A stretch of 64,000 nucleotides of DNA, taken from positions 45,239,822-45,303,821 of the forward strand of contig OX365955.1 in assembly GCA_947247005.1 (NCBI GenBank). The letters run 5' to 3'. This stretch comes from Spisula solida. Lineage: Eukaryota; Mollusca; Bivalvia; Venerida; Mactridae. Below, in pieces: positions 1-64,000 of this stretch (within the stretch, counting starts at the first letter, position 1; every line of letters starts with the position of its first letter). The notes beneath the pieces are model-generated. The model saw nothing but the letters and a program-made list of their open reading frames with translations. It was not told where the DNA came from and did no database searches. A program made the translations under genes and the position numbers.

Positions 1-483
1 AACACAAGTTCCATCTATATTCTGGCATTATATAACAATATGTTTTTAAATTTTCAATGTATAACATTGTTAAATTTTTGGAGATTGTGTATACTAAATA
101 TTATAACTATGTGATTATCATTTCAAGCTCTTCTATATATTATATCTTACCTTGTTTACCAATACACATTTATATAATTATAGATACTAATTCAGAATTT
201 GTAGGGTGTGTACTGGAATGCCCTTGACCCAGGCACACCTATTGACGAGGATAATAAACAATCACTCCACCTCAAAAAACCCCAAAACAATTGCTAACCT
301 TCTTGTTGACTTCTGTCTCAAGTTCATAACCATCTTGTTAACTTTATCGTCTCAATTACTAGCTTTGTTGACTACGGCTGAGCTTTGAACCAGGAACCTC
401 TTGATCCAAAGTTTAGAATGTTAAGACACTAGACCAATGTGCCACCCTTTTCAGCATAAAAATATAATTTTTCGTCTTTTCAG
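1..483. other. AT-rich intron DNA upstream of the first visible FKBP exon
   Basis: No gene is recognised here. The stretch ends in a pyrimidine-rich tract and AG at 482-483 that serves as the 3' splice site of the first exon in the window, so it is probably intron of the FKBP-like gene whose 5' part lies outside the window. Confidence 0.5.
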
Positions 484-3400
484 GAAAAGGACATGAACTT
501 AGCACACAAATTTTATGCACGTATTGTAGACATACTTAGCAATGATTTCTGTATGAAAGATGAGGAAGAGACCCGAAGACAAGATCTATTAAACAAAGGT
601 AATACATTCATAGGCCAGTATGGGCCGTTGGCAACAGAAACATTGAAAATGGCCTCAAACCGGTAGGGGACTTCTGTATTGCTTGCAACTCTTAATTACT
701 TGTTCTTGTATGGTATGGGCCATTATAAACTTTGCCTTGATAGTAGTATGGTCTGTTACAATTTTTCCTTGTATAGTATGGGCCGTTACAATTTTGCCTT
801 GTATAGTATAGGCCGTTACAATTTTTCCTTGTATACTATGGGGCGTTATCAATTTTTTCTTGTATAGTATGGGCCCTTATAAATTTTTCTTTGTATAGTA
901 CAGGCAGTTATAAACTTTGCCTTGTATAGCATGGGCAGTTATAAACCTTGCCTTGTATAGTTAAAAAATTAAAGATTGATCAAGCCTTCTGGCTGGCAAC
1001 CGCCACATCCAGACGACCACCAATCCGGACAGTCTCAAAAGCGCTTTATTGCGGCCATTAAATTTGATCATCTGTTGTCAATCAATTAAACGCTTGATTT
1101 TTGACAACACTACGAAGTAGCAACGATAAAGTTAAATATTTAACAAAAAATGCTGCATTTGTAACCGTCTGCTCTCAAGAAGCTTGTTTACATTACGAGG
1201 GTTATTGTACAGTCAGACAATTGTGTTCTTTGTCCTCACCAAACTGTACAATAACCCTTGTAAGAAGACACTTTTGACGAATAACTAGTACTATATCTAT
1301 TACATACATGCAGAATTTCAAAACGTCGTTCGTCATTTTGCATCAAAATGCCCGCTATGAAAAGTGAACATTTAAAATGTTAGCGCTAAGTTTTGATAAT
1401 TTTTTTCCAATATTCACGGAAGATAAATCCTACAAGTTTTGTACAAACAGTTCATGGGTGCTTTCCCATGGGTCATTATGCTGTTTAATTCAATTTTAAC
1501 CTTTTTTTCGTAATGAAAAACGTGACAACATAGTGTCTGTTGGACTTGAGGTGATGCATTGACCCCTACAACGGATCTCAAAAATGCACTTGAACTATTT
1601 TTAGAAGTAAACAAATTAGCTCTTCATTTTAGAGACGAACCTAGCTTCGTTGAGATGAAATTGCAATGACTTGATTTACACATTTCTCGAGTTATCGTGA
1701 AAAATTTGCCAAAAGTGTTGGTTGTAGGACGCCAGCCAGTATATAAAAATTGAAGGAACGATTATTATTTTCTCAAATCTTAAGAGTAATGGTGTTTTGC
1801 TTGCATTGTAATGACATTTTCGTTCACTCGTTATTTTTTATGAAAATTGATGTGTGGTTAAGACACTTGTGTTTCCATTAATTTATAGCCATTCAAATTA
1901 CTTTGATAATGTTCTTAAATTACTAGGCTGTGTTTAAAATTTCAGGATATTTGAATCTTGCGCATGTTTGTCTTATTGAGAAGAAAGACCGGCTAGCCAA
2001 AGATTGCTGTGATAAGGCGCTTGCTATGGAGGGTCAAGAAAACAATGAGAAAGGATTGTATCGAAGAGGCCAGGTATGAGAAAATAGTAGTTTGTATCTG
2101 GAACTTGGTCATTTCTGGAAAGATTAATGATAAACTGCAGTTCATGACCAAGAGGTAGTCTCGCGTGCATTGAAGCTATACACTTGGCACAATGAAAGAG
2201 TTTTTTAGGGCTCAACACCAACTATATGTAGGGGGAAACTTTTACAGCCACCATACAGCACAAATAGCGCTGTTGTGAGATAAATCGTCTGCATGTATAG
2301 TGGAATATGAACCAATACTGTACAGGGAAGATTAATGGATCCTGTAGCAGCAAGCTTATTAGTCCCCTACCGGTTTTTGACCGGAGGGGACTATAGGTTT
2401 GCCCTCCGTCCGTCAGTCAGTCCGTCCGTACGTCCGTCCGTCGAACAATCTGGATCCTGCTATAAGAGTGAAAATATGCCCAAATCTGGATCCTGCTATA
2501 ACTCAAACAGTTTCCAAGCTAGGTTTATGAAACTTGATTTGTGGATAGGGGGCAATAAGGGGATTATACACGTCTAAAAGTATTTTGATTATGACAAAAA
2601 TTCTGGTTGCTATGGCAACAGAAACATTGAAAATGGCCTCAAACCGGTAGGGGACTTCTGTATTGCTTGCAATTCTTAATTACTTGTTTGTTCATGTATC
2701 AATAGGCTAGTATCCTTTCATTTAATCTTTTTATAGAGTTTTGGCACAACTCATTTTACTGATATTCAAAAATTTATTCACCTTCTTAAATAATTTTTAT
2801 CACCGTCTTTAATAATTGTTGGCGGCAAAACTACCTTGAAAAACATAGGTACAGGGAGTCTCAAAATAATTATATGTTACAGTTTCGTAACTTAATAACT
2901 TTTTTAACTGATGCATTACATAAAATCCGGACATACCATTGTCAAGAAGAGGTTTCCAAGTTTATCTATTTATTCTAGTGTTATGCTTGTATATTGATAG
3001 ACTATTAAATCAGTTAATAATAATAATAACTTTTTTAACTGATGTATTACATAAAATCCGAAAATACCATTGTCAAGAAGAGGTTTCCAAGTTTATCTTA
3101 TGCTTGTATATTAAATGACTTTTAAATCAGTTAACTCTATCAGATCTCCGCTTTGTGTTAAGAAGGGGCCATTTTTCCTGCCATGTTTTGGTTGTGAGTT
3201 ATATATATAGTTATTCCAAACTGACACTTTTATAATCATGTTCTAACCTATGGAATTTTTCATTCACACTGTTGCAACTATCCATATAAACTATGATATA
3301 CGTATTGCAGGCTTCATATAACTTAAATGAATGGGCAGCCGCTCAGGAAGATTTTGAGAAAGTTCTAGAAATAGAACCGAATAACAAAGCCGCTCAGAAA

Positions 3401-4547
3401 GGGCTTGCTGATAGTCAACTCAAGGCAAAAGAAACAGCTGGACAGGAAAAATAGCTTGCACAAAAAATGTTTTCAGAAATTGGTAAAGGGGTATGAATGT
3501 ATCCAGTATAATTTAGTGTTGACTGTTTAGTGTAGACATATTTATTAAGTATTGCCAGATTGATTATACAGAGGATATTTTGTGTTTGTTTCGGTGCTAA
3601 CTTAAAGGCAGCTTAAATTTAATATATTGAGTGATTACTTAAAGTAATATATATCTGGCCCCAATCTCCCTAAGCATCTCAAGTAGAAATCTCAACTCAA
3701 ATTGAGATTTTCTCAAGTCAAGAGTTTAAATATCAGATCATTCTTAAGTTTTATGCTCAAACTATTTACAGTAATAAACTCAGAACAATGTATCTGTTTT
3801 GTGGTGCCAACTTTCAGAGTCTTGTCTCCTATGGAAATTATCTCAAAGACACATGACAGTATTTGAGATTTATCTCAGCTCAGATTGAGATGCTTCGGGA
3901 GATCGGGGCCTGTTATCGAGACATTTGAGTGACCTTTTGCCAAAATATACAAGTTGTCTGTAACATGTAAAAATGTTAACTAACTTATGTAGCAATTTCA
4001 ATTTTGCCAATTTTAACTTATCTGAACTCTGATTTTCCCAAATTCTTCTGCAAATTCTGGAAAGGTCTGTTGGCGTACTGCATAAAACTTTTCCCACCAT
4101 TACTCAAACCACGCACATGAAGAATTGTTCCTACTTCGTGCTCAAATGTAACACATGTACAAGGTATATACTTTACAATATAGCAATTTGAGGCACTCAA
4201 ATTTATCATATGTACTAAACCAGAAACTTAAAATAAAAAAAGAATAAAAAAAAGTGATTAATGTAATTATATTTCCTGATTAAGGCATAGGACAGTTTAA
4301 TGCCGAAACATTGAGAATACAGGATTAATTAATTTCAGACAACGTGTGTTGTTGTTGATATTTATCTTTATAAACCAGAAACTTGACATTGCAGCCTGAT
4401 GATCGGCTGATGTATGAGAGTGGTATGAACGATATAGATGAATGGAACAATGGTATGGCACAGGGTATGATGACACTAGAAGAGGAACAGGCAGCATTTG
4501 GAGAGCCTATTGAAAGGGGAGGTAACAACCATGGTATTAACAATTGA
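484..4547 (+). CDS. FKBP51/52-like co-chaperone, 3' half (TPR domain), 5' partial
   Basis: Exons seen: 484-598, 1946-2073, 3311-3490 and 4395-4547, all with GT-AG borders and matching phases (1, 0, 0). They encode tetratricopeptide repeats like the C-terminal half of FKBP4/FKBP5. Exon 1946-2073 reads YLNLAHVCLIEKK and ends NEKGLYRRGQ, matching the TPR block of FKBP51/52. Its Asn, Lys and Arg are at positions known in that family as the carboxylate clamp that grips the Hsp90 C-terminus. Exon 3311-3490 holds the third TPR (EDFEKVLEIEPNNKAA). An in-frame TAG lies at 3452-3454, yet the frame continues for 12 codons resembling the family's post-TPR helix, ends at a good donor (GTATGA, 3491), and joins in phase a 50-codon acidic last exon ending in TGA at 4545-4547. 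The product is therefore either truncated at the TAG or the TAG is a mutation or base error. FKBP identity is firm; the exact C-terminus is not. Confidence 0.85.
630..702 (+). repeat. Dispersed repeat fragment, second copy at 2614-2686
   Basis: A ~73-bp stretch beginning GGCAACAGAAACATTGAAAA and containing AAACCGGTAGGGGACT recurs almost unchanged at 2614-2686, where it forms the right end of an inverted-repeat element and its flank. Confidence 0.7.
690..965. repeat. Minisatellite, ~30-bp unit, in FKBP intron
   Basis: About nine imperfect units of the type TTGTATAGTATGGGCCGTTA plus an AT-rich tail. Short open frames on both strands here arise from the repeat and are not genes. Confidence 0.85.
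1193..1263. repeat. Short perfect-arm hairpin
   Basis: Arms GAGGGTTATTGTACAG and CTGTACAATAACCCTTG flank a ~40-bp loop. It could be a tiny MITE remnant or a structured RNA segment of the intron; nothing else supports either reading. Confidence 0.6.
2361..2656. mobile_element. MITE-like element with AGTCCCCTACCGG termini
   Basis: Starts AGTCCCCTACCGGTTT and ends with its reverse complement AAACCGGTAGGGGACT (16-bp perfect terminal inverted repeat). The interior holds a (CGTC)n tract near 2406-2444. The 80-codon open frame across it is not coding. Confidence 0.8.
2891..3133. repeat. Two-copy tandem repeat, ~110-120-bp unit
   Basis: A block starting AACTTTTTTAACTGATG and containing GTCAAGAAGAGGTTTCCAAG occurs twice, separated by a short TAA-rich tract (3012-3030). 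It lies in the FKBP intron ending at 3310. Confidence 0.85.
3452..3454 (+). other. In-frame TAG inside the FKBP TPR exon
   Basis: The TAG follows codons for GQEK and precedes a conserved-looking continuation in the same frame (LAQKMFSEIGKG), then a donor site and an in-phase last exon. A single C-to-T change from CAG would produce it. It may be a real early stop that removes about 62 residues, a null allele, or a sequencing error. Confidence 0.7.
3657..3910. mobile_element. MITE family 1, copy 1 (GGCCCCAATCTCCC termini)
   Basis: Terminal inverted repeats: GGCCCCAATCTCCCTAAGCA at the left and GATGCTTCGGGAGATCGGGG at the right, about 254 bp in all, no coding capacity. A second copy in the opposite orientation is at 12381-12634. 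It lies in the last intron of the left FKBP-like gene. Confidence 0.85.
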
Positions 4548-6100
4548 ACAACAAGGGAAGTAATTCTGAAATTAAAAGAGTTAAGACAAGGGAAGTACTA
4601 ATTGACAATTTTAAAAATGAGATTTTGAATGTCTTAAACAGTGGTTATGAACATTGAAAAGAGTTAAGACAAGGGAAGTTATTCTTGAACTGAAAGTGTT
4701 TAAACAAGGGAAGTAATAATCGACTATTTCACTCTTTCAATAGTGAGATTTTTGATGTATTAGATAGTGGTTATGAACAGTTTGTCTGAATTTGTGCAAT
4801 AATATCGAAGACCAAATGTGACCACCCCACTAAATTGATAATGTTTTGAAAGTCTTGGACATCTTCTGATGGAATTTTATAGTTGTCTGTACACAGATAT
4901 TTTGTGTGACACTACACTGTGTATGCTTGCTGCAATACTTTAGTATGAATATTTTTTTTATTCTAAAAGTTATGACCAATTTGTTCATGAATGACTAATT
5001 AATGCTATTTGTTCGTATTGATTAGAATGTCCAAAATGTGTTATTATGTGATAGTATTCCAAATGTATTTTGTGAATTCAATTGTACAGTTACATACATG
5101 TGTATATACAATCATCAATTGTTTTTAAAACACAATGTATTTTATATGAATCATTAAAACGTCATATACATGTTCACCATCAAGTTCAGATGAATATTGA
5201 TTATCCCTCAAATTTTAATTAGTCTATATGTGTGTTTCAAATACACATAATTATGATTTGAACAACAACAAAAGATTCAACTGTTACAATATACCATGAA
5301 ATAATTATCACTATCAGAAAATATCTAGGTTAAAGGGACTGCCTCTCATATTTGTGTATTGCAAAAATAAAATAAAATTGACAAAAATTCGCGTAATTTT
5401 GGTATAGTTGCCTGTATATCCCATAAACAACCACTCTGACATCTAAAATAACTTGAGAAACTTCGGCATTTTGTAGTTATTTAGTATTTTTACATCAAAA
5501 ATTTTATAGGGTATTAATACCCTATAGAATTAACACTACTATCACTTAAATTGCATGAAGTTTGTTCGGATTGGATGAAAACAAATCGAAAAACGAACCA
5601 AATATCTCACTTATGCTTACGCTGTAGTATGTTGATGTTACAGTTCGATCACAAAGCATTTTAGAAGGAAACTTAGCGCTTTTTTTAAAGAAAAAAATAC
5701 TCAGTGGGCGATATCGAGAGTGGTTAAAATTGCCTGTTTGCAATAAATCTTTCAAAAAACAACCGTCAGTGGCTTTGTATTACATTTATACTTGGTTAGA
5801 TTGGAAAAATCACAATATACAAAAATTTTAGCCCAACCTGTGAGGCAGCACCTTTAAGGCTGTTTGCATACACTTGAAATATAAACTACTCATAGTCAAG
5901 TTCGTTTTTGGCCCTGATTAAGCCAATTTATTCGTACCAATATATTCCTTTATCAACTACATCAACTTCAAAGAAGGAAGAAATGGATTTTGCTATCTGT
6001 ATTGTATAGTTAAAATAACTATAGATGTGTACCAATATTACTTAATCATATCATGTTTACTATGTCATTGTATCTGTCTTTACCATACATATATTTAATA
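4548..6100. other. 3' flank of the FKBP-like gene; diverged tandem repeats then AT-rich DNA
   Basis: At 4548-4790 a block containing AAGAGTTAAGACAAGGGAAG and GTGGTTATGAACA is present two to three times. Beyond it I see only AT-rich DNA with no supported gene. The polyadenylation site of the FKBP-like gene cannot be fixed; an AATAAA lies further on near 6752. Confidence 0.5.
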
Positions 6101-6699
6101 TATGAGCCAGTCTCCAGGAAAACCTGCTATTTTGACAAACATAATGACTTTAAGATTTTCCATAGTATTACAGAATAATGTTAAATAAGCAAATTGCAAA
6201 AGAAATTATGTTAATATCTTGAGTTTTAAGGAAGTTACAGCTGTTTTTGTAGAGTCCCTATTCGGAGCTTTTTGTGTGACGTCGCAAACGCCATTCAAAC
6301 GTTATTCGACGTAACTGAAATAAATATTTCATTTTTACATCATTTGATCAATTCTTGAAAATAGTACCAACTTCTATAATTATGTTTCACTTTTCAATAC
6401 ATACATCAAAATCGAAATTGTTTGCATTCAGAGAAAGACTACTTCTGTTTTTAACAACTATATCGTTTTTCTCAATCGGAGTACTTTTCTGAAATTGGTC
6501 ACCATAGCAACCAAGTGTGTGTTTTCGACATAATTCATAAGAACATTTAAAGCTAAGGTATAGTACTATATGGGTCAATTACTTAAAATAGAATCAATAG
6601 ATATGTATTTTTCCTTATTTTAGAGCTTTATCAAAATCTTGTTACATATAGTAATTACATAATGTCATTATAGCGGGTCTTCCTGGAGACTGGCTCATA
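6101..6699. mobile_element. MITE family 3, copy 1 (TATGAGCCAGTCTCC termini)
   Basis: Left end TATGAGCCAGTCTCCAGGAA, right end its near reverse complement (GGAGACTGGCTCATA). About 600 bp with no transposase frame. An inverted, partly eroded second copy occupies 53142-53704; interior blocks (for example AGCTTTTTGTGTGACGTCGC) match in reverse complement. Confidence 0.85.
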
Positions 6700-7560
6700 T
6701 GTAGTTTGTAAATGGCTCAAGGCAATGTCTAATGCTGATTATATACCAATAAACTTAGAATTCATTCTCCAATTCACATTACAATGTACATTTTCATACT
6801 TTGTTAATTATTGGCAGGGTCCAGTGATTTTGTCTGTGCTCTAATTCAAACAGTTTTAATCCAATCTTAAACTTGGTGACCATGTTCATGGGCATAGTAT
6901 CTAGACCAACCTCAATCAAATTATCGTCCCAGGTCTTTTTGGGTTATGGCACTTTAATTACCAGAAAAATGTGAAGTAGGCCAAGTTAGGTTGTTTTATT
7001 TTTCATTCACCATTCCTCCATAACGGGCATATTTTGTGACATTTTGACTGTTGTTGATTGTTGACGACTTTGTGTGTGCAATGAAAAGATGGTATATTTA
7101 TGCCTTAACTTGTTTGTACTTAATACAGGTTCTGTAATGATTTATATATTTGAACTTTGTGAAATATTATAATGTAAATACAAATGTACATGAGACATAA
7201 ATTGAATTGATTGGATTGTTTTGGTTTTCTCTCCTACTACAAAATACAGTATATAGTGAGTAAGTTGCTTGAAGCTCAGCAATGAAACTGGCAACTTTTC
7301 TCACTTACCTACATGGCGATGTATACCATCAGGAAGGAGGTGTAGAGCGTGCTCACTAATTGTACATGCTTATATAACTAGGGGGTCATGGTAATCATAT
7401 GAGTGCTTTATCTTCACCAAGGCCCCTTGTTATCCTCTACTATTCTGACTGATAAAACAAGCAGTATTTTGATACAAATACCGGTACATAGACTCTTAAT
7501 TATCAAAATATGCTTTTTATTTTAACAGAATAACAGGTCTTTATTATTATAATTTTTTTT
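6700..7560. other. Intergenic, no recognisable gene
   Basis: AT-rich sequence with an AATAAA near 6752 that could end the FKBP transcript. Nothing else was recognised. Confidence 0.4.
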
Positions 7561-7862
7561 ATAAAATCACACATTAATAATAATTTATTATAACCATTTC
7601 CTCCATAAAATCACACATTAATGAGATAACCATTTCCTCCATGAAATCACACATTAACAATATAACCATTTCCTCCATAAAATCACACATTAATAATATA
7701 ACCATTTCCTCCATAAAATCACACATTAATAATATAACCATTTGCCTCCATAAAATCACACATTAGTAATATAACCATTTCCTCCATAAAATCACACATT
7801 AATAATATAACCATTTCATCCATAAAATCACATATTAATGATATAACCATTTCCTCCATAAA
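7561..7862. repeat. Minisatellite, 36-bp unit
   Basis: About eight units of ATAACCATTTCCTCCATAAA followed by ATCACACATTAATA. The start-to-start distance is 36 bp, a multiple of three, which explains a 61-codon open frame on the minus strand. Confidence 0.9.
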
Positions 7863-8016
7863 CACTATTCTGATAAAGGGATGAGCTAGAATGTGTACAC
7901 ATCTTGTGTGCAGCTTTTTGGGACAAATATCATGAATGATCTCCCTTAGTTCGATGTTTTGTCAATTTCTACATTGTATTGTCTCCCCTACATAAACATG
8001 ATTGGAAAACCAGTGA

Positions 8017-8228
8017 TACTGTAAACCAATTTACTTTCGCGATTACTAACATTCGCGTTTAACAGATCATCAGCATTTTCGCGACAACAAAGTTTCGCAT
8101 TTTTAAGTTTCCCGCAATGTCCATATTAATGTTTTTAGCGCTTTCACAGAGACTTATTATCGCAAATTTCTACCACTCACGAACTCCCCGAAATTAAATC
8201 ATGCATAATAATTTCTAGGTTTACAGTA
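8017..8228. mobile_element. MITE-like element with TACTGTAAACC termini
   Basis: Begins TACTGTAAACC and ends GGTTTACAGTA. The interior is rich in CGCG-containing words (TTTCGCGATT, TTTTCGCGAC). About 210 bp, no coding capacity. Confidence 0.65.
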
Positions 8229-10595
8229 TTCTATGGGAGTGAATTGACGTATTGATGAAGTAAATGATTGGGTGCAAACTTACAGTTGTTACAATGTAGA
8301 TGTATATTGAACAAATGCTGTTCTAAACAATTAACTTATTATTGATAATACTCTTGTGGTAATAGATTTTACCTAATTTTCATTAAACCAGGTCACAGTG
8401 TGTGTCTCAGCTATTAAGTCTTTGTCAAGTTTGCGACTGGGCCATCTGTACACAAGAACAAGATGACCAAGATACATAAAGGAACACTTATTGATAACTC
8501 TCTAGAGGTTAGAAGGTTATACAAACTCCTTATTGAATCTAGCCTCAATGTGACACGTCTCCGTAACATATATTGATAAAAAAACTAGGTCAACAATCTA
8601 TATAAAAGAAATACCCTTTTCCCACTGTCAACATGGAGTTCAAAGCGTTGGCATGAAGCTTAGTAAGCCTGTTGACATTGCTTGTCTTTTGCATCTGGGG
8701 TCAAATACTATGTAATAGTAAAAACACATGTGCTGATTGTGCCTTCACTACAACGCAAGTCAACACTGTAGAAACGTTTGACCTCGCGTTCATGTTTTGT
8801 TGTAGATTTATGTCAATGGCAGTTCTTCTATTGTAAGTACGTTTAAAACGTTGCTTAAAGACCACCTCAGGCGTCAGACTATCTCAAAACTAAGATCAAA
8901 TGTGCTGTTTGTCAACATGATAGAAACTTATTATTAAGGCCACCTCAGTAAAAGACCAGTTTTCTAGGGTTCCAAGGGTGATCTTATTGTCGAGGTTTTA
9001 TTGAATATCACAATGAGTAATATGGAAAAGTTTAAACAGGTGCATTTGTTACTGTTGTTCAAATTCCTTTTTTACCAAATTTATTTCACTTGACAAACGG
9101 AGTAAATCCATTATTTAAGCAATTGAAATCCATCAGGGTAAAATTAGCTTTTCATTAAATTATCAATTCTTTTAGAATTAGTTTTGATTCCCATAATGAA
9201 AATTGATTATTGGCACTGATTTGATTCCGGCTCTTTTTATGTGATTGTGTAGTGAGATGATGTCAAAGGAAATAGAATTTGATGCTGAAAATGAACGAGG
9301 TTTGTGTTAATGTAATCACACATAATTGATCGTTTGACACTGTGGAATGGGTTTTAATGTAATAAATGTTTTCCTACTCGGAAACAGTGGAATCTTGCAG
9401 TTACAGGTGTCTGTCACGATCTTTTTCTAGCGAACAATGAAGTGCGGAACATAACACAATGTGTTGCATGACAGAACCACTCAAACATGTTTGAAGACTT
9501 GACTTCAGATCAAATTATTCGTCACTTTGACCAGGGCCACTTTCATACAAAACTAGCAATTTGTATAGCCCGTTTGCAGCGAAAAAAATCGTCTAAATCT
9601 TGAATGGTTAAAAATCTATTCATCAGATGTTGATAAAAATTTACGTAGAATCATAATTACATTCTACCTACTCCCATTTTAAATTTCATAATTTTTAATT
9701 ACTTATTTAAACAAGTTTATTCTTTATTGTATATTGATATTACTTGCATTTGAACACTTTAACGCAGGGAGGATATCTGGTATTCCATTGATGATTAACT
9801 GTCTTTTTATTAACTGTTATAATCCGTGATCAGCGAGATTAACATTGCTGTGATGAAAGCGAAATTTATGTGGCCCATATCGATTTATTTAGGTATGTCG
9901 CTTGTGTGTATACAGATTATGTATAAAACATGTAATATCACGGAAAACAGTGAAAACCAAACCCTTATTTACTAAGCTACAAAAGCTAAGTATATACTTA
10001 TACATGGACATACACGTATATAATAATGTTAAATTAAGAACTTAATATAAGCATTGTAATGTTTATGTGCGCAATGACATGTAGTCTTATGACTGAACCA
10101 GTCCTAAATAATTGAGTAATATACATCTACCCAAACCTTTAGGATATGTCTGAAATCGACATTCATGAACACGTTTGAAGAATGCCTAATATTAAAATCG
10201 CTGTAAAATCCGTGTTTTTTATAGTTCGAGAAGGAGGCTGCTAGACGCAAGCCATTTTTACGTTTAGACCCGAAAATATGATACACATGGACAGTACAGA
10301 TGTACAGGCGGGCCTCGTATATGCTATATTAAATAGGTTACAAATACGTAAATCTACCGTTAGACGTGTCACGTGACCATAAAATTGGCTGTTGTGTGTA
10401 TCGAGTCTTCTAACATGAAGTTTCATTGTAAATTACAAATATTTTACATAGAACTTATGAACAAAACTTTTTTCACACATGTCCGATGTTGCGTAGATTT
10501 AATTGTATATTAGGTAGATACATTTCATTTACTCGTGCAAAATTTCATACTTGTAGGTGAAGTAAATACTGAGAAATCTTCATTTTAGACGATTT
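8229..10595. other. Intergenic, no recognisable gene
   Basis: AT-rich DNA with no open frame of note and no splice-bounded conserved coding. Opposed AAAAAATCGTCTAAAT (near 9584) and ATTTTAGACGATTTTTTT (near 10583) could be ends of a ~1 kb element, but this is weak. Confidence 0.4.
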
Positions 10596-10598
10596 TTT

Positions 10599-11012
10599 TC
10601 TATGGGGTACCTAACATCGTACAATCCTGCCTCTATGGTGTACCTAACATCGTACAATCCTGGCTCTATGGTGTACCTAACATAATACAATCCTGGCTCT
10701 ATGGGGTACCTAACATCATACAATCCTGACTCTATGGGGTATCTAACATCATACAATCCTGGCTCTATGGGGTACCTAACATCATACAATCCTGGCTCTA
10801 TGGGGTACCTAACATCATACAATCCTGACTCTATGGGGTACCTAACATCATACAATCCTGGCTCTATGGGGTACCTAACATCATACAATCCTGGCTCTAT
10901 GGGGTACCTAACATCATACAATCCTGGCTCTATGGGGTACCTAACATCATACAATCCTGACTCTATGGGGTACCTAACATAATACAATCCTTGCTTTTTT
11001 GCGTGCCTAACA
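10599..11012. repeat. Minisatellite, 33-bp unit, open on both strands
   Basis: About twelve units of GGTACCTAACATCATACAAT followed by CCTGGCTCTATGG. Because 33 is a multiple of three and the unit lacks stops in one frame on each strand, long repetitive frames appear (plus: GYLTSYNPGSM; minus: VRYPIEPGLYD). No start context, intron or neighbour suggests a gene. Confidence 0.9.
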
Positions 11013-11278
11013 TACCAGTTATGTTAATCTAACATTAGGTGGTTAGTCTGTAAGATATGTTGCTTTGTCTTGTTGTATTAAGTTGTTTCTCAACAACATT
11101 TTAGTCGTCTGTTACTGAGATTTTGAAAATGTTTCATTCTGTTTGCCCTATCTGTATGTTCTATCCTACCCGGTAATATTTATATATACATTTACCTACT
11201 TTGATGTTTTATTGTTAAGAATCCTGTTTTGTTTTGTAATATTAAGATGATTCTGTTTAGTGATTTGTCTCACCAGAG

Positions 11279-11512
11279 TACTGTTTTATCAAAGCATTTA
11301 CGAAAATCTTAAACTTGCGCTCATATTTAAATTTCTTATATTGCTTTTACAACTGCAAATAGGGGACAGATATTGTTTGTAGGAGATCATTTACTGACTC
11401 ATTGTTAATATTGCATTTTCCTTTTACCCGTTAAAGTAGCAGTTAAATAATTATACCGAATTAAATTGTGAGCCTAAGTTTATAATTTGCGTAAGTGCTT
11501 TGATAAAACAGT
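11279..11512. mobile_element. MITE family 2, copy 1 (TACTGTTTTATCAAAGC termini)
   Basis: Left end TACTGTTTTATCAAAGCA, right end GTGCTTTGATAAAACAGT, about 234 bp. A second copy with longer preserved arms is at 58806-59041 inside an FKBP intron. Confidence 0.85.
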
Positions 11513-11754
11513 CCCTTGAGCTCTAAATGCTCATGGTGAAGTTTTTATGATTGTTAAATATACTATTGCTATATACATTGTTTCATTTACATAGTTTATA
11601 TTAAATGTTCATATGCATTTACTTTTGACAATCATAATTTTGCAACTGTAGGTTAGAGGTTAATTGCCATAAATGATATGTTGTAATACATATTTCATGT
11701 TAATATCTTTTAATTACTAGTATATGAATATAAATAATAGAGAAATATTTGATT

Positions 11755-12020
11755 ATGCCCCCCCAATCTTTGATCAGGGGGAATATTGCTTTGCACATGT
11801 CGGTACGTCTGTTGGTAGACGAAATGGATTTTGTTCAATAATTCAAGAGCGCTTTTACCAAGGATCATCTTTACGTGGAGGTTGGTCAGCAACAGTAGAT
11901 GACCCCTATTGAGTTCGAGGTCAGTTGGACAAAGGTCAAGGTTGCTTTGTCCATTAACATTACTGACTATTTGGCTGCGATGGGGGCATACATGTTTTAC
12001 AAACATCTCTTGTTAAAGTT
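11755..12020. mobile_element. Dispersed repeat ending in ATACATGTTTTACAAACATC
   Basis: Opens with ATGCCCCCCCAATC and ends with GGGGGCATACATGTTTTACA. Related sequence occurs at 55218-55655 and more distantly within 43370-43790 and 49100-49500. The overlapping 60-98 codon open frames on both strands are by-products. Likely a non-autonomous DNA element common in this genome. Confidence 0.6.
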
Positions 12021-12380
12021 AAATTATGCCACTATCAAATGGTGGCAAGTATTACGAAAATGTGATTTATTATATTTCTATCATTGTACTAATATTAAAT
12101 TATAATGCGTCCCCTTTGTGCAACAATGTTGTATCTTACTATTTGCTCTGAATCTGTAGTGTTATAGTCAGGTACTACCATATTATGCCAAAGAGACATA
12201 TGATTACTGTATTTTGCACATATGTTCACAAAAAATAATCATCTTCAGTTGTGATTTTTCATTTAAGTTCACACAATCAATATTGCACATGATGAGTGTT
12301 TGTATGTGATGTTATATTGTATGTATCTCAATCCAAATGACCCACTGAGCACCTTCATGACTTCTCCAAAAAGCATACCT

Positions 12381-12634
12381 GGCCCCAATCTCCCGAAGCA
12401 TCTCAATCTGAGTCGAGACTATTCTCAAATACTGTCATGTGTCTTCGAGATAATTTCAATGGGAGGCCAGACTCAAAAGTTGGCACCCCAAAACAGATAC
12501 GTTGTTTTGAGTTTATTACATTAAAAAAGTTTGAGCACAAACTTAAGAATAATCTCAAATTAATACTCTTGACTTGAGGAAAATCTCATTTTGAGTTGAG
12601 ATTTCTACTCGAGATGCTTCGGGAGATCGGGGCC
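12381..12634. mobile_element. MITE family 1, copy 2
   Basis: Starts GGCCCCAATCTCCCGAAGCA and ends GATGCTTCGGGAGATCGGGG. It is the same family as 3657-3910, in opposite orientation; shared interior words include the complement of CATGACAGTATTTGAGAT. Confidence 0.85.
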
Positions 12635-14139
12635 AGAACTATGTTTGTGATAGTGCATGTGCATAATCCTTGATGTCATGTTTGAACATGTTATGTTTGT
12701 CCAAGACGTCAGATATATAGAGGATATTACATTAGTGTCTTTCCATATTGAATTTATTAAATGAGTTGAATTAAAAATTAGAATGCGAGGTTCTGCCGAG
12801 CATTTTATCGATTTTTTCAACGAGTTTAATAATTTCAATGTGGAAAGCCACAAATGTAATGTTCTTTTTATCGCATGTTAGCCTACTTATTTTTCACTAT
12901 AATAAACGCGCAATTTAGACGACGTCGCCTATCCTTTGAATGACGTCGCGTGATAGCTTTATTACACTAGTGTATTATGAAAAATAAATAATGACTTTAT
13001 TACGCTACTGCTACGTCAAACATGTGATAAGTTAAAGTCTTTGTTATATAATGAATAAGAAAGGGTTCAAATGACTCCCCGCTTGCTCTTATTGCTGTCA
13101 TTGAGCAAAAAAGTTTGATTTAATGACGTCGTAAATGTGACGTCACCATAACGTAACATTTGGTAAATTACGTTAGCTATATGAAATGTGTTTATATGCT
13201 CTGTTCCTTATGTAAACACAAAATCAGGGGGATGAACATACAGGTAGGTAATGTTATATGTAAAAATTAAGCTACAAGAGCTTGTACAGCTGTAATGGGA
13301 CTTGCAGTTTGAGTTTTTCAACACACGTTCGTCTAGAATGTTTACGTCAGTGATGTCCGAGGGTCCTGATTGGCGAAAACGGAGGTTTACTGATGTGTAA
13401 ACGTCACGTCTTAGCCAATCAGAATGCAGGGATTTGCTGACTTTGGAATTATTATAATGTAAATGGTGTACATTCTTACAACATTTTGGATACCCCTGGT
13501 TATACCAAACTCCTCCCAGCGATAATGTTACACGTTGCTGTTATTAAACTATGCTACTCAAACTTTGTTAAGGGCTAAGAAATTGATATTGATGTCCGTC
13601 TCATGTTAAATGTACAAAACAGATGAAGAAAACGTTGTGCAATTAATAAAATACCACCTTATCTGCTTCTAAAGTTCGAAGCTTAATGTCTTGCATTTGA
13701 TATGCATTGCCAAACTGAAGTTGTTTTCCAGTTTACTGATAAGTCCTATTAGTGGGGACCCAAGTGGCTACATTAACATTGAAATTTTTATTACCATATC
13801 GGGTAAGACCCAAAATGCCAAGAAAGTTACCACAGGGGCTTGAATGCAGCACTAACATTTTAATGGGGTTTGGCTTATCAGCACTTAAAATAGACATTAA
13901 ATTTTGAAGTAATCTTTATTGGTTTACTATGTTGCAGATGTAGCATTATGTTTTTGAAAATTCTACCAGTCAATCTTATTCAATTAGCAAAATATTCAAA
14001 TGGAAACTTTCTTGGCCCTTATCAAATTTTGATTACTAAGTACAACTGGAAGGGGGATCACGGTGTGCAAGTTTGATATTATAAATATCCATTCCATGTT
14101 GTGCAAACATCATTTTCATATACTTAATCAATTATTTTT
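12635..14139. other. Intergenic, no recognisable gene
   Basis: Several TGACGTCG/GACGTCA words lie between 12915 and 13145. No coding, tRNA or repeat call can be supported. Confidence 0.4.
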
Positions 14140-15818
14140 AGCTCACCTGTCACAAAGTGACAGAGTGAGCTTTTGTGATCACACTTCGTCCGTCGTCCGT
14201 CCGTCTGTCCGTCCGTCCGTCCGTCCGTCCGTCCGTCCGTCCGTCTGTCCGTCCGTCCGTCCGTCCGTCTGTCCGTCCGTCAACAATTGGGTTGTGTCCT
14301 CTCTAGAGGTCACAATTTTGGCCTAATCTTTATGAAACTTGGTCACAATGATCATCTCAACAAAATCTAGGTCAAGTTCGATATTGGGTCATCTGAGGTC
14401 AAAAACTAGCTCACTAGGTCAAATTATAGAAAAAACCTTGTTTTAAACCTTTCAACATGTAGTCTTCATGGTCACTTAACTCTCTGCTGTAACTCTCTAC
14501 TCTCTATACATACAATAAACTTTCATCAACCAATGAAAATGTGTATCAGGGTTCAAAGCAGTTTTGTAAAGGTCAAATATCAAAATATTCTAGTATTCTA
14601 TAGCAGGGTGTGAATTGTAATGGTTAAGTGGAAATCAAAGCGCTGTAGGGAGCGTAGACATTTTCCTGAGGGTCGTGGGTTCAAACCCCACTGGAACCAT
14701 AATTTTTTTTATTTTTTTTTTTTTAGTGTTTAGGTATTGTTTTGTCTGTAAAGCATTTATTAGTACATTTTCCTGATGGTCGTGGGTTCAACCCCCACTG
14801 GAACCATAATTTTTTTTTTTAATTTTTTTTTTAAATGTTTAGGTATTGTTTTGTCTTTATAACATGTATTTGTACATTTTCCTGATGGTCGTGGGTTCAA
14901 CCCCCACTGGAACCATAATTTTTATTTTTATTTTTTTCAGTGTTTAGGTATTGTTTGTCTTTATAGCATGTATTTGTACATTTTCCTGATGGTCGTGGGT
15001 TCAACCCCCACTGGAACCATAATTTTTATTTTTTTATTTTTATTTTTTTAAGTGTTTAGGTATTGTTTTGTCTTTATAGCATGTATTTGTACATTTTCCT
15101 GATGGTCGTGGGTTCAACCCCCACTGGAACCTAATTTTTAATTTTTATTTTTTTAAGTGTTTTGGTATTGTTTTGTCTTTATAGCATGTATTTGTACAGT
15201 TATATGGAGGAAAAATATTCCTAAATATTTTGTTTAAAATAAAGGTCAAATCATATAAAAACCTTGTGTAGTCAGTCACCAGAGGTTACAATTTCAACTA
15301 AATCTTTATGAAACTTTGTCACAATGATCCTGTCAACAAAATCTAGGCCAAATTCGATTTTGGGTCATCTGGCATCAAAAACAAGGTCACAATGTCAATT
15401 GACATTTTCCTGAGGGTCGTGGGTTCAAACCCCACTGGAACCATAATTAATTTTTTAAGAGTTAAGGTATTGTTCTGTCTTTATAGCATGTATTTGTACA
15501 GTTATATGGAGGAAATATTTTGTTTAAATTATAGGTCAGATCATAGAAAAACCCTGTGTAGTCACCAGAGGTTACAATTTCGACTTAATCTTTATGAAAT
15601 TTGGTCCTAATAATCATCTCAACACAATCAAGGTTAAGTTTGATATTAATTAAGTCATCTGGGGTCAAACGCTAGGTCACATGGTCAAATCATACAAAAA
15701 CTTGCAATAGAGGCTGAATTTCCTTAAATTTTATTCAGAAAATGTATAGGATCACCATAGGGGTGTGCATGCACTAGTACGACAGGTGAGCGACCTAGGG
15801 CCCTTTGGGCCCTCTTGT
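14140..15818. mobile_element. Composite bivalve-type repeat (AGCTCACCTGTC ends, CGTC tract, tandem core)
   Basis: Left end AGCTCACCTGTCACAAAGTG, right end GACAGGTGAGCG, so short terminal inverted repeats. Inside are a (CGTC)n tract at 14187-14280, then blocks such as TTTATGAAACTTGGTCACAA, and a tandem array of ~100-bp units (about 14655-15180, a further unit near 15400). Each unit holds the T-arm-like GTGGGTTCAAACCCCAC or a variant. A shorter relative is at 21322-21976. No transposase was seen. Confidence 0.75.
14621..14695 (+). repeat. tRNA-like (SINE-type) module with A and B boxes
   Basis: TGGTTAAGTGG (14621-14631) fits the pol III A box. GGTTCAAACCC (14678-14688) fits the B box and sits in a perfect T-arm GTGGG/CCCAC. 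The 5' and 3' ends do not form an acceptor stem, so it is not a functional tRNA gene. Only the B-box half is amplified in the tandem array that follows. Confidence 0.55.
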
Positions 15819-16297
15819 TCATGATTTCTATTTCATATCAAATTATCACATGAAATAATTGATTTGAATTGTTTGTTGTTTTGTAAAAAGAATAAAAAAA
15901 AATCATCTTTGTATGATGTTCTACTTATTTATTTACTATAGTACATACAGTCTAAGTTGTCATAGTTGAGCAAGCACATGTCACAAATTGCCAATATTAT
16001 TGAAATCCCAAATATATATAACAAAATAATAAAAACTTTTAATTTCACCTGTATTAAATAACCACCCCTAGTTTTAAGCAGTCATAGTTTATATATTTAT
16101 GTTTATTACTGAGTGCTTTTGAAAATGCAATTGCATGAAAAAAGTGCTATACCAGTTTGCATCTCTAGTGGGATTCAAACCTATACTGTACGACACCATC
16201 GTCTAGCAATTCAAAGTAAGGAATTTATTAGACCACTTTGCTTAACCTATAATAATATCACATTCCCCTGTCCTCTTTTAAAACAAATTTTGAATGC
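15819..16297. other. Intergenic, no recognisable gene
   Basis: AT-rich stretch downstream of paralog A's 3' end. The 63-codon open frame at 16113-16304 resembles nothing I know and has no splice or family support. Confidence 0.4.
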
Positions 16298-16718
16298 GGT
16301 GTAGCAAAACCACGTGGTTTTTGACTACAGTTCCAAGTAGAAATGTGTAAACATTGGAACACGAATGTAGCCATAAGTGTTTTATTTCTTCATCGATTTC
16401 TATGAAATATTCACCACGCTAAGGGAAACATTATTTGCTTTCCATGAAATATAAAATCTTTTTCAGCGGCTGTGCCATTTTGTCCATTACCCTGTGAAAC
16501 CGTGGGACTTGTAGGTTTCACAGGGTAATGGAAAAATTGGTAAAGCTGCTGAAAAAGATATTATATTTAATGGAAGGCAAATAATTCCCCCCTTAGCGTG
16601 GCGTATATTTCATAGAAATCGATGAAGAAATAAAATACTCATGTCTACTTTATTTTCCAATGTTTACAAATTTCTACTTGTAACTGTAGTCGAAAGTCAC
16701 GTGGTATTGCTACACTGG
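16298..16718. mobile_element. ~420-bp near-perfect palindrome (fold-back element)
   Basis: The two halves are inverted copies centred near 16507. Outer arms are GTGTAGCAAAACCACGTGG and CCACGTGGTATTGCTACAC-type reversed pairs. Inner arms are CCATTACCCTGTGAAACC and GGTTTCACAGGGTAATGG. The spacer is only about 14 bp. It begins less than 100 bp past the stop of the minus-strand paralog A, so it probably lies in that gene's 3' UTR or just beyond. Confidence 0.85.
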
Positions 16719-17713
16719 AATGACAATCTAAGAATTTAATTTATTACGGCCTTAATGACACAGTTCGAAATGTATGTATTATATTTCAAGGAAACATAAG
16801 AGGGCTTATGCTACTTCTGGTGAACCAGTACAGTCATAAGCTGCTATTTTGCAAGCATCACATGTTCCTATTGAACCTAAATCAACTTGCAACTGATAGA
16901 TTGTTTACCCCACAGTCCTGTCGAAGAATTTCAGAAATGTCCTTTTTGTATGGACACTTGATAGTTGGACATCCATCTTCTTCTGAAAATAGAAAATGCA
17001 AGGCATTTACATTGTATATATATACTTCTAGTACGTTAGTCGAATGGTCTCAGCCGAACGCATTTATTCTCTAATACGTACCATTAAAGTCCCATTATGC
17101 CTTAAATGGCTATTTTCAAAAACCAATAACTTGGCTACCCGTCTGCAAAATGATGTATTTTGAGCACTTTAGTTGAGTCACAAAGGTGGAAAACACCATA
17201 AGATGGAAGAAAACGAAATAAAGCCTCAAGTTAATAAATGCATAATTTCAAGTCTAAGGGGAGCAACTCTTGCAAAATTAGTATTTTGTCATCCATACAT
17301 TTTACTAAATGTGATTTTTGGCATACTATTTCGACAAATATAGCTGATATTCTGTCATCAATTATAGATCATTTGTGAAAAACATACTAATTCTTTGTAT
17401 TTAGTCTATTTACTGGATGATCGGGAAAAAAGTTTTGGGAGAGATTATGTGACTTTAAATTCACTCAAATATTAATTCTGATGTCCAGCTTAATGAGAGA
17501 ATTGTCTGAGGATATTTTACCTTATAGGAGTCATATTGTTTTGTCTGAAGTGAAAATGTATGTAAGCGACATTATTACGTTTTAGGCAAGTGCGCTCTTC
17601 CGTGGCCTCGTCTGGTTTTTACTTTACTTCTTCTTACATCAAGCCTGATCGACTGTATGTATGTGGAACCTTAATAAAAAATTCAGTGGCGTGGCTGCCC
17701 GGAAATCCCAGAA

Positions 17714-18693
17714 TACGAGGGATGATCCATATATAACGAGAAAATGCTTATAATTTTGTTATGATCCGTTAGATTTTACTTAAACTTCATGTGGTAGTAA
17801 TAACATACATTAGCAATGTTCCCCTGAATATTCATGATTACAGCGACATCTTGCTAAAATCTATGGTTGCTAAGGTAACCCATAATACGCCGAGGCGGGG
17901 CATTTTTCGGATTTTTCACCATTTTTTTTGCAAATGTAAACCCTCATGTAAGCAATAGCAATGTGATGAAAATTGGTACTTTGGATCACCCAATATTCGC
18001 CTTACTGATGATGACGTCATACACGAGTTGTGTTGTCATTCGTTACCTCACGCACGTGTTATCGTTCCGTGATAGCAAAAATTGCGGACGACACAAGGTT
18101 TTCAATAAACTATTTAGTTTTTAAGAAAACTAGTTATAAAAAAATTGTGCACGATATTCAGTAATCATTTCGTGATCATGCCATGTCAAAAGCTTCGATT
18201 TGTGAACATAATAACATATTAAAAATGAGTTGGAAAAAGGCTAGTGATCTAACGCAAAGTTGGCGTAACGTGACGTCGACGTCATAACTACGCACGAAAA
18301 TGTTGGTGTTTTAAATGAAATTCCTTAGGATAACTATCGTGAGTCTTTTTTCAACTTGGTATGGCATTGGCGAAGACGTATAAATGTTGAAGGATGATAA
18401 TCTGAAAAGTTTTTAAAAAATAATCCAGTAGGGCCTAAGAAATGCGATCGTCAAATTGATCATAGTTAAATTCTGAATAACGTTGAAATGTGAAAAAATG
18501 AATTTGCCCCGCCTACCCGTTTCATAGGTCAGCAGAAATGTTCCATACATTTTATTTTTCTATATATTTGAAATCTATTTCGTACATTTCCTCGTAATAT
18601 ATGTATTAACCACGACATAAAATATTTTTAGAAAATAACATGTAATAGCAAAGTTATAAGCATTTTCTCGTTATATATGGATCATCCCTCGTA
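17714..18693. mobile_element. ~980-bp inverted-repeat element in intron 2 of paralog A
   Basis: Left end TACGAGGGATGATCCATATA continuing TAACGAGAAAATGCTTATAA; right end is the reverse complement (40 bp nearly perfect). The interior lacks an open frame longer than about 60 codons, so it is a non-autonomous DNA transposon. Confidence 0.85.
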
Positions 18694-19314
18694 TGTCTAC
18701 TTTAATTAATATATATATACTCATCGTCACTGAAAAGGTACCACTTATATAAAATTATACCTCTGTATTTTGTATCATGACAACATGACCTATCGGTACA
18801 AAAGTTTTATAGTGTGTGCATTTGAATATTGCTTATAAAGATAGCTGTGACTACATAGTAAGGTCAAAACATAGTCGTGTTCGGCTTTTAACACAGTGTA
18901 ACAGGAATTATAAAATATAAGAGTCAATAGGATGGAAACTTTTCATTGACGCTGAGTATAATGCAGTATGTACACACTAAATGTTATACCTATATCAGGA
19001 ATATATATGTTGCATCCTACACACGTCCAATTCCCAACATGAAAGTATGTAGTATATCTATCACAGTTATCTTCTCCTATCTCATTCCCCGTCCCACCTC
19101 CAGTCTCATATAGACGACAGTCTAGGTTCTCTCTGGCTGGACATTGGCTCAGCACTGAAAGTATTTCAATACTTATGTTGAACTTTTAGACCAAGTATCA
19201 CAATGAAATATATTATTTTATGCTCCTTATTAAGTTATACAAATCAACATACCACAGCGCCGCGTTTTAAATCCGTTAACTGTAGTAATTACTAGTATAA
19301 GCTAATGGAAAGTC

Positions 19315-19336
19315 GGTCAGGGAAGGCAGCATTCAG
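19315..19336. other. Conserved intron motif, copy in paralog A intron 1
   Basis: GGTCAGGGAAGGCAGCATTC. Related words occur at 24363-24386, 24487-24510, 44571-44596 and 50306-50331, always inside introns of this gene family. Confidence 0.5.
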
Positions 19337-19766
19337 GTATTATAGTATTGTTTGATAATATTACTAAAAGTCAGTTTGTAGAACTATTTAAATAGTATGT
19401 TCAACTCCACTTCCTCAGCATCAAGTTGGCTTAGACAGCGATTCAAATATTATATTTGAGAACCGCGGGCGGGTTATCGGATTCCCTCCACAACAGAGCA
19501 TAAATAAATGGGGGAAACTGATAAACATGTTCTACAATCGTGGCGATGAATGAAGAGTCAAGAGTGATAAACATAATTTTTAGAAGTTGTTTTATAATTG
19601 ACTTAAAATGCACTGCTCTTTAACTATGACAACTGTACGTAAAATTATAAAAGTACAGATAGTATACCTTTGCAGATGAAAACCAATGCAACTAGAACAA
19701 TCAATTTCATGTTGAAACTTTCTGTAGTTGATCACAAATGCACAATGTTGCTGGCTATACCACGGT

Positions 19767-19773
19767 TTATATA
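19767..19773 (-). promoter_or_regulatory. TATA box of paralog A
   Basis: Minus-strand TATATAA about 57 bp upstream of the start codon. The equivalent position in paralogs B (38495-38502), C (45401-45418) and D (51077-51087) also holds a TATA-like sequence. Confidence 0.6.
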
Positions 19774-19799
19774 CACCTTTTATGGCGCCGTCATGCATT

Positions 19800-21321
19800 C
19801 TTGAAATATTCTGTCGCCGTACCAGTGCGGGCTCTTCACTTAATTAATGTTGCGGGAACACGTAGCCCAATCCATGCGTAATTCTTTGTTTGTGTAACCT
19901 CCCTATTTGAATTATTTACTGCCTCATGTGCATTAAAATGCTTATGCATATGCCAACATATTATGTAAATGTTGACCTTTCTGTTCAAACATATCCATTA
20001 TCCACATACATGTATACTTGTTATTTTTAAACTGACATACATTTGTTTACATTTAGTTATTTTGTTTACAAAGCAACTGGAGGCTTTATTTCGTTTTCTT
20101 CCATCTTATGGCGTTTTCCACCATTGGGACACAACTAAAGTGCTCAAAATGCACCATTATGCAGATATGTTGCCAATTTAACAGCATAATAGCAATTTAA
20201 GGCATAATGTGACTTTAAATATGTAACTATGTAACTGAGCTTTAGGTACACTGTCGTCGGACACAAATGGGATATGATAACTATTAGTTACACTGATATT
20301 GTTCAGTTTAGTTATTTCAATCATAAAAACAATAAATCGTGATTGCAGAATATTTGGGAAACGTGAGCCCCTCAAAGGTGGCAATGCCTGTTTTATATTA
20401 CCATGATAATGTATTTAGGCAAAGCAATGAGTATCCGCATTCAAGTTGTTCCAGAAACAGTCAACATTTTTCATACTGCTACAAATGTTTCTCCAAATAT
20501 TCAAACTGGTTTCGTACTTGAATCAGCAACAACGCATTTCTTTACTATATTTTAAAAGTCAGGAACAACCGAGTCCAACTTCAAGCCGTTTAAACAAAGC
20601 ATTTGAGTATGTTATCACATGAAAATTTATGTTACAAAAGGTTGACCAGTTGCATGTGTATATGCATTTATATTATTATTATTATTATTAGTACACATAA
20701 TTGCCTGGTACTTATGAGTCGGTATGAGTAGTTATTGCGTTTGTGTTTCGGGACTGCGTTTGTTTTTCGGGACTGCGTTTGCGTTTTTGTTTCGGGACTG
20801 CGTTTGTGTTTCGGGACTATATCTAGAGGCGTGTTAGCACGAAGGTTGTTGTTTTCTGGGTTATGTTGATTGATGTTGACTGATTGTTAACGAACGTTCC
20901 ATTCATCCGTTAATATACCTCAACTGTCAGTCTGATAGATTGATTATATTCGTCTGACTCGCGGAACAAAATGAAGACTAAATTTGATTGGTTTGTCTGG
21001 TTATACATCTGGGTGAATTCTAATTATCTTGTGTATCAGCATACATTGTGGCATGTGGAATGGCTTTGGTACAGGATCGCGTACATGCACACACAATGAC
21101 AGAAGGGACAACTAGGGAGCTTTCTTTGTCTTGTGTATGGTCTCTATTCTATCGGACATGGGCTGTTAATCCAGACCAGGGCGCTCTCCGTCATGACTAC
21201 TTAAACCGTGCTAGACTAGTCTTTTGATGACTCAATACGTGTAGTCATAGCAACAGGACGGTAATATGTAATATAAGTGACAATGTGACGTTGTTCTTTA
21301 CATATGATATTACATTTTATT
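19800..21321. other. Intergenic, with an ATT microsatellite and a GGGACTGCGTTTG minisatellite
   Basis: No gene seen. An ATT run lies near 20670-20690. At 20740-20822 four to five ~20-bp units of GCGTTTGTGTTTCGGGACT occur in tandem. Confidence 0.6.
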
Positions 21322-21976
21322 AGCTCACCTGTCACAAAGTAACTTCAAGTGAGCTTTTGTGATCACTCTTCGTCCATCCGTCGCCGTCAACAATTGGCTT
21401 GTGTAGACACTAGAGGTCACAATTTTAGCTTAATCTTTATGAAAATTTGTCACAACGATCATCTCAACAAAATCTAGGCCGAGTTCCATATTGGGTCATC
21501 CGGGGTCAAAAACTAGGTCACAAGGTCAAATCATAGAAAAACCTTGTGTAGTCACTAGAGGTCACAATTTTGACCTAATCTATATGAAACTTGGTCACAA
21601 TGATCATCTCAACAAAATCTAGGTCAAGTTTGATATTAGGTCAACCTGGGTCAAAAACTAGGTCACATGGTCAAATCATAGAAAAATCTTGTATAGTCAC
21701 TAGAGGTCACTATTTTGACTTAATCTTTATGAAACTTGGTCACAATAATCATGTCAACAAAATCTAGCTCAAGTTCGATATTGGGTCATCCAGGGCCAAA
21801 CACTGGGTCACAAGGTCAAATCATAGAAAAACCTTGTGTAGTCACTAGAGGTCACATGGTAAATCATAAAAAAGACAATCGAGGCTGAATTTTGTTAAGC
21901 CTTATTCAGAAAATGTAAATGATTACCTAGGTCATGATAGGGGCGTGCATGGGCGTGCATGCACTACTACGATGTC
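21322..21976. mobile_element. AGCTCACCTGTC-type repeat, second (short) copy
   Basis: Begins AGCTCACCTGTCACAAAGTA and repeats ~140-bp blocks containing TTTATGAAACTTGGTCACAA and TCATCTCAACAAAATCTAGG, as in 14140-15818. The right end (GCATGCACTACTACGA) resembles the larger copy but lacks its final inverted terminus. Confidence 0.7.
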
Positions 21977-22390
21977 AAATGATATTTTGCCAACAACTTA
22001 TATAACAACTGCATACTGGCAAAGATCATTCTTAGATACTGATAATACATCGCTGTGGCTACACTTCACAATTCGCAACATAATTATGGTTTCAAAATAA
22101 GGCAAAGACTCGGAAACTGAAAAGAAGACACTTCTGATAGATGCAAGTTAGAGAAGATATAGTGATAGGCAGCTGAATCTTCCTCCTTACAAACCTCTCC
22201 GGTGATGCCGTTTACGACGCCTCAGCCCTTTGAATCATCGATGATTTAGATACAGCGTACCCCTGTCCTTTAGATAGGACTGCTTGACAACCTTCGCTTG
22301 AAATATGCCAATTCCGATGCCTCAGCAATAACTACAAACATTTTGTTTCATAATGAAGTAGTGCTAGGAAAGAAAGTGTTTTGAATGTAT
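21977..22390. other. Intergenic, no recognisable gene
   Basis: No open frame, repeat or RNA gene could be supported. Confidence 0.35.
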
Positions 22391-22638
22391 CGCTGGCTTA
22401 GAATTAGAAGGTCGTAAGTACTACTTACGACTTTTTAAGACTCATGCATATTTGAAATCTGCATCTCAAGGCGCTTCTGATGAGCATATTTTCATAAAAA
22501 TCGGAAGTGGTCATGTTGACCAAACAGAGGTTTAAAAAGCTTGTTTTTTCAAAAATAAAGAGTAGTTTTCAGACAGTTTTTTCTTGTTTTCTCAAAATAT
22601 TGATTTTGTACTTACGACATTCTCATTCTAAGCCAGCG
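22391..22638. mobile_element. MITE-like element with CGCTGGCTTAGAAT termini
   Basis: Left CGCTGGCTTAGAATTAGAAG followed by GTCGTAAGTA; right GTACTTACGACATTCTCATT then CTAAGCCAGCG. About 248 bp. Confidence 0.8.
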
Positions 22639-22866
22639 GTATGTTTTATTGTTGAAGGTTGACAATATTTCTTGGAATGGGAAGATCTAGTTGTACACAA
22701 ACATGTGGTAGATGTTCATTTTACTGGAGTAAGATGCAGATTCACAGGAGTATTCACACGATTGTTGGCAATCTTGTAGGATAAGATCGGTGTAGCTTTC
22801 TTGTTGTCCCAAGGTTGTCACGCAGTTCCGGTTGCTAAGCAAATCCTTTCAGAACGTGACATACGT

Positions 22867-22991
22867 ATAGGTTATAGATCATATATTAAAATTATAAACA
22901 AATTAGTGCAAGAGAAGTTTCACGAAGTTTAATCAAATTTAAATTAACGTGTGTGATTTGTTTATAATTCTAATATGTGATCTATAACCGG
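22867..22991. repeat. Short inverted repeat (~125 bp)
   Basis: Arms GGTTATAGATCATATATTAA and its imperfect complement ending TGATCTATAACC, with ATTATAAACAAAT/ATTTGTTTATAAT inside. A likely MITE or hairpin. Confidence 0.7.
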
Positions 22992-23294
22992 CTTATAGTT
23001 TATCCGTCCACTTTTTGGAGGCCTTTCGAATGCTTTTGTTTGCAAACGATAGCATGCCCATTTATATGGAGTAATGCGAGTGAAATTAGACAATATTGCA
23101 TGTACAGGGTGATCCAAAAAACATGTCCCACAATCAATGCTTAATACATGTACATGTAGCTTTTGGTAGTTTAGTTAAGAAATAAAAATCTGTTCTTGTA
23201 ATTTGTCGGTGAATAATACAAAGGCAGGAGTTCGGATGCGAAAAAATTAAATCACGAGTGCGATTTTAACCACGATAATATTCCGTACTCAGTT

Positions 23295-23812
23295 ATAGTT
23301 AGAACATATTAAGTAAATTTTAATGATTAAAAAGGGCGGAGCGAGCGAAGCGAAGCGAGGCCTTTTTAGTCATTAAAATTTACTTAATATGTTCTAACTA
23401 ACTTTAGAATATAACCTACATTATAAGCCAATGAAAACGCCGCATTTTCGCGGTTAAACGAAAATTTAATCATTAAATTTTTCTCTTAACAGAATTGACG
23501 TCGTGCGTTGGCGCTTATTTCTATCGGCCAATCAGAATGCAGAATGTTATATTCTAAGTTAGTTAGAACATATTAAGTAAATTTTAATGACTAAAAAGGC
23601 CTCGCTTCACTTCGCTCGCTCCGGCCTTTTTAATCATTAAAATTTACTTAATATGTTCTAACTATAACTTCTGATTGGCCGATAGAAATTAGCGCCAACG
23701 CAAGACGTCAAGTCTGTTAAGAGAAAAATTTAATGATTAAATTTTCATTTAACCGCGAAAATGCGGCGTTTTCATTGGCTCATAATGTAGGTTATATTCT
23801 AATGCTGATTAA
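23295..23812. repeat. Nested palindromes: two hairpins inside a larger inverted repeat
   Basis: Two ~105-bp palindromes (about 23297-23402 and 23558-23663) have arms GTTAGAACATATTAAGTAAA and a GC-rich tip made of GGCC and GAGCGAGCGAAGCG. The spacer between them (about 23404-23550) recurs inverted at 23667-23812 (shared words CGGCCAATCAGAA, GCGCCAACGCA, AACCGCGAAAATGCGGCGTT). The whole is therefore arm - hairpin - arm' with an extra hairpin, typical of a duplicated or rearranged fold-back element. Confidence 0.8.
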
Positions 23813-24118
23813 ACTGCGCGCATTCCATTTTCACTCATTTTACATTGAACATAACTCCACGCTGAAATTGAGTGGCTATAAGCTGGTACAATTACTTCCC
23901 TCGTTAATGAAAACGAGTTTCGTAATTTTCTGAAGGAACAAACACTTTTTAAATATTGTAACAATTTTAATAAAAGGTTAAAGCGATATATTAGCACTGT
24001 GGTGGAATAAGTATAAGTGTGTGTGTACTCTAGATGGGTTTTAAACAACTCTGTATCGTTGTGGTTGTCCTTTGTCTCAGCTAAACTGTTTGAAATGCGG
24101 GTTATTATCTCCAGGATA

Positions 24119-27100
24119 TCATCGGACTAGACGTCCTACCCATGGTGCCTGTGTACAGTTATACGCTGCTATATCACACGCATCACACAATTGTTTACCC
24201 ACATTCAGGTGCATCTTGTAAATCTTGACTCCACAATCTTGTCTGAGAATCTCATCAATGTTCTGCTTGTATGGACAAGGGATGTGTGGACATCCACCCT
24301 CAACGACTGAAAATTGTAACCAAAACATAACGCGACTTAGGCACATAGAAATAATAGCATAACGGACAGGGAAGACAGCATTCAACAGAAAAAGCAGAGT
24401 AAAAATTGGTACACACTGTCTTAAAAAATAAAACAAAATATATTATGTCCTACTTTCATTTGTACATAAAAAAGATTATATAAAGTCAGACAGGGAAGGC
24501 AGCACTCAACTTAACCAGCCGAGCACAGAAAACATTTAAAACACACAACGCACAATGCCCAACTGAACAGGACAACACACATACCACAAGGACAATGCAC
24601 AACAGACACCGAGTATTATGCAATTTTGAAAGATACGAAGCAGCCTTGTGCTGGACAATGGTACATACAAAATTAATAAAGTTCATTGTTTTAATTGATG
24701 TAAAGGTAGCTTACTTGTATTTCGTTTTTGTAATTAAACCTATATATAAGAATAGAATATTTACTTTGCATAATTAATGGAACAACAGGCTATCTTCGCT
24801 TTAAATCTCTTAGCTATCAGCTATGCCCATATGACCCATTTACAACAAAATGTATGTAATCCCATCTTGTGATCGCATCGGCTTAAACACATTGCGATAA
24901 AAGTGCAGCTGAAAATTGCAACTGAAAATATCATTGTCTTTGGCAGATCAACATCACACCGCACAACACGTTGCGTGTAAGGCAGTTCTTGTTTGTCGAA
25001 GGCGGAGACACACGCGTTTTCTGCTACTTGTGTAGGGTAAGTATTTGTTATTTTATATGTGTTTTGTGTTGCTTTTTAGAGTGATCACTTACATAATAAA
25101 TTATATCGTTGACGCGATGAACGAACAATTAGTATATATAATTTATGTGCCCACATATGCCATATTTATCGAGAAAAATGGCGTGTGTCTCTGCCTTCGA
25201 GAAACAGAACTGCCTTACACGCAACGGGTTGTACGGTGTGAACATTTCTTAAACAAGTAAGAATAAGATATTTACCTGGATCACCGATGTACATGTAGCA
25301 CCCTGTGCATGTATTACCACCTTCAGCGTGAAAGAACGTATTTTGTCGATCACACTTCTCACCTAGCTGATTACCGACCGCCTCGTACAGAGGACAGTCC
25401 ATGTCCTCTCTGAATGGGCAGTAGGCAAGTGCTAAAATACAAAACGCATACTAAACTGAGCACAAAAAAGAAACGTACTTGCTACATTTTCTCCATACGG
25501 CTACATGTTAAACAACAGCTTGAATGTGATAACAATCAAAACACACCAAACGCATTGTTCGTTGTGACTTTCGTTGAAAGCTATAGAACAACATGTAACC
25601 ATATGGAGAAAATGTACCATGTAAGTTTCTTTATGTACTCAGTTTATATAATAAATATTTTCGATCTTTTGTGCCGTAAAAATGGCCACTACTAGTATTC
25701 AATGTTATAGAACAAAACAATCAGATTTGATTAGTTGAACCACAGGAACTTGCATTTATAAATTGAAAACAAAAATGAAAAAAAAATTGATTTTTTTTTA
25801 TATTTTTTTCATATTTTTTTTAAACCATAAATTCAAGTTCCTGTGGTTGAACATAATTAATTACAGTAGAGTAGTAGATTGTAGTAGAGTAGCTTGTACG
25901 TCACTGTTAGAACTTGTCTGAACGATGTATACATTGTTAACTGGAAATGCTTCGTTAAATTAGCATTTTTATGCACAATTAACGTCTGCAAACCGATGTC
26001 ATGGATGCATTGTACGAATAAGTTAATCAATTAAAATCATATCCTCAAACCCGCTACGCATGAGGTAAGGAAGATCAAGTACTTTAGTCAGATTGGAATA
26101 AAGTTATCAATTTATTACAGGAAATATAGAAATAGTATGGTGTTTACTGGTTAAGATTATATTCAGTCTAACCATATACACTGCAGACAATACAATTTTA
26201 CGACAGCTATAAGTAGTTCGCCGGGGATAACTCTAGCCTTATCAATAACCAAACAAAGCAAACTATAAACACTGTGCGGTCGACTGGCCGTCAGTTATCA
26301 GTGTAGATTTAAAGAGTATATCATTAAAAGTATAATTTATGCACAGGATTGAACAAAAATGAATATCGAAAATGTATTTAATTTTCATTTTTATTTGTAA
26401 ACAAAGGCTAGTGTTATCTCCGGCGAACTATATACATGTATATTGTGAGATAACTATTGGCGTGGTCCATACAATAACGATTGCAATGTTATAGTACATA
26501 GCATTTGGCCAGGCACTAAATAATGGTCAGCACTTGACAAAATGGCATACTGTTTCCGGAGCAACAATGAATACTAAAACATTAATTGAAGTAGGTGACA
26601 TCTTCATCTCGGAGTTAATATATCAAGATATTTTACTGTTCATACTGACGCATCGTGTCGTTTGTGAGCTAGGGCAGGCCCACCATTTCATCTACTTCTT
26701 ATCAGTCAGTACAATGATAAGGCAAGCATTATATACTTTACTGCTTGGATTAAAATACGAGGGGCCTTTGCATCCAGATAATATGACAATAGTTCGGTAT
26801 CGCATAAGTTCAGCATTCTGTCGGCAACGATTCGGCAACTCCTTCGCGTTTTCTTTAATATAACCGCAACCTTCCCACACGGTCGGGAAACATTCGAAGC
26901 TCCGTCCATTTTATTGATGAATGATCCCAAAAAGTTTTCCGAACGATTCAAAATTAAATACATGTATTATCGGCAATCCTTCCGCATAGCATCGGGGCTT
27001 AGTGGACGACATGTCTTAGATATGGTATACTGTTAGGCCACTCGTCTCGTCAGAACTTGAACTACTGTACCCAATTAATTCTCGTATCCATTGTAAATAT

Positions 27101-30100
27101 TGTTGTCTGGAATTGCCGAGGGACCGCCACATTTGTATCGCCGATTTACCCTTTAATTTCCCGTGTCATGTTTCCAACCCGCACTAGATCGAGAGATCGA
27201 TCTTTCCTTCATCTATTTCCACCGATACTCCACACAGATCATTCCGTTATAACCCGTAATAGTCATTATTCTGACCAATTTGTACGCTTCTCCAAACTAG
27301 CTCCACGACGTTCATTTCACTTCCGGTCATAACGCTAAATGCCGTACGTCCGGACCGCGTCCCGTATTGTCCGTACGAAGAGCTCCACTGACGTCATAAT
27401 ATTCGTGACGTCGGGGGATCATCTTCTGAGCCTATATAAAGCCCGAGATTTTTAGTTTACTTATCAATCGGCTCCACCAAACTTACCAAACTTACCAAAA
27501 CAGCTCCACCAGACCTATATCTATTCTACTGTATATTTAATGTCTGAAAGAAGGAAGACTGGAGAGGTAACTTATTTATAGATCTATTTCCAAGATCTAC
27601 TGGAGAGCTCCCAATTTCATTCCCTTATATTATCCCTGACCCCCTCGGCATTCAAGAGTTGTATATATACATGTTCATTTATGCTATATATATGTATGTG
27701 TGTAATTCCCTGACATGTACCACATTAAATCGTAGACTGAATACAGCATTATCTTTATTTACAAGTAAAGCCTGGTATTGTGATCACTTAGTGTTCGAAC
27801 CCTAACTCTTTAACAACCGTTCCCGGACCTTGGCAGGTGCGCCGGCGGAACAACTGGTGTCCAGAAGTGTGGGATTTTTCGGTGACTATAGAGAACCTTA
27901 TTGTTTTAAGAATATATTATCATCACGCTCCACAATTTGAAGCTCCTCTCAAAAGGGCTCCGACAAAGATTTACAGCTCCAATAACTATTGTACTCCGAC
28001 TCCAAATTTTAGAGCTCCTCATAAGAAGTGCTCCGACCCAAATTTCGGAGCTCCTCCATAAAATTGCTCCGACATATAAATTTTAGAGCTCCGAGAGATA
28101 CTTTAATACTCCAGCTCCACATACAGCTCCGCAACCTATATAAACATTTAAGAGAGTCAATGTGTATTCCCATACGCTTTTATTGATAATATTTCTGTAT
28201 GATACAAATATTCCAAAGTACAGTCTATGCCATTGGTGGAGGACGATTGATCATCTAGTCTATGAGTGGGGACGCCTGTTATCGAAGACTAGATTCCAGC
28301 TCCAAGGGCTCCAATCAATAGTAGGCATACTACCCTGGACCCAAGGACCTATTGGTGTTTGACATCTACACCCTAGACTGTACTAAAATCTCTATAAGTC
28401 ACCATAAAGCCTGCCTGTTATTCCCTGAAAATAGACATAAATACAAGGTTGAAGCTTATTATTAGAAAATAATAAGACATATAGTAAAAGATAATTTAAC
28501 TGTGATTTTTGTTCTATTATTATAGCAAGAATAAATACATTTAAACCTGATAACTCACCATGGAGAGAGAAGATAGAGATGAACCAGCCCATAGTAGAGA
28601 TACAGAGAATGTTTCCATACATTCATCCGAACCCGAATCTGACTATAACCCAGACTCAGCCGAGGAAATGCCTGAAGTACAAACCTCGCCAGATGCAGAT
28701 GAGTTTGAATCCCGTATAGAGAAGAGACTTGAAGCCATAGCCAATGAGATAGCCCAGAATCACATTTCTTTGACCCATGAAAAACAAGAAGTATGTGAGA
28801 AAATAAGAAGCTTCGAGCAAGAAATGCAGAGATGTAGACAAGAATCCCAGAACAATAATGGATTGATGAGATGCCCAATAGAAACTGTTTTACCTAGCAG
28901 TGTACCCGATATTTCCAAAAATAGAACCCGGCGTGAAGTGTCTCCTGACCCTGATATTGATTTTCCAAATTTTAACAGGGGAGACTACTCTTCCAATAAT
29001 GTTGGATGTAACATCAAATTAAAGCCACCAAAGTATGATGGGAAAGAAGATATCTATGAATTCCTTGAATCCTTTAACATTTGTACTGAGATCAATAGAT
29101 GGAGCCTTAATGCCAAAGGTTTATATCTAGCCAGTTGTCTTGTAGGTAACGCCCGCTCCTTACTAGCTGAGTTATCAGAACCAGAGAAAACCAATTATAC
29201 AATATTAAAGCAGAAACTTACCGAGCGGTATGGGTCTTTGAACCAAATGGAGGTCTTTAAAGTAAAACTGAGAAACAGACGACAGAAACCAGGTGAATCT
29301 ATTTCTGAGATAGCCCAAAATATCAAGAAAATGAGTCAATTAGCCTACCCTAATGTCCCCTTTGAGGTAATAGAGTCCATTGCCTTGGATCATTTCATGG
29401 ATGCTTTGACAGATTCAGACCTCCGACTAAGACTAAGAGAAGCCAATCTAAAGACCTTGTCTGAGGCCGAACAAACAGCCACTAGATGGGAAGCCTACAG
29501 AACTGCCGAAAAACAGAGAAATACCACTATAAATGTGTCCACAGCCAAAAAGGAACCAAATACCGATTCCAGAACTGAGGAAGATCAGAAATTTGAAGCC
29601 TTAAATGAGTCCTTAAACGCTTTAGTCCAAGACTTTCGTAACTTTAAGAGCCAATCCAAACCGAAACCAACCTACCCGCTTAACCAGAGAAGCAATTACC
29701 CTACAGCCCCTACCGAAGACTATCCTCAGTCAGACAACAGATACCAGTTACCACTGAATAACCGAGATAATACAAATCAGTATCATCAAAATAAACCAAA
29801 CCAGGGTTACCAAAGACAGAATAATTATAGGAGGCCAAACAATGACTCCCAAGACAACAGAACACCCCAACAACCTAACCATACAACCCAGAACTACAAT
29901 CAATCATCCAATAATAATTCGGGAAACGAGAGAAGGTCATTCTGGAGGCCCGCAGGACGACCAAATTACCACAACAGGGGCCCGAGATATTAAAACCATG
30001 CAGAAATGTAGGAACTGAAGGGTTTTTCATGCCAGCTTATATTCAAAACCAACCTATAACTATGTTAATTGACACAGGAGCTAATGCCACCATATTAAGA

Positions 30101-33100
30101 AGTAGTATACTAGACACCTGGCCAGATTCCTGTAGACCTGAAATATTACCTGTAAATGCCAAGTTATTAGGAGTTACCGGTGAAACCGCCCCTTTCCAAG
30201 GGAAAGCCAACATTACACTACAAATGGGAAACCAAACATTTGAGATATGGGTCCTATTAGCAGCCATCCGTAATGACTTCATACTAGGTAGAGACTTTAT
30301 CCTATCCCAAAAATGTGACTTACTGTTAAGCAAACAAACCATGCTTCTTAACGGGGAAAACCTATAGTGTTTCTCAAACGAACATGAAGTCTACATGAGT
30401 CGCATAGCTTTGACAGAAGATGTTGAAATACCTCCAGATTCAGAAGTGATAGTCACAGGTAGAACTATTGACCCATACAATCAAAACCAAACAGGTGTTG
30501 TTGAAGTCAGTCAAACCTTTGTTGAAAATCATGATCTCTTCATAGCTCGTGCATTGGTACAACCGAGACAAGGGTTAATTCCTATAAGAGTGGCCAACTT
30601 CGATTCCATACCCATACTACTCCATAAAGATACAATAGTTGCTGTTCTGGAAGGTACTGAGATAACCGAAATAAAGTCCGTAAACTCAGCCACTGTAGAA
30701 AGTCCACCTTCCCATACAGACCATAAGCCAGATGAACTACCCGAGCACTTGACTGAATGTTACCTTAGATCAGCTGAAGAACTGACAGAAGATCAGAAAA
30801 GGAAGTTTAAAGATCTTCTCATAGAATTTCAAGATATCTTTTCAAAATCCGAAGATGATATAGGCCATACAGACCTTGTAGAATACACCATTGATACTGG
30901 AGATAACCCGCCAGTAAGAACACCCCCTTACCGCCTACCCCTAGCAAAACGCGACGTGGCCGAGAAAGAAATACAGAAGTTAGTCGATCATGATTTGATA
31001 GAACCCTCACAATCCCCCTGGCTCAGCCCGGTAGTGATGATACCGAAGCCAGACGGCAAATCAGTCAGACTTTGCATAGATTTTAGGAAAGTTAATGCCC
31101 GACTAAAATTTGATGCCCACCCATTACCAAAAATAGACCAATCCATAGAATCCTTAGGTGGAAGTAAATTCTTCTCTTCTATGGACTGCAGATCAGCCTA
31201 CCATCAGATATCCATAAATGAAGCAGACCGGCCTAAAACAGCTTTCAGTATTGGAGGCGAAACCTATCAGTGGAAAGTTATGCCATTTGGTATGGCTACA
31301 TCCCCAGCAGTATTTGAAAGATTGATGGAACAGGTTCTTCATGGCTTGACATACAAAATCTGTTTGATATACCTAGATGACTTGTTATGTCACTCAAAAA
31401 CATTCCTTGACCACCTAGTCCATTTGAGACAGATGTTCGAAAGAATACGGGAAGCAAACCTTAAACTCAGCCCTTCAAAATGTCATTTCTTCCAAAAAGT
31501 GCTTAGCTTTCTAGGCCACCAAATCAGTGAACATGGGATTGAAGCCTGCCCCAAGAAAACCCAAGTAATCAGAGAATGGCCCAGACCTAAAAATGTCCGT
31601 CAACTGCGTTCTTGGCTAGGCCTTTGTGGATATTATAGAAAATGGTGTTTCAATTTGCTACTATAGCCAAACCCTTATACAAGCTTACAGAAGCGAACCA
31701 ACCTTTTGTATGGGATGACGCAACAGAGAGAGCATTCATAGAATTAAAAGCCAAACTGTGTAGTACCCCAATACTCGCCTTTCCCAATGAAACTTTACCC
31801 TTCCTCCTTGACACAGATGCTTCAAACGTTGCAGCTGGAGCCGTGCTCTGCCAAATACAAGACGACACTGAGAAAGTAATCAGTTACTTTTCCAAGTGTT
31901 TTTCTAGAACTGAACGGAATTACTGTACTACCCGCAAAGAATTGCTAGCCATAGTAGTGGCCGTTAAGCATTATCATCACTTCCTGTATGGTAATACATT
32001 CAAAATCCGGACCGACCATGGTTCCCTACAGTGGTTATTAAACTTTAAGATATGTGAGGGACAGTTAGCTAGATGGCTCGAGATCTTAGGAAACTACAAG
32101 TTTCAGATTGAACATAGACCTGGTCGAATCCACAGTAACTGTGATGCCCTGAGTCGACGCCCTTGTGTAGAGAAAGGTTGCCCATATTGTAGTAGAATAG
32201 AAGGAAAATTCCCATTGAAATGTGCAGAAATAAATGTCGCTACTACCTCCGTCACCCATGACCCCACTCCCACAGTAGATCCAGTACCGAATAATGACCA
32301 AAGTAAAATTACTGACCTTTCTGATATAAGTGAAACCCAAGATGATGATGAAACCATTAAGCAAGTCAAACAGTGGGTTGAGAGAAATACTAGACCGGAT
32401 TGGCAACAAATTTCCAAATTTGACAAAGAGATCAAACATTATTGGCACAATTTTTCCTTACTGGAAATAGAAAATAATGTTTTGTACCAAAAAGTACTGA
32501 CTGATACCAAATCCCTGAAAAGACTCATTCTAATCCCTAAAAGTCTTCGTAAAGCAGTATTCAATCAGCTACATGAGAGGCCTTCAGCAGGACACCTTGG
32601 TTTCAAAAAGACTTATGCCCGAGTAACTCTCCGATTTCATTGGTGGGGGGTAAGCCGAGACATTGAGAAATGGTGTAAAATGTGTGATACCTGTGCTCAG
32701 AGAAAACCTCCACACAGAACTGCAAAAGGTCCCCTACAAATATACCAAGTGGGACAACCTATGGAACGTTGTGCCCTAGATATCCAAGGTCCTTATCCAA
32801 TTTCAAGTAAAGGGATGAGATACATATTAGTGGTTGGTGATTACTTCACAAAATTCCTACAAGCCATACCCCTAAAAAGCATAGAAACCAAATATGTAGC
32901 CACTAAATTGGTCAACAAATTTATTTCCGTGTTAGGAACACCCTTAGAACTTTTCTCTGATAGAGGCTCAAACTTTGAGTCCACTGTTTTCAAAGAAATG
33001 TGTGAACTCCTAGGAATCCACAAAACCCGAACTACAGTTGGACGACCAAGCTCAGACGGAATGATAGAAAGAGCAAACAGAGTTATACAAAACATGATGA

Positions 33101-36100
33101 CAGCTTTCGTCGACAAAAAGCAACATGACTGGTGTGAGAAGTTACCTTTACTTGTTCTTGCCTACAACAGTAGCATACACAGTTCAACTGGTTTCAGTCC
33201 ATCCATGATGATGTTTGGTAGAGAAATGAATCTTCCCATAGACTTGGCCATCGGTAAACCTGTAGATGAAAGTTCAAAGTTCACCACAAACTATGTTATG
33301 GACTTAGAAGAAACATTGACAGAGGTACATGAAACTGCTAGAGAAAATTTAGGACAGACCGCAAGGAATATGAAGTCAAATTATGACAAAGGTAAATTCC
33401 ATAATGAATACCAACCCGGAGATGCAGTATGGTTGTATAATGCCAAACGACGGAAAGGCCTCAGCCCAAAGTTACAAAACTTCTGGACTGGTCCCTACAC
33501 AATAGTGAAGAAATGGGGTGATGTTTTGTATAGTATCAAAGAGAAGCAGACAGACAAAGGCCAAGTCGTCCACCATGACAAACTGAAGAAATACAAGGGA
33601 GACAATATTCCAACCTGGTTCCAGGATGATTAGAGTAACTAATTGTTCCCTTGCATACAGGTATTCCGTGAAATTATTGCTGTATACAATAATATGATGT
33701 TATCAAATGAAAGAATACCTTTACATTATATGAACCTGTACTACTATGCTGCCAATAGACCTGACCCCTCCACAATAGCTCTCCAGTGATCGTACCTGTA
33801 AATATATGCCATATAAATGTTATAGTACCTTAATACATGGTAATTTAACCTTACTGAATGTATTAAATGTAATTACCACGTTTTGGATATTTACTAAGCC
33901 ACAGATAAGATAGTCTTCACGAAGAAATCTATAAAACTATAACCTTTATTATATGATACTAGCCATAAATAGTAAATATTATTTTCTATCATTATAGGCT
34001 GCGGCCTGGAAGTGCAAGCTATGCCCGCACGTGGACAAGGCGTTCCCCAAGAGAAGCAACGCTTCAAGACATGTAATCGAGGTTCATATGCTACATAAAT
34101 ATATGTGCAGTCACTGCAGCAAACTATTTAGTCGCATTGACAACCGTCACAGATGCATAAGAATCCACAGTGCAAGACTAGATCTATATAATACAGCCAC
34201 ACATACCAAGGGAAAAGAAGCAGAAAACAACATCACCAATGAAGCCATTGATGCCTGTTTAGAAAAGACGATCATATTCAGATATGAATCTACTCCTAGC
34301 CATAAACCTGACCCGCCTACTTATGAGATACCAAAACCTACCATGAAAAGCCTAGTTCAAATTCCAAAGTCAAAGCCTACACCTAAAACATCAACCCCAA
34401 TAGTGAGACCTACTGTACACGACTTAGGATTGGAGTTAACCTCGGATGAGGAAGAACTTGATTTTCTTATTCCTGAAGATTTTCCGGAGATATCCCTTGA
34501 AGAGATAAGCAACACTCTCAAAGAAAATGAGAAGGAAAACAAACTTCAGGAAAAACCCAAGAAAGGAGAGAAGGTAGGGATTAACGAAAGAAACGGTGCG
34601 AAAGAAAGTAACAGTCGGGTAAAGCCAAAGAATGGAGAGAATGAAGTGCTTAACGAAAGGAAAAGTGCGAAAGACAGTAACAGTCAGGTAAAGCAAAAGA
34701 AGGGAGAGAAGGTATTGCCTTATGAAAAGAAAAGCGTTCAGAAAGATGAAGGTAATGAGAAATGTAAACAAGTAAGCAGAGAGGAAACAAAAGACACTAG
34801 AAAAATAAACTTTAAAATTCCAAAAATTCAGAACTCCAAAATACCTTCAAAAGAATTGAACAGCTGTTTAAGAGAGGAGCTTCTCTATCCAAACCATACT
34901 GATGAAAACCCAATTAATATCGGTACAATGAGGAAAGTCGTATCCTATGAGGACCTAGATACTTCAGATGACCACCCAACAACAGACCTTCAAGAAGCGG
35001 AATTTGAGCCAGAATTGGAAGAAGTAACCATACCTGAAAATATTATAAGAACACTAAATTATATCGAAGCCACCCAGAAAAGCTTTGTTAAATTAAACGT
35101 AGGAGGAGTGATCTTCAATACCAGTTTTAAAACTCTTCAGAATTCCCCGGAGTCAGTGTTGGCCCGCTTGCAGGAGATAACAACCACAGAAAGAACCATA
35201 TTCATAGATCGCAGTGGTAAACATTTTGAATACATTTTGAACTTCTTGAGGAATGGCTGTATCCTATCCAGAAGCCTTTTCCCAGCTAACATAACCCTTA
35301 CGGAAGAAATCCTCTTGGAGAGCAGATTTTACCACATTCATGAACTTTCTACAATACTCGAAGGACATCTAAGACAGCAGAAGCTCCACAACTCAGTGAT
35401 ATGAACTATAGAACCATCTTTAACTGGAAACCAGGAAAATTGTGAAATCTACTGAACTCTGTGAACTGAATTAAAAATTGTGACTATATTTAATCTATAA
35501 ATTAGTATTTATTCATGTAACAAAAATCTTTTATCTCCAAATCAAAAATTCATCCTATTTTAGACGTACCTACACCTATTTAGTAAAGGGGGGAAGGGTT
35601 ACACCCACTGATAAAAGATTTTTAAATTAAGTATTACTCTTGATATATTACAATGTGGTATTTTAGTTTAGTATGTTATATATAGATCAGTAAGTATTAC
35701 TTAGTACAAACCAGATTTTGACGAAACTTCACGACTATGACTGCATCGGTAGGCACCCTGAAAAATAATCAATTATGATGTATGCACATGTAAACTTTAT
35801 GATAAGTACCCACATGGTATTATTGCACATGAGAGTTACAGAGATTTTGTCATCAACAAATAGCTATCTATGAGTATATTGTTGTAAAGGTCCCGTACGG
35901 TCGGATTATTATATTGCACAATTTTATATGTATATAAATCATTGTCAGCACAAGCATTATTTTTGCTATTACTATGAAATACTTGTATATTATGGGAGAC
36001 TTAGTTTGGTAACAGGAGGTTACTACTTTTAGGCCTACACCTATTGCTGACTTAAATCCTGTCTTATTGATATTTGCTCGAGCCTTAGCAGGGTTCTCGG

Positions 36101-38422
36101 TATGTAAGTAAATTCTGAATGTTCGATTGGAGACCCTGCGGGGTACACCTTTTACATGTACCTTATATATTTTTGCACACCTTTACATGTGTTCTTTTGA
36201 CATACGCCGGTGGGCCGGGGGTCTAAACTCCGTGTTCTCCTTTAATAGGCAGTCACCGACAGGTATTATTATTTATTGTTATTGGCGCCCAGGGTCGTGC
36301 AAGCCCTTAATGTCTCCCCAATTTTGTACTTATTGTGCCGTGTGATTCACATTTATTTTTGGGATAAGATATTTTTGTTTTCAAAATTGGACCAATCATT
36401 TTATATGTAGGCCTGGCACTTGTTGTTGTAGTTAGTGAGATTACGATAACTATGTTGATGAAACTTATGTGAAGAGAGATAATTCTGAAATTTAAAAGTC
36501 TGTGCACAGCATCCATCCAAACTATTATAGGATACTTATGTGCTTTGCCTGTTATATACTCTCATATGATACATGTAAATGTGGAAATACTGTACTGAAC
36601 TAATGAAATTTGTGCCTTAATAAGTAGAGACTGTTGAGAAGGTACACTGCCCGGATGTGACTATATTGTAATGTATATTTATATTTAAATTGATTGACTA
36701 TAAATTACATTGCCTTATACCTGTAAATAATCCAGAAGCAAGTATATTAACCAGTTATACTTGTAAGTTGATAGGAACCTTGCCCGTCAGGACTATTCGC
36801 CTGGCCAAGGAATAGCTCCTCCTGGAATTGAACAAAAACAATGTTTAAAATGTTGTATTGTATTGTTTAATTTTTTATGACATGTCTTGTTAGTTATATT
36901 TAAAGAATTGTTCATTATAGTTAAGTGTTTAAGAATTGTTAAAAGAAAATGATTGTTAACTTGGTATGAATGATTAAGTATGACTGATTTATTGACCGGT
37001 TTCGAACCTTGCCCCTAATCGAACCCTAGCCTGACTGTATATATAAGGAATGATTGAATTGACTATACCTGATGTTGCATTTCTGGACCGCCGTCCAAGA
37101 GATAGTAGAACGACTGGCTGCCTGGTACCTGTAATGAATTTGAAATGATGCATATTGAGAAATACTTGACTGTTTTACATAGTTTTGTGTAATTGAATAG
37201 ATTACAGTTTCAGTAGGTCCAGCCAGAAGCAGCATGTCTATTTATTTTAACTTGTTGTATGTATGTAAATTTCAAAGTTAATATTTGTTCTCTAAAATTA
37301 TATTGAAATTCAGTCTTACGTATGTACGTGCCATTTTATTACTTTGAAAATTGTATGATAATAACTTGTTTCAAGCTCTGACGTGATTATCTCCCCTTTT
37401 TCAATTCTTAATTGGGATTAATTGAAAGTTGTTTTCATGCCCATAATTTATGACTTACCTTTTTACTTCCAAATTCAGGGACTGAATTCCATATTGGGGA
37501 GGGTGCAATGTTAGGCCACTCGTCTCGTCAGAACTTGAACTACTGTACCCAATTAATTCTCGTATCCATTGTAAATATTGTTGTCTGGAATTGCCGAGGG
37601 ACCGCCACATTTGTATCGCCGATTTACCCTTTAATTTCCCGTGTCATGTTTCCAACCCGCACTAGATCGAGAGATCGATCTTTCCTTCATCTATTTCCAC
37701 CGATACTCCACACAGATCATTCCGTTATAACCCGTAATAGTCATTATTCTGACCAATTTGTACGCTTCTCCAAACTAGCTCCACGACGTTCATTTCACTT
37801 CCGGTCATAACGCTAAATGCCGTACGTCCGGACCGCGTCCCGTATTGTCCGTACGAAGAGCTCCACTGACGTCATAATATTCGTGACGTCGGGGGATCAT
37901 CTTCTGAGCCTATATAAAGCCCGAGATTTTTAGTTTACTTATCAATCGGCTCCACCAAACTTACCAAACTTACCAAAACAGCTCCACCAGACCTATATCT
38001 ATTCTACTGTATATTTAATGTCTGAAAGAAGGAAGACTGGAGAGGTAACTTATTTATAGATCTATTTCCAAGATCTACTGGAGAGCTCCCAATTTCATTC
38101 CCTTATATTATCCCTGACCCCCTCGGCATTCAAGAGTTGTATATATACATGTTCATTTATGCTATATATATGTATGTGTGTAATTCCCTGACATGTACCA
38201 CATTAAATCGTAGACTGAATACAGCATTATCTTTATTTACAAGTAAAGCCTGGTATTGTGATCACTTAGTGTTCGAACCCTAACTCTTTAACAACCGTTC
38301 CCGGACCTTGGCAGGTGCGCCGGCGGAACAATACAACTACATGTACAACATTAAATATGAATATTATGATAAAATATACCTTTGCAAATAAAAACCAACG
38401 CGATTAGAACAAGCAACTTCAT
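24119..38422 (-). CDS. Cysteine-rich secreted protein, paralog B (intron 1 holds an 11.3-kb retrotransposon)
   Basis: Exons (minus strand): 38380-38422 (signal peptide MKLLVLIALVFICK), 25276-25431 and 24119-24306, all with GT-AG borders in phase 1; total 387 nt, 128 residues. The mature part has two cysteine blocks: exon 2 (CPFREDMDCPLYE, then CD..., CTGCYMY) and exon 3 (GGCPHIPCPYKQN, LRQDCG, CDACDIAAYNC) ending in TGA at 24119-24121. All splice sites and the frame are intact. Intron 1 is about 12.9 kb because a full LTR retrotransposon (27031-38330) sits in it antisense to the gene, starting only about 50 bp from the exon 1 donor; without it the intron would be ~1.7 kb, like the paralogs. 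A small MITE (24950-25243) lies close to exon 2 in intron 2. I infer a secreted disulphide-rich protein; whether it is an immune, shell or other factor cannot be told. Confidence 0.75.
24363..24386. other. Conserved intron motif, first copy in paralog B intron 2
   Basis: GGACAGGGAAGACAGCATTC, matching motif copies in introns of the other paralogs. In B both copies are in intron 2 rather than intron 1. Confidence 0.45.
24487..24510. other. Conserved intron motif, second copy in paralog B intron 2
   Basis: CAGACAGGGAAGGCAGCACT, 124 bp from the first copy. Confidence 0.45.
24950..25243. mobile_element. MITE with ~66-bp terminal inverted repeats, 33 bp from exon 2 of paralog B
   Basis: Left arm includes CGTTGCGTGTAAGGCAGTTC and GGCGGAGACACACGC; the right arm repeats these in reverse complement (GCGTGTGTCTCTGCC, GAACTGCCTTACACGCAACG). 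About 294 bp in intron 2. Confidence 0.85.
25733..25851. repeat. Short inverted repeat with A/T-rich core
   Basis: Arms GTTGAACCACAGGAACTTG and CAAGTTCCTGTGGTTGAAC flank an A-run/T-run core. Small MITE in intron 1 of paralog B. Confidence 0.8.
25852..27026. other. Intron 1 of paralog B, left of the retrotransposon
   Basis: No coding is supported. The overlapping open frames at 26534-26963 on both strands share no family features and have no consistent splice structure. Confidence 0.4.
27027..27030. repeat. Target site duplication, left (ATAC)
   Basis: ATAC directly precedes the left LTR and also directly follows the right LTR at 38331-38334. Extending to five bases breaks the match, so the duplication is 4 bp. 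Confidence 0.8.
27433..27440 (+). promoter_or_regulatory. LTR promoter TATA box
   Basis: TATATAAA in GCCTATATAAAGCCCG. A start about 30 bp on (near TTATCAATCGG) would begin the R region. No ATG occurs between there and 27540. Confidence 0.7.
27540..27566 (+). CDS. Predicted nine-codon start exon for the accessory gene
   Basis: The first ATG after the predicted LTR transcription start opens nine codons and then meets AG|GTAACT at 27567, a strong 5' splice-site match, in phase 0. The candidate 3' splice site at 33997 also enters its ORF in phase 0, so splicing would supply the start codon that the zinc-finger/KCTD ORF lacks. If unspliced, the frame ends after 13 codons at a TAG. Inferred from sequence only. 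Confidence 0.5.
27853..28559 (+). promoter_or_regulatory. Leader with clustered GCTCC motifs and a splice-acceptor-like site before gag
   Basis: Between 27920 and 28135 GCTCC occurs about eleven times and ACTCC three times, often preceded by AG and roughly every 12-25 bp. A TTCTATTATTATAG at 28512-28525 closely resembles the TTCTATCATTATAG before the accessory ORF. Only unspliced RNA would keep the motif cluster. Confidence 0.55.
27855..27873 (+). promoter_or_regulatory. Primer binding site (possible tRNA-Leu type)
   Basis: TGGTGTCCAGAAGTGTGGG starts two bases after the LTR. It resembles the complement of a tRNA-Leu 3' end, but with two extra bases, so the primer identity is tentative. Confidence 0.45.
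28560..29993 (+). CDS. gag: Gag structural protein of the LTR retrotransposon
   Basis: 477 codons, starting at CACCATGG (strong Kozak context). Residues ~1-150 are acidic and charged with a coiled-coil-like stretch. About 155-310 match the retrotransposon Gag (capsid-like) domain, with IKLKPPKYDGKEDIYEFLES and later RYGSLNQMEVFKVKLRNR, GESISEIAQNIKKM. The C-terminal ~120 residues are rich in Asn, Gln, Pro and Arg and end in an Arg/Gly/Tyr tail. No CCHC zinc knuckle is visible, so RNA binding may rest on that basic tail. The frame is intact. The protease frame overlaps it in the -1 register from 29918 to 29993. Confidence 0.9.
   Translation: MEREDRDEPAHSRDTENVSIHSSEPESDYNPDSAEEMPEVQTSPDADEFESRIEKRLEAIANEIAQNHISLTHEKQEVCEKIRSFEQEMQRCRQESQNNNGLMRCPIETVLPSSVPDISKNRTRREVSPDPDIDFPNFNRGDYSSNNVGCNIKLKPPKYDGKEDIYEFLESFNICTEINRWSLNAKGLYLASCLVGNARSLLAELSEPEKTNYTILKQKLTERYGSLNQMEVFKVKLRNRRQKPGESISEIAQNIKKMSQLAYPNVPFEVIESIALDHFMDALTDSDLRLRLREANLKTLSEAEQTATRWEAYRTAEKQRNTTINVSTAKKEPNTDSRTEEDQKFEALNESLNALVQDFRNFKSQSKPKPTYPLNQRSNYPTAPTEDYPQSDNRYQLPLNNRDNTNQYHQNKPNQGYQRQNNYRRPNNDSQDNRTPQQPNHTTQNYNQSSNNNSGNERRSFWRPAGRPNYHNRGPRY
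29918..30367 (+). CDS. Retropepsin-like aspartic protease of the retrotransposon
   Basis: Open in the -1 frame relative to gag; the first ATG is at 30029. The catalytic motif MLIDTGANATI is at residues ~11-21 counted from that ATG, and a flap-like segment and FILGRDF follow. This is the classic single-domain pepsin of LTR elements, active as a dimer and used to cut Gag-Pol. It ends at a TAG (30365-30367), after which the same frame continues into the RT ORF without a frame change. Confidence 0.85.
   Translation, partial: FGKREKVILEARRTTKLPQQGPEILKPCRNVGTEGFFMPAYIQNQPITMLIDTGANATILRSSILDTWPDSCRPEILPVNAKLLGVTGETAPFQGKANITLQMGNQTFEIWVLLAAIRNDFILGRDFILSQKCDLLLSKQTMLLNGENL
29978..29984 (+). promoter_or_regulatory. 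Candidate -1 frameshift heptamer at the gag end
   Basis: G GGC CCG in the gag frame fits the X XXY YYZ pattern, and the -1 frame is open from 29918 through the protease. C in the Y position is unusual, so the site is tentative. Confidence 0.3.
30365..31666 (+). pseudogene. pol: Reverse transcriptase part of pol, bounded by a TAG and a frame break
   Basis: An ATG is at 30395; the same frame is open right from the TAG at 30365. RT motifs seen: PPYRLPLAKRDVAEKEI, LCIDFRKVNAR, FGMATSPAVFERLM, and the catalytic IYLDDLLCHS (YLDD about 31369-31380), then LGHQISEHGI and LRSWLGLCGYYRKW. The frame then runs into a TAG at 31664-31666, while the RNase H region carries on one base out of register. The family reads straight through here, so a one-base loss or error near 31650-31662 is the simplest explanation. 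With the upstream TAG this makes pol non-contiguous in this copy. Confidence 0.9.
31642..33633 (+). pseudogene. pol: RNase H and integrase part of pol (frame offset from RT)
   Basis: Open from 31642 to TAG at 33631-33633. The RT-linked RNase H shows LDTDASNVAAGAVLCQ, ERNYCTTRKELLAIV and KIRTDHGSLQWLL. The integrase follows: HHCC zinc-binding part (GHLGFKKTYARVTLRFHWWG ... CDTCAQRK), and DDE core with Asp in CALDIQGPYP, Asp in LFSDRGSNFES and Glu in GMIERANRVIQ. The end has a GPY/F-type module (NFWTGPYTIVKKWGDVLY). All three catalytic acids are present. It is intact except for the offset from RT at its start. Confidence 0.92.
33634..33997 (+). promoter_or_regulatory. Inter-ORF region ending in the accessory-gene 3' splice site
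   Basis: 364 bp without coding between the pol stop and a pyrimidine tract TTCTATCATTATAG ending at 33997. The AG also contains the in-frame stop that closes the accessory ORF upstream, so the ORF begins exactly at the splice site. Confidence 0.6.
33998..35404 (+). CDS. Accessory protein: zinc fingers plus KCTD-type BTB/T1 domain, in the env position
   Basis: Open for 468 codons plus stop from the predicted 3' splice site (33998) to TGA at 35402-35404. The first in-frame ATG lies inside the finger region, so the upstream start is probably supplied by splicing. N-terminus: WKCKLCPHVDKAFPKRSNAS then RHVIEVH is a C2H2-like finger with a longer spacer; YMCSHCSKLFSRIDNRHRC then IRIH is a second variant finger. 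Middle: an acidic Asp/Glu-rich segment (TSDEEELDFLIPEDF) and three degenerate ~24-residue Lys/Glu-rich repeats (about 34560-34740). C-terminus (35081 to ~35373): FVKLNVGGVIFNTSF ... ERTIFIDRSGKHFEYILNFL ... ITLTEEILLESRFYHIHEL, a full BTB/T1 domain as in KCTD proteins and Kv channels. KCTD T1 domains oligomerise and many bind cullin-3. Role here unknown: nucleic-acid binding plus oligomerisation or ubiquitin-ligase recruitment is inference. The frame is intact although pol is broken. Confidence 0.85.
   Translation, partial: AAAWKCKLCPHVDKAFPKRSNASRHVIEVHMLHKYMCSHCSKLFSRIDNRHRCIRIHSARLDLYNTATHTKGKEAENNITNEAIDACLEKTIIFRYESTPSHKPDPPTYEIPKPTMKSLVQIPKSKPTPKTSTPIVRPTVHDLGLELTSDEEELDFLIPEDFPEISLEEISNTLKENEKENKLQEKPKKGEKVGINERNGAKESNSRVKPKNGENEVLNERKSAKDSNSQVKQKKGEKVLPYEKKSVQKDEGNEKCKQVSREETKDTRKINFKIPKIQNSKIPSKELNSCLREELLYPNHTDENPINIGTMRKVVSYEDLDTSDDHPTTDLQEAEFEPELEEVTIPENIIRTLNYIEATQKSFVKLNVGGVIFNTSFKTLQNSPESVLARLQEITTTERTIFIDRSGKHFEYILNFLRNGCILSRSLFPANITLTEEILLESRFYHIHELSTILEGHLRQQKLHNSVI
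35405..37508 (+). other. 2.1-kb noncoding tail of the retrotransposon
   Basis: No open frame of note. A TTATTGGCGCCCAGGGTCG near 36275-36293 looks like an LTR edge plus primer-binding site but has no LTR partner that I can see. The last bases before the 3' LTR (GGGGAGGGTG, 37495-37504) can serve as the polypurine tract. Confidence 0.55.
37495..37508 (+). promoter_or_regulatory. Polypurine tract
   Basis: GGGGAGGGTGCAAT-type purine-rich run ending directly at the 3' LTR start; plus-strand priming site by position. Confidence 0.5.
37509..38330 (+). repeat. 3' LTR (822 bp)
   Basis: Same length and same sequence wherever compared with 27031-27852, including the TATA box, mini-exon and ends. Followed by the right target duplication ATAC (38331-38334). 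Confidence 0.95.
38331..38334. repeat. Target site duplication, right (ATAC)
   Basis: Matches 27027-27030. The next bases lead within about 45 bp to the donor of exon 1 of paralog B. Confidence 0.8.
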
Positions 38423-38494
38423 CTTGGTAGTTACGAGGTATATCGACTCCGCAGTGAATCACAACTGTCTAATGTTACTGGTGTTTGCATGGTT

Positions 38495-38502
38495 TATTTA
38501 TA
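38495..38502 (-). promoter_or_regulatory. TATA box of paralog B
   Basis: Minus-strand TATAAATA about 75 bp upstream of the ATG at 38422. The promoter and exon 1 survive next to the retrotransposon. Confidence 0.5.
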
Positions 38503-38591
38503 AGTGTTCTGACGCAATATGACACAGATGCATTATGCCACCACAACAGCACAGGCGAAACATTGTTTAAAAGGTAGTTAAATTCTAGGTG

Positions 38592-38820
38592 TAAAGCCTA
38601 GGTCCCACTGAGGAATTCCACGTCGGCGATGTTCTCCCGATTTCTTCAGATACCACCCGATTAATCACAATTCCTTCCGATATCAGAAACTGTCCCATCA
38701 CTTCCCCGAAGCTTCCCCTAGACCACGAGGAACCTGTTCCTGATGTCCTGATAGATCATAAAAAAGTTGCATCGGGAGTACATCGCCGAGGCAAAAAATG
38801 CTCAGTGGTACCAAGGCTTA
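38592..38820. mobile_element. MITE-like element with AAGCCTAGGTCCCACTGAG ends
   Basis: Left AAAGCCTAGGTCCCACTGAG, right CTCAGTGGTACCAAGGCTTA, about 229 bp, upstream of paralog B. Confidence 0.7.
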
Positions 38821-39210
38821 AGTCAAACTGTATCACGATTTCGTGCGTGGTACTAATGAGTGTACACCGGAGATAAATAAACGAGGACATTGCTTTTAAA
38901 TAAACTGTTAAAATGATCTGTTTTATTTATATTTTGGCAGATTTATACAATCTGTAAAATAGTATACTGGCCAAAAGAGATAACATGTGGTTATCAATGT
39001 TACAACTTTTCTAGCGCGAGCGTCATATTTTATATCATATGCATACAAAGCCAGTGCACCGGTAACTCTTATCATTATTGGACGTTGACGTCATGACGTT
39101 TTTTAAAATATTCACCTGAGTGCTCCGTAACCGTGATTATGTATAATTTCATAGTAATGTAGAATTTTTTATATAGTTGCACTCTATTTCGTTTGTAAAC
39201 CACTAATAGA

Positions 39211-39353
39211 TATAAGGGGGATTGTTCGTCACCTCTGATATTCTTGCTGTATGTAAATGACCTTGAAGAGTACATGGGTACGCTGGGGTTGATATTTGAA
39301 TGTTTAAATTATTTTTATTACTGTACGCGGATGATATTGTGATATTTTCTAAT
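39211..39353 (+). pseudogene. Non-LTR retrotransposon (LINE) reverse transcriptase fragment
   Basis: One frame reads GDCSSPLIFLLYVNDLEEYM, a LINE RT motif; the next frame reads LLLYADDIVIFSN, the catalytic box, at about 39314-39352. The change of frame between them and the lack of flanking ORF show a degraded fragment. Confidence 0.8.
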
Positions 39354-41720
39354 CTGCATGTACATGGTTGATATTAAGTGGAAATGCCTGTAAGTTCATG
39401 TAAAGTGTTTGAAATGTTCGCTAACATGTATTTTGTTAACTTTTATGCACTATTTGCATAATATCTGATTTGAATGCTTGTAAATTATAATGCGAGATCG
39501 TACTAGTACATGTATAAGAAATGGTTTATTCAAAATACATTGTACATACATGTATTTATAATGTGCACATTACTCCAATATCGGGTTTAGGAGAAACCGT
39601 AATTGCACTATTTTTTGTACGTTAGTATAGTATACACTTGTCATGTTAGAGATGCATTAATTAGGTGGTCTATTTAGGCATGAGACACGTTAATATCATC
39701 ATTAATTATGTAACTGTCATTAAGAAATGTCGGTTTAATCCCGACAATTGAGGAAAATAAGAACATTTTAATTAATGCTAGACAATTTCTACCTTGTATG
39801 TTGTCATGTAAACATGTTGTACGCCTTAAGGAGGCCAGAACTACCTTGTTAAAAATCGTATTAGATAAGAACAAACATGAAATTTAGTTTCAATTATCGC
39901 ATATGAATGTTAATTTATGACAATAAACGTAATAACCGCGCACAAAATAGATATTTATTAACTTTTTATTTTTCGCATGTATGGTGTCATATATGCAAGA
40001 AATAGACAAAATAAACAAAATGCAACGGTAGGTCATTAGAAAGTCATGTATTTCGAAAACGAGCCTGGTGACATATTATTTTTATGATTCCAATGCTGTT
40101 TTAGATGATTAAACTGTTATTTTAAGATATTTCGGAGAAAATTCGATCGTTAGATAAAAGGCGCGCGTACCACCTTAAGGCTGTACTGACGACTACTTGC
40201 ATGGCAGTATGATGATTTTGGGTGTCCAGGTTGATACAGTACCATTAGTCTCTTCAGTGACAGGCATGTTCGTAGACCTTACCTAGCGAAGTGGGTGCGA
40301 GAATGTGGTCGTCGCGTGTTCGCTACACCTTTCGTGCCACTGGTCTAGAGAGCATAATTATACTATTTTCTTTGTCACCGATGGTGTGCATCATACACAG
40401 CTTTTATGCGGCTACACCTACGATGTTTTGAGTTACATCCTGGGTTGGTTTGATCAGAGATCAACATTGGGAGACTTTTCTTCGGAGGCGTTTGTCAATG
40501 AGAAGCAACTATATGTATGTTGGCGAATCAATACCCGCCCGTGTCAACACGATGCCAGGATTATGGAGTAGGCCTGGAGGCGTCTAATGGTGTTTCATTG
40601 CAAAATGACCACCAGGAGGTGATATTGCAGACTTGGTAACTTAAAGGTCGTTGCCTGTTTAAAGCAGCCATCTTGCAATACCAGAACTGTTTTACCAAGG
40701 AAAGGGCTCAATTGGACCTTAGACAAATCACTAAGTCAGCAAAATTTGTTAATACCTAAATAAAAGATAAATATTCTAAATATGTATGATAATTAGAATA
40801 CAGATGTATTTGGATTCATATTTTCTGTGCTATCTAATATCTATACATGTACATTTATCACTTGAACCCTGCTTTCTTCGTCTGTTGTGTGTACTTTGGC
40901 TGGGTATGGAACCATGTAGCTTGAATATCCCGTGACCATGACGTCACTGAAGGATTCAATCCAAGACGAAACTAGTCAACATTGTATAATTGGTGTGTGA
41001 CGTATTGTTTGGCTGACAACGCAAGAGCAAATATGCCAACTCAACGTTAGAATCAATCGCATGTGCTGGATTCTTTTGTAGAGTTTTAACGAAATACCCT
41101 CGACGCTCAAGACTAGAATAAGAACTGTCGAAGCAACCCAATATTTTTTACGGCTATTTTTTCCAGAACCCGACTCAACTAGGCTACTTATCTAAGTTGC
41201 GTCGATAGTACTTATTCTTGGCTTTTTCGTTGAAATCAAAATTTATTTTCCGGTGTACCTAAGGCAATGGTATTTTGTCCGTATATCTGTTATAACCCAC
41301 ATGTAACTGTACAATTTATCCAGAGTAAACAAAAACAAAATTTATAATATCTAAGATAACATGAATTTTATAAAAGAATTTTTTCTTTTACTCTTTATCA
41401 ATGATACAGTTACCTGTATTGTAACCCACAGGATGTTTGTGTGTAACAAAAAATATACAGACAACAGACACCATGAAAATACGTTGGGTCCAAGTTAAAC
41501 TTCGTTTAACCTTGGCCCCTTTTGTGGCGTTATGTTTTCGCCCAGATATGTATAACATGTATATATTATTGTTCTGGCAAATTAAAATTGCTCATTTTCA
41601 AGTCAAATTGGTGTTTCTTGTATATTTTGCTTTATAACTGTTTCACATATGAAGTTGCATGTTTCAGTACTCTTTGGGTAAAACAGATGCACATTAATGT
41701 ATTGTTTGTCAATTTTAATG
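39354..41720. other. Intergenic between paralogs B and C, no supported gene
   Basis: Degenerate LINE sequence may continue for a few hundred bases past 39353. An 88-codon open frame at 40305-40571 has no recognisable domain. Nothing else seen. Confidence 0.4.
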
Positions 41721-42548
41721 AAGTTTTGGGCACTAGGCCAGGAACAATGTTTAAGTACATTTTAGTTAGTCTTATATCCCTGTATAGTGAGCAGCACATG
41801 ACACAACGGTATTCAATTTCAGTTACATTTTGATTACATAACTTACACAGTCTGTTTTCTCTATCAATATTATTATATCTACCTAATTCTATTTCTAAAC
41901 AATGAGAACTTGTCTGATGTTAGTCAATTCAGGCACAATATATACATGTATATATTGTTCTTGGTTAATTGTCTTCTGAGACAACGGGCCCTAACGGGCT
42001 TGGGCACCAAACGTCCCTCGGGACTCTGCAGATGTTATAGCACGAAAAAGCATGCGTTAACCCTACATTCTGATAAATGTATTGTTTGTCCATTTTAAGT
42101 TATCTGCGTTCTTCGGACTTGGAGTGATTGCATGAGGTTGAACGTTGTAATTATTATACAGCAAATGAGGTTATATTTGACCGTGTTTTCTTGTTTTGCT
42201 TGAATAATTGATAGTAATGTTTTTAGATTGTGCTGTCCAGTTAGGATAATGTGGGAGTTACGTTTTATTTTATGTCTACACAAAATATTACAAGTATTTC
42301 AGTTTAACATTGGTATTTTAGATGTCTGGATTAGCCTTTATAATTGGTTTAACACGGTAATAGTGGACTCGACCGCTGCGTCACTCTATTATTACCCTCA
42401 CTGGACAGTACATCCAAAACGAGTATTTAAAATAAAAACGTTTATTATAATTAGATAAATAGTTTATTCACTTAAGAATGATTAGAGAAACAACATTTAG
42501 TCATTTACGTTCGCCATGTACATTTATTTATACATTGACATATCTTCC

Positions 42549-45348
42549 CTACCAAGGCATATCACTGCAATCATATATAGCAATATCGCAAGCGTTGCAC
42601 ATTTGTCCATTCACCTCCATCTGCATTGTTGCCACCTGTATTCCACAGTCCATCCGGGCATTTTCGTAAACGTCATTCGTGTATGGACAAGGTATGTTTG
42701 GGCACCCTCCGTCGGCAGCTGAAAATATCAAAAACAATGCTGAATAACGTTACAGTCATGTTCCACATGAAAGATGCGTTTTTTCAAACGTTTGCCGCTT
42801 GAATAACACCGAGTCGTATGTTAATGGAAGAAAATCTTGAACTGTGAGCAACGTTCATATGCAGCCCCGTTTTCATGTGAAGCGTACAACCAATGGGTTT
42901 GCGGTGCGTTTTTTACTATTTTGCATCAGTCTATATGGCACGATATGGTTGTCATTGACGCGACGAAAAAATACTGTTCGTGAAAACGCAGGTGTTGTAT
43001 TGTTTTTACGCGCATCAATACATGCAAGTTATGTACCGTAGAGGGTGAAATAGTGGAATGTTCATCCAAAACAAGTAATTTTAATCGAGTGTCGTCTGCT
43101 GAGGTTTATATAACATATGTACTTTATCAAGTGTGAACATTCCGTTTTATCACCCAATGTGGGATAACACATTCGATTTACCGAACAAAACAAATGTAAA
43201 GGCACTCATGATAAATGTAATCATTTGTCAATTTTACGAAGAATTTGTAATAAGCGAATTAAGCGTCTAAGCATGTGAAATAACTAAATTGGCTTAAATG
43301 CGCCACCTGGTTCGCGCGCGAGGGACGTTTTTTAACTGGGTCAAAATGTTAATGTTATATAACAAGATATTTTTGAAGCCTCCCATAGCAGCCCAATAGT
43401 CAGAAATGTTACAAGTCATGGCGCCCTTTAACATTCTGACCGCAAAATAAATAGGGCATTCTATACTTTTGATGGTCAACCTTCATGTAAACTTTAAATA
43501 TAAGTGTCCTTTTAAAAGCGTTCTTCAGTTATTGATTGGTAACCATTTGTTTTATTTATTCATGTTAAATGTCACAGAAACCATGATCTTTGACCTAAGG
43601 ACACCAAAAGCAATAGGGGTCTATTGTTGATGACCAGCGTACATGTAAAGTTTGAAGATCATGGCCCAAATAGCTCTTGAGTAATTTATTGGAAACTATT
43701 TGGTCTACAGAGCGACCGACAGACCGAGTTACCGACATTTGCTAAACAATGTACACCCTTCTTTTTCGAGAGGGGAATAAATATATCACACGGCAGTTAG
43801 GGTGACATGGATATAATTGTCAATGTCAGATATCACTCGAGACGAACTCATATTTCGAGGGTTGGCACTATTCAATGTCAACCTCACTGCCATGTGATAT
43901 TAATTTATTTCAGCCATCAAATAAGACTGCTTGTGTCACCCATTTGGTAATGGTCCTGTGTAATTTATCCGGCGAATAAAACATACTGTCATACAAATAT
44001 AATCATATTTTCCACGTACCTGGTGCTGGGATACACATGTTGCATCCTGGGCATACTTGGTCACCAAATGTGAAAACCGTTCGGTTTCGTGCACATTGTC
44101 GGTTTTCAGACTCATACAACTGACAATCCATGTCGTTTTGTGATGGACATTGGCCAAATGCTAGAAGAGGTAAATAGATGTGTCTCAGAATTATGATGTT
44201 AAAAACCGGACCTGTGATTGGTTGGCTGTAAGAGCAGTCTTATTCTAGTAATTTACCAATGGAAATTTCGTTTACAAGTTCAGTTTTACAATATCCAATA
44301 ATCGTACCGATTGCCCTACGCCAATAGGAAGCAAAAACTATCTGGGATGTACTTTCAAATACGTGTATCTTTAGTGAGGGTATTTAATTAAATATAATTA
44401 TTTATTTATTTATTTTCAATGGGTGTAAGTACAGATTGTTACTAGACATAACGCTACAATTTTATTTACGATGTGCATAATATTTATTTTTACTAGAGAT
44501 AATTATGTCGAACTTCGTCTTTTCAGAAAGCATTTTACTATCAACGTTTTTATCCAAAAAGACTTAAATCGGACAGGGAAGGCAGCAATCAACAGAAAAA
44601 CAGGATACGAAAACACAGTATGTATACGAAGTGCTAGCTCTGCATTAAAGCGACCCCGATCAAAATGGGTTTGTTGACTTTTATTTACTAATGTTAGTAA
44701 GAAAATTATTATTGTTGAGGGGATTTGAACTAGGTAAACTGATACAACATTTAAAACTCAAAATTTGATAACGGTTTTAAATATTTGACTGATTGAGTTT
44801 TCGGAAACATAATGGTCCAATTGCAGTATTGTAAACGAATAAATATTGCTTCAAAATTTGATGTCACAGTGCTGATAAGCCCAACTTTACTAAAATGTTT
44901 GTGTCGTTTTCAAGCCTCTGTGACAACACAAAAGGGACAAAAATGTCCATGTTATTTTTGCCACGTTGGCCCCTGCCACTATGGCTTATCAGTTATCTTG
45001 AAAGAGACGACATTATATCAATGCAAACCAAATGCATCACATAAAATTTGGTAACAGATACGATAATATTTTAATATTTTCACACTGTTTTTTAATATTT
45101 TTTATAAATTTAGGTAACACGGACATGAATGTTGATATCTTGACCGTTATCACACTTTGAGTAGTATAGAAAGTACAAATGTTTAAGTGTTTAACAATAC
45201 AACTACATGTATAATATTATATGAAATTTGAATAACTTAATCTGGAACTACTATCATTTGGTACAATTGATTTTGTGTATTAAAAAACAATAGATAAATG
45301 TTTACCTTCGCAAATGAAAACCAACGCAATTACAACAAGCACTTTCAT
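42549..45348 (-). CDS. Cysteine-rich secreted protein, paralog C
   Basis: Exons (minus strand): 45306-45348 (signal peptide MKVLVVIALVFICE), 44020-44160, 42549-42718; phase 1 at both introns; 354 nt, 117 residues. Exon 2 encodes FGQCPSQNDMDCQLYESENR then QC, and a second cluster CPGCNMC; exon 3 encodes DGGCPNIPCPYTNDVYENAR, DCG, and CNACDIAIYDC, ending MPW and TAG. Compared with A and B it has an extra Cys in CNMC. Intact frame and splice sites. TATA-like run at 45401-45418. Exons 2 and 3 follow the same plan (CP...DC...C..C), so the protein looks like two diverged copies of one small disulphide module. Family not recognised. Confidence 0.78.
43785..43910. mobile_element. Small MITE in intron 2 of paralog C (also in D)
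   Basis: Arms ATCACACGGCAGTTAGGGTG and CAACCTCACTGCCATGTGAT. The counterpart in unit 2 lies at about 49519-49637, so it predates the duplication. Confidence 0.7.
44571..44596. other. Conserved intron motif, paralog C intron 1
   Basis: GGACAGGGAAGGCAGCAATC followed by AACAG. Confidence 0.5.
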
Positions 45349-46095
45349 GTTGGAACGTTTATGGAAGTTCAGTTCTGAAACTGCTGGTAGCAACATGGCC
45401 CTATATATATATATATACAACTATTCTGTCCCCAGCAGACAAACGATTAATTTAGAATGTAATCGCCGCCTTCCAGCCGTTAACCGATGTTATCAGTACT
45501 CTAATTAATGAATGTTGTAATAATTATGTACATGTATGCCTGCAAATGTCACCAAATTGGTTATTACTACGGCGTTTATTCAAATTAGGCGTGATTTTCC
45601 CGAGCCTATGTTCGTTCGATGTCAGTACATGTTTTGCCAAATATTCAAATGTCGAGTTATTTATGAATTTTTGAAACACGCCAATTCTGACGTGCTCCGT
45701 GAAGTGAAATACTATATGGGTTGCCTAGGTAACGATTCTCTTGCAAAGTATCAACTAAAACAATTTCCTTTTCACACAGAAGACTCATGAATAGTTAATA
45801 AATGCAGCTGTATACTATTTACTGGTTAGTTTTTTTTATAATTTTTTAGGTAACAACTCAGTCTCAAAACTTTCCGGACAACCCTCGTACTGATGCCACT
45901 CGGAGACATGCACGCTATATCACGCACGTTAATTAACGTGCGTGGCTATACTAACAATATTTCAAACAAAGTATTCGACGAAAACAATAAAACTCATTTT
46001 TGTAACATTCGGGTTCATTCAAGTTTTGCCGCCTTACCAAGTTGAACTTTAAACTTACTTTCCGGTTGAATGACTGAAGCTAAAAACGAACATCA

Positions 46096-46545
46096 ATGAG
46101 CGTTTTCCAATTACCATCGCGGGTTACACGAGTAACACGAGTTGTGAAAGGAACGGGTCGGGTAAACGCAGTGCGCATGCGTATAATCTCTAACCTACAC
46201 ACCCAAGTAACCTCAAGTCCTACGCAGGTTCTCTAGAGTCAAAATGGCGGAAAGCGTGAGGCATGCGTATAATCTCTAAACTAAATTTTGAACTGTGGGA
46301 ACATTGCGTTTCGTTGCACATATCAGACAGTTTATTATAATACGGTTGTTTTTAGTCATAATGTCATCCTCCTCGTCGCTGTTAAACATTTCTTCTAACA
46401 TTATAATTGCTAGACCTTTGGTCGCCATTTTGAACTCGACTCGATACGTATTCGATACGTTCTTGATATCACTACCAAGTTATCCGACTGCGCATGCCCA
46501 ATTGTTCACTCGGGTTACTCAGGTTGCTAATTGGAAAACGCTCAT
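46096..46545. mobile_element. MITE present only in duplication unit 1
   Basis: Ends ATGAGCGTTTTCCAATTA and TAATTGGAAAACGCTCAT. The matching place in unit 2 (about 52403-52412) runs straight through without it, giving an empty site. Confidence 0.85.
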
Positions 46546-48277
46546 TAGGTATAATAGCCTGCATTACCTGTCCCTTACACTACGTGATAATCATGTACGT
46601 CGGGAACCAGACTATACATATCAGTGCCAGTATACCTAGATTAGTCATTTGCAACCAGAAATTTATAGAATTTATGCATCAATGAAAAACACGATACGAG
46701 GAAAAAGTGGTTCGTAGCAAATTTTGAGTAGTTTATGATACAATTATTTTGTTCGGCATAATATATCATATCTCAATATAATAACCCTGAGTTTATTCAT
46801 TTTTGAACAGATGGGAAATGTCTAGTAATAGAGCCGCTACTGTGCAACAGCCGCCATGGTACGCTCGGGGCGATGGTTATTTCACGTTACCTGTAGTCGG
46901 AGCAAATTAATTACTCGACAACCTGCAAAAAAATATACATTCATGTATAAACAAGCGAAAACTTACATGTACATGTAAATGTTGGTGATGACAAGTAAAT
47001 GTTGGTAATTATTCAGTGAAGAACTAATAATTCTATTATCACCAAAGTTATAATTATGCATGCTCAACGTACTTATTATATGATAAAAACATACAATGTA
47101 TGTTTTAATATCCAAAAAAGCATTTCACTCATAAACAATCAGCAATAAAAAAAGGAATTATGTGTGAATCTTTAAAACATTATAGATGAACAGTTACAGT
47201 TTATAGGCAATCAACAAATCATTTGGCTTTTTGGCCATTTACAAAGACATGATAAATCATGGCAAAGACAATATTTACAAACAAAAACAAAACGTGAAAA
47301 AAAACCATAAAGAGCATTAATACATATATATACATGGATATGATCATAAGACATTCAGTAATTCAAAGGAAGATTTACGTAATTGTTGAGCTTCTTTTAT
47401 AAATTTTGCAAGGTTATACGTATTTCTTTGCTTTTTGTTGACATAATTGAAATGAAGTTTTGGGCACTAGGCCAGGAACAATGTCTAAGTACATTTTAGT
47501 TAGTCTTATATCCCTGTATAGTGAGCAGCACATGACACAACGGTATTCAATTTCAGTTACATTTTGATTACATAACTTACACAGTCTGTTTTCTCTATCA
47601 ATATTATTATATCTACCTAATTCTATTTCTAAACAATGAGAACTTGTCTGATGTTAGTCAATTCAGGCACAATATATACATGTATATATTGTTCTTGGTT
47701 AATTGTCTTCTGAGACAACGGGCCCTAACGGGCTTGGGCACCAAGCGTCCCTCGGGACTCTGCAGATGTTGTAGCACGAAAAAGCATGCGTTAACCCTAC
47801 ATTCTGATAAATGTATTGTTTGTCCATTTTAAGTCATCTGCGTTCTTCGGTCTTGAAGTGATTGCATAAGGTTGAGTGTTAATTGTAATTATTATACGGC
47901 AAACGAGGTTATATTTGACCGTGTTTTCTTGTTTTGCTTGAATAATTGATAGTAATGTTTTAGATTGTGCTGTCCAGTTAAGGTTACGTTTTTTATGTCT
48001 ACACAAAATATAACAACTTTTGTTTGTAGGTAAAGTATTTTCAGTACAGAATGGATGTTATAACTGTCTGGATCAGCCTTTATAATTGGTTTAATACCGT
48101 AATAGTGGACACGACATCTGCGTCACTCTATTATTACGGTAACTGGACAGTACATCCAAAACCTCCAAAACGAGTATTTAAAATAAAAAAGTGTATCATG
48201 ATTAGATAAATAGTTTATTCATTTAAGAATGATTAGAGAAACAACATTAACTTTCGCCATGTACATTATACATTGAC

Positions 48278-51025
48278 TTATTTTCCCTGCCAAGACATAT
48301 CGCTGCAATCATATATAGCAATATCGCAAGCGTTGCACATTTGTCCATTCACCTCCATCTGCATTGTTGCCACCTGTATTCCACAGTCCATCCGGGCATT
48401 CTCGTAAACGTCATTCGTGTAGGGACAAGGTATACTTGGGCATCCTCCGTCGGCCGCTGAAAATATTAAACACAATGTAGAATATATGTTCCACATGAAA
48501 GATGCGTTTTTTCAAACGTTTGCCGCTGGAATAACACCGAGTCGTATGTTAAAGGAAGAAAATCTTGAACTGTGAGCAACGTTCATATGCAGTCCCGTTT
48601 TCATGTGAAGCGTACAACCAATGGGTTTGCGATGCGTTTTTTACTATTTTGCACCAGTCTATATGGCACGATATGGTTGTCATTGACGCGAAGAAAAAAT
48701 ACTCTTCATGGAAATGTGGCTTTAAATAAACGCAGATTCTTGTATTGTTTTACGCGTATCAATGCATGTAAGTTACGTACCATAGAGGGTGAAATAATGG
48801 AATGTTCACCAAAACAAGTAATTTTAATCGAGTGTCGTCTGCTGAGGTTTATATTACCATATCAAGTGTGAACATTCTGTTCTATCACCCAATGTGGGAT
48901 AACACATTCGATTTACCAAATTAAACAAATGTGAAGGCTCTCATCATAAATGTAATCATTTGTCAATTTTACGAAGAATTAGCGAATTAAGCGTCTAAGC
49001 ATGTGAAATAACTGAATTGGCTTAAATGCGCCACCTGGTTCGCGCGCGAGGGACGGTTTTTAACCGAGCCAAAATGTTAATGTTATATAACAAGATAGTT
49101 TTGTAAAAAACTTATGATGCCTCCCATGGCAGCCAAATAGTTAGAAATGTTACTAGTCATGGCGCCCTTGAACCTACTGACCGCAAAATAAATAGTGCAT
49201 TCTATACTTTTGATGGTCAACCTTCATGTAAACTTTAAATATAAGTGGCCTTTTAAAAGCGTTCTTTAGTTATTGATTGGTAACCATTTGTTTTAATTAT
49301 TCATGTTAACTGTCACAGAGACCATGATCTTTGACCTAAGAACACCAAAAGCAATAGGGTCTATTGTTGATGACCAGCGTACATGTAAAGTTTGAAGATC
49401 ATGGCCCAAACAGCTCTTGAGTAATTTATCGGAAACCATTTGGCCTACAGAGCGACCGACATACCGAGTAACCGACATTAGCTAAACAATGTATACCCTT
49501 CTTTTTCGAGGGGGGAATAAATATCTCACGGCAATTAGGGTGACATTGATATTGTCAACGTCAGATATCACTCGAGACGAACTCATATTTCGAGGGTTGG
49601 CACTATTCAATGTCAACCTCACTGCCATGTGGTATTAATTTATTTCAGCCATAAAATAAGTCTGCTTGTGTCACCCATTTGGTAATGGTCCTGTGTAATT
49701 TATCCGGCGAATAAAACATACTGTCATACAAATATAATCATATTTTCCACATACCTGGTGCTGGGATACACATGTTGCATCCTGGGCATTCTTGGCCGTC
49801 AACTGTAAAAACAGTTTGTTTTCGTTCACATTGTCGGTTTTCAGACTCATACAACTGACAGTCGATGTCGTTTTGTGATGGACATTGGCCAAATACTAGA
49901 AGAGGTAAATATATGTGTCTCAGAATTATGATATTAATAAACGGACCTGCGATTGGTTGGCTGTAAGAGCAGTCTTATACTAGTATGTATATTGACCAAT
50001 GGAAATGTCGTTTACAAGTTCAGTTTTACAATATCCAATAATCGTACCGATTGCACTACGCCAATAGAAAGCAAAAACTATCTGGGATGTACTTTCAACT
50101 ACAAGTATCTTTAGTGTGAGTATTTAATAAAATATAATTATTTTGTATTTATTTTCAATGTGTATAAGTACAGATTGTAACTAGACATAACGCTACACTT
50201 TTATTCACGATGTGCATTACATTTATTTTTACTAGAGATAATTATGTCGAACTTCGCCTTTTCAGAAAGCAATTTCCTTAGATAAAAAAACATATAATGA
50301 TAAATCGGACAGGGAAGGCAGCAATCAACAGCAATAGCAGGATTACGAAAACACCACAAAGTGCTAGCTCTGTATTAAAGTGATCCCGATCAAAATGGGG
50401 TTTGTTGACTTTTAATTACTAATGTAAGTTAGAAAATTATTATTGTTGAGGTGATATGAACTAGTTAAACTGATACAACATTTACAACTCAAAATTTGAT
50501 AACGGTTAAAAACATTGACTGATTGAGTTTTCATAAAAACATGATGATTCAATTGCAGTATTGTAAACGAATAAAGAGTGTTTCAAAATTTGATGTCAAA
50601 GTGCTGATAAGCCCGACCTTACTAAAACGCTTGTGCTTTATCTTTTTTGCCACGTTGGCCCCTGTCACTATGGCTTATCAGTTATCTTGAAAGAGACGAC
50701 ATTATGTCAATGCATACCGAATGCATCACATAAAATTTGGCAACAGATACGATAATATTTTGATATTTGCACACTGTTTTCTTATCTGTTTTTAAATTTA
50801 GGTAACACGGACATGAATGTTGATATCTTGACCGTTATCAAACTTTGAGTAGTAAAGATAGTACAAAAGTATTAGTGTAATACAACTACATGTATATATG
50901 AAATTTGAATAACTTAATCTTGAAGTTCTATCATTTAGTACAATTGTGTTTAATTGTGTAAAAACAATAAATAAATGTTTACCTTCGCAAATGAAAACCA
51001 ACGCAATTACAACAAGCACTTTCAT
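48278..51025 (-). CDS. Cysteine-rich secreted protein, paralog D
   Basis: Exons (minus strand): 50983-51025 (signal peptide as in C), 49755-49895, 48278-48456; 363 nt, 120 residues, phase 1 introns. Exon 2 is FGQCPSQNDIDCQLYESENR then QC and CPGCNMC; exon 3 is DGGCPSIPCPYTNDVYENAR ... CNACDIAIYDC with a slightly longer end (SWQGK, TAA). Nearly the same as C in exon 3, but exon 2 differs at several positions between the second and third cysteines (for example ERKQTVFTVDGQE in place of ARNRTVFTFGDQV). TATA-like sequence at 51077-51087. Intact. Function unknown; secretion is inferred from the signal peptide. Confidence 0.78.
50306..50331. other. Conserved intron motif, paralog D intron 1
   Basis: GGACAGGGAAGGCAGCAATC, the duplicate of the paralog C copy. 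Confidence 0.5.
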
Positions 51026-51119
51026 GTTGAAACGTTTATGGAAGTTCAATTCTGAAACTGCTGGTACCAACATGGCTTTATATATACATCTGTATATAAC
51101 AATTTTGTCCCCAGCAGAC

Positions 51120-52480
51120 ACATAATTAATTCAGAATGACATCTCCGCCTTCAAGCCGGTAACCGATGCTACCAGTACTCAAATTCATGTTATAAATAGT
51201 ACATGTATGCTTGCAAATGTCGCCAAACTGGTTATTACAATGGCGTTAATAAAGGCTAATATTACATGTATAATATACATTAAATTGTACATTAATAGTT
51301 AATAGAAATATCCAGGTTGACATTCAAATTACTATTATTTTACTATTCACCACAGTGGCAGCATTTGGTGACAATGACGATGACACACCAACATGTATTC
51401 GACTAGGCATTTTATACTGTACTATTGGCCATCTTAGATGGACACTGCAAGGTTGGAATCGTGTTCTCTTTACGATGTGTCGAGATATGTGGAGACTTCA
51501 TAGATAGACGGCTAGAGTGTCGAGAAGTCCGAATGAACCATATGCCGACGTCTGTATTTATAAACACGACCGGTATGATGGTGGGTGTCTTATTGTACGG
51601 ACAGGAATAAGTATGCGGCACATAACACATCTACATATCATTAAAAATCGAAATTTTAACTGCCAAAGGATACTACTGTAAGATTCCTGATGTATTTGTC
51701 TGTCTCTACACAGGCCCTATCTGTCCCGATTTTGTGTTGATGAACGATAATTCGCGTCACCATAGAGCAACTCGTACCAGTCAATACTTGGATCAACATA
51801 GTGGATTGGCTTGTAAGGTCCTCGTACCTTTATCTGATATAAATTCTTCAACAGACAATAGCTAGACGCCAGGTTCAACCAAACAACACGCCTTGTCTTC
51901 TTCCGTTGATCATTTCACACGTGTTAACAATAATTCAACATTAAAAGTTTGAGCAGAGATTGAGATTACGTTGGTTTGATGTCAGTACATTTTTCGCCAA
52001 ATATTCAAATGGCGAGTTATTTATGAATTTGTGAAACACGTCAATTCTGACGTGTTACGTGAAGTGAAGCACTATATTGGTTGTCTAGGTAACGATTCTC
52101 TTTCCTTTTCACACAGAAGACTCATGAATGGTTAATAAATGCATCTGTATACTATTTACTGGTTAGTTTTTTATACTTTTTTAGGTAACAACACAGTCTC
52201 AAAACTTTCCGGACAACCCTCGTACTGATGTCATTCGGAGACATGCACGCTATACTAACAAGATTTCAAACAAAGACTCCGACGAAAACAATAAAACTCA
52301 TTTTTGTAACATTCAGATTCATTTAAGTTTCCAGCCTTACCAAGTCGAACTTTACACTTTAAAATACTTTCCGGTTCAATGACTGAAGCAACAAACCGGA
52401 ACATCATTATGTATAATAGCCTGGATTACCTGCCCCTTACACTACTTGATAATCATGTAGTCCAGAGAATTTGCCATGAC
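51120..52480. other. Upstream region of paralog D, no supported gene
   Basis: Part matches the region upstream of paralog C; about 51250-51950 is specific to this unit. Overlapping 61-72 codon open frames on both strands near 51412-51630 have no support. Confidence 0.4.
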
Positions 52481-52506
52481 TCTCGACCTTTAATTAGCAT
52501 TGTTTA

Positions 52507-52690
52507 ATGTCAGCTGTTTGTTTTCATAAGCGGGAAGTATCACGAAGACGCTCGAGGTGTAATACCAACACAAATCTATAGGACCGATATTGCACGATTT
52601 TATCGCGCAAATTTATATATTCAACGCAAGAACCTTGTAATATATTCATGCATAAGGTCGGGATCATGTCAAATTCACCGTGCTATATGT
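52507..52690. mobile_element. Dispersed element (TTTTCATAAGCGGGAAG), copy 1
   Basis: Shares CATAAGCGGGAAG, GACGCTCGAGGTGT, AATATATTCATGCATAA and CCGTGCTATAT with 57384-57549 in an FKBP intron. It is absent from the matching place in unit 1. Confidence 0.7.
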
Positions 52691-53141
52691 ATAAGTGCCT
52701 GTATACCTAGATTAGTCATTTGCAACCAGAAATTTATTGAATTTATGCATCAATGAAAAAACACGATACGAGGAAAAAGTGGCCCTTAGCAAATTTTGAG
52801 TAGTACACGTATATGATACAATTATTTTGTTCGGCATAATATATCATATTTCAGTATAATCACCCTGAGCTCATTCAGATGGGAAATGTCTAGTAATAGA
52901 GCCGCTACTGTGCAATAGTCGTCATGGTACGCTCGGGGCACTGGGTATTTCACGTTACCTGTAGTCGGAGCAAATTAATTACTCGACAACCTGCAAAAGT
53001 ATATACATTCATGTTTACACAACTGTTCTAAACTCGTATAAATTATGTAAATGTTGGTAATTACTGTGAAGAACTAATAATTCTATTATCACCAAAGTTA
53101 TAACAATGCATGCTCGACGTACAAAACATATGATAAAAACA

Positions 53142-53704
53142 TATGAGCCAGTCTCCAGGAAAACCTGCTATTTTGACATTATGTAATAATGATATGTAAC
53201 AAGGTTTTGATAAAGCTTTAAAATAAGGAAACAAACATATCAATTGATTCTATTTTAAGGAATTGACCCATAAAGTACAATATCTTAGCTTTAAATTTCC
53301 CCATTAATTATGTCGAAATCACATACTTAGTTGCTATGGTGACCAATTTCAGAAAAGTACTCCGATTGAGAAAAACAGTTGTTTAAAACAGTAGTGGTCT
53401 TTCTCTGAATGCAAACAATTTCGATTTTCGTATATAGTTTGAAAAGTGAAACATAATTATAAAATGTGGTACTTTTTTGACCAGTTTATGTCAAGAATTG
53501 ATCAAATGGTGTAATTATGAAACACGTGTGCAGCGTTTATATGACGTTTGCGACGTCACACAAAAAGCTCCAAATAGGGACTCTACAAAAACAGCTGTAA
53601 CTTCCTTAAAACTGAAGATATTAACATAATTTCTTTTGCAATTCGCTTAATAAACATTATACTGTAACACTATGGAAAATCTTGAAATCAATATTTTGGC
53701 TCAT
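53142..53704. mobile_element. MITE family 3, copy 2 (inverted)
   Basis: Starts TATGAGCCAGTCTCCAGGAA; the right end TTGGCTCATA is eroded. Unit 1 at about 47092-47104 lacks it, so it arrived after the duplication (or was lost from unit 1). Confidence 0.85.
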
Positions 53705-54060
53705 ATGTTTTAATATTCAAAAAAGTATTTCACTCAAAAACAAGCAGCAACAAAAATAAGGAATTCTGGGTGAATGTTTAAAACATCGTCAGATGAACAG
53801 TTACAGTTTATTGGCAATCAACAAAACATTTGCCTTTGGCCATTTACAAAGACATGATAAATCATGACAAAGACAATATTTACAAACACAAACAAAAAGT
53901 GAAAATATAAACAAACATAAAGAACATAAACACATGGTTATACATACATGATCATAAGACATTCAGGAATTCAAGGGAATATTTACGTAATTGTTGAGCT
54001 TCTTTTATAAATCTTGCAAGGTCATACGTACATTTTTTTCGTTTTGTTGACATAATTGAA

Positions 54061-54297
54061 ATGAAATTTTCTTTGGCACTAGGCCAGGAATGACCTAAGT
54101 ACATTTTAGTCTTATATCTCTGTATAGTGAGCAGCACATGACACAATGGTATTCCGATTCAGTTACATTTTGATTACACAATTTACACAGTCTGTTTTCT
54201 CTATCAATATTAGTATATCTACCTTATTATATTTCTAAACAATGAGAACTTGTCTGATATTAGTTAATTCAGGCACAAGTGTCCCTGGTTAATTGTC
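54061..54297. repeat. Truncated third duplication unit
   Basis: Resembles the first ~240 bp of units 1 and 2 (GGCACTAGGCCAGGAA, GAGCAGCACATGACACAA, ACACAGTCTGTTTTCTCTAT) and then stops. No coding exon of the family remains. Confidence 0.8.
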
Positions 54298-55217
54298 TTC
54301 TGAGATTTTCATTTTTAATACTTAACGTAACACATGATCAGCATACAGTGTAGGAGCGTGGCTTATTCACACGTTATTGGTGCAACGCGTGGGACACGTT
54401 ATTCAGTGTGTCCGACGGCATGCTCCCACAGGAAAATAAGTAAATTCTTTATTGTCGAATGTGAACTTTTCGCAGTTTTCATACTAAATATTAGAACAAA
54501 TTTGACTCAAACTAGTTGACGACAGGTGACGATAATTTATAAAAACAACATTTCATGCACGACTGAACGTTTTGTTGAAATCACACAAGGAGAGTCTATT
54601 CTAGGGGTCGGAGGGATGCTCCCCCGGAAAATGTTAGAAAATATCTACTGTCGTAGATATTATCTTGACTGTTCTCGGTCTATATAGCAAGGGCTTCCAG
54701 TTGAGTTTGACACTTCAATACCCCCTATACTACATTGATTCATAGGGCTTGTTATTGTTTGGCGACCTTCGGTAAAAAAGTGTCACGATACTATATGTTG
54801 CAGTCTACTGGCATCTAGAAAGCTACGTCAAGTGCTGACCTATATGGGTTACTGTTGTACTATTTTGGCAATATGAAATAACGAACTCTTCAATGATAGG
54901 CCTACGTATAGATTTTAAAAGCGCACATCCCTTATAGCTATACACAAAAAATTGATAAATCATCATGCACATACAACCAAATCTATAATAGTTGCAGGGT
55001 AGCAATATAGCACGTGACTCTCATATCCCTATAAACCATTTTGTGAACATTAACAATTTTTGCTCTGCCAGAATGCTTGGAAAACGGTGATAGTCGTAAC
55101 TAAATTTACAGAGGTATTAGAATCTGCGTCCACAGAAGACTATAAGGTATCCTAAGGTAGACTGATGAAGATATAACTGGCTCATTTCTATAATTACATG
55201 AATTACTGTATGTCCCA
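54298..55217. other. Intergenic, no recognisable gene
   Basis: Nothing supported; only short unconnected open frames. Confidence 0.35.
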
Positions 55218-55655
55218 TTGCTGATGAGGGGTACAATTGCTTTTCACATGTATGTCGGTCGGTTGGTCGACCAAATGGTTTCCGTTCAATAACTCAAGAA
55301 CGCTTTGCCCTAGGATTTTCAAACTTTACATGTAGGTTGGTCATCAACAGTAAATGACCTCTATTCATTTTGAGGTCAGTAGGTCAAAGGTCACTGTGAC
55401 CTTTACTATTTCTGACTGTCCATTGGTTTCCGTTCAATAACTTAAGAATGCTTTGCCCTAGGATTTTCAAACTTTACATGTAGGTTGGACATCAACAGTA
55501 AATGACCTCTATCGATTTTGAGGTCAGTAGGTCAAGTTCACTGCGATCTTTCCCATTTCTGGCTATCGTAGTATGCTGCAAAGACCTAAATATATTTAGG
55601 TCTTTGTGTGCTGCCATGGGGACATACGTGTTTTACAAATATCTCTTGTGGGTTA
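55218..55655. repeat. Dispersed repeat with an internal ~150-bp duplication
   Basis: Related to 11755-12020. The block TTTCCGTTCAATAACT to CTGACTGTCCATTGG is present twice (about 55278 and 55429). Ends near ACATACGTGTTTTACAAATA. Confidence 0.65.
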
Positions 55656-55965
55656 TGGTATTTGACACACATCTTATTTTTGGCACTGTCATGTCAAAGA
55701 TATATTTATAATCTTTCTATATCTCTGGTTTCGGGGCGTAAAACGAAAACACCATTTCTGAAATAGACTGAGTGGTCGATCCGGAATTTCCGAAATAATA
55801 CTCTGTACGGTGTCCTGGTCTTTAAACATAACCTGTTACCGAGGCGCTTGGAATTTCGATTTTCAAGCGTTTGTAAGAAGCAAAACCGAAAGTAGGAAAA
55901 AATTTCCCACAGGTTTTCAGTTTATCTTCCATTGATCAATTTGTTTAGAGTAAAAGGCGAGCAAC

Positions 55966-58900
55966 ATGTCGCGGTTGTACGATCTAGTTGCCCCAGAATG
56001 TGGCAAAAATATGGAAGTTGGACAAGAAGTTGATCTCACCCCGGAATGTCACAAAGTCAGAGATACTAAAGGAATTAGAAAGATCCTTAGAGAGAAAGGA
56101 ACTGGCGAGGATTATCCGAACGAAGGCGACAAGATAAGAATATCATTCAAAGCTTACAAAGGGGAAGAAATATGTTACGAATATTTTTTTCAAAAAGATG
56201 ATAATTTACCGTATGAAGTTTGCCGAGGTTTGTTGGTATTAGGTTTGTTTTTCACCTTATTTCATCACCAAAGTTCAAATTTGTTTACAGTGATTATATC
56301 AAAGAATACTCAGAATAAAATTCTCGATATCGACATTACAGGGTAAAACCCATTTCTCTGGATTCGAAATTTCACGGTCAGGGAGGTAGCAAGCAATAGG
56401 CCGTATAGCAGGAGTGTATATAAAATTTCTTTTTTCAACGTTTACCCATGAAAAACGTATAAAACAATTATTACAGTAGCTAGACGACTAGACAGCGAAA
56501 TTAGTCGTCCGGCCCCGGATGACTAGACAGCGAAATTAGTCGTCCCGCAGTGGACTACTAGTAAACGTACGCTACGTGCATTGGCTAGAGAACCGATGAT
56601 GAGAAAATGTACATATTTTTTAAGTTAAGTATATTATTTAGGCAAAAATATTGTCAACAAGGCTGTCAAATAGTGTTGTCATTGTGTTCAATTAAGGCTT
56701 TTTACAAATTCTTATCATTTGGCTTAAGTAATCACGATTATTGTATCTGGTCGCTCTATATGCTATGTGCTGAGACCACCTTGACTTATATTCGGAGTTG
56801 TTGAGTATAAATTATCTTTTAAAGATTTTTTAAACTACACTTTTTGTTTCTTAACTATAAATATTTTCTTATATTTTCTGGATTTTTAGATAAATTTGCG
56901 TTAACATTTTTATAGTTATGCAATATTGTTCCTATTGTTTGTTAGTCAAAAGCTATACGTAGCTTATGTTTACTTGTTATAACTGAAAAAATATGGCATG
57001 ACAATTAATTAAAGTACTAAAAACAGTCAGAGCAGTATCCGCATATGGGGATGCTCCTGTACTCATTCCAACTTTAGTATTTGATAAACAACATTTGCAG
57101 GAAAAGTTGTGCGTGGAGTTGAGTTGGGTGTTCTTTCAATGAAGGTAGGAGAACTTGCAGAGATATATCTCAAACCAGAATATGCATACGGTAAAGCTGG
57201 GGCACCACCAGAAATCCCGACAGACACACCAGTAATCTTCATTGTCAGACTTCTTGATATTCAGTGTAAGTATGCAGTGTTCACATTCAACTGTAGTATA
57301 GTACAGAGAATTTGACACGCCTCTTAAACTTCTATTAAGCATAATTTCACAGCTGATTTATTGTCTATATTTATATCCCCGGTTGTGTGTTTTCATAAGC
57401 GGGAAGACGCTCGAGGTGTTATACCAACACAAATCTAATGGACAGATTTTACCTGATTTGCTTGCGGAAATTTATATATTCAACGCAAGAATCCTGTAAT
57501 ATATTCATGCATAAAGGTCAGGATCATGTTAAATTCTCCGTGCTATATAAATTGATTAATCAGGTCGGTCACTTGTATACATAACATTGTGTTTACATGT
57601 AAACATTGCAATTTCTCTTATTAATGTATTATTTAATAGACATTATGTGTATTAGTATGTAGCTTAGTGAATAAGGTACTGGTTTTCACTGCCTTTTTCT
57701 CCTATTGAAGTGTTTAAACAATAAAAAGTATGATGTTATGATATTGTAATGTTTGTATACAAGTGACAGACCAGATTTAACAGACAATAACTGAGGCCAC
57801 AATTATTATTTGTTTTAAATATTTTAACAATATGATGCCATATCATACTACTGCTAACAATTTAAGACTAATCAAGGTGCTAGGGGCCTTACAAAAGTCA
57901 TTGAAGATGAAGCTAGGTGACCGTGTTCTTTGGTCTACCATGATAATACAATATATTGCACTGTTCATATGATTCCACACCATTTTTTTGTGCTTGATGT
58001 CACAGGTAACTGTACCAATAAAGAGTTCACAAACAAAACATTAATAATATCTTAGAAAGGTTTATAACATTAGAAATTGACCACACAGTCACTGAGGTGC
58101 AGTTTGTTTTTAATAAACATTTCATTAATACTGGTGTTATTTTAAATATATTCACATAATCAGAAACTAAAGAGCTTCGTCTTTAATTTGATATCAATAT
58201 TTTAAAAATCTGTCTGTAAATAAGAAAATAAACCTATAGGGCGTGAACTCACTTTCTTTTTTCTTGTTTAGAATAGCATTGTCGCTTCTATTGAATGTAC
58301 CTCAGTGACTGACTGCACACTATGGTATACAATTCATGGTATAACTTTTTAACTATTTGATCAATTCCGATGGGAGTTTGCATGGAGGTAGTTACTAACG
58401 ATGTTCTATATGAATGTAATTACTTTATGAAGATATCGAAAGCCATTTCTTGTTTTTGATACTTGAAAATCTGACCACTATATAACAAATGAACCTTTCT
58501 AAGATCATAACTTAAATTTTATAAAATATTTGGTTTTTACTCTTTATCAATGATGCAGTATGTAATGAACATATGTACAGTCACTGAGAGATAACATAAC
58601 ATGACATTGATGATTCTGGTTTTATTTTATTATTTTAACAGGTCCTGACATTAGCCCAGATGGTGACAGATCTATGCTGAAGAAGACTATTTCAAGGGGT
58701 AAAGGTTGGAAGGTACCCAATGATGGAGCTATGATGACAGGTAAGCAAGAGGTAAAGGTTGGAAGGTACCCAATGATGGAGCTATGATGACAGGTAAGCA
58801 ACAGGGTACTGTTTTATCAAAGCACTAACGGAAATATTAAAGTAACGCTCAAATTTAAATTCTTTATAATTCTTTAACAAGTGCAAATTGGTGATGGATA

Positions 58901-61900
58901 TGGTTTGTAGGAGTTCATTAACTGAACCATTATTAGTATTGAAGCTACATCTACCACAAGTTATAATTGTAAACATATTATAAAGAATTTAAATTTGAAC
59001 GTAAGTTGAAATTTTCTGTAAGTGCTTTGATAAAACAGTACCCAGGTAACTAGTACTAGAGGGGAATGGTACTGCGCTGTGGCTACTTTCACACTGAGTG
59101 TAATAGGTGACTAGCGACTTAAGGATTTGGGTAAATGTCAAGTTGGCTGAATGGTCTTTAATCTCTTTATATGTATACAGTGCCCACCAAAAATAAGTAT
59201 ACATATGTTATTCCCCATTCACTTGTCTGTAATAGCTCTATTCGCTAAACAGTGGAACAACATTATTTTTGATGAAAATGAATAATTTAGTTTATTAGAT
59301 GTAAAGACCATACATTGATTGGCACCCTAGATGCAAAATATAAAGTTTCTTTGTCATGCTTGAATGGTAACTTAGGCACATAAAGATGGAAAATTTAGCC
59401 TTTCGGATCACATGGTTATTTCAATTCAGAACACCTTCATCATTATTTCTATCTCTTTTTTATCTGTATAACAACTGTTGTTTCATAAACTAGTATAATT
59501 GTGACAGTCTGATATTCAGATATTGAAAAATTTAACCAAGTTTAATTTTTGCTTCAATTATTTACTGTATACTTATTTTTGGTGGGCACTGTATATTGTA
59601 TACCAGCTGGTTGAAGTCCCTACAACACATCTCACTCCAATCTGCTCAGTTAGAGGTCGAGGACTCGCCTACATGGTACCTTTTGCCAGAACCCTATGCT
59701 ATCAGAGATCCTTCTTCCCAGACACCATCCACCTATGGAACAGCCTTCCCTAGTCAGTCATCAGCTGCCCTACCATTGACAGCTTCAAGAGGGAAGTGCA
59801 GTCAGTCACCCTACGCTAGAGTCGTATTGGACGTTTTTAACCACACTATAAATAGTTGAACTTTTAAATATTCACTGTAAATATTGTACTGACACATCTT
59901 TCACCGACATGCGCCAGTACGAGTATGCGCCAGATGGTGTCTGTACTATAAAGGAAGAAGAAGAAGAAAGAAGAATGTACATAGTCAAAGCTATACACAA
60001 AAACTAGTATTTTTAAAATCATTGTAAATTTGAAAACAATGGACACTTGAAATACATGTAGATCTAATTCAAATTTGTTTGAATAAAGCCAGTTAATAAA
60101 TGCTACACATACCAGTCCTGACACTTGCTATAGGTGCTACAGGTGTCAGACTATACTTGTAACAGCTTGTTTATCATCAATGTATGTAAATAGCATGACT
60201 GTTATTATGAGTAACCAATGGTGATGGAGAGTAGTTTTTCGTCTTTCAGACGTATATAATTTATAACCATGGTCCAGAAGCAATGTTTTAATGACAGCAG
60301 AATTACATTATAAATTACAAACAATGTGTATTTGTGGTAGTAATATTTGCAATTATGGTAACATCTGCTAATTTTTTACTAAGGTCAACATCATTTTAAA
60401 AAAGTATACAGGCCAGTGATTTTTTTCCTTCTTTATTAGGGTCTGGAAAACGGACCCTTTCCCAATTGCAAATAGGCTATAATTTTCCCAAATTTGAATG
60501 GAGAAATTCCAAATAAACAATTTAACAAAATAATTTTCAAAATCAGACATAAAATGATAAAGTTATGAACATTTTTGACAAGAGGTCACGCATAAAGGCT
60601 CAAAGAAACCAGTAAACATTCACATGCCATTCACATGTAACCTCTTTTTCTGTTTTATTTGGCCTTTCTGCTTCATGGAAATTCCCACTTTCAAGTTGTC
60701 ACGACGCGAAAATTCCCAATCTGAATGGACCCGGACCCTTTCCCAAAGAAGCGAAAAAATCACTGACAGGGGTTATATGGGAGTAATGTTTATGGTTAGT
60801 CAGTTGGTTTGTAATTTAATTGGTTAGTTGGTCCATGCATATTTGTTAGGGCTATTTCTCTGTAACCATTGGTCATATTTCGACAAAACATTGTATGGCT
60901 TATTTCGGTATTATTATCAGTACCAAGTCTATATAGTTCAATTTTGAACTCTGAGCCATGACCTATCGGACTAGTCCATTTTGGCGGGTAGACCATAGTT
61001 TATTATGTTCGCATGTCATTATTTAATGATGTGATTCTTACATATAATTATCTGTTTGTAATCGAACTACAGTTAAGTGCAGTCGGCAACGTTCAGGATT
61101 TCTAACCCGAAGTTTGGTGGTTCAAATTCCCAATTAGCTCATATTTTTAATTTGTTATTTAAAGAGTATATAAACTAAAGTTTCTTTTTTTAATTAATCC
61201 ATGAAAATGTGTTGATTCAACAAATTCAAGTGTTTCTGATGTATTGGCTGAACAAACTACAGTTCAGTCATGGCCCGGCTAAATTGAGAATGGCGGCATA
61301 AAGTTCAAGGTATCGGGTCAAAAAGTGACACTATCCAGAATGGCCCAGTATATTATGTACCTGAAAGGTCCATTAATTTAGGTATCTTTGTATACCTAAA
61401 CGCCCCACTTCCAGAAATCGGAGTTTACAGATGACAATTACACACAAATACTTGTAATATTGGTATTAGATCGGTTAATTTCAGATATTCAACTTACTCG
61501 CACTGTTTAAAGGAGTGATAAATGAAATATGTAAATAAACATAATAATTATAATAATGTATATTATAAACTTTACTTAATAACTGGGCCTTTATGGTTAG
61601 TTGACCATTCTGGTTACTGGGCTGTTCCAGAAAGTGGGCCGTTCGGGTTACTGGGCTGTTCCGGGAAGTGGTCCGCTCTGGTTAATGGGCTGTTCCGGGA
61701 AGTGGTCTGTTCTGGTTACTGGGCTGTTCTGGGAAGTGGTCCATTATGGTTACTGGGCTGTTCCAGGAAGTGATCCGTTCTGGTTACTGGGCTGTTCCGG
61801 GAAGTGGGCCGTTCTGGTTACTGGGCTGTTCTGGGAAGTGGGCTGTTCTGGTTACTGGGCTGTTCCGGGAAGTGGTCTGTTCTGATTACTAGGCTGTTCC

Positions 61901-63643
61901 GGGAAGGGGTCCGTTCTGGTTACTGGGCTGTTCCGGGAAGTGGGCCGTTCTGGTTACTGGGCTGTTCCGGGTTGTCGTCCGCTCTGGTTACTGGGCTGTT
62001 CTGGAAAGTGGTCCGTTCTGGTTACTGGGCTGTTCCGGGAAGTGGTCCGTTCTGATTAACCGGGTCGTTATGGGAAGTGGTTTGTTTTGGCACTGATTCC
62101 TTTAATATAGTCTTTATTACAGTATGTGTAAAAGGTTGGTACACTGGAGATACTGGACAAAATGTTGTGTTTGTTGACAAGAATGATCTCTACTTTCCTT
62201 ATGGTGAGGGAACATTTGAGAAATACAATGTACCAAGTGTAGTTGAGGTATGTATTTCTATATTTCTTATACAACTCTAAATATCCTTATATTTGTGTCA
62301 CAAAGATTTACCACTTCTCAAATTCTAGAGATTCTATTTTCAATGTGAAATATTCTCACCAAAATTATAATCATATACGTATATAGTAAAATCACATATA
62401 AGAACTACATAGAAAGCATGTTCATTTACATGTAAATGTTTCATGGATTGATGCAAAAATTAGGGAATAGATTTTAGTTTATACTAATTTATGTAAGGTC
62501 GATTGTGCAACAAGTTTTTCCAGCTTATATTAATCACTCTCGACACCTCATTCCTGATGTAATCTATCGCCACGAGGGTATGAGAGAAGAGAAGCCAGTT
62601 TCCCTTTTATGCTGAGCGTCTAGTAAGGGAATTTCTGTTACCATTTTTATTTCATCTTTGGTATGACGCGACCAGGGATCGAACCCGAGACCTCCAGCAC
62701 TCGAAGCTAACGCCCAACCACTAGGCTATCGAGGAGAATAGATTATTTTACTGACATCTCAATGTATCTCAAATGCACTTCATAAATTAAGGGCAATGGT
62801 GTTAATGTGATTTTTATAGTTCATCATAAAATGATCGAGTGTTCTGTCCAAACTGTGACAGTGTCTGGTTGAGCGTCTGCTTGGAGTGCGGAAAGTGTCA
62901 GGTTCGATCACAGACTGTGTCATACCAAGGCATAAAAAAGGTACCAGTAATTCCCTTCCTAGGCTCGCAGCCTAAAGGTTAAACTGGCTTCTCTTTTAAT
63001 ACATGTGGATGGATAACATCAGAAATGAGGTGTTGAGAGTGATTTAAGTATTATATTAACTTGAAAAACTTGTTTCACAATTAACCTCTAAAAATAAATC
63101 AGTATCAATTAGTTTAAGCTGTGTGAGTGTTTGCCATTTCTAATATCAACAACATATCTGATGCAATATTATTGAAATTAAAATAATAATTGATAAAAGA
63201 ATTTCTTCATTTCATCTACAAACACAACTTACATTCTCTGCTCATAATATACATGGAATGCATTTTATATGATCCTTTCTACTTTTTGTTGATATTCAAA
63301 AGCAGTTTAAAGTCTTTGTATAATCGTTTTCTGAATGTAACTCATAATGTGCTCTTGCAACGGGCTTAAGTTTATTTTATTTTATGTATGGATTATGATA
63401 TTTATGTTTGTACATTGCATGTATTATATGTAATTTGTTCATGAGCAATATTGCCTTGCAATAAACTCTATTCTATTCTATATTTTGTGTTTATAGAATT
63501 TAATCCACCATTGGAAGAAGAAGGAGAGGGCTCGCTTGTTTCTGAAGTCTAAACATGCGTATGGTAAAACGGGAAGTCCAAAATTTAACATCCCACCTGA
63601 CACGGATTTAACATTCGTCATAGAAGTCAAGGACTTTGAAAAG
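55966..63643 (+). CDS. FKBP51/52-like immunophilin, 5' half (two FKBP domains), 3' partial
   Basis: Exons: 55966-56227, 57101-57265, 58642-58740, 62123-62247, 63497-63643; GT-AG borders in consistent phases; 266 codons to the window edge. Domain 1 (about residues 35-142): GIRKILREKGTGEDYPNEGD ... VVRGVELGVLSMKVGE ... LKPEYAYGKAG. The linker CPDISPDGDRS, TISRGKGWKVPNDGA matches the FK1-FK2 hinge of FKBP51/52. Domain 2: VCVKGWYTGDTG ... FPYGEGTF ... KHAYGKTGSPKFNIPP, EVKDFEK. The TPR half would follow outside the window. In domain 1 the Trp that floors the FK506/proline pocket is replaced (VRGV where FKBP12 has IRGW), and the FD pair reads YE, so prolyl isomerase activity is probably weak or lost; the Tyr of YAYG remains. 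Likely an Hsp90 co-chaperone. Introns carry several transposons and a minisatellite. Confidence 0.9.
56463..56545. repeat. Two-copy tandem repeat in FKBP intron 1
   Basis: GACTAGACAGCGAAATTAGT followed by CGTCC occurs twice, about 47 bp apart. Confidence 0.75.
57384..57549. mobile_element. Dispersed element (TTTTCATAAGCGGGAAG), copy 2
   Basis: Second copy of the sequence at 52507-52690, in FKBP intron 2. No terminal inverted repeats or frame seen. Confidence 0.7.
58698..58799 (+). repeat. 53-bp tandem duplication copying the exon 3 end and its 5' splice site
   Basis: GGTAAAGGTTGGAAGGTACC ... ATGACAGGTAAGCA occurs twice with a 53-bp period. Donors GTAAGC therefore lie at 58741 and 58794. Use of the second would add 53 nt and shift the frame. 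Confidence 0.9.
58806..59041. mobile_element. MITE family 2, copy 2
   Basis: Left TACTGTTTTATCAAAGCACT, right GTGCTTTGATAAAACAGTAC, with longer inner arms (AAATTTAAATTCTTTATAA and its complement). In FKBP intron 3, just after the duplicated donor. Confidence 0.88.
59178..59591. mobile_element. Tc1/mariner-like MITE (CAGTGCCCACC ends, TA target)
   Basis: Left CAGTGCCCACCAAAAATAAG, right CTTATTTTTGGTGGGCACTG, flanked by TA. About 414 bp with no transposase, typical of a mariner-derived non-autonomous element. Confidence 0.85.
59599..59975 (+). pseudogene. 3' end of a 5'-truncated LINE
   Basis: Encodes the typical C-terminal tail of a non-LTR ORF2 (RGRGLAYMVPFARTLCYQRS, FFPDTIHLWNSLP, then after a TAG a segment SFKREVQSVTL in the same frame), a short 3' UTR and a (GAA)n-type end near 59955-59975. 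The TAG and the missing 5' part make it dead. Confidence 0.75.
60414..60765. mobile_element. hAT-like MITE (CAGTGATTTTTT ends)
   Basis: Left CAGTGATTTTTTTCCTTCTT, right AAGAAGCGAAAAAATCACTG, with GGGTC/GACCC further in. ACAGG occurs beside both ends, part of a possible 8-bp target duplication. No transposase. Confidence 0.75.
61066..61140 (+). repeat. Degenerate tRNA-derived segment
   Basis: GTTAAGTGCAGTCGG resembles an A box and GGTGGTTCAAATTCC a B box/T-arm, about 45 bp apart. The anticodon stem and acceptor stem do not pair, so it is a SINE head rather than a tRNA gene. Confidence 0.35.
61597..62090. repeat. Minisatellite, 34-bp unit, in FKBP intron 3
   Basis: About fourteen units of GGTTACTGGGCTGTTCCGGG followed by AAGTGGTCCGTTCT, ending 33 bp before the 3' splice site of exon 4. 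Units vary mainly at a few positions. Open frames over it are artefacts. Confidence 0.92.
62503..62735 (-). mobile_element. tRNA-derived SINE, minus orientation
   Basis: On the minus strand an A box TAGCCTAGTGG (62718-62728) and B box GGTTCGATCCC (62675-62685) head the element; its tail resembles that of the inverted neighbour at 62855-63082. Confidence 0.7.
62855..63082 (+). mobile_element. tRNA-derived SINE, plus orientation
   Basis: A-box-like TGGTTGAGCG (about 62867) and B-box-like GGTTCGATCAC (62901). The body (GTCATACCAAGGCA, GAAGCCAGTTT-type words, ATGAGGTGTTGAGAGTGATT, ACTTGTTTCACAATT) matches the reverse complement of 62503-62735. Confidence 0.7.
63290..63485 (+). repeat. LINE 3' tail ending in TTCTA repeats
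   Basis: GCAATATTGCCTTGCAATAA then ACTCTATTCTATTCTA looks like a non-LTR 3' end with a short tandem terminus. It ends 12 bp before FKBP exon 5. Confidence 0.45.
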
Positions 63644-64000
63644 GTCAGTATTTTGAAAAGGTCAGTATTTTGAAAAAGGTCAGTATTTTGAAAAGGTCAG
63701 TATTTTGAAAAGGTCAGTATTTTGAAAAAGGTCAGTATTTTGAAAAGGTCAGTATTTTGGAAAAGGTCAGTATTTTGAAAAGGTCAGTATTTGGAAAAAG
63801 GTCAGTATTTTGAAAAGGTCAGTATTTTTGAAAAGGTCAGTATTTTTGAAAAGGTCAGTATTTGGAAAAACGTCAGTATTTTGAAAAGGTCAGTATTTTT
63901 GAAAAGGTCATTATTTAGAAAAGGTCATTATTTTGATAAGGTCAGTATTTTGATAAGGTCTGTATTTTGGAAAGGTCTATTTGGAAAAGGTCAGTATTTG
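63626..64000 (+). repeat. Minisatellite built from the exon 5 / 5' splice-site junction
   Basis: About twenty units of TTTTGAAAAGGTCAGTA (17-18 bp) run from the exon end to the window edge. The first unit is the exon 5 end itself (TTTGAAAAG|GTCAGTA), so each unit repeats exon sequence plus a potential donor. Confidence 0.92.

Follow-up and report, generated by a model that had tools for sequence, protein, structure and literature searches.

ORF3, an accessory gene with finger-like motifs and a KCTD-type T1 domain in a Ty3/gypsy retrotransposon lineage of Spisula solida

Introduction

Animal LTR retrotransposons have few accessory genes besides env, and most of these lack an explanation. A stretch of 64,000 nucleotides from the genome of the bivalve Spisula solida (hereafter the window) raises the question of what such a gene may be built from and what it may do. 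Between the integrase and the 3' LTR of a retrotransposon in the window, in the position of env, lies an open reading frame (ORF3) that a preliminary description of this DNA took to join two zinc fingers to a T1 domain of the KCTD family. It has to be asked whether this frame belongs to the element or to the host, how its product is started, where its domains came from and on what the product would act. ORF3 is built from recognisable host-type parts and persists in three or more diverged element families that were recently active.

Structure of the element

The window element is a Ty3/gypsy LTR retrotransposon at positions 27031-38330, comprising gag, a damaged pol, an open ORF3 and paired LTRs (Table 1). 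The two LTRs are identical at 822 of 822 bases and are flanked by a 4-bp target duplication (ATAC/ATAC), which together indicate a very young insertion. The order gag, then protease, RT, RNase H and integrase, was confirmed by Pfam matches in four separate frames, with RVP, RVT_1, RT_RNaseH, Integrase_H2C2 and rve over their cut-offs in pol, and the closest proteins to the RNase H-integrase region, among the matches listed, are gypsy-type pol proteins. In this copy a stop (30365-30367) and a frame change (31639-31666) break pol. No CCHC knuckle was seen in the window gag (28560-29993), the C-terminus of which has many N, Q and R residues. No stop-to-stop frame longer than 118 codons is present in 35405-37508, and the 118-codon frame extends into the LTR. 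A second purine tract resembling a polypurine tract (AAAGGGGGGAAGGG, 35586-35599) lies directly past ORF3, 1.9 kb upstream of the 3' LTR. Rfam gave no match within 26900-38500, and a structured leader RNA was rejected as a candidate, its folding being no better than that of shuffled sequences (z -0.31).

Table 1. Positions of the observed and predicted features of the element, numbered from the first base of the window
Feature	Position	Strand	Remarks
5' LTR	27031..27852	+	822 bp, TG...CA; TATA box near 27434
Predicted first coding exon of ORF3	27540..27566	+	9 codons, ATG 27540, donor GAG/GTAACT, phase 0
Leader	27853..28559	+	primer-binding-site-like TGGTGTCC at 5' end; GCTCC array
Acceptor-like TTCTATTATTATAG ahead of gag	28512..28525	+	best score among 84 AG sites in 27500-28700
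gag	28560..29993	+	477 codons, open; Retrotrans_gag 24.2 bits against a cut-off of 24.1
pol	29918..33633	+	protease, RT, RNase H, integrase; broken in the window copy
Predicted ORF3 acceptor TTCTATCATTATAG	33984..33997	+	rank 1 of 171 AG sites in 33400-35400
ORF3	33998..35404	+	fingers 1 and 2 (residues 6-57), charged linker, C-terminal T1 (364-450)
3' non-coding region	35405..37508	+	about 2.1 kb; polypurine tract adjoins 3' LTR
3' LTR	37509..38330	+	followed by ATAC, as ahead of the 5' LTR

ORF3 in copies and families of the element

The S. solida genome (932 Mb in 36 contigs) was searched with ORF3, and the best candidates only were taken from this search. Family 1, to which the window element belongs, includes at least two further full-length copies of ORF3 (C8 and C2; 468 codons, stop-free, 99% and 98% identity) and at least one decayed copy (73-79% identity). 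A search with the LTR placed the C8 and C2 frames within elements whose LTRs are 95% identical to those of the window. The LTR pair of C8 is identical at 855 of 855 bases and has a 4-bp duplication of its own (ATAT), and the 5' LTR of C2 is split. In family 2, at least four places match both ends of ORF3, at 35-41% identity on the T1 side and 29-34% on the finger side, and their LTR pairs are 98.6-100% identical over 726-869 bp. Both gag (437 codons) and pol (1244 codons) are open in three of these four places; ORF3 is likewise open in three (420, 420 and 408 codons) and contains a stop in the fourth. The integrase and RT of this family are 60% and 57-58% identical, respectively, to those of the window.

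A third family was recognised among 15 further stretches examined for weaker matches to ORF3. In its element L025, gag (377 codons), pol (1261) and ORF3 (441) are all open, and the LTR pair is identical over 1640 of 1640 bp; L026 has a piece of integrase and an ORF3 of 408 codons, open but with one of the finger-2 cysteines lost, and L030 is decayed. Six of the 15 stretches (L027, L029, L031, L033, L034 and L035) contain a T1 domain but no pol and were interpreted as KCTD genes of the host; the rest are further remains of family 1 or family 2. Immediately upstream of the family-3 insertion, L025 also contains a tandem array of ACGACTGAATTATACCATTA-like units (9412-9901, minus strand).

ORF3 is present in at least three element families of one genome, always between integrase and 3' LTR, and the integrases of the other ORF3-bearing families are 52-60% identical to that of the window. 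At least four sister elements combine full-length open gag and pol with a full or near-full ORF3. The preliminary description held that the frame is carried by the element and is not a chance neighbour, and this is borne out by two more open copies (98-99% identity) and by two diverged families in which the genes follow the same order. It had also set out beforehand two outcomes that would speak against this view, namely that no other element copies carry the frame or that it is a single host gene; what was found instead is a frame that recurs with its element. Its remark that ORF3 stays open while pol is broken applies to the window copy; the broken pol is a trait of that copy, four sisters having full-length open gag and pol. 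A host gene lying beside or under the insertion, or picked up by chance by one copy, would agree with the annotation of the Mercenaria homologue as an ordinary gene at one place, but is contradicted by several LTR-bounded insertions, from three families, with ORF3 in the same position; this explanation is refuted for the S. solida genome and retains virtually no probability. ORF3 is, almost beyond doubt, an accessory gene of a Ty3/gypsy lineage.

Beyond this genome, the clam Mercenaria has one annotated homologue, the only protein among the 109 with E values up to 1 that matches ORF3 outside the T1 domain. Scans of viral contigs, for which ORF3 and the RNase H-integrase piece served as queries, yielded no relatives.

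Domain composition and selection

The open frame extends exactly over 33998-35404, that is, 468 codons from stop to stop. Its residues 364-450 match the Pfam profile BTB_2 with an E value of 9.3e-17 and 61.6 bits, against a curated cut-off of 21.4, in agreement with the clear KCTD-type T1 domain of the preliminary description; that the T1 domain is of KCTD type is certain. The same profile matches ORF3 in family 2 (E 4e-17, 62.8 bits) and family 3 (E 3e-12, 47.1 bits), and in all three families the domain is C-terminal, not N-terminal (364-450 of 468 residues in the window). AlphaFold models, made of single chains only, are confident for the T1 part (89-97 in 10-residue blocks from residue 341 on, save 78, 79 and 86) and not confident for the finger part (blocks of 41 to 63). 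Foldseek matched the model to KCTD15, KCTD10 and KCTD13 (E 1.6e-7 to 4.1e-7), and the nearest solved T1 sequences are those of KCTD10 (E 5e-13) and KCTD13 (E 7e-10).

The two fingers are real as ligand patterns, though non-canonical. Finger 1 of the window reads C6-x2-C9-x15-H25-x4-H30, and the invariant residues of finger 2 in four homologues read C37-x2-C40-x10-H51-x-C53. Across the four ORF3 proteins compared, C9, R24, H25, V26, H30, C37, C40, H51 and C53 are invariant, C6 falling outside the Mercenaria gene model. The spacing, C-x2-C-x13-15-H-x4-H in finger 1 and C-x2-C-x10-12-H-x-C in finger 2, departs from the canonical C-x2-4-C-x12-H-x3-5-H, though the ligands are kept. No zinc-finger Pfam model reached its cut-off in ORF3, the best being of zf-C2H2 type, with 11.1-11.4 bits for the ORF3s of families 2 and 3; in a phmmer comparison with the PDB, the fingers of Miz-1 matched residues 8-60 (E 6.5e-4). 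The earlier claim of two C2H2-like fingers stands for the ligand patterns, but these are not two ordinary C2H2 fingers. The linker contains a 69-bp in-frame tandem repeat of about 2.4 copies (34546-34734).

Comparison of copies, proposed earlier as a check, indicates that selection maintains ORF3, in family 1 at least. Among the three open family-1 copies, pairwise dN/dS is 0.20, 0.36 and 0.15 (Fisher p 0.0016, 0.017 and 0.0001), the change per site being mostly synonymous. In family 2, the C15-C6 pair gives 0.25 (p 0.02), and the two pairs that involve C3, a copy with an altered ORF3 end, give values near 0.47 and 0.62. The Mercenaria protein and the window ORF3 share 19 of 23 finger-1 residues, 22 of 30 finger-2 residues, 70 of 95 in T1 and 33 of 95 in the linker.

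Predicted splicing from the LTR

The frame of the window family has no in-frame ATG ahead of finger 1, the first one falling after it, and the codon preceding 33998 is the TAG of the predicted acceptor. Position 33998 is thus presumed to be the first base of an exon and not a start codon. The donor paired with this acceptor, after 27566, ranks second of the 47 GT sites in 27463-28559 and is the best of those with an in-frame ATG in phase 0; in C8 and C2 the acceptor is conserved, as is the mini-exon apart from one changed codon. Comparable arrangements were found in family 2, with an ATG mini-exon of seven codons within the LTR (donor rank 2 of 85, acceptor rank 1 of 134), and in family 3, with one of 13 codons (donor rank 3 of 91, acceptor rank 3 of 128). 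In both, the donor again outscores all others that follow an in-frame phase-0 ATG, the acceptor adjoins finger 1, and the phase is 0 throughout. Two acceptors outscore the proposed one in family 3; one of them lies within ORF3, and the top-scoring one leads out of the ORF3 frame when translated. The mini-exons are unlike in sequence between families, indicating that what is conserved is the arrangement rather than the sequence.

These predictions make it likely that ORF3 is translated from a spliced message started in the LTR. A donor in the R region has a retroviral example in HTLV-1. The unspliced frames of families 2 and 3 have an ATG upstream of finger 1, and splicing is thus not the sole route to ORF3 there. 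The intact 468-codon ORF at 33998 of the preliminary description is accordingly exact as an open frame, but the start of the protein lies most likely in the LTR and is reached by splicing. The acceptor-like stretch before gag is a twin of the ORF3 acceptor, sharing 13 of 14 bases (TTCTAT[T/C]ATTATAG at 28512-28525 and 33984-33997), and gag may, given this likeness, also be produced from spliced RNA. In unspliced RNA the LTR mini-exon would constitute a small open frame upstream of gag (27540-27581), for which a role as a switch between gag and ORF3 is possible.

The position of ORF3 and its probable production from spliced RNA are shared with env, and an env-like structural or entry protein might be supposed on this ground. 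Four ORF3 homologues, however, have no membrane-spanning hydrophobic segment, their highest 19-residue hydropathy mean being 0.81-0.92, and carry zinc-site and T1 domains instead, making such a protein most improbable. ORF3 could alternatively guide integration or tether the pre-integration complex to chromatin, comparable to the chromodomains of chromoviruses: a domain of nucleic-acid-binding type accompanies an otherwise ordinary integrase and its frame adjoins that integrase. It is predicted, though, to be a separate spliced frame rather than an extension of the integrase, and the insertions lie in unlike places, with duplications (ATAC, ATAT and ATAT) too few for a target preference to be read from them; a role in integration is held to be quite improbable.

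Motif arrays and the first finger

The leader of the window element contains GCTCC 13 times, against 0.42 expected and at most three in 1000 dinucleotide shuffles. The 5-mer that ranks first by z in the region from promoter to gag differs between the families: GCTCC in family 1 (16 occurrences, 0.62 expected, z 14.5), ACACC in family 2 (18 occurrences, 3.7 expected, z 6.8) and CAGCC in family 3 (10 occurrences, 1.5 expected, z 5.9). Over LTR and leader, the motif occurs 18 times in sense and once in antisense orientation in family 1, and 19 and four times, respectively, in family 2. The C8 copy has it five times in the LTR and 18 times in its 814-nt leader. Among 45 control segments of 1400 nt from the window, 11 had a top z of at least 5.9, of which two cover the array and most of the rest are minisatellites, and nine segments within the three elements gave a top z of only 2.6-4.6. 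Because of these controls, the array is rated strong in family 1 and moderate in families 2 and 3. The family-1 array is in part a 36-bp tandem repeat.

The residues at helix positions 6, 3 and -1 of finger 1 are R/N/K in family 1, R/S/R in family 2 and R/D/N in family 3, the arginine at position 6 being the R24 that is invariant in four ORF3 proteins. The finger-1 helix of the Mercenaria protein (KRSNASR) is identical to that of family 1, and a CTCC-type array would be expected for its element. Under the code for finger recognition in the available part of its source, R, K or H specifies G, N or Q specifies A, and D specifies C (PMC12264921), giving predicted triplets of G-A-G, G-any-G and G-C-A for families 1, 2 and 3. 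The antisense cores of the respective motifs are GAG, GTG and GCT. A single register out of six brings seven of eight code assignments into agreement with these cores, against 0-3 in the remaining five, although register, finger and code were picked after the data had been seen and one arginine supplies three of the seven agreements. Among the six possible pairings of motifs with families, the true one scores highest at 7/8 and the wrong ones 4 to 6; random motifs reach 7/8 in 1.65% of trials when of the form xyzCC and in 0.23% when any 5-mer is allowed. The match rests on finger 1, the register of finger 2 being uncertain because its ligands differ. The fit of finger 1 to the array motif of each family is suggestive and post hoc.

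Origin of ORF3 and of its T1 domain

A quick tree of the RNase H-integrase region, built with 46 of the 120 database proteins listed (2691 were found), joins families 1 and 2 (SH-aLRT 99), with family 3 joining them at 94, just under the star level. The element is placed among bivalve and unnamed sequences, in a tree without reference elements of the named Metaviridae clades. In the T1 tree, families 1 and 2 and Mercenaria form a clade (98/92), and family 3, on a long branch, does not group with them; a single clade of all four ORF3 T1 domains is not rejected (p-AU 0.25). The simplest history would be a single old gain followed by divergence, and a second T1 gain in family 3 is a possible alternative. 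No KCTD subfamily and no host T1 is joined to ORF3 with strong support in these trees, from which the capture of a known host KCTD gene, suggested previously as the simplest origin, draws no backing.

The same trees bear on a role for ORF3 as a KCTD-type CUL3 adaptor, the fingers or linker of which would bring a host restriction factor for destruction, or which would mimic a host adaptor. The solved T1 sequences nearest to it, KCTD10 and KCTD13, belong to CUL3 adaptors and have the same fold. The T1 domain of ORF3 nevertheless falls outside all KCTD subfamilies in the tree, those of KCTD10 and KCTD13 included, and family 1 is without several residues past SVLARL relative to these two proteins. 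Such an adaptor would also leave the finger-1 helix residues and the motif arrays of the elements without a role, and is on balance unlikely.

Proposed mode of action

Of the roles proposed in the preliminary description (DNA or RNA binding, cullin-3 recruitment and targeting of integration), the present comparisons favour DNA or RNA binding. The best reading, to which slightly better than even confidence is attached, is that ORF3 is a spliced, nuclear, multimeric nucleic-acid-binding accessory regulator, resembling CERV and Rev in role and not in family. Its RNA would be spliced such that the start codon and the first 7-13 codons come from the LTR, exon 2 opening just before finger 1. The C-terminal T1 domain would then form a ring-like oligomer, KCTD T1 domains usually being pentamers, and this ring would present several pairs of zinc fingers. 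The fingers would bind the LTR or leader of their own element, as DNA or RNA, at the family-specific array of short motifs, and ORF3 would thereby control transcription, splicing, nuclear export or packaging of element RNA. The chances that ORF3 regulates its element through the element's own LTR or leader appear evenly balanced, and DNA is about as probable a target as RNA. The model predicts three things that can be tested: a start exon encoded by the LTR, oligomerisation of T1 into a ring, and a target array particular to each family.

In a more tentative and rather unlikely extension, finger 1 and the array motif (cores GAG, GTG and GCT) may have changed together as the families diverged, the multivalent regulator of each family controlling its own copies only, as a selfish self/non-self switch. 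With similar reserve, this could be likened to a Rev/Tax system built of host-type transcription-factor parts. If such co-evolution of the target is true, it would constitute a retrotransposon with its own sequence-specific regulatory circuit, and would offer a way to ask how families sharing a genome keep their regulation apart.

Comparison with known systems

ORF3 shares T1 fold and motif with KCTD10, KCTD13 and KCTD15, but its T1 domain is C-terminal, behind fingers and a charged linker; in known KCTD proteins, T1 is N-terminal. ZBTB proteins such as Miz-1 (ZBTB17) likewise combine zinc fingers and a BTB-superfamily domain in one protein. Their BTB domain is of a different class and N-terminal, with C-terminal fingers, and the domain order of ORF3 is thus the reverse. 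KCTD1, with its Crypton-derived domain, is another meeting of a KCTD with a mobile element according to the part of the source available, though there a host gene gained a transposon domain, whereas here a transposon carries a KCTD domain (PMC3212892).

The system most alike in proposed role is CERV of the gypsy element Cer1 of Caenorhabditis elegans, as described in the available sections of its source. CERV is needed for export of genomic RNA, is encoded by a spliced mRNA, has a possible zinc finger and, by prediction, assembles into rings with at least five subunits (PMC10309623). Both are extra proteins in the env position, CERV being spliced and ORF3 spliced by prediction; the possible zinc finger, predicted rings and flexible linkers of CERV, which is nuclear (PMC10309623), would have their parallels in ORF3. 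Unlike ORF3, CERV shares its first exons with gag, is without a T1 domain and, in those sections, has no homology outside nematodes (PMC10309623). The start exon of ORF3 is predicted in the LTR, and its ring part would be the KCTD T1. In the comparisons made, the two share no sequence, and ORF3 is no member of the CERV family. ORF3 also resembles the ORF3s of bdelloid rotifer LTR elements, which are captured non-env genes between pol and the 3' LTR, inherited within lineages (PMC5408684). These, however, are enzymes (GDSL esterase and DEDDy exonuclease), with no KCTD or finger type among them in the portion of the source available (PMC5408684).

Non-env ORF3s (PMC5408684) and spliced regulators (PMC10309623) are therefore known from the available parts of these sources, but an LTR element combining T1 and fingers was not found in the literature searched. 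A KCTD-bearing LTR element of any kind was likewise not found in that literature, outside of which lie Repbase and subscription journals, in keeping with the earlier statement that none had been described. BTB is absent from the main texts of PMC10294476, PMC8905726, PMC6238403 and PMC7264820.

Other features of the window

Downstream of the element, a large direct repeat spans 41711-54350, with two units about 5.7 kb apart that are 89-99% alike over the stretches listed; no frame of 150 codons or more is present in this region. Minisatellites occur at 7561-7898 (unit about 36 bp), 10533-11093 (about 33 bp), 61514-62159 (17/34 bp) and 63599-63987 (17-18 bp).
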